Positions 1-64,000 of a stretch of 64,000 nt of DNA are shown here, one piece after another. Source of the stretch: Halalkaliarchaeum desulfuricum (lineage in GTDB: Archaea; Halobacteriota; Halobacteria; Halobacteriales; Haloferacaceae); contig NZ_CP025066.1 of the NCBI RefSeq assembly GCF_002952775.1, positions 682,001 to 746,000 of the forward strand. Direction: 5' to 3'. The number at the start of each line of letters is the position of its first letter. The stretch's first letter is position 1. The notes under the pieces are model-generated. The model searched no databases and was not told the origin of the DNA. It saw nothing but the letters and a program-made list of their open reading frames with translations. Position numbers and translations under genes: made by a program.

Positions 1-240
1 GAGTTTGGATCATGGGGAGAGGCGGTTGAAGCCGCTGGCTTCGAGTCACGCGAACCGTCACGACAAATCCCGACTGAGAAACTCCTCGATGAGTTGCAGT
101 TCCTTGCTGATGATCTCGGTCGAACCCCCCGGATGGACGATATGCAAAAGGACGGTTCCTTCAGTCCGACGACATACTACAATCGGTTTGGTTCGTGGAG
201 TACGGCAATCGAAGCTGCCGGGCTTTCGGAGATGGACTGA
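1..240 (+). CDS. Homing-endonuclease-associated repeat protein, 3' end only
   Basis: The reading frame is open from base 1 and ends at a TGA at 238-240, so this is the C-terminal 79 residues of a gene that starts outside the window. Two imperfect repeats are visible, each ending in an FGSW-x3-(A/I)-EAAG type motif (near residues 2-13 and 62-75), with an SPTTYYNRFGSW stretch before the second. This is the HNH-associated repeat found in halophile homing-endonuclease-like proteins. It is probably DNA-binding. Whether a nuclease domain lies upstream cannot be seen. The family call is my recognition of the repeat; the function of this copy is inferred. Confidence 0.7.
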   Translation, partial: EFGSWGEAVEAAGFESREPSRQIPTEKLLDELQFLADDLGRTPRMDDMQKDGSFSPTTYYNRFGSWSTAIEAAGLSEMD

Positions 241-322
241 GGATGGGACCCTTTAGCCATCAGACTGTATCAGTATTTCCGTCCGTTCCAGAGAATTCCG
301 GGCGAAAAGAACGAATCCGAAT

Positions 323-349
323 TGATGTGTAGAACGTCTATACACATCA
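323..349. repeat. Inverted repeat TGATGTGTA-N9-TACACATCA, copy 1
   Basis: Two perfect 9-bp arms, TGATGTGTA (323-331) and TACACATCA (341-349), flank a 9-base spacer. Closely related dyads occur at 23281-23307 and 24206-24232 in other AT-rich intergenic parts of the island, and a single arm occurs at 25618-25626. It is either a protein-binding operator or a remnant of a mobile-element end; the sequence does not decide between them. Confidence 0.55.
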
Positions 350-800
350 TTCCAGACAAGATATGAATCCAAATCGAAACAATCCCAGTGCAAAACTCGC
401 GCGTTGTATCTTGCATACCAGTACAAATATCATTTTATCAGGCAGTTCCCCCCGCGATCAGTACACACCGCTACTGATCGGTTGAGAGCAAATCTATGAC
501 ACACTGAATTTTTGAAGGAGTCTCGGCAACTTGACCAGGAAAGAAGACACTTGCCAACCTTACAGATACAGATGTACCGTCTGTTGTAGAGAATGTAGGA
601 ATCGGCTCAAAGGACGAGGAGAAGGTAGCGCCGACATCGACACGGTGCAAAAGCGCGGGGAGGTGTACGAGTTGAAAGGAAACTGAAGAAGGCGTAGGCG
701 CTACGGTTTCACAAATGGTGTCGGGCCCTGAGTCAGTGAGACCGACTGTCAGCACGACTATACAGCAATTGCGTTCTAGTCTGTATACTTACATAAAGGG

Positions 801-929
801 GTGTACGATGTTTTCGGAGTCGAACAGTCTCGTACACAAGGGTCGGACCCCCTGCTGTACACAGGCACACCCCGGCCGTACACCCGTATCAGAGCAGATG
901 CGTCACCGGTCAAAACGGGGGGTGTACAC
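801..929. repeat. Cluster of GTGTAC/GTACAC sites
   Basis: Five copies of the hexamer in 129 bp: GTGTACGA (801-808) with its exact reverse complement TCGTACAC (830-837), CTGTACACAG (855-864), CGTACAC (877-883) and the palindrome GTGTACAC (922-929). This is dense for an otherwise unremarkable intergenic stretch. It could be a multi-site operator or iteron-like region for a DNA-binding protein. No replication initiator gene adjoins it, so an origin is not claimed. Confidence 0.4.
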
Positions 930-986
930 TCCACATTATTGTGGTATGTAGTGGGGAAGAGACCCCATTCAGGGGCTGTCCCCAGA

Positions 987-1892
987 TTATGATTGAAGAA
1001 TGATATTTGCACGTTTGAACAACCTGAACGCATCGACTCGGTCGCCTTCGACAACTCCCGGAATGGTCCACACCGCGTCATGGGAGGAGTAGTTCGGTGC
1101 GCCCTTTCGACTCCTCTGCAGTCGGTCGTTCACCCGCCGCGGAGACCAGTTCGATGCCCGACCGCCGAAGCGACCGCCGTCAAGCGTGATGATGCCGTGA
1201 TCGATGAGGTGGTTCCAAAACCGTACCATGTGCTGCCTGTTCTCGAAGAGCCAGACTGTGGGGCCGGCTTCCTTCACTCGCCACTGCTCGAATTTGTTGC
1301 GCCAACTCTCCGTTTTTCGGTGGTCAGTCAAAACCTCTACGCGCGCCAGCTGCTCGCCGTGGCTCCACAGCCGAAGATCGGGCCTTTGTGGGAGGTTTAC
1401 TCTCGGGTAGATCTCCACACTGCTGACGCGTTCGAGGTTTCCGAAGAGGTAGGCTGCGGCGAGTGTTCCCTTACGATGTTCCATTAGTTCGTTACCATCC
1501 CGGAATGTCGGCGGCCGCGTGTGTTCGTCGAGGACCCACGGCGGATAGATCTGGTCTTGGTTGGAGAAGATGTGCTCGATGACCTCCATACAGGTCTGCG
1601 ACGGAAGCCACGCACACCGGCGTCCGGCGAGGTAGACGTTTTCGCCTCTCTTTGCGCTTTTGAAGAATCCACGCTCAGTTAGTTGCTGGTGTTCGTCGCT
1701 CCAATCGGGTTCCCAATTCTCGCCGCACAGTTCTCGGAGTGTGGGTTCGTAGCCGCTGGCGATTGACCTCAACTGCCCGTGAACTGTGTATGAGACGCCG
1801 TTGAACCAGGCGGCAACTCGAAAGAGAATCCGGGCCTGTGGTTTAGTGATTCCGTAGGTCTTTGCTTTGTCGAAGGGTGGTCGTTCTCCCAT
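987..1892 (-). CDS. Hypothetical protein with possible winged helix and nuclease-like C-terminal half
   Basis: 301 residues. The N-terminal third (ITKPQARILFRVAAWFNG..., about residues 14-35) reads like a helical DNA-binding segment. Around residues 170-200 a hydrophobic strand with PDLRLW is followed by ARVEVLTDHRK, a spacing that recalls a PD-(D/E)XK fold or the replication-relaxation family of plasmid proteins; this is only a suggestion. The start at 1892 is supported by a TATA-like TTTAAA about 27 bp upstream, giving a nearly leaderless transcript. It transcribes away from the helicase operon's 3' end. I do not recognise a specific function. Confidence 0.7.
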   Translation of the reverse strand: MGERPPFDKAKTYGITKPQARILFRVAAWFNGVSYTVHGQLRSIASGYEPTLRELCGENWEPDWSDEHQQLTERGFFKSAKRGENVYLAGRRCAWLPSQTCMEVIEHIFSNQDQIYPPWVLDEHTRPPTFRDGNELMEHRKGTLAAAYLFGNLERVSSVEIYPRVNLPQRPDLRLWSHGEQLARVEVLTDHRKTESWRNKFEQWRVKEAGPTVWLFENRQHMVRFWNHLIDHGIITLDGGRFGGRASNWSPRRVNDRLQRSRKGAPNYSSHDAVWTIPGVVEGDRVDAFRLFKRANIILQS

Positions 1893-1971
1893 ACGGATGG
1901 TTCTGCATCCATCTTTTAAATCTACGCAAAGTTGCGACGCCCATAACCCGGGATCCTGAAATAACTGACGG

Positions 1972-4900
1972 CTACTGTCGAATCAGAGCCGCGAGCCTCC
2001 GTTCGACAATCTGCGACGGCCACGCTGATTCGATTGTGTCACGGTCAACCCCGAGGGTCTCCACGGCTCGACTTACGAGCGGTGGTGAGATTCCCTGTTG
2101 CTCAAGGAGGTACGAGTACGTAGTCACCTGGAGCTCGTACCGACGTCGTGACTCCGGCGTTTGATCCGTCAGTGTAATCTTCACGTCGGCCACGTGCCGC
2201 TTTCCCGAGGGTAACTCGACGACAAAGTCCGCCTGACCGTGTATCTCAAATTCGACATCAGCTATTTCTACGAGACCGTCTATCGGTCGTTCGACGGAGA
2301 CCTCGGTCTCCGGGTTCTGGATCAGACTCCAGAGATCGGATTCGAGGAAGTCCTCCAGAACGCTCTCGAAGAAGGTAAACATCCCCTCGCGTTCGTCTTC
2401 GCCGACCCTCGGTGTCGCAGCAGTGAGAACCTCGTCGAACGTTCTGCGGACTTCTGGTCCCACGGTTCGGAGGGACCGTTCGGGGACGTCGCGGACGACT
2501 AGCTCTGTGAGGACGGCGTGGAGGCAGCTACCGACTTCCTCCGGTCCGAGAAGATCGAACTGAAGCGGTAGATCGTCGGGAACGTCGTTCGTGTCCGTGT
2601 GGAGTGGCTCGCCAAGTAAATGCGCGATGGTGTGCTCGTCCAGCGTTTCGGTCAGCGGGTACATCGTACTGGGGTTCAGGAACCGTGGGATCCAGCGTTC
2701 GAGACTGTCCCGATGTGGCGGAGATTTGGAGATTTCGTTGTTCGGCGTCTCGGAGGTAGTCGGCCACCAATCCGCGAACAGGTCGGCGTCGTTGACTCCA
2801 ATCTCGATAACGTCCCTGTTCGGGTCCGAGTTGTCGATCTCAAGTATGTATGAGTCGGTGCCACGGTGGTCGTATTCGAGCCCATCGCGGATCGTGTCGA
2901 GCCAGCGATCCCGTAGTTGGTCTTCCTCCAGATCGGAGCGAGGTAACGGGACGACGAGATGATCCCGCGCACGGGTCAGCGCCACGTACAGTAATCGCCA
3001 GGCTTCAGCCCGTTCCTCCGACACGACGCGACGGAGCCGGTTAGGGCCGACGAGTTCGTCACAGCTCGCCGTATCGGAGACAGAATCGAGCCATCGAGCT
3101 GTTGCCCAACGGAGGCCAGTATCACGGTCCCAGCCGCCCGGGTTCTCGTACAGCCCCCCATCGAACGAGGGAATCGTGATGTCACACGGTATGTTTGTGT
3201 TGGTCGGTGGTGCGATCCCGGCGATCGGTCCCTGAGTGATGAACCGCTGAGTATGCGCCCCACGCGACCAGATGTCGAACCCGGGGTCAGCAATAACGAT
3301 GACGTCATCTTGATCGCCTTTTGCGCTATGGGCGGTTCGGAACTCGACGTCGTACGTGGCTCCCGTCGTGCTCGGTTGTGCCGGGCCGTCGTCAGGATCG
3401 TCACGGAACGGCTGTACGAGATCCGTTAGCTCGCTAGGTGGGTAGTGCGTTTCTCCCTCCCATTGCGTGAGGGTTTCGACGAGCGCATCGAGGTTGGCGA
3501 CTCGCTGTTCAGGATCAGTCCCGGCGACGATCTCGTACGGATCGGCTCTCAATGCGAGAGCTTCCGTGATCTCCTCCACGTACACGCTGGCTGGGTGGCG
3601 CTGGAAGAAATCACTCCGATCTCGGAGTCGGCGAAGCTCGCGCAGCGTTCGTCGTTGCGCCTCCGTAAACTCGGCTGCATCGTCGTCGAGGACACGGTCG
3701 ATATCCCACGAGTGGGCCTTGAACACGTTTGAGTCCTCGACAACGTCCAGCGGTGACTCGGTCAGGAGTGCTTCCGTTCGCTCGGGAGAACCGGGACGTG
3801 TCAGCCAGTCGCAGACGGCGAACACCGTTTCGACGGCAGGGCAGTCGAACAGCCCCTCACCCCTGGTGTGAACCCGGAGTCCTTCTGCAGCGAACGCGTT
3901 CTCGTAGTCGGACATTCGCGTGCCGCGTCGGAACAGTACCGTTACATTCAGCGGCTCACCGTCCTCGTCACAGAACGTTCCGTCGGCGAACCCTCGTGAG
4001 ATATGTGTCGCCAGCATGTTCGCCTCTCCGACTTCACAATCGGGGTTCGCCCATGTCTCCGATCCGGGATGGCCAACTCCAGTGAACGAAGAGACATGAA
4101 TTGCCGGGCTGTCGTCGCCTTCACGGGCTGCGTCCAACGGTGGGTACGAGGTGTCAAGGTGGCCAATACCCCCGCGAGCTGGATCGGTGAACATCGGCTC
4201 GGCGATTGCGTTGATGCCTGCGGCGATGTCGGGCACGCACCGGTACGTCGTCGTCGCGGTCCGGTTTTCGTGGGTGTCCCAGTCCACGCCGAGATACTCA
4301 CCGTCGGTTGTTGCGGCGTCGAACCACGCCGGGTCGGCGTGTCGCCACAGATAGATCCCCTGGAGTACGTCACCACAGGCGAATACGCGCGAATCCGCCG
4401 TTACGATGTGTGAGAGTGCTGCGTGCTGGATGGCGGAAACATCCTGAGCCTCGTCGATGACCAGGCTCCGGATCCGTGATCGATACTTCTGAAGGATACG
4501 ACGGCGATGTGAGCGGTCGATCGTGCGAATTGGTCCCGGGAGATGAGATCGGTCGTCCGACTCATCGAAATACGCGTCTACGAGGTACGCGACGTCGGTG
4601 TGTGACACGACGCCGTACTCTCGGACGGTTGCTCGATAGGTGGATCGGTACGCAGAAAGGAGCGTACAGATGTCGTCGATTCGATCACACCACTCCTCGT
4701 ACAGTTCACGGTCGGCCTCGACGAGGCGTTCCCGATCCGAGCCTTCCACTGCATCCCGGACTTTCTCCCCAATCTCGTTGTCGTTGCCGTGGAAACACTC
4801 GACGGATCGGACGATGTCGTCGAACGAGTCGGGCTTCCCGTCGGGATACGTCGAGTTACGTGTCCGCTCCAGCTCCGACCGGAACTCCGCGGTCGAGAGA

Positions 4901-5526
4901 CTCTGGTCCCGACAATACGTTACTGCGGCTTCCAGCATCTCGGCAACGCTGTCGTCGTACTCTCCGGCCGGGTACGCAGTCTCCAGTTCGAGAACCCGCT
5001 GTTCGTACTCCGAGTCATTCCGGAGAGCCTCGTAGCAGTCACGGTGAACCCGTTTCAACAGCGCGTCGTTTCCGACCGACGGCATTTCGTCGAACCCGAC
5101 GTCGTGAGCGACCTCCTGAAGGAGTCCACGTAGCAGGCTGTCGATAGTCCCAACGTAGGGTGCCTGCCGAACGCGCTGGAGGAGGTACTGTAGTTCCTCT
5201 TCGGAGACTTCGGACGCAGCCGGAACGAGTTCGTGTTCGACGATCGTCCGGAGACGGTCACAGACATCCGGAATAATGTCTGCTGCCTCGTCTCGGTTGA
5301 ACGAGATCACCGCAACGTGTTGCTCCGGTGTCGGATCACCAGCCACGTATCGGCGGAGGATGTCCTCGGCAGCGAGGTGATGGGCGACGACCGATTTCCC
5401 GGACCCGGGAACGCAGTTGAGCGTGAACAATCCGGTTTCGTGGTCGAAGTAGGCCTCTCTGATCGCTCGCTGTGCATCCTTCAACACGAGGGGATCGATG
5501 TCGTCCCCTTCGGTATCGTCAGTCAT
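1972..5526 (-). CDS. AddA-like UvrD/Rep helicase with C-terminal RecB-type nuclease
   Basis: 1184 residues. Superfamily 1 helicase motifs are clear: Walker A VPGSGKS at 39-45, the GTIDSLLRG segment near 126-134, Walker B LVIDEAQD at 355-362, TTYRC further on, and motif VI YVALTRARD in the C-terminal half. The last 90 residues carry a PD-(D/E)XK nuclease: GQAD (D1100), DVK (D1114, K1116) and Q-x3-Y (Q1133, Y1137), the RecB-type layout. This helicase-plus-nuclease design is that of AddA, which resects DNA ends with a second subunit. The start at 5526 overlaps the stop of the upstream AddB-like gene by 8 bp. It is the last gene of the leftward operon. Role in foreign-DNA destruction is inferred from context; repair is the alternative. 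Confidence 0.88.
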   Translation of the reverse strand: MTDDTEGDDIDPLVLKDAQRAIREAYFDHETGLFTLNCVPGSGKSVVAHHLAAEDILRRYVAGDPTPEQHVAVISFNRDEAADIIPDVCDRLRTIVEHELVPAASEVSEEELQYLLQRVRQAPYVGTIDSLLRGLLQEVAHDVGFDEMPSVGNDALLKRVHRDCYEALRNDSEYEQRVLELETAYPAGEYDDSVAEMLEAAVTYCRDQSLSTAEFRSELERTRNSTYPDGKPDSFDDIVRSVECFHGNDNEIGEKVRDAVEGSDRERLVEADRELYEEWCDRIDDICTLLSAYRSTYRATVREYGVVSHTDVAYLVDAYFDESDDRSHLPGPIRTIDRSHRRRILQKYRSRIRSLVIDEAQDVSAIQHAALSHIVTADSRVFACGDVLQGIYLWRHADPAWFDAATTDGEYLGVDWDTHENRTATTTYRCVPDIAAGINAIAEPMFTDPARGGIGHLDTSYPPLDAAREGDDSPAIHVSSFTGVGHPGSETWANPDCEVGEANMLATHISRGFADGTFCDEDGEPLNVTVLFRRGTRMSDYENAFAAEGLRVHTRGEGLFDCPAVETVFAVCDWLTRPGSPERTEALLTESPLDVVEDSNVFKAHSWDIDRVLDDDAAEFTEAQRRTLRELRRLRDRSDFFQRHPASVYVEEITEALALRADPYEIVAGTDPEQRVANLDALVETLTQWEGETHYPPSELTDLVQPFRDDPDDGPAQPSTTGATYDVEFRTAHSAKGDQDDVIVIADPGFDIWSRGAHTQRFITQGPIAGIAPPTNTNIPCDITIPSFDGGLYENPGGWDRDTGLRWATARWLDSVSDTASCDELVGPNRLRRVVSEERAEAWRLLYVALTRARDHLVVPLPRSDLEEDQLRDRWLDTIRDGLEYDHRGTDSYILEIDNSDPNRDVIEIGVNDADLFADWWPTTSETPNNEISKSPPHRDSLERWIPRFLNPSTMYPLTETLDEHTIAHLLGEPLHTDTNDVPDDLPLQFDLLGPEEVGSCLHAVLTELVVRDVPERSLRTVGPEVRRTFDEVLTAATPRVGEDEREGMFTFFESVLEDFLESDLWSLIQNPETEVSVERPIDGLVEIADVEFEIHGQADFVVELPSGKRHVADVKITLTDQTPESRRRYELQVTTYSYLLEQQGISPPLVSRAVETLGVDRDTIESAWPSQIVERRLAALIRQ

Positions 5527-6760
5527 CGTTTCCCTCCGTTTCCGCGGCGACGAACCCCCGTATTTCCGGTGGAAGTTCCCGTTCACACCCGAGCAGGCGC
5601 TGTCGGGCTTCTTCGGTGATCTGTCGTGTATCGAGGTGGTCGAGGAGCGGAGAACGAGGGACGTCGTCGTTGTCGGTCGTTTGCGTGTATCTCGTAACGA
5701 CGACGCAGCGGTTCGCCGACTGTAGCGTGTCGAGGAACTGGTCGCGGTCGCGGCCACCTGCCCACGCCGGCTGGGGTGCGAGCTTTCCCGACTGTCCGTC
5801 CCCCCGAAGGAGCGCTTCCTGAAACTCCGGCGGGAGTGCTGACTGTGACGGTTGTGGCCACTCGTCGGCCGTCAGTCCGAGCGCGATCACGTACGGAACA
5901 TCGAGTGCCCAGATGTCGTTCGCCTCCAGGATGTCCAACGCACGCGCGTTCGAGTGTTCTCGGCGACCAGGACGCTGCGTGGCGATCACACCAGCGAGTT
6001 CAGAGACGTCGCTCCAGGAACGTTCCATCGACCCTTCTTCGAGCCGATCGGCGAACTTGTGCTGTAACTGTCGGACGAGGGTTCGAACGCGAACGACTGC
6101 ACGGGCGTCGATCTCCGTTTCGAGTAGCGCCGGCGAGTCGGCAGCTTTCGTCTCCGGAAGGCCCCGCTCGGCGTACGCTTCGACGACGTCGTCGAGCAGG
6201 GACGTGACCGATTCCGGATCCGGAGACGGTGCGGACTCGACCCACTCCGCGAATTTCCGGAGCCGGTCGTCCACCTCTTCGGCTGATTCGAGCACGTCGG
6301 CCCACTCGGAGATCGATCGGGCTTCCTGTGAGAGTGCATCCGTTGATCGATGTAACTCCTCAGGTTCGATCGGCCACGCTTCGGACGTCACTTGCCTCGG
6401 CGACCACCGGAGTTCGAGTGGGCGCGTCAATGTCTCCAGATCCGGGGTATCGTTCGCCAGTACCTCACAGACTGCTGTGACGAGTGCATACGGACGAGTC
6501 CGCGTCACGCGGAGCTGTGTCCAGAATACTGGTGTGATCCCGTACTGGAGCGCCGCCCGAAACAGCGGCTCCTCGTACGGATCGAGGTCCCGGACGACGA
6601 CGGCGATATCGCGGATCGGAACGTCCCGTTCTCGGAGTGCAGCTACCGTCGCCATCGCGCTTCGCGCTTCGTCTCGGCGTGTTGTCGAGACAATCTCGAC
6701 CGCTGGAACGTCGGGCGTCTCGATGGATCGGGAGAGTGCGAACCGGTCCGAGGCTGTCAT
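5519..6760 (-). CDS. AddB/RecC-like protein, C-terminal half
   Basis: 413 residues. The segment IAVVVRDLDPYEEPLF near residues 50-65 and PYVIALGLTADEWP near residue 290 match the motif pattern of the inactive helicase domain 2 in AddB, RexB and RecC. A later Rxxfldtl...vvTRYTQT stretch is also typical. There is no Walker A, no PD-(D/E)XK motif and only one nearby cysteine, so the iron-sulphur nuclease tail of classical AddB is absent. It starts in an ATGA overlap with the upstream N-terminal half and overlaps the helicase gene downstream by 8 bp, so the three proteins probably form one complex. Confidence 0.7.
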   Translation of the reverse strand: MTASDRFALSRSIETPDVPAVEIVSTTRRDEARSAMATVAALRERDVPIRDIAVVVRDLDPYEEPLFRAALQYGITPVFWTQLRVTRTRPYALVTAVCEVLANDTPDLETLTRPLELRWSPRQVTSEAWPIEPEELHRSTDALSQEARSISEWADVLESAEEVDDRLRKFAEWVESAPSPDPESVTSLLDDVVEAYAERGLPETKAADSPALLETEIDARAVVRVRTLVRQLQHKFADRLEEGSMERSWSDVSELAGVIATQRPGRREHSNARALDILEANDIWALDVPYVIALGLTADEWPQPSQSALPPEFQEALLRGDGQSGKLAPQPAWAGGRDRDQFLDTLQSANRCVVVTRYTQTTDNDDVPRSPLLDHLDTRQITEEARQRLLGCERELPPEIRGFVAAETEGNDD

Positions 6761-7641
6761 TCGAACACCTCCAGGCCCGGATCGGCAACGGAAAGGAGAT
6801 CACGGACGCGACTCGTGAGATACTCCCCGGTTCCGGATCGGAAGTGAACGTGGATCTCGATGGCGGTCGTTTCAAGCAGCCCGTGTACGAGGTCCGTGTG
6901 TGGGGCTGAGAAACTACTGAGCCCGAGGAGCGTGAGCCGTTCGATCTGCGGGTACGTTTCTTTCCAAGCTGCTCCGTCGGTTGTCACGATCGACCGCGTC
7001 GCGCGCCGGATCAGTTCCGTTTCCGAGATCGCCTTCGACGTACGGTCTCGGAGACGTCTTTCCACGGCAAGCGCGGCTTCGAGGAACTCCTCGGCCTCTC
7101 TGTCGATCGGGCTGTATAGCGCGTCGGCCGTCTCCGACCAGGCCGAAATGCGCTCCGGGTGAAAGTTCGTGGCTGTCTCTACTTCTGTCCGGATCTGCTC
7201 CACGTGTTGTGGATCACGTGATGCCGCGTCAGACGGCAGTTGGATTTGCATCGGTTCTCCGGGATCCGAACTCTCTAGAACCGACCGGAGTAGAGTAAGA
7301 CGGTCAATACGATCGATGGTCGTGGTCGGGCGTCCGGCTTCTTCCAGCACCTGTTTACACAGTCCCACCGGATCCTCGAAAATGAAAGCGTCCTTCGGTT
7401 GCTTTGCTTCGCGTAGTCGTCGCTGGACGTTCCGTTGGTGGAGTTCGACCGGTGAAACAACGAGTTCCGTCGGGTTCGAACAGCGTCTGGCCCTGTTGAA
7501 GAGTCGCTCCTCGTCACCCACGTGTAGCGTCAGCTGCTCGGGAACTCTTCTCTTGTGTACCTCTCTACTATCCATTGATCTGCGACGACGAACCGTCGTT
7601 TCCGGACCTACAGCGTGCTCCCCTGAACCGTTGTCGGTCAT
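6757..7641 (-). CDS. AddB/RecC-like protein, N-terminal half
   Basis: 294 residues. After a basic leader, LTLHVGDEERLFNRA occupies the place of the Walker A region of AddB-like proteins but lacks a GxGKT signature, so nucleotide binding looks lost. The rest (TELVVSPVELHQRN, TTIDRIDRLTLLRSVL, IEIHVHFRSGTGEYLTSR) resembles helicase domain 1 of AddB/RexB. Its last codons overlap the next gene as ATGA, and that next gene continues the same architecture. The two together (about 707 residues) look like one AddB-like subunit split at the boundary between its two helicase domains. The start at 7641 is chosen from the ATGA overlap with the HNH gene; Met23 is an alternative. Confidence 0.62.
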   Translation of the reverse strand: MTDNGSGEHAVGPETTVRRRRSMDSREVHKRRVPEQLTLHVGDEERLFNRARRCSNPTELVVSPVELHQRNVQRRLREAKQPKDAFIFEDPVGLCKQVLEEAGRPTTTIDRIDRLTLLRSVLESSDPGEPMQIQLPSDAASRDPQHVEQIRTEVETATNFHPERISAWSETADALYSPIDREAEEFLEAALAVERRLRDRTSKAISETELIRRATRSIVTTDGAAWKETYPQIERLTLLGLSSFSAPHTDLVHGLLETTAIEIHVHFRSGTGEYLTSRVRDLLSVADPGLEVFE

Positions 7642-8420
7642 CGGGAGGACACCTCCTCGAACAGCTTTGCCAGCCCATCGACGACTTCGCCGAAGTCATC
7701 CCCGTCCATCAATGCCTCGGAATGCTCATCGTCGTCAAAGGGGACACGTATCGCGCCCGCTCGCTTGCTGATGTAGAACGTTGCGCGACGAGACCGACCG
7801 AAGAACAACGCGATAGTCGAGCGAGGAACACCAGCGTCGAGAAGACGACGAAGGAGTTCGTCCCGGAGCCGGTCCATCATCTCCTCTTCGGTCTCCGGGA
7901 TTCGACCGCGGACCGTTCGTCCGATATCGTCCGGATACCCCCATTCGTCGGTATCCAGATCTTTGTCGATTAGCGGCTGGTCCAACGAGTCCACTTCCTG
8001 ATCGACCGACATCAACGACCAGAGGCGCTCGATGATCGACGTCCGAGCGGAGCCACTCGTGACCGCCCGAATCTCACTCGTTGTCGCTGGACCGTTTTCG
8101 TAGAGGTAGGTCAGGATCTCGATGTCCTTGTACAGCAGGTTGACTTCGGCAGCGACGCCGTCGAGATCGAATGGGAGATCGTCGGCGGTCATTCGGTGGG
8201 TGACCAGATGATGACACGGGATACACATCGTCGTCCCGTTGTCAGGATGATCGCGGTCCACTAACTCCGGATCTTCCTGCATATGGTGTGCTTCCAAGTC
8301 GATGTTTCCGCCTCGTTCCGGCCCGCGCCGACCACAGACCTGGCATTGATACCCATCTCGCTGCAGGATTTCCTCCCTAACGCCCGCCGGGAACGTGCTG
8401 TATCCCTGGTTACGAGCCAT
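7638..8420 (-). CDS. HNH endonuclease with central winged-helix region
   Basis: 260 residues. An HNH/McrA-type domain fills residues 15-76: C26-x2-C29, the HH pair at 45-46, N61 and C66-x2-C69 followed by HH, that is a Zn-stabilised beta-beta-alpha metal nuclease with all key residues kept. Residues about 95-130 (EILTYLYENGPATTSEIRAVT...ERLW) read as a winged helix, giving a nuclease with its own DNA-recognition module. The start at 8420 is preferred over an in-frame upstream ATG at 8474 because it leaves a short 11-bp overlap with the Zn-ribbon gene. It sits in the middle of the leftward operon and probably cuts DNA there. Confidence 0.85.
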   Translation of the reverse strand: MARNQGYSTFPAGVREEILQRDGYQCQVCGRRGPERGGNIDLEAHHMQEDPELVDRDHPDNGTTMCIPCHHLVTHRMTADDLPFDLDGVAAEVNLLYKDIEILTYLYENGPATTSEIRAVTSGSARTSIIERLWSLMSVDQEVDSLDQPLIDKDLDTDEWGYPDDIGRTVRGRIPETEEEMMDRLRDELLRRLLDAGVPRSTIALFFGRSRRATFYISKRAGAIRVPFDDDEHSEALMDGDDFGEVVDGLAKLFEEVSSR

Positions 8421-8913
8421 CCGCCACCTCCATATCGATGTCGCTCCGATACTGGGTCCCGCTTGCTTCTTCAACAGCGATATCGCTCAACACCATCGTT
8501 CGACTCTCGTCCGGAGCGTCCCACCGAGTGATCCACGCGGATGCGATGACGTCCATACTGTCCGGATCAGGATCAAGAGCAACGTCACAGTCTTCGCAGA
8601 CCCAAGCATCCATGAACCACGTGAGTAGGCCTAACGGTCTCCGAGCGCGGACGGTGACAGATTTGTACGGGACGAGGTTTCGACCACAGTTGCAACAGCT
8701 CGTATCTTTCGGAAGCGACCAACCGGTGAGTGCCTGTTCCGCGGCGACCTCAACCTTCTGACGCGAGTAGGACTCGACCACGCTGACGAATGGCTCGCTT
8801 TCGCCCTCGTCCACAGCGAGACACTCCAACAACTGGAGGGTTCGATCGACCTGGTACGTCAGTTTCCGAACGACCATTTCGTCGTCCAGATCCTCCTCGG
8901 TCACACGCGTCAT
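8410..8913 (-). CDS. Zn-ribbon protein of unknown function
   Basis: 167 residues. Two CxxC knuckles (C73/C76 and C106/C109) enclose a stretch rich in basic residues (VTVRARRPLGLL), giving a zinc ribbon that probably contacts nucleic acid or a partner protein. The N-terminal 60 residues are helical and acidic. The start at 8913 makes an ATGA overlap with the upstream wHTH gene. No enzymatic motif is visible. Tight coupling to the HNH and AddAB-like genes suggests it is an adaptor in the same complex, which is inference. Confidence 0.7.
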   Translation of the reverse strand: MTRVTEEDLDDEMVVRKLTYQVDRTLQLLECLAVDEGESEPFVSVVESYSRQKVEVAAEQALTGWSLPKDTSCCNCGRNLVPYKSVTVRARRPLGLLTWFMDAWVCEDCDVALDPDPDSMDVIASAWITRWDAPDESRTMVLSDIAVEEASGTQYRSDIDMEVADGS

Positions 8914-9281
8914 TCGGATCCCTCCGGATCGTAACACGCACTCGTTATCTCTCGGATGTGGTTGGCGACTGGCTTCGTTGCCTCGGTAGCTTCAACCCGC
9001 TTTCCTCTTTCGTCGTAGTCTACGACCCCGAGGTCGTCCATCATCTCTAGGTGAGACTGGATCAACGCGACGTAGACGGTCGTTCGCTGTTCGCCCGTCA
9101 CTTCGCTGGGAGCGACGAGATTCTCAATCGCAGCGATTTCACGGGCCAGTTCGGAGGCAGTTTGTGGCTCTTCAGACTGCGAAAGCGACAAGAGAACTTG
9201 CCGCCGCCGACTGTTCGACATCACGTGGAACGCGTCGTCGGGATCGATCGGGATGCCGTGAGCCTGATCGAGGACAGTCAT
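8910..9281 (-). CDS. Winged-helix protein of haloarchaeal type
   Basis: 123 residues. The opening DPDDAFHVMSNSRRRQVLLSLSQ followed by TASELAREIAAIE is the halophile winged-helix family seen in many small regulators, in which HVMSNSRRR begins helix 1 and ASELA is the start of the second helix. VYVALIQSHLEMMDDLGVVDYD forms the recognition helix and wing. It overlaps both neighbours as ATGA, so it is translated with the defence operon. It could regulate the operon or serve as a DNA-binding subunit. Confidence 0.8.
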   Translation of the reverse strand: MTVLDQAHGIPIDPDDAFHVMSNSRRRQVLLSLSQSEEPQTASELAREIAAIENLVAPSEVTGEQRTTVYVALIQSHLEMMDDLGVVDYDERGKRVEATEATKPVANHIREITSACYDPEGSE

Positions 9282-9580
9282 CGAAGCCCTCCGGCGAGAT
9301 GCTCCCCACGGCAGGTGAGCACGATTAGTTCGTGGTCCGGTTCCCCGATCAGATCGACGTAGCCGCCATCCGCGAGTTTCTGAAGTCGATCGTTCACCTC
9401 AGTGGCGGAGAGATCAGTCCTCGCAACGAGATCCCTCCGGGTAGTCGTACCGCCAATAGCACGTGCTTCTTCGACGATTCGCCTGGATCGTGCATCGTGT
9501 TCGGAGACGATCTCCGCGCTCTCGGCGTCCCGAGAGACAGAGTTATGACTCTCGACACGATTAGTGTCATTTGCTGTCAT
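9278..9580 (-). CDS. Small winged-helix protein, first gene of the leftward operon
   Basis: 100 residues. The second half (RRDLVARTDLSATEVNDRLQKLADGGYVDLIGEPDHELIVLT) is a compact wHTH with a beta wing. The first half is acidic and probably disordered. Being first in the operon and next to the divergent promoter, it is the best candidate for the repressor that controls both directions. A TATA-like TTTTTATAAT on the minus strand near 9648-9657 lies about 70 bp upstream, leaving a short 5' leader. The function is inferred from fold and position. Confidence 0.75.
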   Translation of the reverse strand: MTANDTNRVESHNSVSRDAESAEIVSEHDARSRRIVEEARAIGGTTTRRDLVARTDLSATEVNDRLQKLADGGYVDLIGEPDHELIVLTCRGEHLAGGLR

Positions 9581-9639
9581 CCTTGGCAGCGATGTTCCCG
9601 GTGTTCCCGCACCGGGGGCGTTTTCAGCCGTTTCTAGGT

Positions 9640-9743
9640 AGTAGATTCATTATAAAAACTATTTGTATATTAATCGAACACCGCTGCTTGAACTCACCAG
9701 AGTGAGATGGATTTTATAAGTACTGGGCTGTACCTTTCTGGAA
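9640..9743. promoter_or_regulatory. Divergent promoter between the AddAB-like and McrBC-like operons
   Basis: The 163-bp gap between the divergent starts at 9580 and 9744 is AT-rich. TTTATAA at about 9713-9719 on the plus strand lies 25 bp ahead of the McrB-like ATG, the spacing for a leaderless archaeal transcript. On the minus strand a TTTTTATAAT box near 9648-9657 faces the wHTH gene. The two core promoters are within 70 bp of each other, so shared control is likely. Confidence 0.55.
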
Positions 9744-10976
9744 ATGGGAAACTCGTCGGACGATACGTACACGCTGGAAGACGCCGAGGACGAGATCAAC
9801 ATCCTTCGACGTGTTGAGGACGATGTCGTGGAAGCGATCGAGAACGCCGCAACTGAAGAAGTCCTCCAGTACCTCATTGCAGAGCAAGAACTGGATATCG
9901 CCCACGACGGAAAACGCGGCCTCGGAAAGGTTCGGAAGGCAGTCCTGGAGTCCCGTCTCGCTTCAGATCGACTGAAGCGCCTCGTAAGTCTCCGTGGCGA
10001 CGAGACGCCCGAGGATATCTTGGTTCCTGAAGACGTCGTTCGGAACGCCAAGGTCGCGCTCGAAGCAGGGAAACCCGTCGTGCTCTACGGCCCGACAGGC
10101 ACCGGGAAGACGACGTTTGCGAAGCAGTTGGCCCGAGAAACGGGAATCGGCTATTCACTCCACACCGCGACGCCCTCCTGGACCCCGTCGGACATCATCG
10201 GTGGAATCAGCCCGGACTACACCGGAGAGTCCCTCAGCTATCGAACCAAACTCGGATGCGTCTCGGAAGGCGTTCGACGTGCCCGTCGATTCGACGTCGA
10301 ATATGGCGTCATTCTCGACGAAATCACTCGGGCGGACATCTCGAAAATCTTCGGTCCGCTCTACACCGCGATTGAGAACCCCCACCAGACGATCTTCGAG
10401 ACCGATGAAGGCGAGACCATCGAGCTTGACGAGCGTGTGAACATCATCTGTACGATGAACATGTCGGACCGAACGGTGAACGAACTCGACAACGCGATCA
10501 CCCGTCGGTTCGCCATGATCGAACTGGACGAGTATGAGGAGGACAAGCGTCGGCAACTGTTCAAGGACTGGATCAATACGCACATTTCGGAAGCGACGGA
10601 TCTGGCGGACGCCGAAATACTGCGGCTCTTCGAGCGGGACTACGAGGGAATCAACCACGGTCACGAAGCTACTGCGCAGGGCACGATCATGCGGTTCGGT
10701 CCGATGCACTACCGGGACGTAGCAGTCTTCCTCGGCGTCGGCTGCCGCGAAGGGGGCGAATACGAATACGATCAGACCGACGCGGTCGGTCAGGCGTTCC
10801 GTACCTACATCGTTCCGCGTCTCCTGAACTCGGCCGCGTTCCCGCAGGTCGAACGGATCGCCGAGCACTACCGCACGCTGAACGACGAATTCGAGGAATT
10901 CGACCTCACGCCGGCGGCGAAGTTGGCCGAACGCGAACTCGAACAGGAACGGAGACAGATGGGTTCCTACGAGTAA
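9744..10976 (+). CDS. mcrB: McrB-like AAA+ NTPase
   Basis: 410 residues. Walker A GPTGTGKT is at 116-123, Walker B VILDE with DE at 192-193, the McrB-type sensor CTMNMSDRT near 236-244 (N239) and a double arginine ITRRF at about 252-256. The family forms GTP- or ATP-driven hexamers that translocate DNA and activate the McrC nuclease. The 100 residues before the AAA+ core are helical and acidic, and no EVE, YTH or DUF3578 domain is recognisable, so the modification it reads, if any, is unknown. It is followed by the McrC-like gene through a TAATG overlap. Confidence 0.88.
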   Translation: MGNSSDDTYTLEDAEDEINILRRVEDDVVEAIENAATEEVLQYLIAEQELDIAHDGKRGLGKVRKAVLESRLASDRLKRLVSLRGDETPEDILVPEDVVRNAKVALEAGKPVVLYGPTGTGKTTFAKQLARETGIGYSLHTATPSWTPSDIIGGISPDYTGESLSYRTKLGCVSEGVRRARRFDVEYGVILDEITRADISKIFGPLYTAIENPHQTIFETDEGETIELDERVNIICTMNMSDRTVNELDNAITRRFAMIELDEYEEDKRRQLFKDWINTHISEATDLADAEILRLFERDYEGINHGHEATAQGTIMRFGPMHYRDVAVFLGVGCREGGEYEYDQTDAVGQAFRTYIVPRLLNSAAFPQVERIAEHYRTLNDEFEEFDLTPAAKLAERELEQERRQMGSYE

Positions 10977-12736
10977 TGAGCGCCGTTGACGAAGTCTACG
11001 AGTACGGGCAAGACACCTTCAACGTCCCAGAGCGAGGCGAAATCCGCATAGAGGGGTGTCCGTCGTCCATCACCGACCAGCTTCGTCGCGCGTCGTTCAC
11101 ACGCGAGAGTCCAGGCGTGTTCACGAAGAGCCAGGAGGCGCTCGACTCCGATCAGGAGTACGAGGTCATCACAGTCACCGTCGAGGGGGACGACGGCAAC
11201 GTGCTCCACGTCTCCGCCACTGACATCATCGGCGTGGTGAGCCTGACGCCCTCGTCGAAGGTCCAAGTCGATCCCAAGATCGAGTGGGAGCATATCTTCG
11301 ACATGCTCCTGGCCGTGTACGACCAGAATCGCTCGTTGGAGTACCACGGTATTCCGTTACAGGACTTCCTCTCCGACGACATCCACCTCGACGACGTGTT
11401 CGTCGTGCTGGCGATCAACTATCTCGACGGCCTCGAAACCATCCAGCGCAACGGGTACATCCGCGACCTGATCCTCCGACGAGTTGACAGCCTGGACGGC
11501 CGCGGGGAGATCGACGTCGAACAGACGCTGCTCAACCACGCCCGCGGGACGATCGAACCCCACTGGATCCGGAACGAAATAGAGTACGACAACGCGGCGA
11601 ACTCGCTGCTCCATTACGCCGGGAAGACGCTCCTGCGACTCTTCCGGGAGAACGCTGCCGACCGCGATCACCCCGGGTACGTCCGGCTATTCTCCGAAGT
11701 CCACCGAGAGGTCGAACGCCTCGAACGGATGGGCGTTGATAGCGGGCTGGACCGCATCGACGAGTACCGCCGTATCTCGCTGGAAGACCTGCCGAAGCAG
11801 CGACGTTACTACCGGACGGCGTTCGACGTGTCGAAAGCGGTGCTGTCGTCCTCGCTCGGTCAGCAGCTCCGGGACGGCCCCCGCGAACTGGTCGTCGATT
11901 ACGTGCTGAACATGGAGTCGCTGTTCGAGCAGTATTCCCAGGTCGTGATCGAGCGAGAGCTCGCTTACGTGAAGTCGTACGACCACCTCGGAGATCTCGA
12001 AGCCGTGACCCCCGTCAGATCGCCGTCAGTGAATCCGTTCGAGGGCGAGAGCCAGATCCGGCACGAACCCGATCACGCGCTTCAGGAGGGCGACGAGACG
12101 ATCGCAGTACTCGACTCGAAGTACTACGCTGAGGGACACGATCCGGTGAAGGAGTCACCGTCCCGCTCGCGGCTGTTCAGCTACGCGTACCTCTTGGACT
12201 CTGACCGGCTTGCGTTCCTGTGTCCCCTCCTCGAACCGAGACGGCGTCGGGTCACGCAGACCGGTGCGGAGCTACGAATCGTCTCCCCGGAGGGCGAGTT
12301 CGCGCTGGACGTCTACGATGAGGTCATTCACGAGTACCTCCACGACGTTCTCGTCGAGGACCACCCGGAGCTCGAAGCGTTCCGCGCCGTCGCCGAGAAC
12401 GACCTGTGTCTCGACGGCGTGGACGAGGGGGACCTGAGTCGGGCCAAGGAAATGAGTGGTCCGTTCACATTCAAGGACGTCCGTGACTTCTCGCTCCGCG
12501 TGGTCAAGGCGGCCGCCGACGAGCACTCCTACAACGTCCGGAACCGATACGACCTCGAACAGGACGGCGACTGGACGCGCGATCAGATTGAGGCCCGTTG
12601 CGAGCGGCGATACGAGCACACGACGACGTGTATCCCGGTGTTTCACCGCGAAGGCGGGAATGAGTGGATCGACCTGTACTTCCTGCAGAACGGCACCGGC
12701 GAGGTTGAGAAGGAAGGTCCGCTGAAGCTTCTGTAG
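10976..12736 (+). CDS. mcrC: McrC-like nuclease subunit
   Basis: 586 residues, longer than E. coli McrC (about 350). The McrC core has the early strand SSKVQVDPKI and FDMLLAVYD. The PD-(D/E)XK site reads EPDHALQEGDETIAVLDSKYY in the second half (PD, then DSKY), followed by RLFSYAYL. The extra 150 residues after the nuclease (from about 440) form a separate acidic domain with no match I know. The start ATG overlaps the McrB stop codon. Together they make a type IV-like restriction complex cutting modified or otherwise foreign DNA, by family knowledge. Confidence 0.85.
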   Translation: MSAVDEVYEYGQDTFNVPERGEIRIEGCPSSITDQLRRASFTRESPGVFTKSQEALDSDQEYEVITVTVEGDDGNVLHVSATDIIGVVSLTPSSKVQVDPKIEWEHIFDMLLAVYDQNRSLEYHGIPLQDFLSDDIHLDDVFVVLAINYLDGLETIQRNGYIRDLILRRVDSLDGRGEIDVEQTLLNHARGTIEPHWIRNEIEYDNAANSLLHYAGKTLLRLFRENAADRDHPGYVRLFSEVHREVERLERMGVDSGLDRIDEYRRISLEDLPKQRRYYRTAFDVSKAVLSSSLGQQLRDGPRELVVDYVLNMESLFEQYSQVVIERELAYVKSYDHLGDLEAVTPVRSPSVNPFEGESQIRHEPDHALQEGDETIAVLDSKYYAEGHDPVKESPSRSRLFSYAYLLDSDRLAFLCPLLEPRRRRVTQTGAELRIVSPEGEFALDVYDEVIHEYLHDVLVEDHPELEAFRAVAENDLCLDGVDEGDLSRAKEMSGPFTFKDVRDFSLRVVKAAADEHSYNVRNRYDLEQDGDWTRDQIEARCERRYEHTTTCIPVFHREGGNEWIDLYFLQNGTGEVEKEGPLKLL

Positions 12737-12740
12737 CCAA

Positions 12741-13124
12741 TTAGAATGGAGCAGTCAACCACTCGCCCTCCTCTCTTCGTTCGATCTGTGGGCCGAAGAC
12801 GTCCTGCAGGGAGTACAGTTCGTCGTCGTACCGGAGGTCGTACGTCTTTCCCCGACGGTGGAAGGACCCATCGACGACGAATTGGACGGTCGGACTCTGG
12901 TATTCCAGGTCGTTCGCGCGACGATCCATCTCCGACGCCAACTCTTCGGCCAGATCTCCGTCCACGAAGGCCTCTTCGAGACCGACGACCGCCACTTCAT
13001 CGGGTACCTCGTCGTTTCGGAGTCGCTCGACGAACTCCGCTACCGGGATCTGATGATCGAAGGTGTCGTACGCGTCTTTCACGACGACGTTGTATTGACC
13101 GGGGATTCGTCCGGGAGCTGCCAT
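12741..13124 (-). CDS. Hypothetical 127-residue protein at the end of the methylase/Fic operon
   Basis: Begins MAAPGRIPGQYNVVVKDAYD and is acidic throughout. It shows alternating strands and helices (VAVVGLEEAFVDGDLAEELASEMDRR, TVQFVVDGSFHRRGKTYDLRYDDELYSLQDVFG). There are no catalytic motifs I recognise. It is 3'-most in a leftward series (methylase, Doc-like Fic, two small ORFs, this gene), and its end is only 4 bp from the end of the convergent McrC gene. It could be a component of the methylase system or an immunity protein. The start at 13124 is the only good Met. Confidence 0.65.
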   Translation of the reverse strand: MAAPGRIPGQYNVVVKDAYDTFDHQIPVAEFVERLRNDEVPDEVAVVGLEEAFVDGDLAEELASEMDRRANDLEYQSPTVQFVVDGSFHRRGKTYDLRYDDELYSLQDVFGPQIERREEGEWLTAPF

Positions 13125-13168
13125 TACGTACAGAACGTCACCGAAGGGACAAAAAGGGGTGCGGTACC

Positions 13169-13273
13169 TCAGTCCTTGCGGAACAAGTCTCGCGGAGGTG
13201 TCAACTCGTCGAAGTTAGAGGGATCGGTGCGCTCGTCGGCGTCGGCGCGGAGTTCCGAGCGTGGCTGTTTCAC
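13169..13273 (-). CDS. Small 34-residue ORF (GTG start)
   Basis: Starts at GTG and reads KQPRSELRADADERTDPSNF followed by DELTPPRDLFRKD and a TGA. The acidic, haloarchaeal-like composition and the position directly after the 45-residue ORF (the GTG lies 7 bp beyond that gene's stop) argue for a real gene. The SNFDELTPPRDLFRKD tail looks like a peptide that docks on a partner. It may be a second piece of an antitoxin or a linker protein. Length alone cannot prove it is translated. Confidence 0.4.
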   Translation of the reverse strand: MKQPRSELRADADERTDPSNFDELTPPRDLFRKD

Positions 13274-13279
13274 GTCGGT

Positions 13280-13417
13280 TCACTCCCGAGCGAGTTCCTC
13301 GTAGATCTCCTCGTGTTCGTCGAGGTCCTGCCGACCGAGGAAACGAATCAGGTATCGGCGTGCCTCCTCGGCGGACATCTCCTCGGGGATCGGCGGTCGT
13401 TCACCTTCCGTTGCCAT
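13280..13417 (-). CDS. Small 45-residue acidic protein after the Fic gene, antitoxin candidate
   Basis: Starts at ATG 13417, 2 bp past the stop of the Fic gene, and ends at TGA 13280-13282. It begins MATEGERPPIPEEMSAEEAR and continues with a helix (RRYLIRFLGRQDLDEHEEIYEELARE). It is acidic and mostly helical, a composition usual for antitoxins of Doc-type toxins, although it is not recognisably Phd and comes after the toxin rather than before it. Neutralising the Fic protein is inference from position. Confidence 0.55.
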   Translation of the reverse strand: MATEGERPPIPEEMSAEEARRYLIRFLGRQDLDEHEEIYEELARE

Positions 13418-13419
13418 TC

Positions 13420-13971
13420 TCATTCGTCCCTACGTGAACCGTCGTCATAACCGTTCTGCTCACTTTCCGCCTCGTCGATACCCTCGATATCGAGGTCAGT
13501 CGGACGACTTCCCTCTGCACCGATCCGGGAAAGCCAGAGTTCGACGGTGGCCCGGTACTCGGGCGAGAGCGGCTCGGTGTGATCCCGTAAGTACGCGGTC
13601 GCGGTCTCAGCTTCGACAGCAGCTTCGTCGGTGGCCAACTCCTTTAGGATCTCCTTGATTCGCCGGTCGTAGTCGAACTCCAGTCCGTTCAACGCGTAGA
13701 AGATCCGAACTGACATCAGCGCTGTCCGTTTGTTCCCATCAACGAACGGGTGATTCGAGGCGATGAGCCGGAGGAGTTGATACGCCGTCTCGTGGATCGT
13801 CTCGGGTGCCTGTCCGAAATGCCCCTCACGAACCGCTTCCACGGCATACTCGACGTCGCCCCGGGAGGAGACGCCCGGTTCGGTGTCCTCGTTCGACTCG
13901 ACGATCAGCTCATGGATCGTCAGGATGTCGGCAGCGGACAGGTACCGCGTCGGTTCCGGATCCTCTCCCAT
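13420..13971 (-). CDS. Fic/Doc-family protein
   Basis: 183 residues with the intact motif HPFVDGNKR at 74-82 (HxFx(D/E)GNxR, with the Lys typical of Doc). Doc proteins phosphorylate elongation factor Tu/1A, while other Fic enzymes add AMP; the K variant favours Doc-like chemistry. No (S/T)xxxE(G/N) self-inhibitory helix is visible, so an external antitoxin would be needed. The gene begins 9 bp after the end of the DUF1156 methylase and is followed 2 bp later by a 45-residue ORF. A toxin tied to a methylase operon suggests an abortive or addiction arm, which is inference. Confidence 0.85.
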   Translation of the reverse strand: MGEDPEPTRYLSAADILTIHELIVESNEDTEPGVSSRGDVEYAVEAVREGHFGQAPETIHETAYQLLRLIASNHPFVDGNKRTALMSVRIFYALNGLEFDYDRRIKEILKELATDEAAVEAETATAYLRDHTEPLSPEYRATVELWLSRIGAEGSRPTDLDIEGIDEAESEQNGYDDGSRRDE

Positions 13972-13980
13972 CGTTCGACC

Positions 13981-16662
13981 TCAGTAACTCGTGATATCCC
14001 GATCGCCAAGCACCCGCGTGTAGGTGTCGTCGCTGGTCACGTCCGCGAGCCGGCCCGCTAACTCGCGGAGGTCGTCATCGACGCCCCACTTGTCCACGTA
14101 GTTCTGGACGGACTGGCCCTTCTCGTAGCGGTACCGGAGGAACTGGAGCTTGTCGAGGTTCGAGAGGTGTTCGCCGCCGTCGCCGTTGACCCGCTCCTGG
14201 ATGTACGCCTGCCGCTTCTCGTTGTCCCAGGTGCCGAGCTCGAAGCCGTCGTCCTGGTTGTACAGGCGCATCTCCTTGAGGTCCTCCGGCGTGGCGTTCG
14301 TCCCGCGGCAGAGCTTGTTGACGTCGTCGTAGGAGACGTTCGGGGTGTCGAGCAGGTCGATGAATACGTCCTCGACGCCGATATCGCTGGCCTCCTGAAT
14401 GATGCCGTAGATCTCCTGGACGACCTCCTTGGCGGACATGATCTCGCCGTCGCGCTGGACCTTGCCGTGGTGCTTGGAGTACTCACGGAAACACGCGCCC
14501 ATCTCCATCACGCCGATGTCGCCCCGAGAGAGATCGCGGTTCTCTTCGAGCTGCTTGCGAGTCTGGCGGGCCGTGCGGTAGATGTTGCGGCGAAGCGACT
14601 TCCACGAGGTAGGTTCGGTATCGTCGATCGGACGGGCGACGACGACGATGTCGAAGGAGACTGCTTCACCAGTAATGAATTTGTTTATGTCCGCAGTAAT
14701 TGGGTATGTTGCTGTAACTTCGAACCCAACGTCACATAGTGATTCAAGCAATTCTCCCCATGATTCTGAGTCACTATGGTGGTAAGTAAACGTTAGAACA
14801 CCATCGTCTTTGAGTGCCTGGTCAATGGTACTGAATGCTTCACGAAGCTCTGATTCAAATTCTTCCGGCCCCTTTCCCTCTGCCGGATTAGAAACTATGC
14901 TTTCCGCCCTCGGGGCTGCCTCTGATTCGAAACAGTCGTAATCAGATTTCAAGATGGTCCTCAGCCATACATAAAAGAAATCAGATAGTTCAGAATATAA
15001 GACATTGTGATAATACGGTGGATCTGTGATTACCGCATCATATTCATTTTCGGCATCAATCTGTCGCATATCTCCTTGGCGAACTGTTGCATTTGCCCCG
15101 ATAGGTTGGTTGAAAGGCTCTGATTCTATAGATTCGCCATCCGAGACATACCGCTCAGTAGGAGATCGAGCATATTCTACTCCAGATTTCACCATATCCC
15201 AAATGGACTCAAACGTACCTCTACCATATTCTGTACCCCACACATTACCTTCAGTAGGTTGTTGAGGGGGATCAAACGAGTTAGATTTGAATATGTTTAT
15301 AATCTTATTGTAGGAGTAATCGTAACCGACCATCATCGAATTTGTTCTCAAAGTGCCGCTGAATGCCAGCAAGAGATATTCCTGTAGATTCTGATCTTCG
15401 ACCTCAGAGATAGATCGAAGTAACTTGGATAAAGAAAGTAATTGTCTTTCATTATACATATCTGTCCAATATTCGATATCATGTATTTCCAAATTCCCTT
15501 CTCCACGAGCCGTTGCTTCGAACTTTGGTGAGGCGGTTTTATATCCGTCTCGTATTTCTATATTCGGTGTGAATTTATGGAGGTAATCGTTCGATTCCCA
15601 TTTGTTTTTCGCCTTTTCAAATAACTCTTTGTCCGTTGTTGTACTTTGTTTATAGCCCTTGAATTCACTCCTGTCTCGCCCATTACTATCACACTCTGAA
15701 CAATAGTACTCAACGGCATAAAGACGGGTTGAATAACCATTCTGTTCTTGGATCGCATCCGTTATTCTGTATTTTTGTCCACAGGCGGGGCAGTTGTAAT
15801 TCCCCTGTGATGCATTCCCTTCCTTGGGTACAAATCCGTGGCCACAGTCATTGCAAACGCTATCAGATTGCCAGTCATCTACCAGGGTGACTGCACCACA
15901 ATCAGGACAGAGGACGTTATACTTATCGTCGTTCTCGTAGCGCCCCTTTGCCACTCGATAGTCCTTAAAAAGCGGAACCGTGCTGCCACAGGAGACACAG
16001 TCCAACTCCTTCACCCAGAAGTTGTACATCACGTCCGCGTCGTGGTCGCCGTTCGGACAGGGCGTCTTGTAGTACTGCGTAATCTCGTCGGCGACGTCCT
16101 CCTTCACCTGCTCGAAAGCCTCCTCAAGCTCTTCGACGTCAGTCTGGCCCGCTTCGAGTTCCTTCTTCGTGACGAACCACGCGACGGGGTTCAAGTCGTT
16201 GCCGACGACCTCCGCGCCGAACCGAGACGCCTCGACGAGTGACGTCCCGCCACCCATGAACGGGTCGAGGATTTTCTTGTCCTCGACGCGGACGTCTTTC
16301 GGGTAGAGTTCCCAGAGGCTCTCCGGGTCCGTCATGTCCACGCGTTCGAGCAGCGACGCGACGTCGAGGTCGGACTCGCCATCGTCGTCGCCGTACGCCG
16401 CGAGCGTGCCACCCTCGTGACCCGGCTCGTAGACGGAGACCTTCTCGGGATCGTCGAGGAGTGTGTACAGACAGATCGCGCGGAAGACACAGCCCAGGCG
16501 GCGCGCCCACCACTTGTGCATCGTGTAGATCGGACGGTAGTACATCTTCGCCCGCCCCTCTTTCTCGGCGATCTCGTTCACGCGCTCGATCGGGAACCCC
16601 CGTTCGATGGGGAGTTCCGTACGCTCGTGGCGCTCCTGCGAGGATCCGGATTGCTCAGACAT
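13981..16662 (-). CDS. DUF1156 adenine-specific DNA methylase with Zn ribbons
   Basis: 893 residues. The DUF1156 signature ERGFPIERVNEIAEKEGR is followed by YRPIYTMHKWWARR (about 20-55). The AdoMet-binding loop is DPFMGGGTSLVEA (133-145) and the catalytic motif is DPPY at 547-550. Five CxxC knuckles (C222/225, C252/255, C270/273, C291/294, C321/324) make the Zn ribbons of this family (COG1743). It should methylate adenine in host DNA. Codons for residues about 225-668 are AT-rich (plus-strand positions roughly 14660-15990) while both ends are GC-rich, so the centre was probably exchanged. It heads an operon with the Fic gene; its usual partner, the DUF499 ATPase, is 3.2 kb upstream on the same strand. 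Confidence 0.9.
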   Translation of the reverse strand: MSEQSGSSQERHERTELPIERGFPIERVNEIAEKEGRAKMYYRPIYTMHKWWARRLGCVFRAICLYTLLDDPEKVSVYEPGHEGGTLAAYGDDDGESDLDVASLLERVDMTDPESLWELYPKDVRVEDKKILDPFMGGGTSLVEASRFGAEVVGNDLNPVAWFVTKKELEAGQTDVEELEEAFEQVKEDVADEITQYYKTPCPNGDHDADVMYNFWVKELDCVSCGSTVPLFKDYRVAKGRYENDDKYNVLCPDCGAVTLVDDWQSDSVCNDCGHGFVPKEGNASQGNYNCPACGQKYRITDAIQEQNGYSTRLYAVEYYCSECDSNGRDRSEFKGYKQSTTTDKELFEKAKNKWESNDYLHKFTPNIEIRDGYKTASPKFEATARGEGNLEIHDIEYWTDMYNERQLLSLSKLLRSISEVEDQNLQEYLLLAFSGTLRTNSMMVGYDYSYNKIINIFKSNSFDPPQQPTEGNVWGTEYGRGTFESIWDMVKSGVEYARSPTERYVSDGESIESEPFNQPIGANATVRQGDMRQIDAENEYDAVITDPPYYHNVLYSELSDFFYVWLRTILKSDYDCFESEAAPRAESIVSNPAEGKGPEEFESELREAFSTIDQALKDDGVLTFTYHHSDSESWGELLESLCDVGFEVTATYPITADINKFITGEAVSFDIVVVARPIDDTEPTSWKSLRRNIYRTARQTRKQLEENRDLSRGDIGVMEMGACFREYSKHHGKVQRDGEIMSAKEVVQEIYGIIQEASDIGVEDVFIDLLDTPNVSYDDVNKLCRGTNATPEDLKEMRLYNQDDGFELGTWDNEKRQAYIQERVNGDGGEHLSNLDKLQFLRYRYEKGQSVQNYVDKWGVDDDLRELAGRLADVTSDDTYTRVLGDRDITSY

Positions 16663-17076
16663 GATTCAGTATGTGGAAGGAATTACGCAGGACCCTCATA
16701 AGTGTGGGTTCTCCGGACGCTATGTACGTGTCGGCCGCGACAGAGCCGAAACTTCGAACATGGAAATTACTCCAATAACAACGTGGCTGGGTGGTCCATA
16801 CGGAGTCTGTCGAGCGGATCCAAATCGATTCACGACTCGTAGTTCATAGGGATTAGCAGAGATTCTCATAGGTTTCAGTATGACAGCTAGTGGAGGTGTT
16901 GAAATCACCGTGCAAGATGTAGAGCTTCAATTCAGCTGGTAGACCAAATTTTCATCCGGCGTCGTTCCACCAAAGAATGGGACTCACGCCCACCATCTAA
17001 TACTTTCACATTTCAGTTACACCATAAGGCAAAATCCTATCCCAACTCACCCACATTAACCATCAAGAACGACTAA
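16663..17076. other. AT-rich intergenic region between methylase and nuclease genes
   Basis: A 414-bp divergent gap between the methylase start (16662) and the nuclease start (17077). I see no coding frame with protein-like content. It must hold promoters for both genes; no textbook TATA box stands out on either side. Its base composition matches the AT-rich nuclease gene rather than the GC-rich methylase start. Confidence 0.5.
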
Positions 17077-18756
17077 ATGCCGTGTGCCGATTGTGGGAAT
17101 CCGCTCATAGTCTGCAATGAATACAACGATCTTCGTTGTCCCTATTGCTTGGACCTTGATATCGAAGACCCTGAGATAATCCATGAAAAAATTGAGAGAG
17201 ACAGAGATCGTCTTAAAGACGAAAATCTGGTTCAACTCATACAGGAATACAGCAAAGACCACTTACTGTTATACCTAATCGAACGTCTCAACATTACCGC
17301 CACAGGGCTCTATGAAAACAGGAGGATTGATCACAGCCTTTTCTCCTATTTGAACTACCTGATTAAGATTATCTTGCCTGTGGACAGCGACGAATTCGGA
17401 GACGAATACCTAGACAGAGACCATGACTCCCTTGACCAAGATATCGAACTTCTGGTACAATCCCAGGCAGAAGTAGTCAATGCACTTAATCAAATCGAGG
17501 AAGATTTCAGACTCTGTCTTAATTACCCGGTACCTCCTGTCAATGATGATTTTGTCTTCAGTGAATACGACCTTCGTGATACAGAATATCGTCAATGTTA
17601 CTTTCGAAATCTTAGAAGCTTGATGGGCGGAAAAGAGGAATACGTTGAGTACTTCGATGAAGCAAGCACCGAACTCAGAAACTTTGACTGGCCAGGATTT
17701 AGCGAGGATGAATCACTGAGAGAATTCGCCGAAACATCCTATGAATTCATCCTTCCGATGCTGTTCATCGCATCCGCCGATGAAATCGTTGGGGATACAT
17801 ATACGACCTTTCCCCCAGACAATGTCTCCGTCCATAAGATAGACGAGCTTCTGGAGGGTTTGGATCAACGGTTTGTTGACGATGAAGGAAATGTTGTTCT
17901 ACAAGATTCAACTTTAGCCGTTACTGCCGAAGAAGAATTGGATGAAATCGGTCAAGAGGTATTCCCGGAGAACTGGGGCGACGTCAAACAGTCACTGGTT
18001 ATCTCGAAAAATAACTTGGACGCCCATCCGTTTTTGTTCAAATTGGACCTTGAAGAAGTTGTACGTGAGGTTTCGGGACGTCCACCTATAACGCGGGAAG
18101 TAACGAGGATCGTTTATCCGCGTTTCTATGCCAAAATTCTCCGTTTCCAAATATTCCCGCTGCTGCAGAACGGTGACAAACCCTCTGGAAATGAAATTCT
18201 GAATGATATAGCTGTCGAGAGGGGTGAGGAGTTCGAAAAGAACGTGTACAGATATCTTTCCAGTCAAGGATTCGATTCATACTACAGCGCAGAATTACCC
18301 GGTGTTGAATCATCTGAAATAGATGTCATAGCCGTGGATAGTGATGAAGATGAACTCTGGTTTATAGAATGCAAATACCTGCAGCCAGTAATCCAGATGA
18401 ATGCTTTGGAGGGAATTCAAAATTTGAATGAAAAATTCGATCACAAAGTCTTCAACGTTGAGGCAGATGCATATGAGGGCTCACCTACCGGATTACCGTT
18501 CCCTGAGAAGGTCCAGCAATGGAATGAATCAGATGTCGAGGATAGATTTACCTGGATTGATCCGGACGGTGAAAGTTCGATATCGGAAAGATACCCACCA
18601 ACTTGGAAAGAGTATGAAGCTCGGATGATGGTGGTTTCCAATCTCTGTCCCTCTTACAGTGTGAAAGAGGGTGTGGAGTTTTACACAGATATGGAGCTTG
18701 TGCAGTTGCTCCACGGCGAATTGGATCTTGCTACTCCAGTCCACGAAATGGTGTGA
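17077..18756 (+). CDS. Zn-ribbon protein with C-terminal PD-(D/E)XK endonuclease domain
   Basis: 559 residues. An N-terminal zinc ribbon (C3/C6 and C21/C24) precedes a long helical middle. The C-terminal 180 residues carry an Mrr/NERD-like nuclease: GEEFEKNVYRYLSSQGF, then EID (D416), then FIECK (E431, K433). This is a complete D...ExK site. The gene points opposite to the flanking methylase and ATPase genes. It is clearly AT-rich (codons such as aaa, gat, gaa, tct), like the middle of the methylase. It is the likely cutting enzyme paired with the DUF1156 methylase, an inference from position and shared composition. Confidence 0.82.
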   Translation: MPCADCGNPLIVCNEYNDLRCPYCLDLDIEDPEIIHEKIERDRDRLKDENLVQLIQEYSKDHLLLYLIERLNITATGLYENRRIDHSLFSYLNYLIKIILPVDSDEFGDEYLDRDHDSLDQDIELLVQSQAEVVNALNQIEEDFRLCLNYPVPPVNDDFVFSEYDLRDTEYRQCYFRNLRSLMGGKEEYVEYFDEASTELRNFDWPGFSEDESLREFAETSYEFILPMLFIASADEIVGDTYTTFPPDNVSVHKIDELLEGLDQRFVDDEGNVVLQDSTLAVTAEEELDEIGQEVFPENWGDVKQSLVISKNNLDAHPFLFKLDLEEVVREVSGRPPITREVTRIVYPRFYAKILRFQIFPLLQNGDKPSGNEILNDIAVERGEEFEKNVYRYLSSQGFDSYYSAELPGVESSEIDVIAVDSDEDELWFIECKYLQPVIQMNALEGIQNLNEKFDHKVFNVEADAYEGSPTGLPFPEKVQQWNESDVEDRFTWIDPDGESSISERYPPTWKEYEARMMVVSNLCPSYSVKEGVEFYTDMELVQLLHGELDLATPVHEMV

Positions 18757-18838
18757 TTTGGACTATAGCTCATGCAACATACGCGCCCTCCATCTTACAC
18801 ACCGGTTTTGGCAACTTCTGAACAGATCTGCTGTAAAG

Positions 18839-19783
18839 CTATGGACTACTTCGATGATTTCTATCAACCTCGTACTCGGAAGCAAGCGCCTCGAACTCTT
18901 CCCACTGCGGCGTTTGTTCTGCTGTGATCTCGCCATCGGTACGCAAAAACTCTACGAGCGACATCACGATATCCTCGATTCCGTAATTCCTTGCAGTCTC
19001 TTCGAGATCCTCTTCTGTCAGTCCCGTCTCAGCAACGAGCAAGAGTGCGTACTTCCGGTGTCGTGAGTCGTTCTCTATCAGAAGGAGATGACAGACGAGG
19101 TCCGCCGGAGTAAGTGATTCGCGGTCTTCCGAATAGAAGTAGTACTGCTCGGACGTCGTGAAGAACTGGAGTCCGTACTCGGCAAACGCATCGAGACCTG
19201 TCCGATGATAATTCGGATCTTCTACGTCACCGTCAGTTCGAACGAGAAACTCGTCGTGGGATTCCCAGACGATCGTTCCGCCTTCGACATCACGCTTGAT
19301 TGTGACGCGGTGAACGTGATGTCGGAGCTCGTACGCGAAGACGTGGAGCTCGTCGAACTCCGCTCTGAGTCTATACTGACTGTGTTCCTTCGTCACCATT
19401 GCTCGATTCGTTAGCGTCCGAAGGTTTCGATAGATCGTCGAGCGATTGTGTCCGGTTCGTTCTGCAAGCTCAGTCGCCGTCCACGGGTCGTCACTGCCAA
19501 GGTAGTACAACATGTTCAGCATCGAAGGCGTGAGTAGATCGGCGAAATCGACGTGGGGATTCGCCTTCGTAAGGGACTGAAACACCTCCACACACCGTGC
19601 ATCGCTTGGCTTGGCGACGGAACGAGTTCCAACACGTTCCCTGGTGATCAGATTCCGTCGTTCTAGGCCTCCAAACGCGTCAGAGATAGTCGCTTCTTGG
19701 TACTCTAACTCCTCGGATAGCTCCTGTCTATCTTTTGGAGATTCTAGAGCAGAAAGGACCCTAAACTCTTTCTCATCAATCAT
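18839..19783 (-). CDS. Winged-helix transcriptional regulator with two HTH domains
   Basis: 314 residues. The first wHTH (residues about 5-55: LSALESPKDRQELSEEL...GGLERRNLITRER) and the second (about 85-140: MLYYLGSDDPWTATELAERTGHNRSTIYRNLRTLTNRAMV) precede a C-terminal ligand- or partner-binding half. Its start codon abuts one arm of a 16-bp inverted repeat that brackets its TATA box, strong evidence for autoregulation. It lies between the DUF499 ATPase gene and the convergent nuclease gene and may control the whole methylase system. Confidence 0.8.
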   Translation of the reverse strand: MIDEKEFRVLSALESPKDRQELSEELEYQEATISDAFGGLERRNLITRERVGTRSVAKPSDARCVEVFQSLTKANPHVDFADLLTPSMLNMLYYLGSDDPWTATELAERTGHNRSTIYRNLRTLTNRAMVTKEHSQYRLRAEFDELHVFAYELRHHVHRVTIKRDVEGGTIVWESHDEFLVRTDGDVEDPNYHRTGLDAFAEYGLQFFTTSEQYYFYSEDRESLTPADLVCHLLLIENDSRHRKYALLLVAETGLTEEDLEETARNYGIEDIVMSLVEFLRTDGEITAEQTPQWEEFEALASEYEVDRNHRSSP

Positions 19784-19784
19784 G

Positions 19785-19836
19785 TTGTCTCATATTCGCC
19801 CAACACTATATAAGAACTTAGGCGATTATGAGACAA
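19785..19836 (-). promoter_or_regulatory. Promoter with paired operator arms for the wHTH regulator
   Basis: Two 16-bp arms, 19785-19800 (TTGTCTCATATTCGCC) and 19821-19836 (GGCGATTATGAGACAA), are reverse complements at 15 of 16 positions. The 20-base spacer contains a minus-strand TATA element CTTATATAG about 25 bp upstream of the ATG at 19783. A dimer on both arms would cover the TATA box and the transcription start. This layout fits negative autoregulation. Confidence 0.75.
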
Positions 19837-19853
19837 ATCATAATATATTTTAT

Positions 19854-22800
19854 CTACTTCTGGAAGCTGATCTCGACCTTTAGACTCGACGCCTCGTCGG
19901 GCATCCGCTCGAACAGGTCCTGCACCTTCGTGTAATCCTGCTCAGATCGCAACGTCAAACTGACCTGCGTCCGCTCGATGTCGGCGGTACCCTGCAACGC
20001 CCCGGGAACCCCCTCTCTGTCGGGGAGCATGAACGTGACGTCGCCGTACTCGACAGTGCCAGTCTGGTGGTCGCGTCGCCACTTCTTCCGCATCGCGGCG
20101 ACGTCGTCGCCGTTGTACTCGAAGCGCCACGTCTCCGATCCGACGTCCGGAATTCGGAACGGGTAGCCTGGCACCCAGTCGGACGCCTTCTCCGACCCGG
20201 TCGGCCCGACGACGTACACCGGGTCCTCCTCGCGGCCGAGGTTCCCCAAGAGGAATGTCTGCACCATGTCCTCGGTGACGGTGTCGTCGAACCGGTCCGC
20301 AACCTTGCTCACGGTGAACTGGTCGCCCGCGTCGAGGTCGTCCAGGTAGTCGAGGATCTGTTCCCCGATGCGGTCCGGCACGGTCGGCACGATCTTCACC
20401 GTCGTCGGATCGCGGTCGCCGAGCGATTCCAGGTACCGGCCACCGGCCTCCAGCACGTAGTCGTCCACGAGGAAGTCGTTCACCGCCCCGCGGGCCGCCG
20501 TCTCCGTCTCGTCCGGCGGGAGGAACACCGACTCGTCGGCGCGCACCTCCCCGATGATCGTGTCGAGGTTGGCGTATCCATCCTCGTCGATCGCTTCCTC
20601 GATCCGGGCCGCGAGATACGACGCGCCGACCGTCCTCGCGCTCCCGACGTCCCGGAGCGTCGCGTCCGACTGCGGTTTGTCGAGGATCTCGTTGCCCTTC
20701 ACGATCACGTACTGATCCTCGCGGTTCAACCGCCCGATCGCGCGCATCACGACGTCGTGGCTGTCGCCGTCGATCCAGACCTCGCCGTCTTCGACCAGCT
20801 CCAACTCGAAGTCCCCGATGTCGATCGCGGTCGTCCCGCTTCCGAACCGCCGCCGGAGTTCCTGTTCGACGTCGTCCACGCCCCACAGCTCCACGTCGTC
20901 CTTCCGAACCAGCACCGTATCGAGCGAACTTCCGGAGAGATCGTCGCGGAAGCCGCCGGTGTCCCGGGCGAGCACCGGCTTGTCGGCGAGCGCCTTCACG
21001 GTCGCGTTCAGCACGTCGTTCGCACTGCCGGGGATCGGGAGTTCCGGATCGCGGAGGAACTGCTCGTAAATGTCCTCGATGGAGATTTCTCCCCGTCGGT
21101 CCAGCAGGTCGTCGGCGACGGGCCAGACATGCGACTGGAGGTCGAGCGGGTCGGCGGACGCGGAGTCCGCGATGTTGTCCGCGTCGAGCTCCGGCCCGTC
21201 GATGACGTACACGTCGAGATCCATCGGGGTCATGTCGTCCCAGTCGGTGAGCAGGTTGTCGCCGTCCAGGACCTCCCCGTACAGGAGCTGTAGTTCCTCG
21301 CGGAGTTCGTTCTCCTCCTGTTCTTTCATCCCGCGGATGGACTCCCGGATGTCCTCGTCGAGCGACTCGTCAGCGAGTACCTGCCGGGCCCCCTCAATGT
21401 ACCGCGCCTTGTCGATGTACCGTGTCCCGGACTCAATCGCCTTGTCGCCGGACGGCTGAACGAACACGAGCGTATTGCGCCACTCGCGTCCGCGCCCGTC
21501 GTTCCTGATGACGCGTTTCACCTCGTCCTGCGTCCACTGGTCGTCCTTCACGACGATCTTGACGTCGCGGTCGTCCGGCACGTCGCGGATGTCGTCGGTC
21601 CGGAACCCGACCGGGTGCGCGTTCGACCCGAAGATGGCTGTGACGAAGTCGGCAATCTCGGCTTTGGCGGACCGCTCGGAGACGTCGGTCGCTGCGTTCC
21701 GGATGAGCGCGTTCGGGTTCTGCCGGTCGCGGATGGCGTATTTTCCGTTTAGCTTGTGGAGGTGCCACGCGACACCGTGCAATCGCTCTAGGTTAAGCAC
21801 GACGTCGGAGACCAGGTCTCCGGTCTCGTACGCCCCCATCACGATCTCCGAGATCTCCGCGCCCTCGCCCTCACTCGGTTTGAGCGAGTACAGGAGGATC
21901 GTGTTCAGGATACGGCGACCATGAGGGACGTCGTCAGTATCGACGCGGTTCTCAATGTCGCCCGTCGCGGCGTTCAGTCGCTCGTAGTTGATCTTGGCGA
22001 GTTCGTCCTCGAACTCGATCGCATCGATGTCCCCGTGCGTGATCAAGTCCGTCCGGTCACGCATCTCCAGGAGAACCTTCGAGAAGAGGTATATCATCCC
22101 CCGGGTGTTCTGGTTCCCCTCGTCGGCGTAGTACCGCGACTCCAGCGCGTCGAGCAGCACAGGGTGGAAAGGGTAGTGATCGTGCATCTCCGACAGAAGT
22201 TCATCGGGGATGCTCACGTGATCCGACTGGTCATACGTGTCGAAGTACCCGTTGACGATCTCGCGGGCGGCTGCCTCATCAACGTTGTCGATCAGCCGGT
22301 GAAGGAGGACTTGCCGCTTGTCCACCTGGTTGTTCATGTTGACCTCGACCGCTTGTTCCCGGTTCAGGATGTCGTGGACCTCGGAATCCTCGCGCAGGAC
22401 GGAGACGATAGTGTAGAGTTCCAGGTCGGAAAGCGCGGTGGATTCGAGAAGCGACTGGAGGAACGCCTTGTTCGCGCTCTTGCGGTCCCCCTGCAGCGTG
22501 TCGAACCAGTCTTCGAGTTCGTCAACGAGGAACGCCACCGTCTCGTCCCCGACTGCGTCCTGAATGGTCTGCATATCGGGATACCCCCCCGACTCGTAGG
22601 TGCCCGGATCGTAGTCCAGTGCCTCGAAGAACGGCTCCCAGAGGTACTCGTACTGCTCGTTCTGCATGGCGACTGTGATCGGGGTCGCCGAGTCGGGCAG
22701 CGCGTCCTCGAACCCTTCGATCTCCTCGCCGGCCCACGCACCCGCCGCGGCCGGGTCGGCGAAACAGTGATACATCGCCACCATCTGGTGTGACTTCCCG

Positions 22801-23060
22801 CTGCCGTACGGGCCATAGAGGATGTGCGTCCCACGCGGGTCGTCCCCGGTGAGGGAATCCCGAAGGATGGAGAGTGCCTCCCGGAGCCCCTGGGTCATCA
22901 ACGTGCGATCGAAGAAGAGTTCGGCGTCGGACTCGAACTCGTTCTCGTCGTCCACGTTGTAGAGTTTCACTTGGCCGTCGATCTGTCCGTCCTCTCGAAG
23001 CTCACGGCTGAGAGTGACTGTGTCGTCGAGAGTCTTGGACAGTGAACCTGCTTCCGACAT
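19854..23060 (-). CDS. DUF499 AAA+ ATPase (COG1483), partner of DUF1156 methylases
   Basis: 1068 residues. Walker A GPYGSGKS is at 83-90 and Walker B VAFLVDE with DE at 180-181. The order DRTLMTQGLREALSILRDSL before the P-loop and HDHYPFHPVLLDALESRY in the middle are typical of DUF499 proteins, related to the PglY/BrxC ATPases of phage-exclusion systems. These giant ATPases work with a DNA methylase in defence. The start at 23060 is preferred over an in-frame ATG at 23093 because an AT-rich TTTATTT lies about 30 bp upstream. No PglZ or BrxL-like gene is present, so this is not a complete BREX locus. Confidence 0.87.
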   Translation of the reverse strand: MSEAGSLSKTLDDTVTLSRELREDGQIDGQVKLYNVDDENEFESDAELFFDRTLMTQGLREALSILRDSLTGDDPRGTHILYGPYGSGKSHQMVAMYHCFADPAAAGAWAGEEIEGFEDALPDSATPITVAMQNEQYEYLWEPFFEALDYDPGTYESGGYPDMQTIQDAVGDETVAFLVDELEDWFDTLQGDRKSANKAFLQSLLESTALSDLELYTIVSVLREDSEVHDILNREQAVEVNMNNQVDKRQVLLHRLIDNVDEAAAREIVNGYFDTYDQSDHVSIPDELLSEMHDHYPFHPVLLDALESRYYADEGNQNTRGMIYLFSKVLLEMRDRTDLITHGDIDAIEFEDELAKINYERLNAATGDIENRVDTDDVPHGRRILNTILLYSLKPSEGEGAEISEIVMGAYETGDLVSDVVLNLERLHGVAWHLHKLNGKYAIRDRQNPNALIRNAATDVSERSAKAEIADFVTAIFGSNAHPVGFRTDDIRDVPDDRDVKIVVKDDQWTQDEVKRVIRNDGRGREWRNTLVFVQPSGDKAIESGTRYIDKARYIEGARQVLADESLDEDIRESIRGMKEQEENELREELQLLYGEVLDGDNLLTDWDDMTPMDLDVYVIDGPELDADNIADSASADPLDLQSHVWPVADDLLDRRGEISIEDIYEQFLRDPELPIPGSANDVLNATVKALADKPVLARDTGGFRDDLSGSSLDTVLVRKDDVELWGVDDVEQELRRRFGSGTTAIDIGDFELELVEDGEVWIDGDSHDVVMRAIGRLNREDQYVIVKGNEILDKPQSDATLRDVGSARTVGASYLAARIEEAIDEDGYANLDTIIGEVRADESVFLPPDETETAARGAVNDFLVDDYVLEAGGRYLESLGDRDPTTVKIVPTVPDRIGEQILDYLDDLDAGDQFTVSKVADRFDDTVTEDMVQTFLLGNLGREEDPVYVVGPTGSEKASDWVPGYPFRIPDVGSETWRFEYNGDDVAAMRKKWRRDHQTGTVEYGDVTFMLPDREGVPGALQGTADIERTQVSLTLRSEQDYTKVQDLFERMPDEASSLKVEISFQK

Positions 23061-23544
23061 CTGTTGATACGTATACAGGCTGCCACTGAGCAAATAAACA
23101 CTATGGTGCAGTCTCCGAGGGATAGATGGATGTCACCAAGTGTAGCTTCAATCGTATCCTGGCGAGTACATCGTCCATGATAAAACTAACAGATTAAATT
23201 TATGTTTCTAAAGTCGTGCAAGGTGGAGGGCACGAATGTTGCACTGGAATGATTATGTTTTAAATATATTCTATCTTATATGATGTGTACAGACGGTACA
23301 CACATCAATGAGCAATTGTTCCGTTTACTCAGAAAACACTGGAACGGACGGCAAATGGAGATGTAAACTGGTCAGTGAGGGTCTTACCAGTATCACATGA
23401 TGTTCTCGGCACTGTGCAACATACAGAGGATCAATTCAGCATGGCAATCGCGTTCATTTAGCTCCAGATGTACTGAACTAGCTTTACTGTGGACGGTACG
23501 GACTGCTCGTTCGAAATTCGTGATATGACACTGCCTCCAACAGA
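23061..23544. other. AT-rich intergenic region
   Basis: 484 bp with no protein-like frame. It holds the promoter of the DUF499 gene near 23090 and the second TGATGTGTA/TACAC...ATCA dyad at 23281-23307. The sharp fall in GC from the DUF499 gene into this stretch marks the boundary of the GC-rich part of the methylase system. Confidence 0.55.
23281..23307. repeat. Inverted repeat TGATGTGTA...TACACACATCA, copy 2
   Basis: Left arm TGATGTGTAC (23281-23290), spacer AGACG, right arm GTACACACATCA (23296-23307). The right arm carries a two-base insertion relative to copies 1 and 3. The core GTGTAC-AGACG-GTACAC is a perfect 6-bp dyad, extended to TGTGTAC/GTACACA. It lies about 220 bp upstream of the DUF499 start. 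Confidence 0.5.
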
Positions 23545-24033
23545 TCAAAGCGCTTCCGAGGGGCTGTCAAGTTGCGTAGTGATGAGTGAGATGCTGGCTC
23601 CGAACGTGACAAGGACGCTCCCAAAGAGAGTGAGATAGACACCATGTCCCGGCAACCATTTGCCAATAAGTGGACTTTGGGTTATCGTAATCACCGCTAC
23701 GAGTCCGCCAATCCCAACCAAAACGAGATCGAAGACGGATCGCCACTCCGAACTCCGGAAACGACCAACTTCGACAAGCGCACCGACACCTGCTACGACG
23801 AGTAATCGTCGAACCCAGATTCGCTCAACTCCCATTTGCTCGCCTAACACATACACCTTCAACGGGAGTTCTTTGTCGATCCACGGAAGGACTGCTCCTA
23901 TACCGATCAGTCCAAACCCAGCAAGGACGAGGACATGCGAGACGAGATCCCCTCGCTCGATATCCGTTATCGAGTGTGAAAGTGCCATACTTGCAGATAC
24001 GAGTAGCGGAATAATAGGATTGTGGTAGGACAA
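23545..24033 (-). CDS. Four-helix membrane protein, unknown function
   Basis: 162 residues with about four hydrophobic segments: near residues 33-50 (VLVLAGFGLIGIGAVLPW), 76-88 (LLVVAGVGALVEV), 101-118 (FDLVLVGIGGLVAVITI) and 130-150 (VYLTLFGSVLVTFGASISLI). A shorter hydrophobic stretch precedes these. Charged loops follow the haloarchaeal acidic pattern. There are no conserved motifs I recognise and no operon partner. The start at 24033 is one choice; Met17 (23985) is an alternative. Confidence 0.6.
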   Translation of the reverse strand: MSYHNPIIPLLVSASMALSHSITDIERGDLVSHVLVLAGFGLIGIGAVLPWIDKELPLKVYVLGEQMGVERIWVRRLLVVAGVGALVEVGRFRSSEWRSVFDLVLVGIGGLVAVITITQSPLIGKWLPGHGVYLTLFGSVLVTFGASISLITTQLDSPSEAL

Positions 24034-24560
24034 ATACGTGTTTGAGAAATGAACTCTTTTCGCTCAGACCGAAACAACCTACGAGATACACGTTGTGTAT
24101 CTTGTACCGAATTTCTGATTGACTCCTGATAAGATTTATTTGATTTCAGTCAGTTCTTATCCTAACACAAACGAAGTTCATTACACGTGTTACGGACTCC
24201 CAGGGTGATGCGTATGCCCCTTGTACACATCAAGCTGTTTCTGACAGGATACTGCAATGAGAAACTTCGTCTGTAACACCAATCCTCTACATCTTATAGC
24301 CAGTTTCTATCAAGAGTTGGTACTATCTATCATACGTGAGTGGGATTACAACTTCAGACTTGAGGCTACACTCAGTACTGTCCCAAGCGTGGAGTTACTA
24401 GTTGGAAGTTGGCCCAAACTCATTACAGCTCTCAATCAGAAGTAGAGCACACTAGCAAGAGCAGACTTGGGACGGTACTCAGTGTTTATGACACTCTTGA
24501 TTTTTCTCGATTCAAATTCTTGTTCATAACTGGGAAATCACGGGTCGAAAAGGTTCTTCG
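24034..24560. other. AT-rich intergenic region
   Basis: 527 bp without a frame that looks protein-coding; short frames such as 24257-24445 have no haloarchaeal composition. It contains the third dyad at 24206-24232. Confidence 0.5.
24206..24232. repeat. Inverted repeat TGATGCGTA-N9-TACACATCA, copy 3
   Basis: Left arm TGATGCGTA (24206-24214) differs by one base from copy 1; the right arm TACACATCA (24224-24232) is identical, and the spacer is again 9 bases. The same spacing in copies 1 and 3 argues for a bound dimer rather than chance. Confidence 0.5.
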
Positions 24561-25241
24561 TTACTCTTTAGGGATTACGATCGGCGAAGAGTACTCAAAC
24601 TCCGTTCCAATTCCTGTTTCCACATTACTAGGAAGTCGTTTCCACATCAATTCACCAAGCACGCTGGGAGTTACTCCATGGTTTCGGGCGATAACTGGCA
24701 CCTCTGGATTTTGGACCGCGTCCGCGAGGACAATGACGTCATCATTCTCGTAGACGTGCCGCACCGCCTCTCTTTCGAGCATCTCTTTGAGGTGGGTACG
24801 GGACTTATCGTCAATTTCTGCAATCGTCTCTGGTGGGATCTCAGGGTGTTCCGTTGTGACGACCTCGATGCCGTCCAAGATGCTTGATTTGGGCAGACAA
24901 ACTTCGTCGTAAAACTCTATTTCGTCTTGCCATGTTTCAAGAAATACTCCAAAGTCTTCATCGGTGGGATGGACAGCATGAGGATCTGTGTCCGGATCAG
25001 CAATAACGAATTTTGGTTTAATTTGCCCAATCTCGGACTCCGTGCTGTACCGACCTTTGGACGTGATTTCTGTGGTTCCGTCAGGCCAGATCACGATTCG
25101 CTTATTTGAGTTTGTATTCGTTTGATTCTGCTGATACGCGTCAATTACTTTGTCGGGGACTATGTAGATGGCTTCTGGGATTCCTTTTGTGTTTGGTTGT
25201 GAGTCGGTAACGTCGTCATCTGTGTCAAGGTTTTGTGTCAT
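24561..25241 (-). CDS. Hypothetical protein, 226 residues
   Basis: A sound acidic coding frame: an N-terminal acidic leader, a beta-rich middle (KRIVIWPDGTTEITSKGRYS, KFVIADPDTDPHAVHPTD), and a helical C-terminus with VIVLADAVQNPEVPVIARNHGVTPSVLGELMW, which may be a helix-turn-helix that reads 'HGVTPSVLGEL'. I do not recognise the family. It begins in an ATGA overlap with a short upstream frame. It lies in the AT-rich part of the island and has no clear partner. Confidence 0.6.
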   Translation of the reverse strand: MTQNLDTDDDVTDSQPNTKGIPEAIYIVPDKVIDAYQQNQTNTNSNKRIVIWPDGTTEITSKGRYSTESEIGQIKPKFVIADPDTDPHAVHPTDEDFGVFLETWQDEIEFYDEVCLPKSSILDGIEVVTTEHPEIPPETIAEIDDKSRTHLKEMLEREAVRHVYENDDVIVLADAVQNPEVPVIARNHGVTPSVLGELMWKRLPSNVETGIGTEFEYSSPIVIPKE

Positions 25242-25498
25242 CTTGCTCTTGTTCGATTTGGGTGGTGTTTTGTCGATTCTGCCGGCCGTAAGTAGAGATG
25301 GTCTTTGCCAGTGCGACTTCCTTTTGTAACTACTTTTAATATTCTGCTATTTATATGCTTTTTGGTTAAATTAAATGTTTTAGAAAAGAATAAGACGTAG
25401 ATCGCTGATTTTCGAGTATTTGATGTATCTTGTGATTCTAACAATTCGGGTCTAACTTTCACGGCTTCAGGAAGCTCTCCTGCATTTGTGGTTTGCAT
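25238..25498 (-). CDS. Possible small upstream ORF, 86 codons
   Basis: It overlaps the 226-residue gene by ATGA, which is the island's usual operon style. The first 30 residues look protein-like. The remainder is basic and crosses a very AT-rich stretch near 25340-25385 that could instead be the promoter of the downstream gene. I list it as doubtful. Confidence 0.25.
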   Translation of the reverse strand: MQTTNAGELPEAVKVRPELLESQDTSNTRKSAIYVLFFSKTFNLTKKHINSRILKVVTKGSRTGKDHLYLRPAESTKHHPNRTRAR

Positions 25499-25617
25499 GG
25501 GAGATGATCAACTTCCAAGTTCAGAGTTGATGCTACACTTGGTTTCTAACACATTTATGCCGAACATGGTGGCAGGTTTGGACCTCACTGTACTGTCTCA
25601 GAAAGGTGGGTTTCTGA

Positions 25618-25626
25618 TACACATCA
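25618..25626. repeat. Single arm TACACATCA
   Basis: One exact arm of the island dyad, embedded here in the local palindrome CTGATACACATCAG (25614-25627). It lies just upstream of the AbrB-like gene's TATA-like TTATAA, so it could be an operator for that gene and the recombinase. Confidence 0.35.
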
Positions 25627-25668
25627 GATTATAACTAAGTGTATGGCTACACGAAGTGATAACAGCCC

Positions 25669-25845
25669 GTGCCCGAAACAACCGTCACAAAGACGACGTC
25701 GCAGAGCGGCGACCGTGAGATTGAACAGTACAAGACGACAGTTCCCAAAGCGCTCGCTGAGTCGTTTGGGCTGGAGGGGAAGAAGCTCGACTGGGAGGTC
25801 AAGTCCGGAAACAAGTTTGAACTCACGATCGTCAAAGATGAGTGA
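25669..25845 (+). CDS. AbrB-like small protein preceding the recombinase (GTG start)
   Basis: 58 residues starting with GTG, the only start possible because an in-frame TAA lies 6 bp upstream. It reads PETTVTKTTSQSGDREIEQY followed by KTTVPKALAESFGLEGKKLDWEV and ends GNKFELTIVKDE. The TVPKALAESFGLEGKKLDW core is the swapped-hairpin AbrB/SpoVT fold used by small DNA-binding proteins and antitoxins. Its last 8 bases overlap the start of the recombinase (ATGAGTGA), so the two are translated together, and it probably controls recombinase expression. Confidence 0.72.
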   Translation: MPETTVTKTTSQSGDREIEQYKTTVPKALAESFGLEGKKLDWEVKSGNKFELTIVKDE

Positions 25846-26503
25846 AACAGCAGTCGGCTATATCCGGCTCTCCCAAGACGGAAAGTCACTGGAGCGGCAG
25901 CGCGACGACGTAGAGGAGTACGCCGACGAAAACGACCTCAACCTCGTGGAGGTGTATAACGAAGGGCGACGCGCATCCGGCTTCGATTCCGATCGCCCGG
26001 AGTACCAGGCGCTGCTGGAGGACGCCAATAGCGGCGACGTCGCCGCCGTGGTCGTTCCGAACCTCTCCCGTCTCTCTCGGGACCGGAAGGAACGTCTTCG
26101 CCTCCTACTGGACCTCGACAATATCGGTGTGGAGCTACACTCGCACGAGCTCGGGCGCGCCGTTGACCTCGACGACGACTGGGAGCTCGTCCAGCAGTCG
26201 ATCAAGGCAACCACCGACGACGTCGAGAAGCGCAGGGAGATCAAGCGGTCGAAACGGGCCACGAAGGAACGTCTGGAGAACGGTTTCGACCACGGACGTC
26301 CACCCTTCGGCCTCCAGTTCGACGACGCCGGCGAGTACTGGGTCCCGGGTGAAGACTTCGACACTGCGCTGGATGTCGTCTCTCTCCGTGAGGACGGGTT
26401 CTCGTGGCGGAAGATCGCGGAAGAGACTGGTGTGAACAAGGATACTGCGCGGCGGATATGGCAGAGAAAGGACCGCTACCTGCAGGAGGTTGAGACGGCA
26501 TGA
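25838..26503 (+). CDS. Small serine recombinase (resolvase)
   Basis: 221 residues. The resolvase N-terminal domain begins GYIRLSQDG with the catalytic serine at S12, followed by LERQRDDVEEYA and the VPNLSRLSRDRKERL arginine-rich motif. The C-terminal HTH reads SWRKIAEETGVNKDTARRIW. It is shorter than large phage integrases and matches resolvase/invertase-size proteins common on halophile mobile elements. The start at 25838 overlaps the AbrB-like gene; an upstream Met in the same frame (25643) would lie inside that gene. No inverted terminal repeats were found around it, so the element it serves is not delimited. Confidence 0.88.
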   Translation: MSETAVGYIRLSQDGKSLERQRDDVEEYADENDLNLVEVYNEGRRASGFDSDRPEYQALLEDANSGDVAAVVVPNLSRLSRDRKERLRLLLDLDNIGVELHSHELGRAVDLDDDWELVQQSIKATTDDVEKRREIKRSKRATKERLENGFDHGRPPFGLQFDDAGEYWVPGEDFDTALDVVSLREDGFSWRKIAEETGVNKDTARRIWQRKDRYLQEVETA

Positions 26504-26589
26504 CTGACGACACAAAAGACGAACTGGGAGATTACCGGAAATACGTTCGAAGCGAGAGCAAAGAGGAAGATGAAACTCTGGTTCGTTGA
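26500..26589 (+). pseudogene. Truncated 29-residue frame after the recombinase
   Basis: Starts in an ATGA overlap with the recombinase stop and reads MTDDTKDELGDYRKYVRSES followed by KEEDETLVR and TGA. It looks like the N-terminus of a longer acidic protein cut by an early stop. The downstream remnant at 26596-26810 has compatible composition but is in a different frame, which suggests decay of one original gene. Confidence 0.45.
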
Positions 26590-26595
26590 GGCTAA

Positions 26596-26810
26596 CATCG
26601 AGCCAGCTTTCGACAGTATCGTCGGCAGTTCCGAGAAGAAGAGGAGAATCCCTTCTCCGGTGATGAACTCGACGACCACCTTCAGTACGTCGAGTTACTC
26701 GTGGATGCGTCGGAGCAAGGACCCGAGGTATCTCCAGTAGACCCTGACGATCCGGAGGTCTTGTTCAACCATGACTCCGATATCTCTCTCGAATCTCAGC
26801 CGAGATGGTG
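26596..26810 (+). pseudogene. Gene remnant without a start codon
   Basis: An open frame from after a TAA to a TGA reads as a haloarchaeal acidic protein (FREEEENPFSGDELDDHLQY followed by VELLVDASEQGPEVSPVDPDDPEVL) but has no Met, GTG or TTG near its start. It is probably the frameshifted continuation of the 29-residue frame upstream. A further 28-codon frame at 26771-26857 in another phase (ending FKEAIRELEAQRK) may be its original C-terminus. Both are decayed. Confidence 0.45.
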
Positions 26811-27004
26811 AGCGGTTTAAAGAAGCGATTCGGGAGCTCGAAGCACAGCGGAAATAAGACGAGAAACACCTCTGCACTTGGGTAGTGGTTCCTGCCCCCC
26901 GCAACGCTTTTCATTGTAAAGGTTGTAAGGATTAAACACGAAGCTCTAAAAATGGCGTCCGGGTGGCACCGACCGTCAGAAAAAGAGTTCGTCCCTCTCC
27001 CCGA

Positions 27005-27063
27005 ATAACAGGTTCACCGGATAATGGGTTCACGCCTGCTAAAACGGGGATGACATCGTGAAC
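27005..27063. promoter_or_regulatory. Operator-like direct repeats ahead of the toxin-antitoxin pair
   Basis: ATAACAGGTTCAC (27005-27017) and ATAATGGGTTCAC (27021-27033) match at 11 of 13 positions and start 16 bp apart. An inverted GTGAAC follows at 27058-27063, 18 bp before the antitoxin ATG. Toxin-antitoxin operons usually bind their own promoter, so this is a plausible operator set. Confidence 0.4.
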
Positions 27064-27080
27064 ACAAACACGCAATCGCC

Positions 27081-27278
27081 ATGTCACAAGCAAACAAGCG
27101 AATTCCAGTCACCGAGGAACGATGGCGCGAACTAAACGAACTCAAACAAGCGGGACAGACCTACGACGAGCTTCTGAAGGAGCTTATTCAGGAGCGGAAC
27201 CGGCGTCAGCTCGCGGAACGCGCACGTCGCGTGGAAGAAGCCGACGAGGAAGAGTTGACGCCACTCGATGAGCTATAG
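27081..27278 (+). CDS. Antitoxin of a RelBE/ParDE-type pair
   Basis: 65 residues, helical and charged: RIPVTEERWRELNELKQAGQ followed by TYDELLKELIQERNRRQLAER. This is the haloarchaeal VapB/RelB-like ribbon-helix-helix arrangement with an acidic tail that would bind the toxin. The toxin gene starts 11 bp before this gene's stop, the usual translational coupling. An autoregulatory role is known for the family; the direct repeats upstream fit. Confidence 0.82.
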   Translation: MSQANKRIPVTEERWRELNELKQAGQTYDELLKELIQERNRRQLAERARRVEEADEEELTPLDEL

Positions 27279-27561
27279 CATCCTTCTTTCCGAGGAAGCG
27301 CAGGAATACTACCAGAGCCTCGACGACAAGAGCCAGCGGATCGTCAAGCAGAACCTTCAGAAACTGGAGGCAGAGCCGTACCCGAAACCGGGTGCCGGCT
27401 CAGGCGACCGTGAGAAGCTTGTGGTCGAGGGCGAGGAGATGTACCGTCTCCATATAGGGCGAACCCACACCGCCTTCTACAAAATCCGCGAGGACAAGGA
27501 GCAGGTGAGGATCGTCGATATCCTCACTATCGACGAAGCGCACGACCGATACGGTTTCTGA
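27268..27561 (+). CDS. RelE/ParE-family toxin
   Basis: 97 residues. It has the RelE/ParE fold signature: SILLSEEAQEYYQSLDDKSQRIVKQNLQKLEAEPYPK, then the beta hairpin EMYRLHIGRTHTAFYKIREDKEQVRIVDILTIDEAHDRYGF. Y/R/H residues near the C-terminus suit an mRNA-interferase or gyrase-type toxin; which of the two is not decidable. Expressed from the operon with the antitoxin. Such pairs are typical in halophile islands. Confidence 0.85.
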   Translation: MSYSILLSEEAQEYYQSLDDKSQRIVKQNLQKLEAEPYPKPGAGSGDREKLVVEGEEMYRLHIGRTHTAFYKIREDKEQVRIVDILTIDEAHDRYGF

Positions 27562-27668
27562 ACACGCACATTTGTATTTGCGACCGAGAGAGGATGGTGA
27601 ATGTGGTTGTCAGCGGTACATAGAATCAGGAAGCTCAATCTTATTAGACTGTGAACGTCCCGTTGGTT

Positions 27669-28121
27669 ATGGGCCCTCCAGACACCATTGCTCCTCTCAC
27701 AAAAGACCATCACTACACCGAACCGATCAGAATAGAACATACCCGCTTCGGGATCGAACGATTCTTCCATCGAGTACCGTTGGACTGGTTTCTCGTACTC
27801 TCCGGTGAGATTGATGCCTGGAGTTATGAATTCTTCCTAGAAAACAGGGACCTTTTCGAGGATGATTATTCAGTGGTAGGTGTAGACATTGATTACGACG
27901 TAGACCGTAATCCCGACGGTACTGGGAAACCGTTTCATGTTCTATTCTGTGATTCTGAAGGGGAAGAACGGAAATGTTACCCCCGTACGCATTACCTCCT
28001 TTGGCTCCTAGAATACGACGAGAACACTTACGAAGTGGTAGTAGTGGAGCCAACTGATGAACGTGCTGAGGTTGTCGTTGCTATCCAAGAACGGCTACCC
28101 CACGTCCCAGATCACGCGTAG
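27669..28121 (+). CDS. Hypothetical protein, 150 residues
   Basis: Clear coding frame with acidic, aromatic-rich sequence (RFGIERFFHRVPLDWFLVLSG, YSVVGVDIDYDVDRNPDG, HYLLWLLEYDENTYEVVVVEPTDERAEVVVAIQERL). No motif I recognise. The start ATG at 27669 has an AT-rich TTATTAG about 30 bp upstream, better than the GTG 18 bp earlier. Lone gene between the toxin-antitoxin pair and the cyclase gene. Confidence 0.6.
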   Translation: MGPPDTIAPLTKDHHYTEPIRIEHTRFGIERFFHRVPLDWFLVLSGEIDAWSYEFFLENRDLFEDDYSVVGVDIDYDVDRNPDGTGKPFHVLFCDSEGEERKCYPRTHYLLWLLEYDENTYEVVVVEPTDERAEVVVAIQERLPHVPDHA

Positions 28122-28451
28122 ACTCACTGGACGGGTGAAACTGCTCTGTGGAAATCCCCTCCTTCAGACATAGTCTCACCTGAACTAACCGGTTGATGAG
28201 AATTGCGTATTGAGTGGCGATGTTTCTACCAGCTCAAGGAGGTGTCCCGATAGTCGTACGAGATACGGGGTAGTGTACGGCAATGTCTGAGAGCCAGCCA
28301 TGACGGAATATAATGAGAAGCGACAAGTCAGTGAGCGAGTTCGTTGGATATGTTGGCAAACGCACGCCTCCATCCCGACGAGCTACAGCTGTACTTTCAC
28401 CACGCTTCGCGTAACTATACAAACCTCCAATAAGTAACATCAGAGAACAGA
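28122..28451. other. Intergenic region ahead of the cyclase operon
   Basis: 330 bp with no supported frame. It must contain the promoter of the cyclase/effector pair. An AT-rich stretch ACTATACAAACC near 28415-28426, about 30 bp ahead of the ATG at 28452, is the best TATA candidate. Confidence 0.45.
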
Positions 28452-29204
28452 ATGCCGGATTTCTCGGACTCTCACCAAGAGGAAATCATCGAACGAATTG
28501 GGGAGAGAGCAGAGACCGTCGAAGAACGACTTGAAGATATTCCCCGGGGCCGAACTAATCCTTCATTAGGAGATCTCACAATCCATTCTGCGAAAAAATA
28601 TCGTCTCGGGATTGTTTTCGTCGATATCAACGACTTCAGCAACTACATGAGTAGAAATGACGACGAGGATACGCTGTTTATGCTGAACTTATTCATCCCC
28701 GAGATCATGGAACTGGTCCGTGATTTCGATGGAAAGCTTGAGAAGAACACAGGAGACGGCATTCTCGCGTATTTCGGTGCAGGTGAAGATGATGGAGATG
28801 CGGTCGAAACACTACTAGAGTACATCGCTACCGTCAAATGGGCGTTGAAGTACCATGTCAATCCGAAACTGGAGGACAACGACGTTGAGACGATATCGAT
28901 CAGCACCGGGTCAGCGTACGACACAGTCTACATCTCACGCATCGGTGCTCACAGCGGCAACCAGCGGATGAACCGATTAACAGCAGTTTCAACTGGTGCG
29001 AATGTCGCGTCAGACCTTGAAGCGATGGCAGGAAAAGACCAGCATTACGTGAACGATGGCGTCTACGAGTATTCAGATGACGAGAACGGGTGGGGGCAAT
29101 ACGTGAAACATGTTGGTGAGCACAATGGATATACCTGGGGTAGTCCGCTGAAAGGGCACGACACCGCCCAGTACTACAAATTCACCGGGATTTGGCAAGA
29201 GTAA
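28452..29204 (+). CDS. pycC: Class III nucleotidyl cyclase, Pycsar-type (PycC-like)
   Basis: 250 residues. The catalytic fold is clear: GIVFVDINDFSNYM with the first metal-binding Asp at D58, KNTGDGILAYFG with the second at D102, and TAVSTGANVASDLEAMA, where N184 fills the conserved Asn position. The Arg usually four residues on (N-x3-R) reads D188 in my hand alignment. The helical 45-residue N-terminus replaces sensor domains, so this is a lone soluble cyclase as in Pycsar loci, where phage infection triggers cCMP or cUMP synthesis. The gene is followed 3 bp later by a Pycsar-effector-type membrane protein. Base specificity cannot be read from the sequence. Confidence 0.82.
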   Translation: MPDFSDSHQEEIIERIGERAETVEERLEDIPRGRTNPSLGDLTIHSAKKYRLGIVFVDINDFSNYMSRNDDEDTLFMLNLFIPEIMELVRDFDGKLEKNTGDGILAYFGAGEDDGDAVETLLEYIATVKWALKYHVNPKLEDNDVETISISTGSAYDTVYISRIGAHSGNQRMNRLTAVSTGANVASDLEAMAGKDQHYVNDGVYEYSDDENGWGQYVKHVGEHNGYTWGSPLKGHDTAQYYKFTGIWQE

Positions 29205-29207
29205 CCT

Positions 29208-29687
29208 ATGCCGTCACCGCCCACTGACTTTTCGGCGCAAACACTCTCTCATCTGAATGAGTACATCAAATTTGCTGATCAGAAAGCGTCTGTCCTCCTA
29301 ACAGGGCAGTTAGCATTTCTCGGGCTGTTCGTTACCGTCCTTGACGGAAACTGGGCTGGGGCCGATGTCGAGTTCAAGATTCTCGCGGCGATGACGATCG
29401 GGGCTACCTTACTCGCAGGGGTGTTCGCAGGCTGGGTGATTTACCCGCAGACAGAGCCTTCTGGCGGGGCTTTGCTATTTTGGGAGAACATCAATGCGAA
29501 ATGTCTTGATGATTACGAGTCTGAGATCAAGGGTTTGGACGAGGATGCAATGTTAGGAGAGTTGATTGAGGAGAATTACTTGTTAGCGGAAGTCGCATCG
29601 AATAAATATTGGCGTTTGAAGGTTTCCTTGGTTTCGACAGCAGGGATTGTGTTTTTCGCTACACTATCTATGGTTTCCCTGTTCTAG
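29208..29687 (+). CDS. pycTM: Pycsar effector-type three-helix membrane protein (PycTM-like)
   Basis: 159 residues. The family opening LSHLNEYIKFADQKASVLLT leads into a first membrane segment (about 27-45). A second (about 57-79, LAAMTIGATLLAGVFAGWVIY) and a third at the C-terminus (about 139-159) follow, with NKYWRLKVSLVSTAGIVFF at the end typical of the PycTM/DUF5706 group. Known effectors of this type bind a cyclic pyrimidine nucleotide and damage the membrane, causing death or dormancy of infected cells. It follows the cyclase by 3 bp, so the two form one operon. Confidence 0.82.
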   Translation: MPSPPTDFSAQTLSHLNEYIKFADQKASVLLTGQLAFLGLFVTVLDGNWAGADVEFKILAAMTIGATLLAGVFAGWVIYPQTEPSGGALLFWENINAKCLDDYESEIKGLDEDAMLGELIEENYLLAEVASNKYWRLKVSLVSTAGIVFFATLSMVSLF

Positions 29688-29840
29688 CTTGGGTGAGTGT
29701 ATCCCTGTAGAGTTTCGCCGTCAGACCCGAATTTGTCAACGATTGCAGCCAGTGGCCGGTGTAGTGCGTGTGACCGCATTTCCTCTTCGAGATGATTATA
29801 CAGGTATGCAAGACCCAACAGACGAGTACTGCTAATCCTT
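29684..29840 (-). pseudogene. C-terminal gene remnant on the minus strand
   Basis: The leftward frame STRLLGLAYLYNHLEEEMRS followed by HALHRPLAAIVDKFGSDGET and ending QGYTHPS with a TAG at 29684-29686 reads as a genuine helical protein end, but nothing convincing continues upstream past about 29840. It overlaps the effector gene's stop codon tail to tail. It is probably the surviving 3' end of a lost gene. I cannot name the family. Confidence 0.35.
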
Positions 29841-30370
29841 CCGACAATGGACGGTGTTGTGTGGAGGACTCGGTGCGCTGTGTGTCGCAATTAGCATCAA
29901 TATGCTTTGTTGAATCTGCTCTATTGACTCTAATGACGGCACGGGGATCACGACACCAGAAGGAGCAATTATTTTGCTCTTCGCCGTGGCTGTGTTGATC
30001 AATCTACTCAAAGATGTCTACCTTCCTACCTCTCAACCGAGAATACTTTTCAGAATGCTACCGACAGCGATACTGAACTGACCGTATCGTGATCCGATCC
30101 CGACGCATCCCACGGATTCAACAGAGCAAAATAGACTATTCTGAGATAGACTATTCAGAAGAGTTGTATCTGAGCACAAAAACGTGCGACTCTGTTCAAT
30201 CTCGAAGAGGTCACGACACACGCAAAGGGTGGAACCAACCGCCAAAAAGGTGAGAAAGGCTCGATAGCCGATGCTCAGCGCCGAACTAGTCTCGTAACGG
30301 GTAAGCCGACTTCAATAAAAACGGCGTAAGAACGTCCAGAACGCGGGATTGCGTTCTATAAATGTTCTAT
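29688..30370. other. Decayed region between the island and secY
   Basis: No intact gene. It holds the leftward remnant above and a rightward remnant at about 29845-30080. Positions 30080-30370 show no coding content; the 3' end of the SecY transcript must lie here, and no clear hairpin-type terminator was found. Confidence 0.5.
29845..30080 (+). pseudogene. Broken membrane-protein gene
   Basis: WTVLCGGLGALCVAISINML is followed by a stop. A second frame then reads SNDGTGITTPEGAIILLFAV followed by AVLINLLKDVYLP and ends ILFRMLPTAILN with TGA near 30080. Both pieces are hydrophobic with a haloarchaeal loop between, as in one two-helix protein broken by a frameshift and stop. It has no start codon in frame. 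Confidence 0.4.
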
Positions 30371-31837
30371 TTATTGGCCGAACATCTGGCGCATCATCGG
30401 ATGCATCTCCATCAACTGCTCTTCGGCGATCTCCTCGTACAGCTTGTACGTGATCGAGACCGCCAGCAGCAGCCCGGTTCCGGAGACACCCCCGATGGTG
30501 CCCAGCATGTTCGCCATCACCGCCAGGAAGCCGACCAGCGCGCCGCCGATGACCGTCACCTGCGGGATGTATCGCTCCATCACCTTCTCTACGACCTGCG
30601 GATTCCGACGGAAGCCGGGGATCTGCATTCCGGAGTTTTGAATCTGTTTGGCCGTCGCCTCCGGCCCCATGCCGGTGGTCTCGACCCAGAAGATCGCGAA
30701 GATCGCGCCGCCGATCACCATGAAGGTGAGGTCGATCGCGACACGGCTGGCGATCATCCACGGCTCCGCGGCAGTCTCGCCGAGGAACCACATCCACTCC
30801 TCGCGCGTCTGGATCGGGTTCGTGTAGTAGAAGAACCCGGAGATCGGCTGCCCCTGATCCCCGTAGACGCCCAGCCACTCGGGCATTCCCGGCCACTGGG
30901 AGTTGAGAATCTGCCCGAAGAACTGGATGTTCGCCTGCAGCGCCCGAACGAGTATCATCGGCAGGACTGACGCGTAGATTAGTTTCACTGGGAACCGCCC
31001 GCGGGCGCCCTTCACCCGTGCGTGTGACAGCGGGATCTCGACGCGAACCGACTCCGCATACACGACGATCCCAAAGATGAATAGCGTCGTGAATATCGCG
31101 AGGATCTCACCCGGTTCGAACAGCAGGGCAAACAGCCCCTCCGTCGTGAACGGGGAGCCGAGCGTCGTCTCGCCGAAGATGATTCCATACCAGCTCGCGA
31201 AGAAGCCCGTAGCGCCCAGTCCTCCCCAGCTGAAGAATCCGCCGACGAGCTGCTGACTCACGCTGGCGATAATGAACAGCCCGACGCCGGAGCCGACGCC
31301 CCACTTGCTCACGACCTCGTCCATGAACAAAATGAGGACGCCGCCCACGAACACTTGCAGGAACACCAGCGTGTCGATGACACCGATGCTGACGCCGAGT
31401 GCTTGCGCCACGGCGGGATCCGACGGAAGGAACTCGCCGGTAAACACCATTGGCGCTGCCGTCATCGCCGTGACGACGATGACGAGCAACTTCTGGAGCC
31501 CCTGGTACAGTATCTGGTCGCGGGGGTCGTTCGTGTCGAGTCCGAGCAGGTTGGCGCCGCCCAGCAGCTGCAGCACGATGGACGCGGTGACGATCGGACC
31601 GATCCCCACCTGCATCAGCGATCCGTGTTCGCCCGCCAGGATCGAGCGGAACTGCCCGAAGAAGTCCGTCCCCTCACCCGCAGCGAGCCCGAACGGGTTG
31701 ATGTTGGTGAGGAAGAAGTAGACGATGAGGATCACGGCTGTCCACATCAGCTTCCGCTTGAACGGGACGTGTCCCTCGGGCCGGTCGATCGAGGGCATCC
31801 GCGTCAGGACTGGTTCGGCGGCCTCCTTCCAGCTCAT
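30371..31837 (-). CDS. secY: Preprotein translocase subunit SecY
   Basis: 488 residues with about ten membrane segments. It has the archaeal SecY N-terminus (GHVPFKRKLMWTAVILIVYFFLTNINPFG), LLGLDTNDPRDQILYQGLQKLL, and the cytoplasmic loop VRVEIPLSHARVKGARGRFPVKLIYASVLP that docks on the ribosome. It forms the protein-conducting channel with SecE and Sec61-beta. It is the last gene of the ribosomal superoperon and starts 3 bp after L15 ends. In most haloarchaea an adenylate kinase gene follows it; here the defence island does. Confidence 0.97.
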   Translation of the reverse strand: MSWKEAAEPVLTRMPSIDRPEGHVPFKRKLMWTAVILIVYFFLTNINPFGLAAGEGTDFFGQFRSILAGEHGSLMQVGIGPIVTASIVLQLLGGANLLGLDTNDPRDQILYQGLQKLLVIVVTAMTAAPMVFTGEFLPSDPAVAQALGVSIGVIDTLVFLQVFVGGVLILFMDEVVSKWGVGSGVGLFIIASVSQQLVGGFFSWGGLGATGFFASWYGIIFGETTLGSPFTTEGLFALLFEPGEILAIFTTLFIFGIVVYAESVRVEIPLSHARVKGARGRFPVKLIYASVLPMILVRALQANIQFFGQILNSQWPGMPEWLGVYGDQGQPISGFFYYTNPIQTREEWMWFLGETAAEPWMIASRVAIDLTFMVIGGAIFAIFWVETTGMGPEATAKQIQNSGMQIPGFRRNPQVVEKVMERYIPQVTVIGGALVGFLAVMANMLGTIGGVSGTGLLLAVSITYKLYEEIAEEQLMEMHPMMRQMFGQ

Positions 31838-31840
31838 GCG

Positions 31841-32332
31841 TTACGATTCGTCCGTGTCTTCGTCGGATAGGTCTTCTGATTCTGCGGTCTCGGCACGGTC
31901 GGAGAGGATCGCCTCCCCGCCGCCTTCCTCGAGGAGTTCGACGGCGCCGGCGGTGAACGCGTCGGCGGTGACGTGCAGCTCGTTGCGCACCTGACCGCCG
32001 CCCAGCACCTTCACGACGTCGGCGTCGTAGCCGTCCTCGGCCACGTCGCGCGCGTCGATGACGTAGGCGTCCCCGTCGCGGTCCGCCACCCCGTCGGCGG
32101 CGAACAGCGTCGCGTCCTCGTCGAGTTTCCGGACACGCACCTCGACGACGTCGTCCGTGACGTCGTCCGGGCGAGTGAAGCCGTGCTTGCCCAGCGGCTC
32201 GTAGTTGTGGAACTCGTGTTTGTCCCGGCCGGCCGCGCCGCGGCCACCCCGGTTCCCGGCGCCGCGCCGGTTCTTCTGTGAGCCGCCGCCGTGCGTTCGG
32301 GAGCCCCGCTGGCGTTTCTTTTTGTCCGTCAT
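31841..32332 (-). CDS. rpl15: Ribosomal protein uL15
   Basis: 163 residues. Glycine/arginine-rich N-terminus (RGSRTHGGGSQKNRRGAGNRGGRGAAG) followed by the L15 core (NYEPLGKHGFTRPDD...VVKVLGGGQVRNELHVTADAFTAGAVELLEEGGG). An acidic tail ends the protein, a halophile feature. It is a large-subunit protein near the peptidyl-transferase side. Its start makes an ATGA overlap with L30. Confidence 0.96.
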   Translation of the reverse strand: MTDKKKRQRGSRTHGGGSQKNRRGAGNRGGRGAAGRDKHEFHNYEPLGKHGFTRPDDVTDDVVEVRVRKLDEDATLFAADGVADRDGDAYVIDARDVAEDGYDADVVKVLGGGQVRNELHVTADAFTAGAVELLEEGGGEAILSDRAETAESEDLSDEDTDES

Positions 32333-32793
32333 CGCATCGCCTCCAGGAGCGCGTCGATCTCATCGGTCGAGTGGCGACCCAGCTGACCGCCCTCGGCGGT
32401 CGGACGCTTCAGCCCTTTGTGGCCGCCTCGCGGCGGGTGCAGACGGAGCGCGGGGGAGAGCCCCTGCTCGCGAAGCGTCGTCTCCTCCTCGACGAGCGCG
32501 GCCGCAAGCGAGTCGACGTCGTCGTAGTCGGTGTTGTCTGCGACCCACTCGTCGTCGATCGTCGCGGTGCCCTCCTCGGGCTCGCCGCGGCGCTCGAGCA
32601 ACATCGCGACCGTCTCTGCGGTCGGCTCGCCGAACGCGACGTAGTCGTTCACCTTCGTGATCATCCCGCGGTAGGAGTCGGTCTCCGGGACGAACGTGGC
32701 GTGGTTGACCCCGTGGAGGTTCAGCATCTCCAGTGTGTCCTGGATGTCGCCACTGATGTTCACTTCCCCGCGGAGCTGGACGATCGCCTGCAT
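32329..32793 (-). CDS. rpl30: Ribosomal protein uL30
   Basis: 154 residues, the long archaeal form of L30: [36 protein letters not shown] and a C-terminal extension with RLHPPRGGHKGLKRPTAEGGQLGRH. The ATG at 32793 shares a base with the S5 stop (TGATG). A GTG one codon upstream also opens the frame but is not needed. Confidence 0.95.
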   Translation of the reverse strand: MQAIVQLRGEVNISGDIQDTLEMLNLHGVNHATFVPETDSYRGMITKVNDYVAFGEPTAETVAMLLERRGEPEEGTATIDDEWVADNTDYDDVDSLAAALVEEETTLREQGLSPALRLHPPRGGHKGLKRPTAEGGQLGRHSTDEIDALLEAMR

Positions 32794-33440
32794 CACTCGC
32801 CCACCTCCACGTCTCGGTGAACTTCGCGGGCGTGCTGGGGCATCCTCGCCTGCGAGGCGTTCTCCAGGGCGTTGAACGTCGCCTTCGCGAGGTTCACCGT
32901 CGTCCGGGTGTTGCCGTTGGATTTCGTCCAGGCGTCCTGGACGCCGGCGAGTTCGAGGATGTTGCGCACCGTCTCGGCGCCCGCCAGTCCCAGCCCCTGT
33001 GGGGCGGGGATGATCTCGACGGTCACCGAGCCGGCCTTCCCCTCCGCCCTGCGTGTCAGGGAGTTCACGCCACCGGCCTGGTCCTCCCAGGAGCCGGAGC
33101 CGCGGTCCACCTCGATCACGTTCAGCTTCGCCACGTCGATCGCCTTCTGGATCGCCCCGCCGACCTGATCGTCGCGGGCCTGCGCGAAGCCGAGGTAGCC
33201 GTCGCGGTTGCCCACCGCGACGACGACCCGGAACTTCACCCGGCGCCCGGAGTCGGTCATCCGCTGGACCATGTTGATGTCCAGCACCTCGTCTTCCAGC
33301 CCCGGAAGGAGCTGATTGACGATCTCCGGCTCCTTCAGCGGGAGCCCCGTCTCGAGCGCCTGTCTCATCGACGTGACGTCGCCGTCCTGTACCTTGCGGC
33401 CGAGCCGCGTTCGCGGTTCCCAGCCCTCGTCGTTACTCAT
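32793..33440 (-). CDS. rps5: Ribosomal protein uS5
   Basis: 215 residues: [21 protein letters not shown], then the S5 dsRNA-binding domain and the second domain [28 protein letters not shown] and [40 protein letters not shown]. It takes part in decoding accuracy at the small subunit. The Met chosen overlaps the L18 stop by 8 bp; the frame stays open far upstream but reads as low-complexity there. Confidence 0.96.
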
Positions 33441-33990
33441 AGTCTTCCTGGATCCGTGCGAGCACCTCATCGAAGTGCTCGGGTAGTTCAGTGGCGTCGA
33501 ACTCCCCCGAATACAGCGGCTCGTCGAGCTGCTCGGCGTAGTCGGCGATGTGTTCGCCGCGGTTGCGCGACCAGTCGGCAAGCACGCTGTCGTTGTGGGG
33601 AACCTCGAGCCCCGCGTCGATTGCACCTTCCTGTACTGCAAACGTCTTGTTTCCGGGCGTCGCCGTGTTGAGCCCGATGTCGAGGACGGCCTCTTCGAGG
33701 CCGGCTTCGACCGCTCGGGCGCCGGCGAGATACCCCGTGAGATACGCGCTGGGGTGGTTCCCCGTTGGAGCCTCCCAACCGTACTCCGCCAGCTCCTCGC
33801 TGGAGGCGGCGGCATGGGTCTCGTCACCGTCCGGTCCGGGAGTGACCAGCTGCGCCCTGACGTGTCGGTTGCTCACCCGGGCGACCAGGCGAGGTTTGCC
33901 GGATTTCAGCAGGCGCAACCTCTGGTGGTAGTCGGTCCGGACCTCGCGACGACGCCGCATCGGTACTTTATACCGTGGTCCTGTTGCCAT
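33433..33990 (-). CDS. rpl18: Ribosomal protein uL18
   Basis: 185 residues. N-terminal [44 protein letters not shown] and the later [26 protein letters not shown] are the archaeal L18 pattern. It binds 5S rRNA. The gene abuts L19e by a one-base overlap. Confidence 0.96.
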
Positions 33991-34448
33991 TACTCAGTCA
34001 CCTCAATATCGTAGTTGGTTTCGATGTAGGCTTCGAGCCGAGCGACGTCCTCGAACGAACCGCCGCTTGCTTTGTCGTACAGCTCGCGGTACTGGCTGCG
34101 GTCGAGGGGGCCGTCGTCTCGAAGCTCCTTCAGCCGTCGCCGCTGTGCGCGGATCCGGCTGATCCAGTCCTCCTTGGGGTCCTTCCGGGCGCCGGCTTTC
34201 CCCTTCCGGGAGCCGGCACCGCGGCGGTGGCCGTACGAGCGCTTCGCGTCGCGCTCGCGGGCCCGACCGCGCGAGTTGGTCTTCGCGTCCTTCGCGCGGA
34301 TCGTCCCCTCCTCGACGAGTTCGCGGATGTCCTCGCGAGTGATCGCGTCGGCGATCTCTCCCTGTGCCTCCGGGTCGAACCAGACGCGGCTCTCGCCGAT
34401 GTCGAGGACGTCGGCTGCGAGCCGCTTCTGTGCGCCGAGATCAGTCAT
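33990..34448 (-). CDS. rpl19e: Ribosomal protein eL19
   Basis: 152 residues: [24 protein letters not shown] followed by the basic region [56 protein letters not shown] helical archaeal/eukaryal protein of the large subunit. It starts inside the L32e stop region (ATGA). Confidence 0.96.
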
Positions 34449-35149
34449 TGTTCCACCTCGACTTCGACGTACGTCGGGTTGAGGACGCGGATCTCCCGGT
34501 CCTCACACACTTCCTCGATTCGCTCGCGTTTCCGCCCGCCGACCGAGGAGGCGATCCGAACCGCCTCCGTGTCGGGGTCGATTCCATCGAGGTCGTCGGT
34601 GTTGAACACGCGAACCTCCTCGAAACCGGAGGGGTGCAGGCCCCGGGCGGCCGTCGGCGAGCGGAAGCCCGCCTCGACGGTGTCGCCCTTGCCTTTGATC
34701 CCTCGGCGCTGCTTCGAGAGGTCCCCGCGCGGACGCCGCCACGAGGCGGGCACCCGCTTTTTCTTGTGGTAGTCCTGCCGGTTGAACTGCGGTTTGCCCT
34801 CGCGGTGCTTCTGTGCGAGCGCCCGTGCAGTGTCGGCATCGAGGTCCGGCGTCTTGTCGGCGTGTCCCCGGGGGCGGAGTTCGGTTTCGACCTCCGCGTC
34901 GGGCTCTTCGTCCTCGTCCGGCTCCTCGACCTCTTCGACTTCCGCTTCGGTTTCCTCTTCGACCTCGAGACCGCCGACGTCGGCCTTGATCCGCGCGGCG
35001 AGCGCGTTGCCGATGCCGTCGATCTCCGACAGTTCACCCTGCGAAGCGGCCTTGACGTCCTCGATCGTTTCGTAGCCGGCCTCCCGGAGGGCGTCCGCCT
35101 TCGAGGGACCGACGCCGCTTATGTTTTCGAGTTCTTCGTACTCGCTCAT
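34445..35149 (-). CDS. rpl32e: Ribosomal protein eL32 with N-terminal helix-hairpin-helix extension
   Basis: 234 residues. The first 60 ([29 protein letters not shown]...[18 protein letters not shown]) form a helix-hairpin-helix domain and are followed by an acidic linker. The eL32 core ([44 protein letters not shown]) lies in the C-terminal half. The extension is usual in halophiles and is absent from eukaryotic L32. Confidence 0.95.
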
Positions 35150-35689
35150 CTATGCACCACCCGCCTTCGCCGGCTTCTCGGTGATGTACACGCCGTCCTG
35201 GAAGACGCGCGTGTCCTTTCCTTTCACTTTCGTGAGCTGTTCGATGTCCGCGGCGGTCTGTCCGACCGCTTCCTTGTCGGGTCCCGAGAGGACGATCTCC
35301 TCGCCGTCGACCTGAACCTCCGTGTCGCCACGGACCGGCGTCCGGCGCGGTGCCTTCTCGCCGAGGAAGTTCTCGATGACGATCTCCTCGCCCTCCACGG
35401 AAACCTGCATCGGGAAGTGGGCGTAGAAGACTTCCATCCTGTACTCCCACCCCTCGGTCACGCCGTGGATCATATTCGTGACGTGGCTCTCGAACGTTCC
35501 GACCGTCGCGTTCGTCTTCGCGTCGGTCTCCGCCGATTCGATGACGACAGCGTCGTCCTCGACGGAGACGGTCACGTCCGGATACCACAGTCGACGAGTG
35601 ACCGATCCGTTCGGCCCCTCGATCGTGAGATCGAGGTGATCGATCGACGCGGACACGTCGTCCGGGATCTCGATTTCTACTCGGTTCAT
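35150..35689 (-). CDS. rpl6: Ribosomal protein uL6
   Basis: 179 residues with the two-fold L6 domain: MNRVEIEIPDDVSASIDHLDLTIEGPNGSVTRRL and IENFLGEKAPRRTPVRGDTEVQVDGEEIVLSGPDKEAVGQTAADIEQLTKVKGKDTRVFQDGVYITEK. It binds 23S rRNA near the factor-binding site. It starts 1 bp after S8 ends and ends 1 bp before the L32e start. Confidence 0.96.
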   Translation of the reverse strand: MNRVEIEIPDDVSASIDHLDLTIEGPNGSVTRRLWYPDVTVSVEDDAVVIESAETDAKTNATVGTFESHVTNMIHGVTEGWEYRMEVFYAHFPMQVSVEGEEIVIENFLGEKAPRRTPVRGDTEVQVDGEEIVLSGPDKEAVGQTAADIEQLTKVKGKDTRVFQDGVYITEKPAKAGGA

Positions 35690-35690
35690 A

Positions 35691-36083
35691 TTAATATACG
35701 TATGCGATCACCTGGCCACCGATGCCCTGTTCGCGGGCCTCGTAGTGGCTCATGACGCCGTGGCTCGTCGTGACGACGAGCGCCCCGTAATCGCGGGCGG
35801 GGAGGAATCGCTTTTCCCACTTCTCGAACTCGTCTGCGCCCGCAGAGTAGCGGGGGTTGACGGCGCCACACTCGTTTATCGCTCCTTTCAGTTCGACCTC
35901 GAATCGTCCGGCCTTGCCGTCGTCGACGAACTCGAATCCGTCGATGTACCCGCGGTCGTAGAGGACCTCGAGTACGGAGCCGATGACGTTCGAGGCGGGC
36001 TGTACCGTGTACTCCAAGTGGCCGACACGCTCGGCGTTGTCGAGCCCCGAAAGCGCATTCGCCAGTGGATCGTTGCCTACCAT
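35691..36083 (-). CDS. rps8: Ribosomal protein uS8
   Basis: 130 residues: [44 protein letters not shown] and the closing [31 protein letters not shown], the standard archaeal S8. It binds helix 21 of 16S rRNA. The frame runs further upstream, but the Met at 36083, 2 bp after S14 ends, is the expected start. Confidence 0.96.
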
Positions 36084-36085
36084 TG

Positions 36086-36286
36086 TTAGCTGTACTTCTT
36101 GAATCCCATGTCTCGTGCGACCTCCCGGAAACACTGGCGACAGAGGTTGATGTCGTACTTGCCGACCAACCCCTGTTTGCGACCGCAGCGCCGGCACTCG
36201 TGCCGCTGGCCGGTGCGTCGCGTCGCGTGCTCCCCGGTGACGTCGGCGGACTCTTCGGGTTCGGGTTCGCTTTCGCTTTCGCTCAT
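36086..36286 (-). CDS. rps14: Ribosomal protein uS14, zinc-binding form
   Basis: 66 residues. The C-terminal 45 carry the zinc ribbon C-x2-C...C-x2-C ([38 protein letters not shown]). A 20-residue acidic leader ([15 protein letters not shown]) is a haloarchaeal addition. The start at 36286 makes an ATGA overlap with L5. Confidence 0.95.
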
Positions 36287-36813
36287 TCGTTCACCTCCAC
36301 GTCGAACTCCCGCTCGAGGAACGCGATCGCGTCCCCGGGCGTCAACTGGTGGGAGCTCGGGATCGGCCGGGTTTCCCGATCGCGTTTTGCGATCCGGTAG
36401 CCCGGACGGACCAGCGCGACGGTCACGTCGAGTCCGTAGATCCCGACCTCGGGGTCGTACTCCTGGCTCGGGAACTCCGTGTGTTCCTCGACGCCGAAGC
36501 TCACGTTCCCGGTGTCGTCGAACTGCGACCGGGACAGCTCCGTGAACTCGAAGGCGGTGTCGAGGAACCCGCGTGCGGCCTCCCCGCGGAGCGTGACCTT
36601 CGTGCCGATCGGGTCGCCCTCGCGGACGCCGAACTCGCCGATCGTCTGGTTGGCGGTCGTTCGGACGCTCTGTCTGCCCGTGATCTCCTCGATGATCTCC
36701 TCGGCGTGAGCGAGCGGCTCCCCGCCCTGGCCGACTGCCATGTGGACGACGACCTTCTGGATTTGCGGCTCGCGCATCTCGTGGAACTCGGCGTCCGACT
36801 CGGCGTCGCTCAT
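36283..36813 (-). CDS. rpl5: Ribosomal protein uL5
   Basis: 176 residues: [65 protein letters not shown] and [42 protein letters not shown]. It binds 5S rRNA together with L18. It overlaps S4e and S14 by ATGA. Confidence 0.96.
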
Positions 36814-37652
36814 TCGTCGTCACCTCCGTCGTCTGCGTTGTCCGACTCCTCGGCGGGTTCCGCGTCCGATTCGTCGTCTCCGTCGTCGACTTCATCGGCT
36901 TCCTCGTCGGCGTCGACTTCATCGGCTTCCTCGTCGGCGTCGACTCCGTCGGCGTCCTCGTCGTCCGTGAAGTTCTCGTCGATCACGACGACGTACTCCT
37001 CGACGGTTTCGAACGTGTCCTCGCCGCTTGCGAGGCGAACCGTGTTCGATCCAGAGCCCATCGTGACCTGGATCTCGTCGACGGTTCCGGTCTCGCCGGC
37101 GTGCTGCCCGTCGACGACGACCGCGAGCGCGCCCTCCTCGTACGGGAAGTGGGCGACGACCGCTTTGGTTTCGTTGTCGACCACGAGCGAATCCTTGTTC
37201 GAGTACTCCGTGTCGGATTCGACGCGGACGTTCGTGCCATCGTGCAGCGTGAGTTGCACGTCGCCGCCGGAGACGGTTCCCTTGCGGACGACCTTCCCGA
37301 GACGGCTTTCCGCGGCGTCGGCATCGATCGGAACGAGCGTCAGGCGGCCCCCCTCGTCGGGGAACACGCGGTAGTACTCCTCCCGCTCGTCGAACGACAG
37401 GATGTCGAAGATACCGACGGGTCGCTGTACGTCCGACACGGTTCCGCCGTTGACGGAGACGGAGCCCTGCCGAAGGGCGTACCGCGCTTCTTTCTCGTTG
37501 CCGACGTAGCCGAGCACGTCCCGCAGCAGGATCAAGAGTGGAACCCCCGATTCCCCGTGCGGTCCGGCGCCGGCCTTGACGGTGAACGTCGCGGTCTTCC
37601 GCTCGACCGGCCAGGAGTTCGGTACCGACAGTCGTTTCTGATGGTTGCTCAT
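36810..37652 (-). CDS. rps4e: Ribosomal protein eS4 with long acidic C-terminal tail
   Basis: 280 residues. The first 235 are S4e ([67 protein letters not shown] and a KOW-like region). The last 45 are almost entirely D/E/A/V and include two tandem copies of a nine-residue unit (VDADEEADE), which the DNA shows as a direct repeat near 36892-36945. The tail is an addition to the usual fold, of the kind halophiles often append. Confidence 0.94.
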
Positions 37653-38005
37653 TCGTTGTCCTCCCGGAGACGCGCCTCGCGGCGGTCGTCCTCCAGGTCC
37701 AGGGCGGTCACGCGGACGTTGCTCGTCGGCAACGGACGGGGGACCTCCTCACCGTCGACCTTTTCGACGGTGATGCCTTCGACGGTGATCCGGGTGTCCC
37801 GGAGGTCGACGTCGACGACTTCCCCTTCCTCGCCGGCGAAGTCACCGCGCATGATTTCGACGGTGTCGCCCGCGTTGACGCGGACGTTCCGCTTGCCGTA
37901 CTCCTCTCGAAGTTCATCCGAGAGAGTGGCACGGACCTGTCGGTGCCGCTCGTGAAGCGGCGCGTTCTCCGTTTCGTTTCGTTGTTTGCGTGGCTGTCGC
38001 GTCAT
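37649..38005 (-). CDS. rpl24: Ribosomal protein uL24
   Basis: 118 residues: [76 protein letters not shown], the archaeal L24 with its KOW motif. It is an early assembly protein of the large subunit. ATGA overlap with S4e; 3 bp after L14. Confidence 0.96.
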
Positions 38006-38008
38006 AGG

Positions 38009-38407
38009 TTATACGATCATCGTTGCGGTGCTCGCGATGCTCCCGAAGCGTTCGGCGACCTCGCGTGCGATCGGGCCTTTGATCTCGGTGCCGCGCGGCT
38101 CCTCGAGATCGTCGATGATCACGGCCGCGTTGTCCTCGAACTTGACGCGCGTGCCGTCCGGGCGCCGGATCGGCTTGCGCTGGCGGACGATAACCGCCTC
38201 CAGCACCTGCCGGCGCATCTCGGGGGTCCCTTTGGTGACCGAGACGGTCACCTTGTCGCCGATACCGGCCTTCGGATGCCGGTTGACTCGGCCGGAGTAC
38301 CCCTTGACGCTGAGCACCTTCAGCTCTCGCGCCCCGGTGTTGTCGGCACACGTGATCAGCGAGCCCTTCTCGAGGCCCTGCGTGACGTCGGCTTTCAGCG
38401 CCTCCAT
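38009..38407 (-). CDS. rpl14: Ribosomal protein uL14
   Basis: 132 residues: [39 protein letters not shown] and [71 protein letters not shown], one of the most conserved archaeal ribosomal proteins. The ATG at 38407 overlaps the S17 stop as TGATG; a GTG one codon earlier is ignored. Confidence 0.97.
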
Positions 38408-38751
38408 CACTCGTCACCTCCGAGGACCTGCACGACGACGTGCGATTTGGTCTTCGAGAGCGGTCGCGTCTCCGCTATCTTCACTTCGTCACCGACTTCG
38501 AGCGGTTCGAGCACGCCCGGCACGTGGGCCGGGATGCGCGAACGACGCTTCATGTACCGATCGTATTTCGGTACGAACACGTCGTACTCCCGCTCGACGA
38601 TGACGGTCTTTTCCATGTCCGTCGAAACGACCGTCCCCTCCCGGGTCTGGCCGCGGACGGAGAGATGCCCGTAGAACGGACATTTCTCGTAGTCGTATTC
38701 CTCCGGATTCTCTGGTTCCGGAGGGGTTGGTACGTCGAGTCCTATCGCCAT
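38407..38751 (-). CDS. rps17: Ribosomal protein uS17
   Basis: 114 residues: [88 protein letters not shown], the S17 OB-fold. The start at 38751 lies 10 bp inside the end of the RNase P gene. Confidence 0.96.
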
Positions 38752-39188
38752 GTCGAAACACCTGCGTTTTCGGTGCGTTCGGCGGGTCGTGAGAGCAGTC
38801 GATCCCCATCCACCGTAACGTAGACCACGTCCTCGCGCTCGCTCCGGGCGGATCTCGCCGGATCCGTCTCGGATCCGGACGAACCGGACTGGCGGGAGAA
38901 CAATCCCGCAGTATCCGATCCGCGTTCGGACGCGGACCCCGGGGCCTTGCGGTCCCCGGCGGCTTCATCTGTGGGCTCACGGGTCGGGTCCGCCACGAGG
39001 GCGAACTCGAAGGTCGTCCCCCGCTTGGGGACGACTTTCTCCCCCGAGTCGGTCGCGATCACGAGGGTCCGCATCGTCTCGCGGACCACACGCCCGTGGA
39101 TACCGACGGAGTCGGCGCTGGACGCGTCGGCCACCCGAACCGGGAGGCCAGCGAGTTCGTGTTTCGCGATCGTCTCGGGGGTGAGCAT
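38742..39188 (-). CDS. rnp1: RNase P protein component 1 (Rnp1, Rpp29/Pop4 family)
   Basis: 148 residues. MLTPETIAKHELAGLPVRVAD followed by VGIHGRVVRETMRTLVIATDSGEKVVPKRGTTFEFAL is the Rpp29 Sm-like barrel. The 50-residue stretch from about residue 68 (EPTDEAAGDRKAPGSASERGSDTAG...) is low-complexity and probably disordered, before the final strand VVYVTVDGDRLLSRPAERTE. The protein supports tRNA 5'-end processing by the RNase P RNA. The gene keeps its usual place between L29 and S17. Confidence 0.93.
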   Translation of the reverse strand: MLTPETIAKHELAGLPVRVADASSADSVGIHGRVVRETMRTLVIATDSGEKVVPKRGTTFEFALVADPTREPTDEAAGDRKAPGSASERGSDTAGLFSRQSGSSGSETDPARSARSEREDVVYVTVDGDRLLSRPAERTENAGVSTWR

Positions 39189-39190
39189 CG

Positions 39191-39406
39191 TTACTGTTCC
39201 TCCTCGAGGTCGCCTTCTTCGCGCTGGATCGTCTTGATCCGCGCGATCGTCCGGCGGAGTTCGCGGAGCCGACCCGGGTTCTCGAGCTGGGCGCCCGTCG
39301 CCTGCTGGGCCCGCATGTTGAGCAGCTCGGTCTCGAGCTCTTCGAGCTCGACCTCGCGCTCGGCGGTCGTCATGTCCCGGATCTCTTCGGGGTAGAGGAT
39401 CGCCAT
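39191..39406 (-). CDS. rpl29: Ribosomal protein uL29
   Basis: 71 residues: [59 protein letters not shown], the two-helix L29 hairpin. It sits near the polypeptide exit tunnel. It ends 2 bp before the Rnp1 start. Confidence 0.95.
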
Positions 39407-39408
39407 TG

Positions 39409-40398
39409 TTACTCCTCCGTCTCCTCGTCTTCGTCGTCGGTTGTCGGCGTTTCCTCGTCGGCTTCGTCGTCGGTGTCCTCCATCTCGGCGACGAGGTCGG
39501 CCGCTTCCTGTTCGATCTCCTCGTCGAGGTCATCGAGTTCCTCCTCGACGTCCTCGGCGGTCGGCGTCTCGGCTTCGTCGGCGTCTCCGGCTTCGTCGGC
39601 GCCTTCGGTTTCCTCGACGACCTCCTCGACGATCTCCTCGTCGATCACCTCTTCTGGCTCCTCGTCGGGGATCTCGACGTCTTCGTCGGCGGCGACCGGT
39701 TCGGTCTCGGCGTCGGCGACGTCGGGAACCTCTTCCGGCTCCTCCTCGAGCAGGGCGTCGACGCCCTCCTCTTCGATGGTCTGTTCGACCTCGGGAGCCT
39801 CGGCGTCCTCCTTGAGACGGAAGTCGTCGGGCAGCTGCGCGCCCGGCGGGATGATCTTGACGGTGACGCCGATCGTCCCGAGCTTCATCACGGCGACCGA
39901 CTGTCCCTCGTCGACGACCTCCTGGGCGGGCTCGCCGTTGTGCTTGATGTAGCCGCGGTTGAACTTCTCCACGCGGGAGCGTGCGCCCGTGACCTTGCCC
40001 GAGAGCACGATCTCCGCGCCCAGCGCGCCGGCGTCCATGATCCGGTCGATCGTCGTGTGCCCGGCCTTCCGGAAGTACCAGCCGCGCTCTAAGGCGTTCG
40101 CCAGGCGATCGGCGACGATTCGGGCGTTGAGGTCCGGCTCGTCGACCTCCTGGACGTCGATCTGTGGGTCGTCCATGTCGAACCGCTCCTCGAGTTCGCT
40201 CGTGATCTTGCGGATGTTCTTCCCGCCCTTGCCGATGACCATGCCGGGCTTTTCCGCCTTGAGCACGATCTGGGTGCCCATCGGCGTCTTGGCGACGTCC
40301 ATGCCGCCGTAGCCAGCACGGCCCAGCTCCGAAGCGAAGAACTCGTCGATCTGTGAGCGCTGCAATCCGTTCTCGATGAACTGATGTTCGTCTGCCAT
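39409..40398 (-). CDS. rps3: Ribosomal protein uS3 with long acidic tail
   Basis: 329 residues. The KH domain ([37 protein letters not shown]) and S3 C-terminal domain ([85 protein letters not shown]) are complete by about residue 195. The remaining 130 residues are nearly all E/D/A/V, unusually long even for a halophile. S3 lines the mRNA entry channel. It starts 1 bp after L22 ends. Confidence 0.95.
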
Positions 40399-40399
40399 G

Positions 40400-40873
40400 T
40401 CAGGCCTCCTCCTCCGTGTCGGGTTCCTCGAGGATCAGTTCGACGTCACAGAGCGTGGTGTTCCACGGTGACGCACGCCCCATTGCACGGGGCTTGCGGC
40501 CGGGGCGTTCCCCGACCTTGTGTGGCGCGACGTGCATGATCTCCATCTCGTCGCCGTCGAACCCCTGCTCGGTGGCGTTGTTCTTCGCGTTCTCGAGCAG
40601 TTTGAGGAAGTCGTTCGAGGCCTTCTCCGGGAAGCGGCCGGCGTCCCATCCGTCGATGTTCGACCGGTGTCCGACACCGGTGTTGTGCTGACGGAACGGG
40701 ACTGGCTGCTCCTCGTCGATCACCGCATGGAGGTACTCCTCCGCCTCGGCGACCGTCTTGCCCTTGATCTCGCGGGCGATGGCCTTGCTGTGCTTCAGGC
40801 TGATGGGCCGGTCCCTGAGCATCGCTTTCGCGGTCGTGTCGGGGTCGGCCTCGACGCTGTAGTTGATTCCCAT
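40400..40873 (-). CDS. rpl22: Ribosomal protein uL22
   Basis: 157 residues: AKAMLRDRPISLKHSKAIAREIKGKTVAEAEEYLHAVIDEEQPVPFRQHNTGVGHRS and FDGDEMEIMHVAPHKVGERPGRKPRAMGRASPWNTTLCDVELILEE, the archaeal L22 with its tunnel-wall hairpin. It lies between S19 and S3, as in all archaeal operons of this type. Confidence 0.96.
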   Translation of the reverse strand: MGINYSVEADPDTTAKAMLRDRPISLKHSKAIAREIKGKTVAEAEEYLHAVIDEEQPVPFRQHNTGVGHRSNIDGWDAGRFPEKASNDFLKLLENAKNNATEQGFDGDEMEIMHVAPHKVGERPGRKPRAMGRASPWNTTLCDVELILEEPDTEEEA

Positions 40874-40876
40874 GAG

Positions 40877-41299
40877 TTATTTGAGTGGCACGAACTTCGA
40901 GGATCGGGTCGCACCGATTCCGGCCTGTCCGTGCTCGACGGACGTCCGCGTGAGCTGGAACTCGCCGAGGTAGTGGCCGATCATCTCCGGCTCGACCTCG
41001 ACGCGTTCGAACGACTGCCCGTTGTAGACGGCGAACGTCTTGCCGACGAACTCCGGCAGTACGGGCATGTCGCGCAGATGGGTTCGGATCGGCTCGCTCG
41101 CCGTCGCCTCGGCGTCGCGTTGACGCGCTTTCTCGAGCAGCTTCCGGTGCTCGGATCCCAGTCCTCGGGTGATAGTTCGCCGCTGTCGAGCGGGAAGCAG
41201 TTCCGCGACCTCCTCGACGCTCATCTCCTGCAACTCGTCGAGCGTGTGACCGCGGTAGGTGAACTCACCATCGCGGCCGGTTCGGTAATCGGAGCTCAT
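40877..41299 (-). CDS. rps19: Ribosomal protein uS19
   Basis: 140 residues: the archaeal leader [35 protein letters not shown] and the S19 core [70 protein letters not shown]. It contacts tRNA in the small-subunit head. The frame extends upstream, but the ATG at 41299 overlaps the L2 stop as ATGA. Confidence 0.96.
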
Positions 41300-42018
41300 T
41301 TGTTCTTCCCTCGTCCGGTCCGCTTCGATGCGATGTCGCCGACCTTCCGTCCCGGCGGGGCGTCCCGCGAGACGGATTTGGGTTTTCCGGGGTGCTGTCG
41401 GCCGCCGCCACCGAACGGGTGATCGACGGCGTTCATCGCGACCCCGCGAACGCGCGGGTACTTCGTCCCGCGCGATTTGAGTTTGTGGTGCTTCTTTCCG
41501 GCCTTCACGAACGGCTTCTCGGTCCGGCCGCCCCCGGCGACCACGCCGATCGTGGCGCGACACTCGGGGTTGAGCCGCTTGACCTGGCCGCTGGGCAGCT
41601 GGACGACCGCGACGTCGCGGTCGTGGGTCAAAAGCTGCGCCGAGACGCCCGACGCCCGGGCGAACTTGCCGCCGTCGCCGGGATGGCTCTCGACGTTACA
41701 GACGGGGACCCCTTCCGGGATCTCCGACAGCGGGAGCGTGTTGCCGGGCTTGATCTCGGCGCTCACGCCCACTTGCAGCGTCTCGCCCACGCGGATGCCC
41801 TCGGGTGCGAGCACGAGCCGGCGGTCGCCGTCCTCGAACTCCACGTCCGCGAGGGGTGCGCTCCGGGCGGGATCGTGTTCGATGCCCACGACCTCGCCGG
41901 AGACGGTCTCGTCGTCCTCGTCGGTCTTGTGTGAAAGCTCCGCCTTGTAGCGGTGCGACGGCGCTCGGAACGTCGGGCCGCCGCGGCCGCGTCGTTGTCC
42001 CTGGATCCTGCGTCCCAT
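41296..42018 (-). CDS. rpl2: Ribosomal protein uL2
   Basis: 240 residues: [29 protein letters not shown], and the C-terminal signature [48 protein letters not shown], where [12 protein letters not shown] contains the conserved His near the peptidyl-transferase centre. Starts 2 bp after L23 ends. Confidence 0.97.
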
Positions 42019-42020
42019 GA

Positions 42021-42275
42021 TCAGAACACCCCGATCCGGGAGGCGATCTCGGTCGCGTCGTCGTCCTCCGACAACGTGACCGTCGCCTTCTTCCGGCCTT
42101 GCGGCGTTATCTGCGTGTTCACGTCGACGATGCGGATCTCGAACTGTGCCTCGATCGCGTCGCGGATCTCCGGCTTTGCGGCGTCGATATCGACGACGAA
42201 CTGGAGCTTGTTCTCGAAGTCCATCTCGTTCATCGCCTTCTCGGTGACCAGCGGATGCTTGATTACCTGTGTCAT
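42021..42275 (-). CDS. rpl23: Ribosomal protein uL23
   Basis: 84 residues: VIKHPLVTEKAMNEMDFENKLQFVVDIDAAKPEIRDAIEAQFEIRIVDVNTQITPQGRKKATVTLSEDDDATEIASRIGVF. It lies at the exit tunnel and docks signal recognition particle and chaperones. It overlaps L4 as ATGA. Confidence 0.96.
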   Translation of the reverse strand: MTQVIKHPLVTEKAMNEMDFENKLQFVVDIDAAKPEIRDAIEAQFEIRIVDVNTQITPQGRKKATVTLSEDDDATEIASRIGVF

Positions 42276-43018
42276 CGCTCTGTTACCTCCTCGAGGGCGC
42301 TTTCGGTGTAAATCGTCAGGCGCCCCGGATGGGTGCCCGGCGCGAGATCCTCAGCGCTCACGTCCCTGGCAGTCGCAACGTCCACACCCGCGAGGTTCCG
42401 GGCTGCACGCGACGGCTCCTCACTGGTGACGAACAGGATCGATGTCGGACGCGTGGTCTTGCGGCCGCGGGTCTTCCCACGCCCGGCGCGGATGCGCTTG
42501 CCGTCCTCGGAGCGCTCGATGTCGGCGTAGACGCCCAGCGCCTCCAGCACGTCGACGACTTCCTGAGTCTTGACGAGTTCCTCGAACTCGTCTGCGACGA
42601 CCAGCGGGAGTTCGACGTCGTCGTCGAACTCGTGGCCGCGCTCGCGAACGAGTTCGGGGTCCGCCGTGGCGGCGAGCGCCGAGCGGTTCGCCAGCTTTCG
42701 TTCCTTCGCGTTGATTGCTTTGCCCTGGTCCTTCTCGGCCTTCGGCGGGTGCGCTCTTCGCCCGCCGACCGTGTTCGGGGAGCGCCGTCCGCGCCCGTTC
42801 GATCGGGGGACGTGCGCCATCCCGCGGCCGGAGCCGGGCGATTCCGCCGGGGTTCGCATCCCGGCGAGTTCGTCGGCGCCGTAGGCCTGTTTCCGGTTCG
42901 CCTGGGCGGCGACGACGGCCCGCCGGATGAGGTCCGGGCGGTACGGCGTCTCGAAGACGTCGGGCAGTTCGATCGTGCCCACGTCGTCGCCGTCCAGGTC
43001 TCGTACTGTTGCTTCCAT
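42272..43018 (-). CDS. rpl4: Ribosomal protein uL4
   Basis: 248 residues: VRDLDGDDVGTIELPDVFETPYRPDLIRRAVVAAQANRKQAYGADELAGMRTPAESPGSGRGMAHVPRSNGRGRRSPNTVGGRRAHPPKAEKDQGKAINAKERKLANRSALAATADP, the archaeal L4 with its extended loop into the tunnel. Ends in an ATGA overlap with L23; 6 bp after L3. Confidence 0.96.
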   Translation of the reverse strand: MEATVRDLDGDDVGTIELPDVFETPYRPDLIRRAVVAAQANRKQAYGADELAGMRTPAESPGSGRGMAHVPRSNGRGRRSPNTVGGRRAHPPKAEKDQGKAINAKERKLANRSALAATADPELVRERGHEFDDDVELPLVVADEFEELVKTQEVVDVLEALGVYADIERSEDGKRIRAGRGKTRGRKTTRPTSILFVTSEEPSRAARNLAGVDVATARDVSAEDLAPGTHPGRLTIYTESALEEVTER

Positions 43019-43024
43019 GTTATG

Positions 43025-44041
43025 TCACCCCTGATTCGACGCGGTCGAGACGTACCGCACCTCGGGGTCGAGGCGCGGCTGGTCGTTCGGCCGGATGGCC
43101 GGGCGGAACCGCAGTAGCCGCTTGTTCGGTCCGGGCAGCGAGCCCTTCACCAGCGCGTACGGCCCGTCGACCTCGCCGTAGTTGACGAAGCCGCCGTCGG
43201 GCGTCGCGTCGCCGTCCTCGCCGACGGAGATGAGCCGCTTGTTCAGCTCTGTGCGCTGGTGGTAACCGGTCTGTCCTTGCTGGGGAACGGTCGAACGCAC
43301 GCGGGAGGGGTTCCACGGACCGAGGTTGCCGATCCGGCGCCGCCATCCCTGGCGGGCGTGTTTGCCCTTCCGCTTTTGAACGCCCCACCGCTTGACGGGG
43401 CCTTGCGTTCCCTTCCCCTTCGTGACGCCGGACGCGTCGAGGTACTCTCCCTCGCGGAACACGTCCGTGAAGGCGTGTACCCCGCCGTCTTCGAGCAGTT
43501 CGAGCGCGAAGTCGGTGCGCTCCTCGAGGGAGCCGCCGCCGACGCGCGTCTCCATGACGTCCGGCTTCTTCTTGGGGACGTTCGAGAGGTCCGAGGGTAC
43601 GGTGTGAGTGATCATCCGCAGATCGTCGACGCTGCCTGCAGCGAGCAGCTCCCGCAGCGCCTCGACGTCCTCGTCGAACGTGTCTTCCGCCGGGAGATCG
43701 AGCGTCCGGTCGAGTTCCTCGTGGAACTCGTTCGCCCAGACTTCGGTCACCGGCTTCTTTCCGTACGGCGTCTCTTCGTAGGCACGCAACGCGACGGATC
43801 GCATCGGTGGGGTCTCGACGACCGTCACCGGCACTGACTCCTCCATCCCCTCTCGCGGGGAGTTGGCCTCGTCGTTGATCATCACGACGTGGGTCATCCC
43901 GGCCTTGTAGCCGGCGAAGCCCTGCAGGCCAGGAGAGCCGTCGTCGTCGGGCCACGAGCGGATGCGCGGCACTTCCGAGACCGCACGCTTCCGCGGGCTG
44001 AACCCCAGCGAGCCTTTGCGTGGTCTGTTTGATTGTGGCAT
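43025..44041 (-). CDS. rpl3: Ribosomal protein uL3
   Basis: 338 residues: the leader RPRKGSLGFSPRKRAVSEVPRIRSWPD, then GFAGYKAGMTHVVMINDEANSPREGME, and the W-loop region RWGVQKRKGKHARQGWRRRIGNLGPWNPSRVRSTVPQQGQTGYHQRTELNKRLI. It reaches into the peptidyl-transferase centre. The frame is open far upstream, but this ATG directly follows the methyltransferase gene (4 bp gap). Confidence 0.96.
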   Translation of the reverse strand: MPQSNRPRKGSLGFSPRKRAVSEVPRIRSWPDDDGSPGLQGFAGYKAGMTHVVMINDEANSPREGMEESVPVTVVETPPMRSVALRAYEETPYGKKPVTEVWANEFHEELDRTLDLPAEDTFDEDVEALRELLAAGSVDDLRMITHTVPSDLSNVPKKKPDVMETRVGGGSLEERTDFALELLEDGGVHAFTDVFREGEYLDASGVTKGKGTQGPVKRWGVQKRKGKHARQGWRRRIGNLGPWNPSRVRSTVPQQGQTGYHQRTELNKRLISVGEDGDATPDGGFVNYGEVDGPYALVKGSLPGPNKRLLRFRPAIRPNDQPRLDPEVRYVSTASNQG

Positions 44042-44045
44042 GTGT

Positions 44046-44915
44046 TCACTCCGTGAGTGTGAGCTGTGCGAGGGTGGCGAACATCGCTTCTTCCGTTCGC
44101 ACGACCTCGCTCGCCTGTCGTGGGATCGTGTTCGACCAGAGGTCGAACCCACGGCCGGGTTCGACTGTCCCGTCGACGACTGAATCCACACCGGAGTCCG
44201 CCTCCGGAGGGATCTCGTCGGCGGAGATCCCGAGTATTTCCGGAAGCCCGCGCCCTGGCGAGCCGAAGGCGACGGTGAACCCGTCTTCCAGCTTCGGCGC
44301 GAGCGTCGCCAGCCGCGAGATGGTCGTCGGTCGACCGTGTCTCGAGGTGGCGATCCGCGGCTTCGGTCCGCGGGCGAGTGCTTCCGACAGGTCCGTGGAG
44401 ACCACCTGAAAGCCCTCCTCGGGCTTCCCGGTGATCCGGGCACGGACCGGTTCTCTCGAATCGATTCTGATGGTGACGCGCTCCCCCTCCTCGAGTTCCA
44501 TTCCGGATGGAACGAGGAGCGAGATCGGGTGTTGCAGTTCGCAATTGACCCGAACGCGACCTTCAGGTCCGACCTCAGTCACGATTCCCTGTGTTGACGA
44601 CTCGGAACCGTTCGGATCCGAGCCGGCCTCCGACGGAAGCCGAAGCGGCGGGAGCACGCCGACGTACTGCAGCGCGTCGCGTTGTCCCCAGAGATCCTTC
44701 CGGAGTTCCGGGGGCGTCGCGGCGTACCGCAGCACGGTTTCGACGAACTCGCCGCCGAAGCGGCGTTCGCCTTCCCGGTCCGGGAAGACGACCAGCCTGC
44801 TCGCCCCGAACACCGCCGCCGCGCGGGCGACGGTGCCGAGCTTGCGAGTTGCCTCGCGTTTGTCCTCGGCTTCGCGAACGAGCGAGGACGGCACCAGGAT
44901 GTGGATACCGTCCAT
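44046..44915 (-). CDS. SPOUT-family RNA methyltransferase (DUF171)
   Basis: 289 residues. The SPOUT knot is split by an inserted OB-like domain, as in DUF171 proteins: IHILVPSSLVREAEDKREATRKLGTVARAAAVFGASRLVVFPD at the start, the insert around 95-150, and the C-terminal knot FTVAFGSPGRGLPEILG with GSPGRG in the AdoMet loop. Relatives are thought to methylate 23S rRNA uridine, fitting a gene that leads the L3 operon. The ATG at 44915 is chosen over a TTG at 44939; a minus-strand CTTTTAGGG near 44960 suggests the promoter of the whole superoperon. Confidence 0.82.
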   Translation of the reverse strand: MDGIHILVPSSLVREAEDKREATRKLGTVARAAAVFGASRLVVFPDREGERRFGGEFVETVLRYAATPPELRKDLWGQRDALQYVGVLPPLRLPSEAGSDPNGSESSTQGIVTEVGPEGRVRVNCELQHPISLLVPSGMELEEGERVTIRIDSREPVRARITGKPEEGFQVVSTDLSEALARGPKPRIATSRHGRPTTISRLATLAPKLEDGFTVAFGSPGRGLPEILGISADEIPPEADSGVDSVVDGTVEPGRGFDLWSNTIPRQASEVVRTEEAMFATLAQLTLTE

Positions 44916-45116
44916 GGCTTCCGTCACGAGACTGTACAAGTCTTACCAAATCAGGCCCTAAAAGGATAGCGAAACCGATCCGGGCTGAAAAGTGTTCACA
45001 CGGATGATATCGGGGGCGTGCGTCCCCCTTTGGGTGATCGAGTTCGCGGAAATATATTCCGGATTGCAAACTGTCGATCGCATCGTCAGTCGGGTCGTCG
45101 GGGTAGTAGTTCGGAA

Positions 45117-45128
45117 GCCTTAATAGTC
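45117..45128 (+). promoter_or_regulatory. Probable tRNA-Gly promoter
   Basis: CCTTAATAGTCC is a TATA-like box about 40 bp upstream of the tRNA, the normal distance for an archaeal tRNA with a short 5' leader cut by RNase P. Confidence 0.45.
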
Positions 45129-45166
45129 CCCTGCCAGTTATTTTCTGATGCGGAGAAACGCAGTAC

Positions 45167-45237
45167 GCGCTGGTAGTGTAGTGGTATCACGTGACCTTGC
45201 CATGGTCGCAACCGGGGTTCAAATCCCCGCCAGCGCA
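45167..45237 (+). tRNA. tRNA-Gly (anticodon GCC)
   Basis: 71 nt. The acceptor arms GCGCTGG (45167-45173) and CCAGCGC (45230-45236) pair fully. The anticodon stem TGACC/GGTCG (one G-T pair) holds loop TTGCCAT with GCC at 45199-45201. The T arm is CCGGGGTTCAAATCCCCG. No CCA is encoded, as usual in archaea. No intron is visible. Confidence 0.95.
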
Positions 45238-45630
45238 CTTCTCTCGATCACAACACTGCGAGCGACTCGCGAAGCGATGTCGCTCGCTTCCCGTGTTCGA
45301 GTGAATCGATACCTGCGGGCGATTTGAATCAGACGAGTCGCAGCCCGGAACGGCGCGAAGCGCCGCATGCCCGGACCGCTCGGCGTGGTTCAAATCCCCC
45401 GCCAGCGCACTCCCTGCGGCCGTGCGCCGGCTGTAGTCCCCCTCGCTCGGCTCACGGCTCCCTTCGGTCCCCGTTCGCACGCCGAGGTCTCGTTTCACTC
45501 GACCTCGCACCGCTCGCGGGACTCCACGCCAGCACATAACGCCCGATACAACGCCCGAAACGCCAAGAAGATCTGATACAACCCTTCTCTCGAGGGGAAT
45601 TTTATACGCTGGTCGTTACAGTACTGAAAT
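45238..45630. other. Gap with partial tRNA copy, no supported gene
   Basis: 393 bp, GC-rich at first. The stretch has no coding frame with family signal. It carries the second tRNA-Gly 3' end at 45387-45409 and ends in an AT-rich TTTTATAC near 45600, a probable TATA box for the serine hydrolase gene starting at 45631. Confidence 0.55.
45387..45409 (+). repeat. Duplicated 3' end of tRNA-Gly (attachment-site-like)
   Basis: GGTTCAAATCCCCCGCCAGCGCA repeats the T arm and acceptor end of the tRNA at 45216-45237 with one inserted C. tRNA 3' ends are favourite integration sites for halophile viruses and islands, and integration leaves such a second copy. Only about 170 bp separates the two, so an element has been excised or deleted. 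No integrase gene is nearby. Confidence 0.6.
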
Positions 45631-47256
45631 ATGCGCCCTCCACGACGTGCGGTACTCACCAGCCTCGCCACCGTCCCTGTCATACTGGCTGGCTGCCAGA
45701 CCCTCCGCCCCGCTGACGACAGTACTCCTGAATCAGACCCCGAGGATATCGAGGATAATGAGACCACACCGAGCCACGGTGAGGAAGCTGCAACCACCAC
45801 ACCTCCGGAGGTCACTGCCAGAATCGACCTTCGAGTCGAACGAACGGTGGCACCCGTCGCAGTTCTGGCGGACGCATCGGAGTCGACCGTTCCGGACGAC
45901 CGGAACGTGACCTACGAGTGGCAGATCGTCCCCGAAAGTGGACAGCGAGTCAACCGGACCGGCCCCGCACTGAGCTACGGCTTCGAAACACCGGGAACAC
46001 ACCGTCTCTCCGTGACTGTCGTCGCGGAGGATGGAGACACCACGATGAGTGACACCGACGAGACGACTGTGTCCGTCGACGAACGTGGTCCTGACCGCCG
46101 ACCGGTGACTGGAACGTTCGTTCCGGAGTTTGCTCGACTCGACGAGGCTATGTTGGACTATCTGGAGGCAATGGACGCGACTGCGGGCGCACTCGCGGTC
46201 GCTTCCGACGGCGAAGTGCTGCTCGAACGAGGGTACGGCTGGGCAGATGCAGACCAGTCAGAACCAACGCCGTCGACCGCGGTCTTTCGCATCGGAAGTA
46301 TCAGCAAGGGACTCACCGCCGCACTCGTAGATCAACTCGTTCACGAGGGAACACTGGAGCGTGACGACCCACTCCTCGAGTATCTCTCCATCGACCCACC
46401 GGCAAACGAACTCGCCGACGAACGGTTGGCCGAGGTTACGGTCGAACACGCGCTCGACCACCGCGGCGGGTGGAACCGGTTCGAGACGGGCGATCACATC
46501 TGGGACGCCTTCGCCATCGCCGAGACGCTGGGGCTGGATGAGCCGCCGGATCTCGAGGACGCCATCGCGTTCCTGCTCGATCATCCGCTCCACTACGATC
46601 CGGGAACCGACGCCATCTACAGCAACGACGGCTACGTCATGCTCGGCGGTGTCGTGAGTGGCGTCTTGGGCGTGGACTACCAGGACGCAGTCGAAGACCG
46701 ATTGCTGGAACCGCTCGGACTCACTGCCGACGTGGGTGTCGCGCAGGCCGACCCGGAGCGACGACATCCTGACGAGGTCTGGTACGATCCCCGCGATAGG
46801 ATGGGCGAACGAACCGAGTGTCCGAACGCACTGACGCTCGACGAGGACGAGACCGTTCCCTGTCCGGACGGCGGTCGCCTGTTCGATCACGTCCTGCCCG
46901 CCGCAGGACACAGGGCTCGACTACGCGGGGTCGCTCTCCTTGCCGACGAAATACCCCTCGATGTCGGACCACCTGACGAGGTCTCCGGGGACTCCGGCGA
47001 ACGAACACTGTTCGGTGGCGTCCCGGGGGCGTTCGCCATGGCGGGCCGACACTCCTCGGGCCTGACCGTCGGTGCGGCGATGAATCGGCGCGCTGAGGCC
47101 GAGAATACCATCGAGGACCGTGTGTTCGGGGGTCTTGACGAGTTGACGATCTCAGAGACGATCCCTGAGATACCCCTCCACGTTACTGCGGAAAAACATC
47201 AAGTCAAGTGGATAATAGATTCGTATATGGGGGGAGGCTCATACCGAACCGAGTAG
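45631..47256 (+). CDS. Secreted serine hydrolase (beta-lactamase/class C-like) lipoprotein
   Basis: 541 residues. The N-terminus PPRRAVLTSLATVPVILAGC is a Tat-type signal with lipobox LAGC, so the protein is exported folded and lipid-anchored. Residues 60-140 form a PKD-like beta domain (VAPVAVLADASES...YGFETPGTHRLSVTVVAEDG). The hydrolase domain follows, with the SxxK motif in GSISKGL and the YSN motif in YSNDGYVMLGG. It probably acts on peptides or esters at the cell surface; the substrate is unknown. A TATA-like box near 45600 precedes it. Confidence 0.82.
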   Translation: MRPPRRAVLTSLATVPVILAGCQTLRPADDSTPESDPEDIEDNETTPSHGEEAATTTPPEVTARIDLRVERTVAPVAVLADASESTVPDDRNVTYEWQIVPESGQRVNRTGPALSYGFETPGTHRLSVTVVAEDGDTTMSDTDETTVSVDERGPDRRPVTGTFVPEFARLDEAMLDYLEAMDATAGALAVASDGEVLLERGYGWADADQSEPTPSTAVFRIGSISKGLTAALVDQLVHEGTLERDDPLLEYLSIDPPANELADERLAEVTVEHALDHRGGWNRFETGDHIWDAFAIAETLGLDEPPDLEDAIAFLLDHPLHYDPGTDAIYSNDGYVMLGGVVSGVLGVDYQDAVEDRLLEPLGLTADVGVAQADPERRHPDEVWYDPRDRMGERTECPNALTLDEDETVPCPDGGRLFDHVLPAAGHRARLRGVALLADEIPLDVGPPDEVSGDSGERTLFGGVPGAFAMAGRHSSGLTVGAAMNRRAEAENTIEDRVFGGLDELTISETIPEIPLHVTAEKHQVKWIIDSYMGGGSYRTE

Positions 47257-47446
47257 AACAGCAGAATCTATTTGGGAATTCGTAGGGAGGACAATGCAAG
47301 ATCCTGCGCGCGAATGCAGCAAGATTCGATGCTCAGCGATACTGATAAGCGATTAGCGAAGATATTATCCGCAAAGACCCTAAGGCGATAGACACTTTCA
47401 TTCATACAGCTACGAAGACATTCTCGACCTGTATCTGGTAACGATT

Positions 47447-48688
47447 TTAACTGAAATCTTCAATAGACGCCTGCCCGTTAAGGTCCGATGGTGATTGATA
47501 CTTTTCAAACTCTTCGTCAACGTCATCAACGAGATCTTCAATTGGTTTTTCAATCACGCCAATTATATCAGATGCATGATATACCTTATACCGGTCTTTT
47601 CCGGTCACTTCAGTCAGTACACCATCATCTTCAAGTTCATAAATCGCACTTCGAGCAGCCTGGTAACCAACATCTGCCCTGTCTTCGGCCTGGGTTATAG
47701 TAATTACTGGGTTTTTAAATAACTCATAGATAATGGTGAGGAGTGTTTCCGACCTCCGTCCCTGATAATCTTCCCGATATTTATCTCTGAGTTCTAACAA
47801 TTCTTTAGATCTTATGAACACTTCCTTACTCTGGTCAATAACTCCATCAAGGAAAAATGACATCCATTCTTCCCATTCCCCTTTTGAATTCACATTAAAT
47901 AATCGATCAACATACTCGTCTCGATATTGATTGAAATAGGAACTAAGATAGAGGAAGGGGTCTGGAAGTAACCCCCATTTATCCATTAGGAGAGTTATAA
48001 TTAACCGTCCCATCCGTCCGTTCCCGTCTGTGAATGGATGGATAGTTTCAAATTGATAATGTATTAGCGAAATATCAATAAGCGGGTCAAATTTTGGTCC
48101 ATTCTGAATATACTCAATCAATTCCTCCATCTCGTATGTCACTCGATGGGAAGCAGGTGGGACAAACCGTGCCTCTCGAGGATCTCTACTTCCGATTGCT
48201 CTTTGATCTGGTCGGAATTCGCCAGGATTTTTTTCACCACCTCTAACATCGCTCATCAGAATTTCGTGGAGTTCTTTCAGGAGTTCAGCTGTAATCTCTG
48301 ATTCACCAATCCTGTTCAGACCCTGCTGGGTGGCTTTAACATAGTTGAAGACTTCAGCAGCTTCATGACGCGTGGTTCCCTCTATAGCATCTTCTTCTCC
48401 AGCTTCATGGGCATAAACAGCCGAAACAGTAGCATATGTTCCTTCAATTCGAGACGAAAAGACTGCCTCTCTTCTAATAAATGGCCCTAGAAGGAGCATT
48501 CGAGATTCATAGACCATTTGGCCGATCCCAGCCAGTTTCCCGACAGTACCGCGTGCTTCTGTAAGTTTTTCAATTAATTCTTGTGTGTATTCGAAATCGG
48601 GTGGTAACGACTCAGGGTTATAAGTCGGATAGCCCTGTTCCGTACTGATTTCTCCAGGGTAGTTCCCGGTAAAGAGTGTCGGGTCCAT
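47447..48688 (-). CDS. Class II Fic-family protein
   Basis: 413 residues. It has an N-terminal Fic_N-like region (PPDFEYTQELIEKLTEARGTVGKLAG), the self-inhibition motif in FSSRIEGT (S-x3-E-G), the Fic core HPFTDGNGRMGRLII, and a C-terminal winged helix (ITITQAEDRADVGYQAARSAIYELEDDGVL). The full HxFxDGNGRxxR motif predicts AMP transfer to a protein side chain, held in check by its own helix. It is much more AT-rich than neighbouring genes and stands alone between a lipoprotein gene and an AT-rich gap, which suggests recent acquisition. Confidence 0.9.
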   Translation of the reverse strand: MDPTLFTGNYPGEISTEQGYPTYNPESLPPDFEYTQELIEKLTEARGTVGKLAGIGQMVYESRMLLLGPFIRREAVFSSRIEGTYATVSAVYAHEAGEEDAIEGTTRHEAAEVFNYVKATQQGLNRIGESEITAELLKELHEILMSDVRGGEKNPGEFRPDQRAIGSRDPREARFVPPASHRVTYEMEELIEYIQNGPKFDPLIDISLIHYQFETIHPFTDGNGRMGRLIITLLMDKWGLLPDPFLYLSSYFNQYRDEYVDRLFNVNSKGEWEEWMSFFLDGVIDQSKEVFIRSKELLELRDKYREDYQGRRSETLLTIIYELFKNPVITITQAEDRADVGYQAARSAIYELEDDGVLTEVTGKDRYKVYHASDIIGVIEKPIEDLVDDVDEEFEKYQSPSDLNGQASIEDFS

Positions 48689-49234
48689 CAGTAAAACAAC
48701 ATCGGCTCCTCTAACATTAATCTTCCTCTATTATACAAAGTTAGAGGTGCGGGGTGCGTTCTAATTTTATCTACCATCAACTTAGCGAGGAAATCCGGTA
48801 GAAGATACTGGTACGGGAATCATTGAAAAGTAGTTCTCTTAACTTGCTTAGCCTAATTTAGCGTCTCTTATGCCAGTCTAATGTTGGCTCGAATAGCAGG
48901 TGAGAAAGTTAGAGCGAAAAGTTGAGTGGAGCTCGACTTTGAAACGCTTACATCATACTCGACCTCAAGTTGTACTGACCGCATTCTCTACATCTTGCAC
49001 GCTTACAAGAAACTATATCAGTAGACTGGAAGTTAAGCAACAACACAAGCGAAAGTCAACCCAGTGTGGCGCTCTCCAAATCCATGAAACAGCGTGCAGA
49101 GGGAGAAAAGAACGGTCGATGAACTATTGGATAACCGGCGCCCCTCGAACCAGGGGAATACTCCACAGTAGATTACCAGCCAAAAACAATATCGCAGGGA
49201 TAAGATTAGTGTTTCCCGACGAGAATACCCGCAT
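48689..49234. other. AT-rich intergenic region
   Basis: 546 bp upstream of the Fic gene and of a small membrane-protein gene. A 112-codon frame at 48900-49238 shows no haloarchaeal composition or domain. I see no RNA gene or repeat in it. It probably arrived with the Fic gene. Confidence 0.45.
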
Positions 49235-49447
49235 ATGAATTTCGACCTGCCCAAAACCGTCGGCGCATTCGTCCTCGTACTCGTGATCGGAATCGGCTCA
49301 CTGTTCATTCTTCCAGAAGTGACGCCAATGGCCCCGATGACGACACAAACGATCCTGATGATGGTGTTGCCATCGATGGTGATATTCGGCGCGGTTATGG
49401 TCCTCATAGGGGTAAAACACGGTGAATACCGAGCCATGAATGTCTGA
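49235..49447 (+). CDS. Small two-helix membrane protein
   Basis: 70 residues with two hydrophobic segments (VGAFVLVLVIGIGSLFILP and ILMMVLPSMVIFGAVMVLIGVKHGEYRAMN). It looks like a haloarchaeal small membrane protein family of unknown role. A monocistronic gene. Confidence 0.7.
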   Translation: MNFDLPKTVGAFVLVLVIGIGSLFILPEVTPMAPMTTQTILMMVLPSMVIFGAVMVLIGVKHGEYRAMNV

Positions 49448-49558
49448 CCCCCGATAGCCCACCCCGATCGCCCGGCAGAGACCTACCAACGGAAACGAAA
49501 GTGGCTATTTGCGCCATCTGACAGCTTATGCGGGTCGGGTCCGTACGATCACTCACGC

Positions 49559-50158
49559 ATGAAACCTTCCCGCCGCCAGTTCTTGGTCGCCGGCGCCGGA
49601 GCCGGCGTCACCATACTCACTGGGTGTATTGCTGAAGCACCCGAGGATAACGGTGATGAGAACGACGGGACACCCGAGGACCTCCCGGGTCCAGTAACGG
49701 ACTACACCGTGGTATCAGTCACCAGGGAATACGCCGGCGACTGGTGGCGCGAACCCGACGATGGCCCGGGAATCGCCGTCGTCTTGACCGATCCCGACGA
49801 GGTGCGGGCGGTCGTCGAGACCGACGAGGAGGTCGAGCAATTCATCGACGAAACCGACTTCGCCGCAGACGCGGTCTATTACCTCGAGGGCGTCGGCCCC
49901 AACGCGTGTTACTCCCGTCTCGATGTGGAAGAACTGGTCGTCATCGTGAATGGTGACTACACGCTCCAGGCTACCGTCCGGGCACGGGATGTCTCTGATG
50001 ACGACGAGGACTGTCCCCAGGTCCACAGTTTCCCGTCGGTGCTGTTGCGGGTCGAAAGCGAGGTGACGATCGACGACGCCACGTTCCGGATGGTCGATGG
50101 CTGGGAAAACGAAGACTCGGTCTCACCCATGGATATCGGAACGTTTGCACAGGAGTGA
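49559..50158 (+). CDS. Tat-exported lipoprotein, unknown function
   Basis: 199 residues. KPSRRQFLVAGAGAGVTILTGC is a Tat signal with twin arginine and lipobox TGC, followed by a short acidic linker. The mature domain is beta-rich (YTVVSVTREYAGDWW, AVVLTDPDEVRAVVETDEEVEQFIDETDF, PNACYSRLDVEELVVIVNGDYTLQATVRARDVS) with two cysteines (NACYS, DDEDCPQ) that may form a disulphide. Many halophile surface lipoproteins have this form. Function unknown. Confidence 0.75.
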   Translation: MKPSRRQFLVAGAGAGVTILTGCIAEAPEDNGDENDGTPEDLPGPVTDYTVVSVTREYAGDWWREPDDGPGIAVVLTDPDEVRAVVETDEEVEQFIDETDFAADAVYYLEGVGPNACYSRLDVEELVVIVNGDYTLQATVRARDVSDDDEDCPQVHSFPSVLLRVESEVTIDDATFRMVDGWENEDSVSPMDIGTFAQE

Positions 50159-50238
50159 CCTGGACTCACCTCTTATAACAGTCTCGAGCGGTAGGGCGGC
50201 CTCGGACTCCACCGGCGGATCCGAGAGAGATCGCGACG

Positions 50239-50661
50239 TTATCCCTCGTAGGGCGGCGAGTGCGACTGAATGACCTCGGAAATCAGCCCCAGTTCGCCCC
50301 CGATCAGTACGAGGACGTCGTCGATCGTGAATATCCCAACAAGTTCGCCGTCCTCGGTGATCGGGATCCGACGGACCCCCGCCTCGCGGGCGGTCTGTAA
50401 CCCCTCGTAGATCGTGGCGTCGCTCTCGACGGTGACCGGATCGTCCGTCATGACGTCGGCGACGGTCGCCGCCCGCGGGTCGTCGAACTCCCAGATCCCG
50501 ACGCCGACGTCCCGATCGGTCACGATCCCAACCGGTTGGTCGCCCTCCGTGACGACCACGCTGCCGATGTGTTTGTCCCGCATCGTCGTTGCAACTTCCT
50601 CGATTCCGGCGTCCGGCGATACTGTGATTACGTCAGTTCGGGCGATGTATTGAACGGTCAT
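50239..50661 (-). CDS. CBS-domain pair protein
   Basis: 140 residues made of two CBS motifs: VSPDAGIEEVATTMRDKHIGSVVVTEGDQPVGIVTDRDV and VESDATIYEGLQTAREAGVRRIPITEDGELVGIFTIDDVLVLIGGEL. CBS pairs bind adenosine-containing ligands such as AMP, ATP or AdoMet and act as energy sensors for a partner protein. No partner is fused or adjacent. Confidence 0.88.
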   Translation of the reverse strand: MTVQYIARTDVITVSPDAGIEEVATTMRDKHIGSVVVTEGDQPVGIVTDRDVGVGIWEFDDPRAATVADVMTDDPVTVESDATIYEGLQTAREAGVRRIPITEDGELVGIFTIDDVLVLIGGELGLISEVIQSHSPPYEG

Positions 50662-50731
50662 GTGTTTGTATTTCGAGTGGTTTCGCGCGTTTTGTCAAAA
50701 ATCGGTCGGATGTTCCCGTCGAGCGGTACCG

Positions 50732-51907
50732 CTACCGTTCCTCGAGCGGGACGAACTCCTGGCTCGTCGGGCCGACGTACCGCGCACGCGGCCGGATGAG
50801 TCGATTGTCCTCCACGTACTCGAGGATGTGGGCCATCCAGCCGCCGACGCGGCTCATCGCGAAGATCGGGGTATACAGGTCGATCGGAATGCCGAGCTGG
50901 TAGTAGACCGACCCCGAATAGAAGTCGACGTTCGGGGCGATGTTCTTCTCGGGCAACCCGATCTCATCTGTGAGGTAGCGCTCGACCGCGGTGGTGTAGT
51001 CGTGCCACTTCGTCTCGCCAGTGGATTCAGCCAGCAGCGCGCTCCGCTCCTCGAGGATCTTCGCGCGGGGGTCCTTGACGTTGTACACGCGGTGTCCCCA
51101 GCCGGGGATTCGACCGCCTTCCTCGAGGGTCTGTTCGACCCACTCGATCGGATCGAGACCGCTCTCGTCGAGGTCCATCAGGGTGTACATCACGTCCTGG
51201 TTGGCTCCGCCGTGCCAGTGGCCCGCAAGCGCGCCGATCCCGCCGGTGACCGCATTATAAACGTCCGCGTAGGTGCTGACGATCACCATCGTCGTGAACG
51301 TCGAGGCGTTCAACCCGTGGTCGGCGTGCAGCGTCAGCGCCATGTCGAACGTCTCGGCGGCGATCTCGTCGGGCTCCTCGCCGGTTAGCATGTACAGGAA
51401 GTTCTCGGCGTGACCGAGATCCGCACGCGGTTCGATCGGCTCCTCGCCGCGTCGGTAGCGATCGAACGCCGCCAGGACGGTCGGGATCTTGGCGGTGATC
51501 CGCCGGCCGTCCCTGGCCATCGCTGCCATGTCCTCGGGCTCTGCGTCGGGTTCCGGATCGTACGCCGACAGCATCGACACCCCCGTCCGGAGGGCTGCCA
51601 TCGGATCCTCGTCCTGGCGGGCGAGTTCCGCCATGAGCTCCAGCACGCCGTCGCCGACGGGGCGCTCCTGGGCCATCGGCTCGACGAACGCCTCGAGTTC
51701 GTCGCGATCGGGAAGTTCACCGTGCCACAGCAGGTGGAGAACCTCCTCGAAACTCGCTCCCGTCGCGAGGTCTTCGATCTCGTATCCCCGGTATATGAGT
51801 CGACCGGCGTCGCCGTCGATGTCGCTCAACGATGAGCTGTCCACGACCACGCCTTCGAGTCCACGGTTCAGTTCCGGCCGCGTGATCTCTTGCAGGAGTT
51901 CCACCAT
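50732..51907 (-). CDS. gltA: Citrate synthase
   Basis: 391 residues, the short archaeal/Gram-positive type. Conserved elements: LNRGLEGVVVDSSSLSDIDGDAGRLIYRGYEIEDLATGASFEEVLHLLWHGELP, HADHGLNASTFTTMVIVSTYADVYNAVTGGIGALAGHWHGGANQ (catalytic His region), IPGWGHRVYNVKDPRAKIL and DFYSGSVYYQLGIP. It joins acetyl-CoA and oxaloacetate to start the citric acid cycle. It stands alone in front of the tungstate transporter operon. Confidence 0.96.
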   Translation of the reverse strand: MVELLQEITRPELNRGLEGVVVDSSSLSDIDGDAGRLIYRGYEIEDLATGASFEEVLHLLWHGELPDRDELEAFVEPMAQERPVGDGVLELMAELARQDEDPMAALRTGVSMLSAYDPEPDAEPEDMAAMARDGRRITAKIPTVLAAFDRYRRGEEPIEPRADLGHAENFLYMLTGEEPDEIAAETFDMALTLHADHGLNASTFTTMVIVSTYADVYNAVTGGIGALAGHWHGGANQDVMYTLMDLDESGLDPIEWVEQTLEEGGRIPGWGHRVYNVKDPRAKILEERSALLAESTGETKWHDYTTAVERYLTDEIGLPEKNIAPNVDFYSGSVYYQLGIPIDLYTPIFAMSRVGGWMAHILEYVEDNRLIRPRARYVGPTSQEFVPLEER

Positions 51908-52051
51908 ACCTCACTGTTCGTAGACCCCCATGAAAATTCATACTACTTTTCCCGGCGCGTCGAAGCGGGGGTAGACCGGGGCAGGTTCCCGCGGGACGAC
52001 GCTCGGGCCAAGGGTCGCTGTCTCCCGGTGTGAAACTACTAACAGTTACAT

Positions 52052-52060
52052 TATAAGGAA
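52052..52060 (+). promoter_or_regulatory. TATA-like box ahead of the tungstate transporter operon
   Basis: ATTATAAGG about 45-50 bp before the tupA ATG suggests a transcription start about 20 bp ahead of the coding sequence. The ModE-like regulator encoded at the operon end may bind near here; I see no clear palindrome. Confidence 0.4.
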
Positions 52061-52100
52061 AGTTCTAAGTACGTACCCAGATACGGTTGTATCATATACG

Positions 52101-53018
52101 ATGCAACGCCGCGAGTTCATCGCAGCCGTCACCCTCGGAGCGTCGACAGCCACCGCCGGCTGCGTCACGAGCGGCAGCGAAGGGACCGGGGGACCCGCGG
52201 GACTCGATGGCGACACGCTCACGCTCACGACGACGACGAGTACATACGACACCGGACTCGTCGACGAACTCAACGCGAGCTTTCAGGAGCGCTTCGGCGC
52301 CACCGTCCACGCGATCGATCAGGGGACCGGCGCCGCGCTGGAAACGGGACGAAACGGCGACTGTGACGTCGTGTTGGTTCACGCGCGGGCGCTCGAGGAC
52401 GAATTCCTGCGCGAGGGATACGGCGTGAACCGGCGGGACCTGATGTACAACGACTTCGTCGTCGTGGGCCCCGAAGCGGATCCGGCCGGCGTCGACGGCG
52501 CCGACGGCGTAATCGCGGCGTTCGAGGCGATCGCCGGTTCGGAGTCGACGTTCGTCTCCAGAGGCGACGACTCCGGAACCTACGCCAGGGAACAGACCAT
52601 CTGGGAGGAATCGACCGCCCAGCCGGGTGGGGAGTGGTACCGAGAGGCCGGCGCTGGGATGGGCGAGGTGTTGACCCAGGCCGCCCAGTCCGGTGGCTAC
52701 ACACTGGCTGACCGCGGGACGTTCATCTCGATGCGGTCGCAGATCGAGCTCGGGATCCGGCTGCAGGGCCCCATCGAGGACGGCCCGGAACTGCTCTGGA
52801 ACCGCTACGGGATCGTGGCGGTGAACCCCGCTGTCCACGATGGAGTCGCCTACGACCTCGCGATGGCGTACATCGGGTTCGTCACCTCGCCTGCGGGCCA
52901 GCGGATCATCGAGGAGTACACCGTCGACGGCGAGCGACTGTTCGTCCCCGAAGCGGTGTCGGCGGAACCGAACTTCCGACAGTACGTCCCCGAGGGCTGG
53001 GACCCCGAGGAGGAGTAA
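52101..53018 (+). CDS. tupA: Tungstate ABC transporter substrate-binding lipoprotein
   Basis: 305 residues. [19 protein letters not shown] is a signal with lipobox AGC, so it is a surface-anchored binding protein. The binding-site motifs match Tup[20 protein letters not shown] (TTTS), [43 protein letters not shown] and [18 protein letters not shown] (SRGDDSGT). TupA picks out tungstate over molybdate, needed for tungsten enzymes such as aldehyde ferredoxin oxidoreductase. Permease and ATPase genes follow at once. Confidence 0.92.
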
Positions 53019-53021
53019 CCG

Positions 53022-53768
53022 ATGCCCGCACCGACGGCCGTGATGGTGGTGTCCCTGCTTTCGGTCGTACCGGACGCCAGCATCCTCGCCCTGCTCGTCG
53101 ATTTTCCGTTCGACCGCAACTACCTGACGAGCATCGTCTACGTCTCGCTGTACGTGAGCCTCACCGCTGTCACGTTGAGCACGCTGTTCAGCCTCCCGAT
53201 CGCAATGCTCGTCGGCTTCTCGGAGTTTCCCGGCAAGGGGTTCGTCGTAGCCCTGATAAACACCGGAATGGGCTTCCCCAGCGTCGTCGTCGGGCTCGTC
53301 GTACTGTTTGCGGTCTCGAGTCAGGGGCCGCTGGGCGCGTTCGATCTGGTGTTCACCAGGGAGGCGATGATCATCTCACAGTTCGTCCTCGCGGCGCCGG
53401 TGATCACGGGCGTGAGCCTCGCGGCGGTCACCAGCGTCCAGCAGGGCGTTCGGGACGCCGCCTACGCGATGGGCGGTACCCGGCTCGACGTGGCACTCGT
53501 CACAATCAAGGAGGCCCGATACGGGATCGCGACCGGCGTGCTCGCCGGGCTCGGGCGGGCGATAAGCGAGGTCGGGTCGGTGCTCATCGTCGGCGGGAAC
53601 ATCGTCACCGCCGACGGGACCTCGGTCACCCGGACGCTGACGACGGCGATCCAGCTCGAGGCCCGCCAGGGCCGCTTCGAGCTCGCCTTGCTCCTGGGAG
53701 GCGTGCTGGTCGCGCTCGTGCTGTTGATCAACGGCGTCGTGCTCCGCCTCGGAGGTGGACGAATATGA
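53022..53768 (+). CDS. tupB: Tungstate ABC transporter permease
   Basis: 248 residues with about five membrane segments, opening [22 protein letters not shown]. The MetI-type cytoplasmic loop is [52 protein letters not shown], which couples to the ATPase. It starts 3 bp after tupA and overlaps tupC as ATGA. Confidence 0.92.
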
Positions 53769-54571
53769 GCCACCAGCCGCCCGATGGCGAACCCAGAGCC
53801 GAAGCCGCCGGAATTGCGGCCGAACGTCTCCGTCACGGATTCGACGGGGAGGCCGTCCTGGAGGACGTCACCGTGACGGTGAAGCCGGGCGAGACCCTCG
53901 CGGTGATCGGCCCCTCCGGAACGGGGAAGACCACACTGTTGCGACTGCTCTCGCTGTTTTATCGCCCCGACGGGGGAACGGTCCGGATCGACGGAACCGA
54001 CGTGTGGTCGCTCTCAAAGCGGGAGCGTCTCGAGGCCCGTCGGCGGGTGGGGATGGTCTTTCAGGAAGCGAACCTCTTCGACGCCTCGGTCCGTCGGAAC
54101 GCCAGCTACGGGCTGCGCGTCCGACGGGACTGGCGGGGCCGCCTCTCGGCGTGGCTCGCGCGGCTCAACGGCGGGGGGAAGGCTGCAAAAGTGACCGACA
54201 AGCTCGAGATCGTCGGGCTCGAGGACGACGCAGGGCGGGACGCCGCGTCGCTTTCGGGCGGGGAGGCACAGCGGGTCGCGTTCGCTCGTGCGCTCGCGTA
54301 CGATCCGGACTTCCTGCTGCTCGACGAGCCGACATCGGATCTCGATCCGCGGAATACGGCCGTGATCGAGGAAGCGATCGGGGCCGCCCGGTCCCGCGGG
54401 ATCGGCGTCGCGATCGCCACCCACGACATGCACCAGGCCGAACGGATCGCAGACAGGGTGGCGGTGATGCTGGGGGGACGTCTCATCGAGGTCGGCCCGA
54501 CCGACCAGGTCTTCTCCGACCCGACCGATCCGCGCGCACGGAAGTTCATCGAGGGCGAACTCGTGTACTGA
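53765..54571 (+). CDS. tupC: Tungstate ABC transporter ATP-binding protein
   Basis: 268 residues. Walker [10 protein letters not shown], the Q-loop in [11 protein letters not shown], the ABC signature [15 protein letters not shown] and Walker [13 protein letters not shown] followed by the His-loop ATHDM are all intact. It drives tungstate import together with TupB. Start in an ATGA overlap with tupB. Confidence 0.94.
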
Positions 54572-54636
54572 CCGGCCACATACCGATCACCGAACGAACT
54601 CACCAAACCGATCCACCGAACCACCCAACTCACACC

Positions 54637-55350
54637 ATGAACCACGAACCGACCGGACGCGGACGGGCTGCCATCGTCGAAGGAGACGTCGAGTTCGGCG
54701 GCCGCGACGCGGAACTCCTCCGGGAGATTCACCGGACTGGATCCGTCGCCGCTGCCGCGACAGCGCTCGAACGCTCTCGTGCGCGGGCGCTCACCCGAAT
54801 CGAAACGCTGGAGGGAGCGTTCGGACAGCTGGTCGAACGACGCCGCGGGGGATCGGGTGGCGGCGGCAGCCGGCTGACCGATGCCGGACGGAACCTGCTG
54901 GACCGGTACGACCGGCTCTCGGCGGCCGTTTCGGCGACGGCGGGCGTGCCGGAGACGGTGCTTTCCGGCGTCGTCCGCGATGTCGACGGCGAGATGGCGA
55001 CGCTGGAGACGGACATCGGCCAGTTGCGGGGACTCCACGAAGGGGCGACCGCAGGGGACGAGGCCCACCTCCGGATCGGCGCGGACGCGGTGACGCTTCA
55101 CGAGGCAGGGACGGTTCCGGAACCCGACGCCACCAGTGCCCGCAACCGCCTGGAGGGTGTCGTCTCCGGGGTCGACCGCGGAGAGACCGTCCTCACAGTC
55201 CGGATCGACGTCGGCGGAGCCACCTTCCGCGCTCTTCTCACGGAAGACAGCGCCCGCCGACTCGAGGTCGAAGCCGGCCCTGCGGTGGCGCTCACCTGGA
55301 AGGCAACCGCGACGCGGGTCGTCGAAGGGATCGCTGGATCCGCGAAGTAG
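54637..55350 (+). CDS. ModE-like wHTH regulator with two TOBE domains
   Basis: 237 residues. The N-terminal winged helix (LLREIHRTGSVAAAATALERSRARALTRIETLE...LTDAGRNLLDRYDRL) is of ModE/LysR type. Two oxyanion-binding TOBE-like repeats follow (ETVLSGVVRDVDGEMATLETDIG... and NRLEGVVSGVDRGETVLTVRIDVGGATFRALLTEDSARRLEVEAGPAVALTWKATATRVV). Placed 65 bp after tupC, it most likely senses tungstate or molybdate and represses the operon. Confidence 0.85.
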   Translation: MNHEPTGRGRAAIVEGDVEFGGRDAELLREIHRTGSVAAAATALERSRARALTRIETLEGAFGQLVERRRGGSGGGGSRLTDAGRNLLDRYDRLSAAVSATAGVPETVLSGVVRDVDGEMATLETDIGQLRGLHEGATAGDEAHLRIGADAVTLHEAGTVPEPDATSARNRLEGVVSGVDRGETVLTVRIDVGGATFRALLTEDSARRLEVEAGPAVALTWKATATRVVEGIAGSAK

Positions 55351-55395
55351 CTGTCGTCGGAGACAGCGGGCTCGCGGGTGTGACACACAGCGAAC

Positions 55396-56994
55396 TCACG
55401 ACTGCGACACCTGTTCACGACCGTTGTAGACGGTTTCCCCGTCGACGACCGTCATCGTCACGTCGATCTCGCAGATCCGACCGGGCGATTCCCAGGGCGA
55501 CTCGCCGAGGACCGTCAGATCCGCCCGCTTTCCGGGTTCGATCGTCCCCAGCCGGTCCTCGCCGAAACCGGCGTAGACGGCGCCGTAGGTGTACGCCCGG
55601 ATCGCCGCAGTCACCGACAGCCGCTGTGGCTCGGCGGGCGCGTTCACCGCCCAGTGGATGCCCACGAGCGGCGACAGCGGCATTCCGTCGCTGCCGAACG
55701 CCAGCGGGGCACCCGCATCACGCAGTCTCGCGAGTCGGTTCGTCCGGGGGCGACGGTCGCCCAGCCGCGATTCGTAGAGGCCGCCGGGAACCGCCCACTT
55801 GTGGAAGTTGGGCTGGACGGACGCGACGACGCCAAGCTCGCCGAACCGCTCGATCGCCTCGTCGGTGGCAAGCTCGAGGTGTTCGATCCGATGTCGGGAC
55901 CCCGCGGGATCCACCGTCCGCTCCTCGAAGACGTCCAGCGTCTCGTCGATCGCCTCGTCGCCGATGGCGTGAACCGTAAGCTGGAAGCCGAGGTCGTCGG
56001 CGCGGTCGACCAGCGACGAGAGCTCCTCGGGGGAAACGACCCACTGCCCGGTGCCGGCACCGTCGTCGTACGGCGCCGACAGCTTCGCGGTGCGGCCGCC
56101 GATCGAGCCGTCGGTGAACGTCTTGACTGCGCCGACCTGCACCCTGTCGCTGCCGTGGTTCGTCCGGAGCCCCAGCTCCGCGAGCGCGTCGAGGTGGTCA
56201 GCCCAGTAGTTGAGTCGCACCCGGATCGGAAGTTCGTCGTCGAGAGCCAGCTCCCGGTACACCTGGGGGGCGTACGACCGACGGACCATGTCGTGGACGC
56301 CGGTCAGACCGAGTCGAGCGGCGTGTTCGGTCGCCGCCGAAAGCAACCTCCGGGTCTCGTCGGGACCCGGCTCGATGGTGTCGTACACCGGATCGACCGC
56401 CTCCTCGACGAGCACGCCGGTCGGTTCCCCGCCTTCAGTTTCGACATCGTCGTCGGGCATCGCCGACCGGAGTCGGTCGAGAACGACCGAGTTGACCGAG
56501 GCGACGTGCATGTCCTCACGGAACGCCGCCACCGGCTGGGTATCCGAGACGGCGTCCAGTTCCTCGCGGGCGAGATACCGTGACTCGGCCCAACTAGATT
56601 CGTCGTAGCCGAACCCGAGCACCCAGTCGTCGCCGTCGACCGCCCGCTCACGCGCACGGAGCGCGTCGAGAGCGTCGCCGGGGCTTTCGGCGTCCGACAG
56701 ATCCGCGTGGACGAGATACCGACCGGTGGTCGTCATGTGGGTGTGAGCGTCGACGAAGCCCGGAACGACGGTCGCGCCGTCGAGGTCGACGACGTCGGTG
56801 TGTGTTCCCACGAGGAACTCGACGTCGTAGGTCGTTCCGGTTCGGACGATCTCCCCGTTCCTGACCGCCAGCGCCTCCAGGGTGTCGGCGTCCGGGCCGG
56901 CGCGGATCCCGTCGTCGTCGACCGGGGTCGGAGCCGTCACGGCGAACGGGTGGATCTCGCCGTCCAGCAGCACGAGATCGGCAGCCTGTGTCAT
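55396..56994 (-). CDS. Amidohydrolase family 3 protein (YtcJ-like)
   Basis: 532 residues. The metal motif GFVDAHTHM lies near residue 78-86. [59 protein letters not shown] and [18 protein letters not shown] follow in the order usual for YtcJ/Ade-type TIM-barrel hydrolases. It hydrolyses an unknown amide or cyclic amide. The start at 56994 gives the typical [18 protein letters not shown] opening. It is divergent from the trm1 gene. Confidence 0.9.
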
Positions 56995-57070
56995 GCCTCC
57001 AAGCGGGACCGCCGGGTGGTTAATCGTTCGGGAACGTGGCCTTTTATACCCGCGGTGGCCACCTGCGGGT

Positions 57071-58198
57071 ATGCGAATCGAGGAGGGCGGCGTCGAGATC
57101 GACGTGGCCGACGCCCGCGACGGCGCGAGCGACGGCACCGGAGACGGGGTGTTTTTCAACCCCGAACAGGAGCTCAACCGCGACGTGACCGTTGCGGTCC
57201 TCCGGGCGTACCGCGCGCGGGACGACCGCGTGGAGTCGTACCTCGACGCGATGACCGCATCCGGGATCCGGGGCGTTCGGGCGGCCGACGAGGGGTACGA
57301 CGTCACCTGCTGTGACGTGGATCCCGATGCCGTCGACCTGGCGCGCGGGAACCTCGAACGGAACGGGCTGGCGGGGGAGGTCGTCCACCGGAACGTGAAC
57401 GCGTTGCTTCACGACAGGAATCGGGTGTTCGACGTCGTCGACCTGGACCCGTACGGGACGCCGATCCCGTTCGTCGACGCTGCCTTCGCCAACACCCGAA
57501 ACCTGGTGTGTGTGACCGCGACCGACACCGCCCCGCTGTGTGGCGCCCACCTCGAAAGCGGGATCCGAAAGTACGGTGCGGTCCCACGGAACACCGACTA
57601 CCACCCGGAAATGGGCCTGCGAACGCTGCTTTCGGCACTCGTGCGGACCGCCGCCCGCTACGATCGGGCGGCGACGCCGATCTGTTCGCACGTCTCCCGT
57701 CATTACGCCCGGACGTATCTCGAACTCGAATCGGGCGCACGCGCGGCCGACACACGTCTCGAAGAGCTGGGTCACATCTATCACTGCGAGGACTGTCTCC
57801 ACCGGGAGGCCGAGCGCGGCTTCCACGCCGACGCTCCCGACTCGTGTTCGATCTGTGGCGGCGATCGGATCCTCACGGCCGGCCCCCTGTGGCTCGGTTC
57901 GATCCGGGACGCCGAGTTCGTCGGGAACGTCCGCGATGCGATCACCGATGACATGGGGGAGGCGAAACGCGCGAGGAAGCTGCTCGAGACCGTCGCCACC
58001 GAACTCGAGACGCCGACCCACTACGACCAGCACCGGCTGTGCAAACAGTGGGGGCGACCGGCGATCGGAATGGACGAGTTCATTCGGCAACTCGAGAACG
58101 CGGGGTTCGAAGCGACGCGGGCCCACTACAGCGGGACGGCGTTCAAGACCGATGCGACGATCCCCGAGATGCGGGACGCGACCGGCGAGGACGATTGA
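57071..58198 (+). CDS. trm1: tRNA (guanine26-N2)-dimethyltransferase Trm1
   Basis: 375 residues. [12 protein letters not shown] and [60 protein letters not shown] carry the AdoMet site. [18 protein letters not shown] is the catalytic DPxG-type motif. The C-terminal zinc ribbon is [28 protein letters not shown]. Trm1 dimethylates G26 of many tRNAs. A TATA-like TTTTATAC lies about 25 bp upstream of the ATG. Confidence 0.95.
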
Positions 58199-58220
58199 AC
58201 GTACGGCGGACGCGAACTGC

Positions 58221-58898
58221 TCAGTGTTCCCGCTGGCGAAGTTCCCGCAAAAGCGCCGCCGTCCCGTCCATGTATTCTTCGGATACCACCGTGTCGGCAG
58301 CACGCCGGGCCGCCTCGTCTGCGTTGCCGACGGCGTACGACTCGGCGACCAGTTCGAACGTCGAGACGTCGTTTTCCGAGTCGCCGATCGCGACGAACGA
58401 CTCCGCCGGGATGCCGAGTCGATCGGCGATCACCGAAAGCCCCTCGCCCTTGGTCGGTCCCGGAGACTTGAGGTGATACGCGAACCCGGTGTCGACGACG
58501 ACGAGTCCGAACTCGTCTGCAACCTCCCGGAGCAGCGCCTCGTCGGCAGACAGCGACAGTGCGACCTCGGTCTCGCGCCACCGGTTCACCGTGGACTCGG
58601 CCCCCCATTCGAGGGTTCCATCCCGATCGGCGTACGTCTCGAGGGCCCCCCACGCCGCCTCCCGGTCGCCCCGAAGGGTCGTCTCGCCGTCGACGTGGAC
58701 GACCCCGCCGTTTTCGGCTATGATCCGTTCGGGGAGCCCGAGGAAGTGACACAGCGCGATCGGGTACGGAAACGCCTTCCCGGTGGCCAGCACGACCGGG
58801 GCATCCCACCCCGGAAGCAGTTCGAAGACGCGATGATCCAGCCGGCCAGTCGGCGTCGTGAGCGTTCCGTCGATGTCCAGCGCGAGCGGAACAGCCAT
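58221..58898 (-). CDS. HAD-family phosphoglycolate phosphatase
   Basis: 225 residues with archaeal TA0175-type HAD motifs: LALDIDGTLT (nucleophile Asp and general acid), VLATGKAFPYPIALCHFLGLPERIIAENGG, LKSPGPTKGEGLSVIADRLGI and AIGDSENDVSTFELV. This family hydrolyses 2-phosphoglycolate or related small phosphates. Convergent with trm1. The start at 58898 gives the normal length; earlier in-frame Met codons would overrun the neighbour's promoter. Confidence 0.9.
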   Translation of the reverse strand: MAVPLALDIDGTLTTPTGRLDHRVFELLPGWDAPVVLATGKAFPYPIALCHFLGLPERIIAENGGVVHVDGETTLRGDREAAWGALETYADRDGTLEWGAESTVNRWRETEVALSLSADEALLREVADEFGLVVVDTGFAYHLKSPGPTKGEGLSVIADRLGIPAESFVAIGDSENDVSTFELVAESYAVGNADEAARRAADTVVSEEYMDGTAALLRELRQREH

Positions 58899-58960
58899 GC
58901 CCGAACGGGTTGCGTTCCGGCACAAAAACACTCCCGATTCCGGCGTGACAGGCAAACAAC

Positions 58961-59076
58961 CTATATAAACGACCCACGTGAACAACTATCATGGGCCGTT
59001 CGGCCCGCTGTGTCGTGCGTCCGGACGATCGCTACCAAAGGGCTTATATAGAATCACAAACAATCAGGGGACGACT
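58961..59076 (+). promoter_or_regulatory. Thermosome promoter region with two TATA-like boxes
   Basis: CCTATATAAACG (about 58961-58972) and GCTTATATAG (about 59042-59051) both match the haloarchaeal TATA element on the plus strand. The second is 25-30 bp ahead of the ATG at 59077 and is the likely core promoter. The first may drive an alternative, heat- or salt-induced transcript, as is known for haloarchaeal chaperonin genes. Confidence 0.5.
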
Positions 59077-60756
59077 ATGTCTCAGCGACAGCGCATGGGC
59101 AATCAGCCCATGATCGTACTTTCAGAGGAGAGTCAACGGACGTCCGGCAAGGACGCCCAGACGATGAACATCACGGCCGGCAAAGCCGTCGCCGAATCCG
59201 TTCGGACGACGCTCGGCCCAAAAGGGATGGACAAGATGCTCGTCGATTCGACGGGCAGCGTCGTCGTCACGAACGACGGGGTCACCATCCTCAAGGAGAT
59301 GGACATCGACCACCCCGCGGCGAACATGATCGTCGAGGTCGCCGAGACCCAGGAGGACGAGGTCGGCGACGGCACGACGTCGGCTGTCGTCGTGGCGGGT
59401 GAACTCCTCGATCAGGCCGAGGAGCTGCTCGACCAGGACATTCACGCGACGACGCTCGCCCAGGGATACCGCCAGGCCGCAGAGAAGGCCAAAGAGCTGC
59501 TCGAAGAGCAGGCCATCGACGTGAGCGAGGACGACCGCGAGGTGCTCGTCCAGCTCGCCGCCACCGCAATGACTGGCAAGGGCGCCGAGTCGGCCCGCGA
59601 CCAGCTGGCCGAACTCGTCGTCGACGCCGTCAGTGCTGTCGCCGACGAGGACGACGTCGACATCGACAACGTCTCCGTCGAGAAGGTCGTCGGCGGCTCG
59701 ATCGACAACTCCGAACTCGTCGAGGGCGTCATCGTCGACAAGGAACGCGTCGACGAGAACATGCCCTACGCCGTCGAGGACGCCAACGTCGCGCTGTTCG
59801 ACGGGGCGATCGAGGTCAAGGAGACCGAAATCGACGCCGAGGTCAACGTCACCGATCCCGATCAGCTCCAGGAGTTCCTTGACCAGGAGGAAGAGCAGCT
59901 CCGCGAGTACGTCGACAAGCTGGTCGACGTCGGCACCGATGTCGTCTTCGTCGGCGACGGCATCGACGACATGGCCCAGCACTACCTCGCCCAGGAGGGC
60001 ATCCTGGCGGTTCGCCGGGTCAAAAGCGACGACTTCCGCCGGCTGGCCCGCGCGACGGGCGGCCAGGTCGTCTCCAACCTCGATGACCTCGCCGAGGATG
60101 ACCTCGGCTTCGCCGGCTCCGTCGCCCAGAAGGATATCGGCGGCGACGAGCGCATCTTCGTCGAAGACGTCGAGGAGGCCCGCTCCGTGACGCTGATCCT
60201 CCGGGGTGGCACCGAACACGTCGTCGACGAAGTCGAACGCGCGGTTATCGACAGCCTCGGTGTGGTGCGCACGACCCTCGAGGACGGGCAGGTGCTGCCC
60301 GGCGGTGGAGCCCCCGAAACCGGACTGGCGCTGGACCTGCGTGACTTCGCCGACTCCGTCGGCGGCCGCGAGCAGCTCGCCGTCGAGGCGTTCGCCGACG
60401 CGCTGGAGGTCATCCCGCGCACGCTCGCCGAGAACGCTGGCCTCGACCCGATCGACTCGCTTGTCGACCTGCGCTCCCGCCACGACGCTGGCGAAAGGGC
60501 GGCCGGACTGGACGCCTACACCGGCGGCGTCATCGACATGCAGGAGGAGGGCGTCGTCGAGCCCCTCCGCGTGAAGACCCAGGCGATCGAATCCGCCACC
60601 GAGGCGGCCGTGATGATCCTCCGGATCGACGACGTCATCGCCGCGGGCGACCTCCGCGCCTCCGGCGACGACGGCGGCGACGACGACATGCCCGCCGGCG
60701 GCGCCGGTGGCATGGGCGGTATGGGCGGCATGGGCGGTATGGGCGGCGCAATGTGA
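59077..60756 (+). CDS. ths: Thermosome (group II chaperonin) subunit
   Basis: 559 residues. Conserved blocks are [60 protein letters not shown], the apical domain, [29 protein letters not shown] and [20 protein letters not shown]. The Gly/Met tail ([11 protein letters not shown]) is typical. The complex folds proteins in an ATP-driven double ring. Whether this is subunit alpha or beta of the organism cannot be said from one copy. Confidence 0.96.
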
Positions 60757-60951
60757 AGTCGGTCACCGCCTGACACCCACCCACAGACTGCCGAATCTCC
60801 GTTCGGCTGCCGAATCGCTGTCCGATCGCCGCTTCCGCTTTGACCTTCGTTTCTTTCGTCCCCGACCGACTATCGATCAGTTCGTCGTCGGTCCTCCGCA
60901 GGCAATTTCATCTGGTTGATGTTTTTATCCCCGCCGGTCCAACTGCTACGC

Positions 60952-61764
60952 ATGGCCGAACACGGCACCTACCTCGTCGGCGATCGCGTGTTCCCGTATT
61001 ACCGGTTCGGGAGCGGCGACGTTCCGCTCGTCGTACTCCCGGGAATAAGCGACGCACTCCGGCCGGAGGGCACCTCCACCGTCGCTGGCGCGTTGCTCCA
61101 GTACGGCACCTTCAGGGCGTACCGCGGGTACGACGTGTGGGTCGTCGGCCGACCGCACGATTTGCCGGGGGACGCGACCACCCAGTCGATGGCCGACGAC
61201 TACGCCGCGCTGTTGGACCGGATCGGCGAGGCCCACGTGCTCGGCCTCTCGATGGGCGGGTTGATCGCCCAGCATCTCGCGGCGGACCATCCCGAACTGA
61301 TCCGACGACTCGTCTTGGGGGTCGCAGGAGCGCAGGTCGGTCCCGAGGGACGGGAGACACTCGACCGCTGGGCGGCGTGGGGCGGGAAACATCGGTTCCG
61401 GGACGTGTACCTCGACGCCGTCGAAGTGTCGTACACCGGCTACCGGCGGCTACTGTACCCGCCGATCGTGAGGGCGGCGTCCCGACTGTTGCGCGAACCC
61501 GCAGCACCGGACGACTTCGTCGTCTCGTGTGCGGCGTGTCGCGATCACGACGGCAGTGAAGCGCTGTCGGAGATCGAGGCGCCGACGCTCGTGATCGGCG
61601 GGAGTCACGACCACTTCTTCCCCGAGGCGACCCTGCGTGAGACCGCAGCCGAGATCGACGGGGCGAAGCTGGCACTTTTGGGTGGAACCGGCCACGCGGC
61701 CTACGAGGAGCGGCGCGGCGACTGGGACGCGACCGTCACGGCGTTCCTCGCCGAGGAGTTGTGA
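60952..61764 (+). CDS. Alpha/beta hydrolase
   Basis: 270 residues. The nucleophile elbow is GLSMGG near residue 100, the acid lies in GGSHDHFFPE, and the His in LGGTGHAAYEE completes the triad. The alpha/beta fold starts with VPLVVLPGISDALRPEG. The substrate is unknown. It follows the thermosome with a TATA-like GTTTTTATCC about 30 bp upstream of the ATG. Confidence 0.88.
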   Translation: MAEHGTYLVGDRVFPYYRFGSGDVPLVVLPGISDALRPEGTSTVAGALLQYGTFRAYRGYDVWVVGRPHDLPGDATTQSMADDYAALLDRIGEAHVLGLSMGGLIAQHLAADHPELIRRLVLGVAGAQVGPEGRETLDRWAAWGGKHRFRDVYLDAVEVSYTGYRRLLYPPIVRAASRLLREPAAPDDFVVSCAACRDHDGSEALSEIEAPTLVIGGSHDHFFPEATLRETAAEIDGAKLALLGGTGHAAYEERRGDWDATVTAFLAEEL

Positions 61765-61852
61765 TCGGCGGTCAAAGATCCATCGCGAACCGGTCCCAGC
61801 AAATCCGTCCCGTGTCCACACGTTTACCTCGACACGATGTCACGTACACGGT

Positions 61853-62092
61853 ATGGCACGAGAAGTCACACACACCGAAACCGGACCGCAGCGGCTCGAC
61901 GAGGACGACATGGGCGACGACGGGGCGATCTTCGTCTGTCGATGCGGGCTCTCCGAGAACAAGCCGTTCTGTGACGGCTCACACAACGCGACGCGGGACG
62001 AGGAGGAGGACGCGGTGTACAAGTATGAAAACGACGACAGCGACGGTCCGCGACGGGAGATCGAAGAGATCGTGTTCCGCGACGGGGACTGA
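61853..62092 (+). CDS. CDGSH iron-sulphur domain protein
   Basis: 79 residues. The motif CRCGLSENKPFCDGSHNATR (C-x-C-x8-C-x3-H) is the ligand set for a [2Fe-2S] cluster of the mitoNEET/CDGSH type. It may handle electron transfer or cluster exchange. A stand-alone gene. Confidence 0.92.
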   Translation: MAREVTHTETGPQRLDEDDMGDDGAIFVCRCGLSENKPFCDGSHNATRDEEEDAVYKYENDDSDGPRREIEEIVFRDGD

Positions 62093-62113
62093 ACCCAGCC
62101 GAACCGGTGGTGT

Positions 62114-63208
62114 TTATATAACTCCCATCTCGTCGAGCCGCTCTGGCAGATACGTGTCGGTCACGAAGTCGAGCCCGCGGGACGCGAGCGCCTGCTGTTC
62201 GGCCTTCTTGTCGATGTCGAGCTGGAGCTGAATCTGTTCTTCCCAGAACTCCGTCTGGAACCGCGGGTCCTCCAGTTCGGACTCCAGGGCGTTGACGTCC
62301 GAATCCGACAGCGGGTCGGTGGGGAGGTCGTACTCGACGATGTCCTCCGGTCGGATGCCGACGTAGTCCGCCTCCGGCGTCGCCAGGTACTCCGAGAGGT
62401 GCGCCGACTTGATCGACCCATACGCGACCGAGCCGTAGATCCGGTAGGACCACGGGTCGCCGTCGGTGAACACCAGCGCCGGGATCCCCTGCTCGTCGTG
62501 GAGCCGCTTTATGATGCGCCGGGTCGCCCGGGCGGGCTGGCCCTTCAGGTGGACGACCAGGCAGTTGTACTCCTCGTCGAAGCCGTTCTCGACCAGACGG
62601 TCCCGCATCCCGCCGGTTTCGACGGCCAGCATGAAGTCGACGTCGTGATCCAGGAACTCGATCGTGTCGGGGTTGTTCGGGATCTGGTACCCTCCCTCGC
62701 CGACATCCTTCTGACAGTGGATCTCCCGCTCCCCGCGGCGGGTCTGCTCGCGGAGCTCGAGGGGCCCCATCAGGGTCGCACCCGACTCCTCGGGCCGCAT
62801 GTGGAAGTCCTCGCGTGTTACCCCCGAGACGATCTCGAGGTCCTCGACGAGCTGGTTCGACTCGTCCTGCCCGGAGAACTGCGCCTCCTCGTTGTCCCAC
62901 GACTCCGAGAGGTAGTACAGTTCACGCAGGGTCGAGGAACGGTCCTCCTCGAGCTGGTTGGCGAGGAATTCGATGGTGTAGATGGCCTTCAGCAGCTTCC
63001 GGGCGCCGCGAACGGAGTTCGCAGAGCGCGTCGAGGTCCGGTCCCCGTACACCCACACGCCCTTCTCCTCGTCGTACTCGATGTTGCTCTTCGTCCGGGT
63101 GGGCAGCGTCATTTCGGGGATCTGCCCGCCGGCGAACTGGTCGTAAAACTCCGCGGCGAGGTCGATGAGTTCCTCGCGTGCGTCCGTGTTTGGGTCCTGT
63201 GTGCTCAT
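62114..63208 (-). CDS. top6A: DNA topoisomerase VI subunit A
   Basis: 364 residues. The Spo11/Top6A signature [12 protein letters not shown] includes the catalytic tyrosine used to break DNA. The Toprim domain shows [70 protein letters not shown] with the DGDPW metal site. With Top6B it relaxes and decatenates DNA. The gene ends in GVI at 62114 and starts 16 bp after Top6B. Confidence 0.96.
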
Positions 63209-63224
63209 GTGGATTCCTCCGTCG

Positions 63225-64000
63225 TTAGGCCTCGATCGTCAGTTTCTCGGCGTCGATCCCGTCGACGTTGATGTCGAAGGTCGCCTCCCCGTCGACATCG
63301 TAGCTGAGTCGGGCCTCCTCTCCGGCGGCGACCTCGACCGACCAGGTGAGGAAGTACTCCCCGTCGACCTCTACCGCCGACGCACCGTCGCCGATCGAGG
63401 AGGGCTCCCGGCTCACGATCTCGGTGATCTCGAGGTCCTCTCCCCGGTCGGAGTAGTTCTCGACGTGCAGCGTGACGCTGCCGTTCTCGACGGTCCGCTC
63501 GACGCTGACGTTGTTCATGATCCGCGCGAGCGCGCCGTCGATGTTGGGCGGTTCCCGGCCAGTCACCTCCGCGACCTTCTGTGCCATTTCAGGGAGGATC
63601 CGTCCGAGGACGTCCTGTTTTTCCCGCCGTTTTTGCATCGACCGCCGGCGGTTGAGATACGACTTCAGCTCCCGGGACGCCTCCCGGATCGCCAGTTCGA
63701 TCTCGTCTTCGATCTCGGGGACGTTCGCGATCGCGTCCTTCGACTCGCTCGTAAACGGGACGTTCGTCGACGCGACGTGCACCATGATCACCGCCGGTCC
63801 GTTGGGAACGCCGCTGCCGCCCGGCTGGTCGAGCCCGTAGTTTCGCCAGCCGATCCGTTTCACGACGTCGGTGGTCGCACACGCCCCGCGCTGGTAGACC
63901 AGTGGCACCCGGTTGGCGAACCGGAGCACGTCCGCGTTCCCCTCCGCCGGCAGGTCGCCGCCGTAGGCGATGCCAGCCTCGACGATGAACGGGTCTCCAC
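63225..64000 (-). CDS. top6B: DNA topoisomerase VI subunit B, C-terminal part
   Basis: The frame is open to the window edge, so the N-terminal ATPase (GHKL) part lies outside. Visible are the transducer region ([53 protein letters not shown] and [49 protein letters not shown]) and a C-terminal Ig-like domain ([25 protein letters not shown] to the end). Top6B couples ATP binding to strand passage with Top6A, whose gene follows 16 bp downstream. Confidence 0.95.

What the first reader, a model, noticed from the sequence alone, without database searches (positions are those of the whole stretch)
1972..12736. Divergent AddAB-like, HNH and McrBC-like operons as one candidate defence system
Seven leftward genes overlap end to end (two wHTH, Zn ribbon, HNH nuclease, two AddB-like halves, AddA-like helicase-nuclease) and share a 163-bp promoter region with an McrB/McrC pair. 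An end-resecting helicase-nuclease combined with an HNH enzyme and a modification-dependent restriction complex is not a system I know. A working model is that McrBC or HNH makes the break and the AddAB-like complex degrades the DNA.
Basis: partly seen in the sequence, partly recalled or inferred. Interest (0 to 1): 0.75.

Follow-up and report, generated by a model that had tools for sequence, protein, structure and literature searches.

The report
Two neighbouring defence modules, not one
The locus is two separate gene modules standing back to back in a salt-loving archaeon: a stripped-down AddAB-like DNA-end-processing machine, and a virus-defence system in which an McrBC nuclease is bound to a DNA methylase, an ATPase and a helicase and carries exchangeable extra defence genes.

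Summary
The genes are as described, but they are not one system. (1) The leftward operon is a compact AddAB-like complex: AddA has intact helicase and nuclease motifs, and the two "AddB halves" are AddB without its C-terminal nuclease domain (fold match to AddB 4ceh/3u4q). AddA+AddB is the constant part; wHTH1/wHTH2, zinc ribbon and HNH are optional (HNH in 5 of 48 loci). It is patchy (36/148 genomes), horizontally spread, and usually without McrBC. (2) McrB-McrC belongs with the genes on its other side: McrB-McrC-x127-DUF1156 methylase-DUF499 ATPase, in that order in 34 of 36 loci (McrC/DUF499 co-occurrence p=2.5e-19; McrC/AddA p=0.24), usually followed by a SNF2 helicase gene plus a 386-aa gene. 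This looks like a haloarchaeal variant of the Hma / DUF499-centred BREX-related systems with McrBC where others have PglZ, a fused nuclease or HKD; between its backbone genes sit interchangeable cargo genes (here Fic, an Mrr-like nuclease, a wHTH). The "shared" 163 bp are two back-to-back promoters, each conserved with its own operon. AddAB near McrBC recurs in only two AddA clades, as expected of defence islands or a weak hotspot. The mechanism is inferred.

The parts
1972..5526 (-). Module A: AddA-like SF1 helicase with C-terminal RecB-family nuclease (1184 aa)
   Evidence: Pfam UvrD-helicase and PDDEXK_1; Walker A GxGKS, DEAQD, nuclease H, GxxD, K and QxxxY invariant in 21 homologues
5519..6760 (-). 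Module A: AddB-like C-terminal half (413 aa)
   Evidence: aligns to residues 343-726 of full haloarchaeal AddB, hhalign E 2e-21; fused in other lineages
6757..7575 (-). Module A: AddB-like N-terminal half (272 aa from ATG 7575; 294 aa from 7641)
   Evidence: hhalign to N-terminus of fused AddB E 1.6e-49 and to full AddB E 1.3e-6
7638..8420 (-). Module A, optional: HNH nuclease (260 aa)
   Evidence: weak Pfam HNH match below the curated cut-off; >60% identical copies only inside AddAB operons
8410..8913 (-). Module A, optional: protein with CxxC...CxxC zinc-ribbon-like cysteines (167 aa)
   Evidence: sequence; present in 4 AddAB loci
8910..9281 (-). Module A, optional: DUF7344 winged-helix protein wHTH2 (123 aa)
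   Evidence: present in 12 AddAB loci
9278..9580 (-). Module A, optional: winged-helix protein wHTH1 (100 aa)
   Evidence: present in 7 AddAB loci
9581..9675 (-). wHTH1 promoter and leader: TATA-like stretch about 9649-9673 and CCCGGTG/CACCGGG inverted repeat about 9597-9616
   Evidence: conserved upstream of wHTH1 in six other genomes whatever lies beyond; stem identical in 7 sequences, no covariation
9704..9743 (+). McrB promoter: TATA box (TTTTATAA, about 9712-9719) some 25-30 nt before the start codon
   Evidence: recurs upstream of McrB in related loci with unrelated left-hand neighbours
9744..10976 (+). Module B: McrB AAA+ GTPase-like protein
   Evidence: matches solved E. coli McrB (6hz4) E 4e-13; Walker A and MNxxDR motif in 47/49 homologues
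10976..12736 (+). Module B: McrC nuclease
   Evidence: Pfam PF10117 E 7e-10; PD...DxK in 49/49 homologues
12741..13124 (-). Module B: x127, conserved 127-aa backbone protein, no known family
   Evidence: conserved in order between McrC and the methylase; also in PglZ-type loci; confident model, no PDB match
13420..13971 (-). Module B cargo slot 2: Fic/Doc-like protein (HPFVDGNKR)
   Evidence: sequence; weak PADLOC matches; absent from this slot in other loci
13981..16662 (-). Module B: DUF1156 DNA methylase (HmaB-like)
   Evidence: Pfam DUF1156, PADLOC HmaB E 1e-35; DPPY and DPFxGxGT in 50/50
17077..18756 (+). Module B cargo slot 3: Mrr-like nuclease candidate (559 aa)
   Evidence: weak Mrr_cat match
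18839..19783 (-). Module B cargo slot 3: winged-helix protein (HVO_2833_C)
   Evidence: same slot in other loci
19854..23060 (-). Module B: DUF499 AAA+ ATPase (HmaC-like)
   Evidence: Pfam DUF499, PADLOC HmaC E 4e-17; Walker A in 36/38

Best explanation
Two independent modules stand back to back in a haloarchaeal defence island. Module A (1972-9580) encodes a minimal AddAB-like complex: AddA unwinds and cuts DNA from ends, and a two-piece AddB without a nuclease domain serves as the pseudo-helicase scaffold; in this sub-lineage two wHTH proteins (probably autoregulators), a zinc-ribbon-like protein and an HNH nuclease are in the same operon. Most likely it processes or destroys linear DNA, native breaks or invading DNA. 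Module B (9744-23060 plus a helicase pair elsewhere in the genome) is an RM-like system related to Hma and the DUF499-centred BREX-related systems: the DUF1156 methylase marks self DNA, the DUF499 ATPase and SNF2 helicase survey DNA, and McrBC supplies GTP-driven cleavage where other types use PglZ, HKD or a fused REase. Genes in the gaps between backbone genes are swapped from strain to strain and act as backup defences. Shown by comparison: gene content, motifs, conserved linkage, separate promoters, slots. Inferred: every biochemical activity, the role of McrBC as nuclease arm, antiviral function.
For: McrC/DUF499 co-occurrence 23 both, 6 and 2 alone, 117 neither (p=2.5e-19); McrC/AddA 9 vs 7.05 expected (p=0.24). 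Backbone order McrB-McrC-x127-HmaB-HmaC in 34 of 36 loci with McrC >=60% identical and both x127 and methylase found; three further such McrC loci lacked x127 or the methylase. SNF2 helicase + 386-aa gene follow the ATPase in many loci not cut off there. NCBI annotation of two plasmids gives the same order. Own-genome helicase copy 85% identical, 21 kb left of McrB. No REase-fused helicase or PglZ seen in the McrBC-type loci scanned; PglZ sits in the related L231/L232 loci. Separate conserved promoters. Slot gaps: 4-30 bp empty vs up to 3.4 kb filled (slot 1), 2 bp vs up to 6 kb (slot 2). Cargo includes GmrSD, GHKL-HNH, SMC-like ATPase. AddB: AlphaFold pLDDT 92.8, top PDB matches AddB 4ceh_B/3u4q_B. 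AddA motifs. AddAB patchy and mixing archaeal families.
Against: AddAB lies within about 10 kb upstream of McrB, pointing away, in four loci of two AddA clades (window, L140, L143, L150), more than random placement would give, so some island-level link is possible. The own-genome helicase gene is displaced from its usual place after HmaC. No activity data exist; McrBC may be an autonomous type IV enzyme. Some McrBC genomes (G017, G061, G070, G095, G108) lack the close DUF499 partner. Close relatives in the samples are not phylogenetically independent, so Fisher p-values are too small, though the order contrast does not rest on them.
Confidence: 0.78

Rival explanations
1. One reading: AddAB-like, HNH and McrBC are one system; McrBC or HNH breaks DNA and AddAB degrades it.
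For: 163-bp divergent arrangement; in three further loci AddAB lies 4-8 kb upstream of McrB, pointing away.
Against: Chance co-occurrence, separate promoters, McrBC tied to other genes, different histories (McrBC 87% vs AddA 58% identity in G096), McrBC near AddAB in two AddA clades only.
Confidence: 0.05
2. McrBC in module B is an autonomous type IV enzyme that attacks modified viral DNA, complementing the methylase-based system, as GmrSD/BrxU does beside BREX, rather than its nuclease arm.
For: McrBC cuts modified DNA in bacteria (established knowledge); GmrSD type IV enzymes are frequent auxiliaries of BREX (PMC12839542) and occur as cargo here; a few McrBC loci lack the partners.
Against: Unlike cargo, McrBC is fixed in position in the backbone; no other conserved nuclease was seen in the backbone; no known modified-base reader domain was found in McrB.
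Confidence: 0.3
3. The AddAB-like genes are the cell's general recombination machinery.
For: Fixed chromosomal place in seven Halorubrum loci forming one clade, and conserved surroundings in Halolamina.
Against: Absent from 112 of 148 family genomes at the threshold used; the own genome has NurA elsewhere; horizontal spread, plasmid and island locations.
Confidence: 0.15
4. The AddAB operon is itself cargo of the McrBC-type island, in a slot upstream of McrB.
For: Same side and orientation in four loci; in the own genome it lies between McrB and the displaced helicase pair.
Against: Most AddAB loci have no McrBC within 10 kb and most McrBC loci have no AddAB nearby.
Confidence: 0.15

Closest known systems
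DUF499-centred BREX-related (BR) systems / Hma (HmaABC)
   Same: DUF1156 methylase, DUF499 AAA+ ATPase, SNF2 helicase as core; auxiliary nucleases in or near the locus (PMC12839542, PMC8565338)
   Different: McrBC as constant partner and x127; no PglZ or REase/HKD-fused helicase found in the loci scanned; helicase in two genes (585+386 aa). PMC12839542 does not mention McrB or McrC in its held main text
Canonical McrBC (type IV restriction); LlaJI-type McrBC-methylase systems
   Same: McrB Walker A and NxxD signature, McrC PD-DxK
   Different: fixed to DUF1156/DUF499 genes; a general McrBC-methyltransferase association was noted in a census and deferred to a later paper (PMC11090510); LlaJI is from memory only
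AddAB / RecBCD / AdnAB
   Same: AddA helicase-nuclease architecture; AddB pseudo-helicase fold
   Different: AddB lacks the C-terminal nuclease domain and is split into two genes; accessory, with optional HNH/wHTH/zinc-ribbon-like genes
BREX with embedded type IV enzyme (BrxU/GmrSD)
   Same: methylase-based backbone with auxiliary restriction genes inside the locus (PMC12839542)
   Different: different backbone; several slots with many cargo types

Membership tests
AddAB | AddA: SF1 helicase with RecB-family nuclease, motifs intact | tested here: met
AddAB | AddB pseudo-helicase fold | tested here: met
AddAB | AddB C-terminal Fe-S nuclease domain (cysteine motif seen in full-length homologues) | tested here: not met
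   homology of the halves ends at residue 726 of 1124 of full AddB; cysteines present only in the full-length copies
AddAB | ATP-dependent exonuclease with Chi regulation | not testable with these tools
   needs biochemistry
Hma / DUF499-centred BR systems | DUF1156 N6-type methylase with DPPY motif | tested here: met
Hma / DUF499-centred BR systems | DUF499 AAA+ ATPase | tested here: met
Hma / DUF499-centred BR systems | SNF2 helicase in the locus | tested here: inconclusive
   next to the ATPase in many relatives; in the own genome 21 kb away
BR Type-1/2 | helicase fused to REase or HKD; DUF3780 (Type-2) | tested here: not met
   the 585-aa helicase matches only SNF2 and helicase domains; DUF3780 not among Pfam hits of the backbone proteins scanned
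BR Type-3 | PglZ in the core locus | tested here: not met
   no PglZ-like gene labelled in the window or the class-wide McrBC loci; present in L231/L232
BR Type-3 | iSTAND protein | tested here: inconclusive
   x127 occurs in PglZ-type loci too, but has no Walker A (0/46) and no significant PDB match
McrBC | McrB Walker A and NxxD signature; McrC PD-DxK | tested here: met
McrBC | modification-dependent cleavage | not testable with these tools
   no known reader domain found in McrB
DISARM | DrmA/DrmB (DUF1998) and DrmC | tested here: not met
   no such match among window proteins apart from shared SNF2/methylase homology

The most novel reading that the evidence does not exclude
A further type of DUF499-centred BREX-related system, common in haloarchaea, uses McrBC as its built-in restriction nuclease together with an uncharacterised 127-aa core protein, and serves as a chassis with defined slots into which other defence genes are exchanged.
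Probability: 0.55. Interest if true: 0.65.

Novelty: new variant of a known kind. Interest (0 to 1): 0.52.

Why it matters
It would show that the nuclease arm of BREX-like systems is interchangeable to the point of taking in McrBC, and would give McrBC a role inside a self/non-self methylation system. The fixed slots between backbone genes offer a way to find new defence genes: whatever sits in them is a candidate. The AddAB side adds a minimal archaeal AddAB with a scaffold-only AddB.

Tried and rejected
Single-system model: rejected by co-occurrence, order and promoter comparison. Larger operon of AddAB with PDC-M33 (GHKL-DUF6339) genes: M33 lies upstream of wHTH1 in two genomes only, so treated as an island neighbour. 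The 480-aa gene after AddA in several loci reads as a tyrosine-recombinase-like protein, again a neighbour. "McrB" hits near AddA in Halolamina (29-31%) are taken to be other AAA ATPases. Viral contigs: no AddB relative found. x127 as iSTAND: fold search inconclusive. Leader hairpin of wHTH1: no covariation, so RNA vs DNA operator undecided. PDB sequence profile searches with AddB alignments found nothing; only the fold search did. The HNH relatives at 33-42% elsewhere were not followed up. (promoter alignment with wrong coordinates for L136) is void.
Full report
Observation. The window (G000:C1:682001-746000 of a 3.31-Mb single-contig genome) holds the nine genes described. Its family sample contains contigs matching Halorubrum and Haloferax records, so it is haloarchaeal and probably Haloferacaceae by GTDB; the genus was not identified. 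AddA starts at 5526; five of six leftward junctions overlap by 4-11 nt, and HNH-AddBn probably leaves a gap.

Module A. AddA matches UvrD helicase and PDDEXK_1, and its helicase and nuclease motifs are invariant in 21 homologues. The two AddB-like proteins have no Pfam family but align end to end with a fused 605-691-aa protein in other lineages and with residues about 27-726 of 1115-1162-aa AddB proteins in three haloarchaea. A fused homologue was predicted with pLDDT 92.8; its best PDB matches are AddB chains of AddAB. The C-terminal part, with the cysteine motif of the full-length copies, is absent.

Distribution of module A. AddA (E<=1e-25) is in 36 of 148 family genomes and 15 of 28 genera. 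A named-genome scan gave 47 loci in several haloarchaeal families, some on plasmids; none in viral contigs. The constant part is AddA-AddBc-AddBn; wHTH2 is in 12, wHTH1 in 7, HNH in 5 and the zinc-ribbon-like gene in 4 loci, window included. In Halorubrum a copy without these extras sits at a fixed place and forms one clade. The tree mixes families, for example Halohasta with Halobacterium salinarum. The own genome also has NurA.

McrBC is not module A's partner. McrC (E<=1e-20) is in 29 of 148 genomes. Co-occurrence with AddA is 9 against 7.05 expected (p=0.24). In G096 the two lie about 10 kb apart, with McrBC 87% but AddA 58% identical to the window's. Upstream of McrB a TATA-containing block near the start codon recurs whatever lies to the left, and upstream of wHTH1 a block of about 95 bp recurs in six other genomes: two back-to-back promoters.

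Module B. Following McrBC to its right gives McrB-McrC-x127-DUF1156 methylase-DUF499 ATPase. DUF499 homologues of at least 43% identity co-occur with McrC in 23 genomes (6 McrC alone, 2 DUF499 alone; p=2.5e-19). A class-wide sample (McrC in 53 of 294 genomes) added 20 loci. Of McrC loci at least 60% identical in which both x127 and the methylase were found, 34 of 36 keep the order; in the other two (L204, L258) the ATPase was not within the fetched stretch; three further loci lacked x127 or the methylase. More divergent lineages keep the gene set with the ATPase and methylase exchanged in order, or with two methylases. A 585-aa SNF2 helicase (DrmD/BrxH/HmaA-like) and a 386-aa gene follow the ATPase in many loci; in the own genome they are at C1:667443-670347, 21 kb left of McrB, consistent with an inversion. 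Public annotation of two plasmids shows the same order. McrB, McrC, methylase and ATPase motifs are conserved.

Cargo slots. McrC-x127 is 4-30 bp when empty and up to 3.4 kb when filled; x127-methylase is 2 bp when empty and up to 6 kb when filled. Contents differ between loci with mostly 65-90% identical backbones: GmrSD, a GHKL-HNH protein, an SMC-like ATPase, and several unknown families. In the window they are a Fic/Doc-like protein, an Mrr-like candidate and a wHTH protein. That these are defence genes is inferred from their families.

Comparison with the literature. PMC12839542 defines three DUF499-centred BREX-related types: helicase-REase fusion (1), HKD-helicase with DUF3780 (2), PglZ with iSTAND (3); its held text does not mention McrB or McrC. 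Hma was named in PMC8565338. PMC11090510 notes that McrBC branches associate with methyltransferases and a DISARM-like system and defers them. Module B therefore looks like a BR/Hma relative with McrBC in the nuclease position. Only open-licence papers could be searched, so earlier description elsewhere cannot be excluded.

Mechanism. Inferred: methylase marks self, ATPase and helicase survey, McrBC cuts; alternatively McrBC is an autonomous type IV enzyme. Module A probably resects or degrades linear DNA. The recurrence of AddAB upstream of McrB in two AddA clades fits defence-island clustering or a weak hotspot.

Noticed in passing
window 9597-9616: Inverted repeat CCCGGTG/CACCGGG in the leader of wHTH1, conserved in seven genomes; RNA hairpin or operator undecided.
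   Followed up: partly
L204:11109-15788: 1559-aa GHKL/sacsin-like ATPase fused to a C-terminal HNH domain, as cargo in the methylase-ATPase gap.
   Followed up: no
L205:11874-14234: 786-aa protein without known family, recurring as cargo between McrC and x127 in several genomes.
   Followed up: no
L066, L067, L068: Full-length AddAB pairs (AddB 1115-1162 aa) in three haloarchaeal genomes.
   Followed up: partly
L231, L232: DUF499-PglZ-DUF1156-x127 loci, resembling Type-3 BR systems; x127 homologue is 28-38% identical.
   Followed up: partly
L103-L119: Relatives of the HNH protein at 33-42% identity, mostly in longer frames, away from AddAB; context not examined.
   Followed up: no
L218, L220, L221: Divergent McrBC-type loci with two DUF1156 methylases flanking the DUF499 ATPase.
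   Followed up: no
window 30371-44915: The defence genes lie beside a leftward ribosomal-protein gene cluster, judged from the protein sequences only.
   Followed up: no

Follow-up and report, generated by a model that had tools for sequence, protein, structure and literature searches.

A probable two-gene Pycsar antiviral operon in the haloarchaeon Halalkaliarchaeum desulfuricum

We identified a gene pair in Halalkaliarchaeum desulfuricum that most probably forms a two-gene Pycsar antiviral operon acting through abortive infection, a reading to which we assign a probability of about 0.8. The pair consists of a PycC-type cyclase gene followed after 3 bp by a PycTM effector gene, and lies within the 64,000-nucleotide stretch of contig NZ_CP025066.1 (positions 682,001 to 746,000) that was analyzed here and is referred to as the window. 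The locus has the following parts, in window coordinates:

28366..28451, forward strand: conserved upstream segment, probable promoter, with an AT-rich box, CTATACAAA, at 28415-28423
28452..29204, forward strand: PycC-type class III nucleotide cyclase, 250 aa (Pfam PF00211, PADLOC PycC, AlphaFold2, tree)
29208..29687, forward strand: PycTM membrane effector, 159 aa, with three hydrophobic segments (Pfam PF18967, PADLOC PycTM, AlphaFold2, hydropathy)

A first-pass annotation, made from the sequence alone, had proposed a cyclase with both metal-binding Asp residues and a PycTM protein starting 3 bp behind it, and these assignments held up. D58 and D102 are both Asp, the cyclase stop ends at 29204 with the PycTM ATG at 29208, and both frames are intact. 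Profile searches gave significant matches for both proteins: the cyclase matched Pfam Guanylate_cyc (PF00211) at E 6.8e-6 (26.2 bits; cut-off 21.9) and its best PADLOC PycC model at 7.6e-16, and the effector matched Pfam PycTM (PF18967) at E 1.9e-11 (44.8 bits; cut-off 27.2) and PADLOC PycTM at 6.5e-28. The two effector motifs quoted in that annotation start at residues 13 and 132, and hydropathy places the hydrophobic segments at 26-47, 54-80 and 137-159. In the AlphaFold2 models, the effector (pLDDT 87.3) has long helices at 5-48, 54-78 and 112-158 plus two short ones, and the cyclase (pLDDT 88.9) has an N-terminal helix at 6-27. The 3.31 Mb single-contig genome contains one PycTM match and one PF00211 match. 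The PycTM sequence found no match in the PDB, either as a single protein or as a profile, and its model matched no solved structure at E 0.001 or better, so a pore is predicted from the PycTM family only; NINJ1, the top structure row (E 0.14), was left unused.

In the proposed mechanism, the cyclase would act as a dimer whose D58 and D102 bind two metals, and upon infection would convert a nucleoside triphosphate to a 3′,5′-cyclic nucleotide. The cyclic nucleotide would switch on PycTM, which would open or disrupt the membrane, and the cell would cease growing or die before virus release; in a molar-salt cell, a membrane leak would be quickly damaging.

The surroundings of the pair are those of a defense island, as the first-pass annotation had suggested, with toxin, recombinase, HmaB- and HmaC-like, Fic and AAA/McrBC genes. 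Apart from the Fic protein, which is also encoded to the left of the pair, the genes are:

9744..12736, forward strand: AAA ATPase (9744-10976) and McrBC component (10976-12736); PF07728 and PF10117 above cut-off
13981..16662, reverse strand: DUF1156 methyltransferase, HmaB-like; PADLOC HmaB 1.3e-35, PF06634 above cut-off
19854..23093, reverse strand: DUF499 ATPase, HmaC-like; PADLOC HmaC 4.3e-17, PF04465 above cut-off
25643..26503, forward strand: serine recombinase, whose true start may lie inside this frame; PF00239 E 8.7e-23, resolvase domain at residues 70-214
27081..27278, forward strand: probable antitoxin, overlapping the toxin gene; VAPB_antitox E 4.9e-4, below cut-off
27268..27561, forward strand: ParE/RelE-type toxin; PF05016 (ParE_toxin) E 4.3e-7, above cut-off
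30371..31837, reverse strand: secY, to the right of the pair, at the edge of the conserved chromosome; PF00344 E 2.6e-66

For the toxin-antitoxin neighbor claimed earlier, the toxin half scores above its Pfam cut-off, whereas the antitoxin match falls short of its own. No third Hma component was found among the five island genes scanned, and the interval 25400-30600 contains no convincing repeats marking insertion ends. A genome of the same genus matches the window at 93% identity from 30315 rightwards but lacks the island at this site: its 39.9 kb on the island side shows no window match by blastn (E 1e-8, minimum piece length 60 nt), and no PycTM match occurs anywhere in it; other island genes could be located elsewhere in that genome. 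The toxin gene and recombinase close to the window copy, together with relatives carried on haloarchaeal plasmids, would also suit a stress or inter-element conflict module built from the same parts and answering to a non-viral trigger, such as plasmid or competitor exclusion. We consider this unlikely, as the island holds other antiviral-type genes and bacterial members of the family are reported to act against phages (PMC11224242).

A survey of archaeal genomes, one of the checks proposed in the first-pass annotation, showed that the pairing of cyclase and PycTM recurs in haloarchaea and in the wider phylum. Of 391 haloarchaeal genomes, 12 contained a PycTM passing the cut-off (13 at E 0.001), and a PycC-like cyclase adjoins it in 11 of the 12, split into two frames in one of them (G267). 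The wider-phylum sample had a PycTM match in 12 of 392 genomes, nine of them above cut-off; six of seven further above-cut-off loci of the wider phylum adjoin a cyclase, and the seventh has none within the 1.9 kb examined. A cyclase-profile scan of named species genomes found 13 loci, five in bacterial MAGs and eight in haloarchaea (Halorubrum californiense, Natronococcus sp. A-GB1, Halococcus thailandensis, Natrialba sp. SSL1, Halorarius halobius, Halorubrum sp. CBA1125, Natronomonas sp. LN261 and Halarchaeum nitratireducens), and PycTM lies beside the cyclase in 13/13 of these loci found by the cyclase alone. The PycTM-led and cyclase-led counts overlap because several genomes are common to both surveys, with identical DNA in 5/5 pairs compared. 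The search patterns behind the bacterial loci include EKNTGDG, so the invariance of this motif among them partly reflects how they were chosen; in the haloarchaeal set found through PycTM, the only set free of that bias, it is kept in 10/10. Overall, the pair occurs in haloarchaea, the methanogens' phylum and bacteria. Phage records gave no cyclase match at E 0.01. Among viral contigs, the cyclase scan picked up a single relative (33%) with a PycTM-like frame behind it; its contig, by eye, also carries helicase- and transposase-like frames. The PycTM pattern scan, which was stricter, found none.

Several relatives have a modified arrangement. At L007:184-1182 (G097), one of the 12 haloarchaeal PycTM genes above cut-off lies downstream of a 332-aa protein without a Pfam match; this neighbor has no detectable relation to PycC, the idea of a hidden cyclase found no support, and the protein may make a different signal. 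In three loci the Pycsar pair adjoins a second cyclase, 319-325 aa long and retaining both metal Asp residues: L017:4941-5918 (Natrialba sp. SSL1), L065:4902-5879 (Haloterrigena salifodinae pHTS138) and L011:475-1434 (G267). It has Asp at the column of residue 98, Gln at 100 and Arg at 103, and the three sequences form their own clade; two of the genes are divergently oriented and the other lies behind PycTM. In Natronomonas and Halarchaeum (L020:3794-5974 and L021:3779-5974), a GHKL/HSP90-like ATPase of 726-731 aa precedes PycC, its gene overlapping the PycC start in the former and ending 2 bp before it in the latter, and a three-gene sensor-cyclase-effector operon is possible there. Halorarius halobius has two divergent PycC paralogues (L018:5156-5914 and 5983-6732) with one PycTM, behind the second paralogue, within the 12.7 kb examined, and L050:568-2583 (G521; same phylum, other class) has one PycTM between two cyclase genes. 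On plasmid pHLAC01 of H. lacusprofundi, a 538-bp match (94.8%) breaks off inside the cyclase, with an ISH3-type transposase gene approximately 190 bp further on; neither the 10.5 kb examined nor the plasmid yielded a PycTM. Two TIR-domain genes precede this truncated PycC (L063), and a transposase and two ATP-binding protein genes follow it.

Plain similarity fails to separate a Pycsar cyclase from an adenylate cyclase. A single-sequence PDB search ranked adenylate cyclase 1wc1 first (2.8e-6), above cytidylate cyclase 8jsf (6.2e-5); the haloarchaeal profile ranked 8jsf first (1.2e-11) with five adenylate or guanylate cyclase (AC/GC) rows within 5.2e-11; and Foldseek placed guanylate/adenylate cyclases above 7r65 (rank 14), 8jsf (19) and 8jsz (32). 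The PADLOC PycC models also match cyclases without an adjacent PycTM, so such a match alone is non-diagnostic, and we did not accept it as proof: haloarchaeal cyclase-methyltransferase fusions score up to 2.8e-18, and of four scanned with PADLOC, three outscore the window cyclase and one scores worse.

The phylogeny, one alignment column and the N-terminal helix, by contrast, favor a Pycsar cyclase. A 51-row tree, rooted at its midpoint and built with PycC clades A and C absent, divides into a Pycsar side and an AC-type side with split support of 94/91, and the window cyclase stands apart from the ordinary adenylate cyclases, in agreement with the earlier reading. The Pycsar side comprises clade B, D and E references and relatives, the methanogen-phylum, bacterial and haloarchaeal pairs, and the haloarchaeal second cyclase; the AC side holds seven haloarchaeal cyclase-methyltransferase fusions, each of them checked by Pfam, along with four AC/GC references and three proteins from bacterial plasmids that carry a cyclase or AAA ATPase annotation. 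These fusions (L027, L029, L031, L033, L036, L037 and L044, the last of which also carries a TFIIB repeat) form one clade. Partial chains served as references for clades B, D and E and for the AC/GC group (four rows). Near-duplicates were left out (L014-L016, L020, L021, L028, L030, L035, L039-L043 and L045), as were L017's own PycC, the split G267 PycC, L034, L038, L074, the cut-off frame in L052 and further annotated cyclases in L070 and L073. The 15 haloarchaeal PycC rows form one clade (100/100) that joins the five bacterial PycTM-partnered cyclases (95/95), and the three clade E rows form their own (100/97). One row taken as near clade D (L069) groups with the methanogen-side row L048, and tree groups map uncleanly on clade D.

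At alignment column 188, the position of the transition-state Arg of adenylate cyclases, Arg is present in 14/14 AC-type rows and absent from 36/37 Pycsar-side rows. The window cyclase has Asp here, which could lower its activity, and Lys is the commonest residue in the haloarchaeal clade (7/15). The N-terminal helix is a described hallmark of PycC (PMC11224242), and among 50 solved-structure rows only three have alignments that begin ahead of residue 28, namely 8jsz (from residue 4), 7r65 (10) and 1cjk (17), the last a mammalian adenylate cyclase. The 7r65 and 8jsz alignments cover the helix, which is left uncovered by the best AC structure rows, starting at 37-46, and by the clade E structure 8jsf, starting at 35. 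The window cyclase has the two metal Asp residues, adjacent PycTM, N-terminal helix and PycC grouping of a Pycsar cyclase; with the class III adenylate cyclases it shares the Lys/Thr pair (K98, T177), and it lacks their transition-state Arg (D188). An ordinary class III adenylate cyclase of haloarchaeal signaling, located beside a membrane protein by chance, would explain the resemblance of K98/T177 to an adenine-type pair and the AC/GC rows heading the single-sequence PDB and Foldseek results, and cAMP has been reported in Halobacterium salinarum (PMC1906763). This explanation is nevertheless very unlikely: class III cyclases are uncommon in haloarchaea (PF00211 in 17/391 genomes, or 20 with the three missed PycTM-partnered cyclases of G049, G301 and G380), the window cyclase is not among the AC-side rows of the tree and lacks the AC Arg, and PycTM accompanies every one of the loci found through the cyclase alone. 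The reading as a housekeeping adenylate cyclase was rejected because of the tree, column 188, the N-terminal helix and the PycTM pairing.

Returning to the Pycsar operon, copies in two other genera bear on its transfer. A blastn comparison (E 1e-8, minimum piece length 60 nt) aligned window 28366-29741 with H. californiense at 91% identity and window 28355-29699 with Natronococcus sp. A-GB1 at 92%, a common block of about 1.35 kb spanning just the two genes; G225 and G364 were tied to these H. californiense and Natronococcus records by identical DNA. The flanks are unlike, with only one 63-nt piece and a distant McrBC-side stretch matching, both in H. californiense, and SecY identity between the same genomes is 84% for H. 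californiense and 75% for Natronococcus. The high identity of the block between such unlike flanks, set against these SecY values, shows that the two genes and about 90 bp upstream moved as a unit. The upstream segment at 28366..28451 lies inside the 91-92% identical block and probably acts as promoter. Against the two relatives, the cyclase has a dN/dS of 0.10-0.11 and PycTM one of 0.20-0.32; the pair is under purifying selection, and these low ratios, together with recurrence in other genomes, indicate that the pairing is more than chance. A decaying or inactive copy, as Asp at column 188 and the existence of broken relatives (the truncated pHLAC01 cyclase and the split G267 cyclase) might suggest, is highly improbable for a locus with both frames intact, metal residues kept and a cyclase dN/dS of about 0.1. 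Separately, window 9703-11454 on the AAA/McrBC side shares 82-83% identity with a region that precedes the Pycsar pair of H. californiense by about 4.7 kb, so the islands of both genomes hold an AAA/McrBC stretch.

The identity of the cyclic nucleotide message can be approached through the base-reading residues, reported as Y50/D94/R97 for clade B (UTP), F60/K104/F109 for clade D (UTP) and F100/R142/Q144 for clade E (CTP); clade A PycC has two cyclase domains (PMC11224242), and the window cyclase one. The window cyclase carries F56, K98, T100, G103, L105 and T177. It has F56/T100/G103 in place of the clade B set, F56/T100/L105 do not reproduce the clade D set, and the clade D C-terminal zinc finger is absent because the protein contains no cysteine; F56/K98/T100 resembles the clade E set and differs from it. 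Among haloarchaeal rows, K98 is found in 15/15 and column 177 is Thr or Ser in 15/15. The three clade E rows have Arg at 98 and Thr at 177, AC-type rows have Lys at 98 in 12/14 and Thr at 177 in 10/14, and clade B/D-side rows have a basic residue at 98 in 0/11 and Val at 177 in 11/11. The bacterial PycTM-partnered relatives may differ in product, since Val occupies 177 in 4/5.

Lys with Thr or Asp is the adenine-reading pair of class III adenylate cyclases, and both cytosine and adenine present a ring nitrogen acceptor beside an amino group, which uracil does not. Based on F56, K98, T100 and T177, an amino-bearing base is expected; because the acceptor-amino pattern is common to cytosine and adenine and missing from uracil, we expect cCMP as the most likely message, cAMP as the main alternative and cUMP as the least likely. 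The message could be cAMP because K98/T177 fit adenylate cyclases as well as clade E. A cCMP-making Pycsar cyclase does exist, as E. coli PycC is reported to make cCMP (PMC9117128). The first-pass annotation had presented function in this host as inferred, which still applies, and the product nucleotide cannot be assumed either. More speculatively, and in our view rather doubtfully, the haloarchaeal cyclases and their bacterial PycTM-partnered relatives might constitute an undescribed PycC clade in which an AC-like Lys/Thr pair reads an amino base and the alarm is cAMP or a cCMP/cAMP mixture, with the neighboring second cyclase in some strains (Natrialba, Haloterrigena and G267) adding a second signal or a mixed dimer.

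Pycsar had been described in the first-pass annotation as mainly bacterial; the archaeal pair is real, but euryarchaeal Pycsar-type cyclases were already known. Pyrimidine cyclases in a few euryarchaeal species are credited to Tal et al. 2021 in a paper reporting that Haloferax volcanii contains cCMP and cUMP, with no match to known pyrimidine cyclases in its proteome and no COG2114 (adenylate/guanylate cyclase domain) member (PMC8646023). RefSeq-derived annotation names the effector a 'Pycsar system effector family protein' on two haloarchaeal plasmids, from Haloplanus sp. GX21 and Haloterrigena salifodinae. An Asgard survey lists Pycsar among the systems occurring more often in Asgard than in other prokaryotic genomes (PMC11291487), 'pycsar_unknown' genes have been reported in an ammonia-oxidizing archaeon, and the main text of a 2026 archaeal survey does not use the word 'Pycsar' (PMC12988326). 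No study of haloarchaeal Pycsar was among the best-ranked open-access literature matches. The kind of system is already known, and its archaeal branch, like cyclic-nucleotide immunity in archaea generally, seems little tested.

Among known systems, bacterial Pycsar with PycTM, as in Anabaena AnPycC/AnPycTM (cUMP) and E. coli PycC (cCMP), whose partner is PycTM, encodes cyclase and PycTM together as here, and its two metal Asp residues and N-terminal helix are common to the window cyclase; by comparison, the window pair is archaeal and its cyclase clade is separate from the B, D and E references. The clade E cytidylate cyclase EaPycC (PDB 8jsf) is the best PDB match of the haloarchaeal profile, with AC/GC rows close, and shares a basic residue at the 98 column, Thr at 177 and Phe at 56, whereas the window cyclase has K98 and T100 for R142 and Q144, belongs to a separate clade and is 17-18% identical in structure alignments. 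The clade B uridylate cyclase BcPycC (PDB 7r65) matches the window protein in fold and N-terminal helix (Z 22.3 across 219 residues), while the window cyclase has F56, T100 and G103 for Y50, D94 and R97, and T177 where clade B/D-side rows have Val. The adenylate cyclases CyaC (1wc1; Z 22.7) and CyaB (3r5g; Z 23.4) have the same catalytic fold, metal Asp residues and a K98/T177-type pair; in contrast, the window cyclase has no Arg at 188, an extra N-terminal helix and a linked PycTM, and lies on the other side of the tree. Judged from sequence, what is newer is that the haloarchaeal cyclases form a clade distinct from the B, D and E references, with predicted base-reading residues (K98, T177) closer to those of cytidylate and adenylate cyclases than to those of uridylate cyclases. 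This is the part worth testing: with an intact haloarchaeal pair, one can cleanly examine if cyclic pyrimidines serve archaea in defense against viruses and if the signal can be predicted from the base-reading residues.
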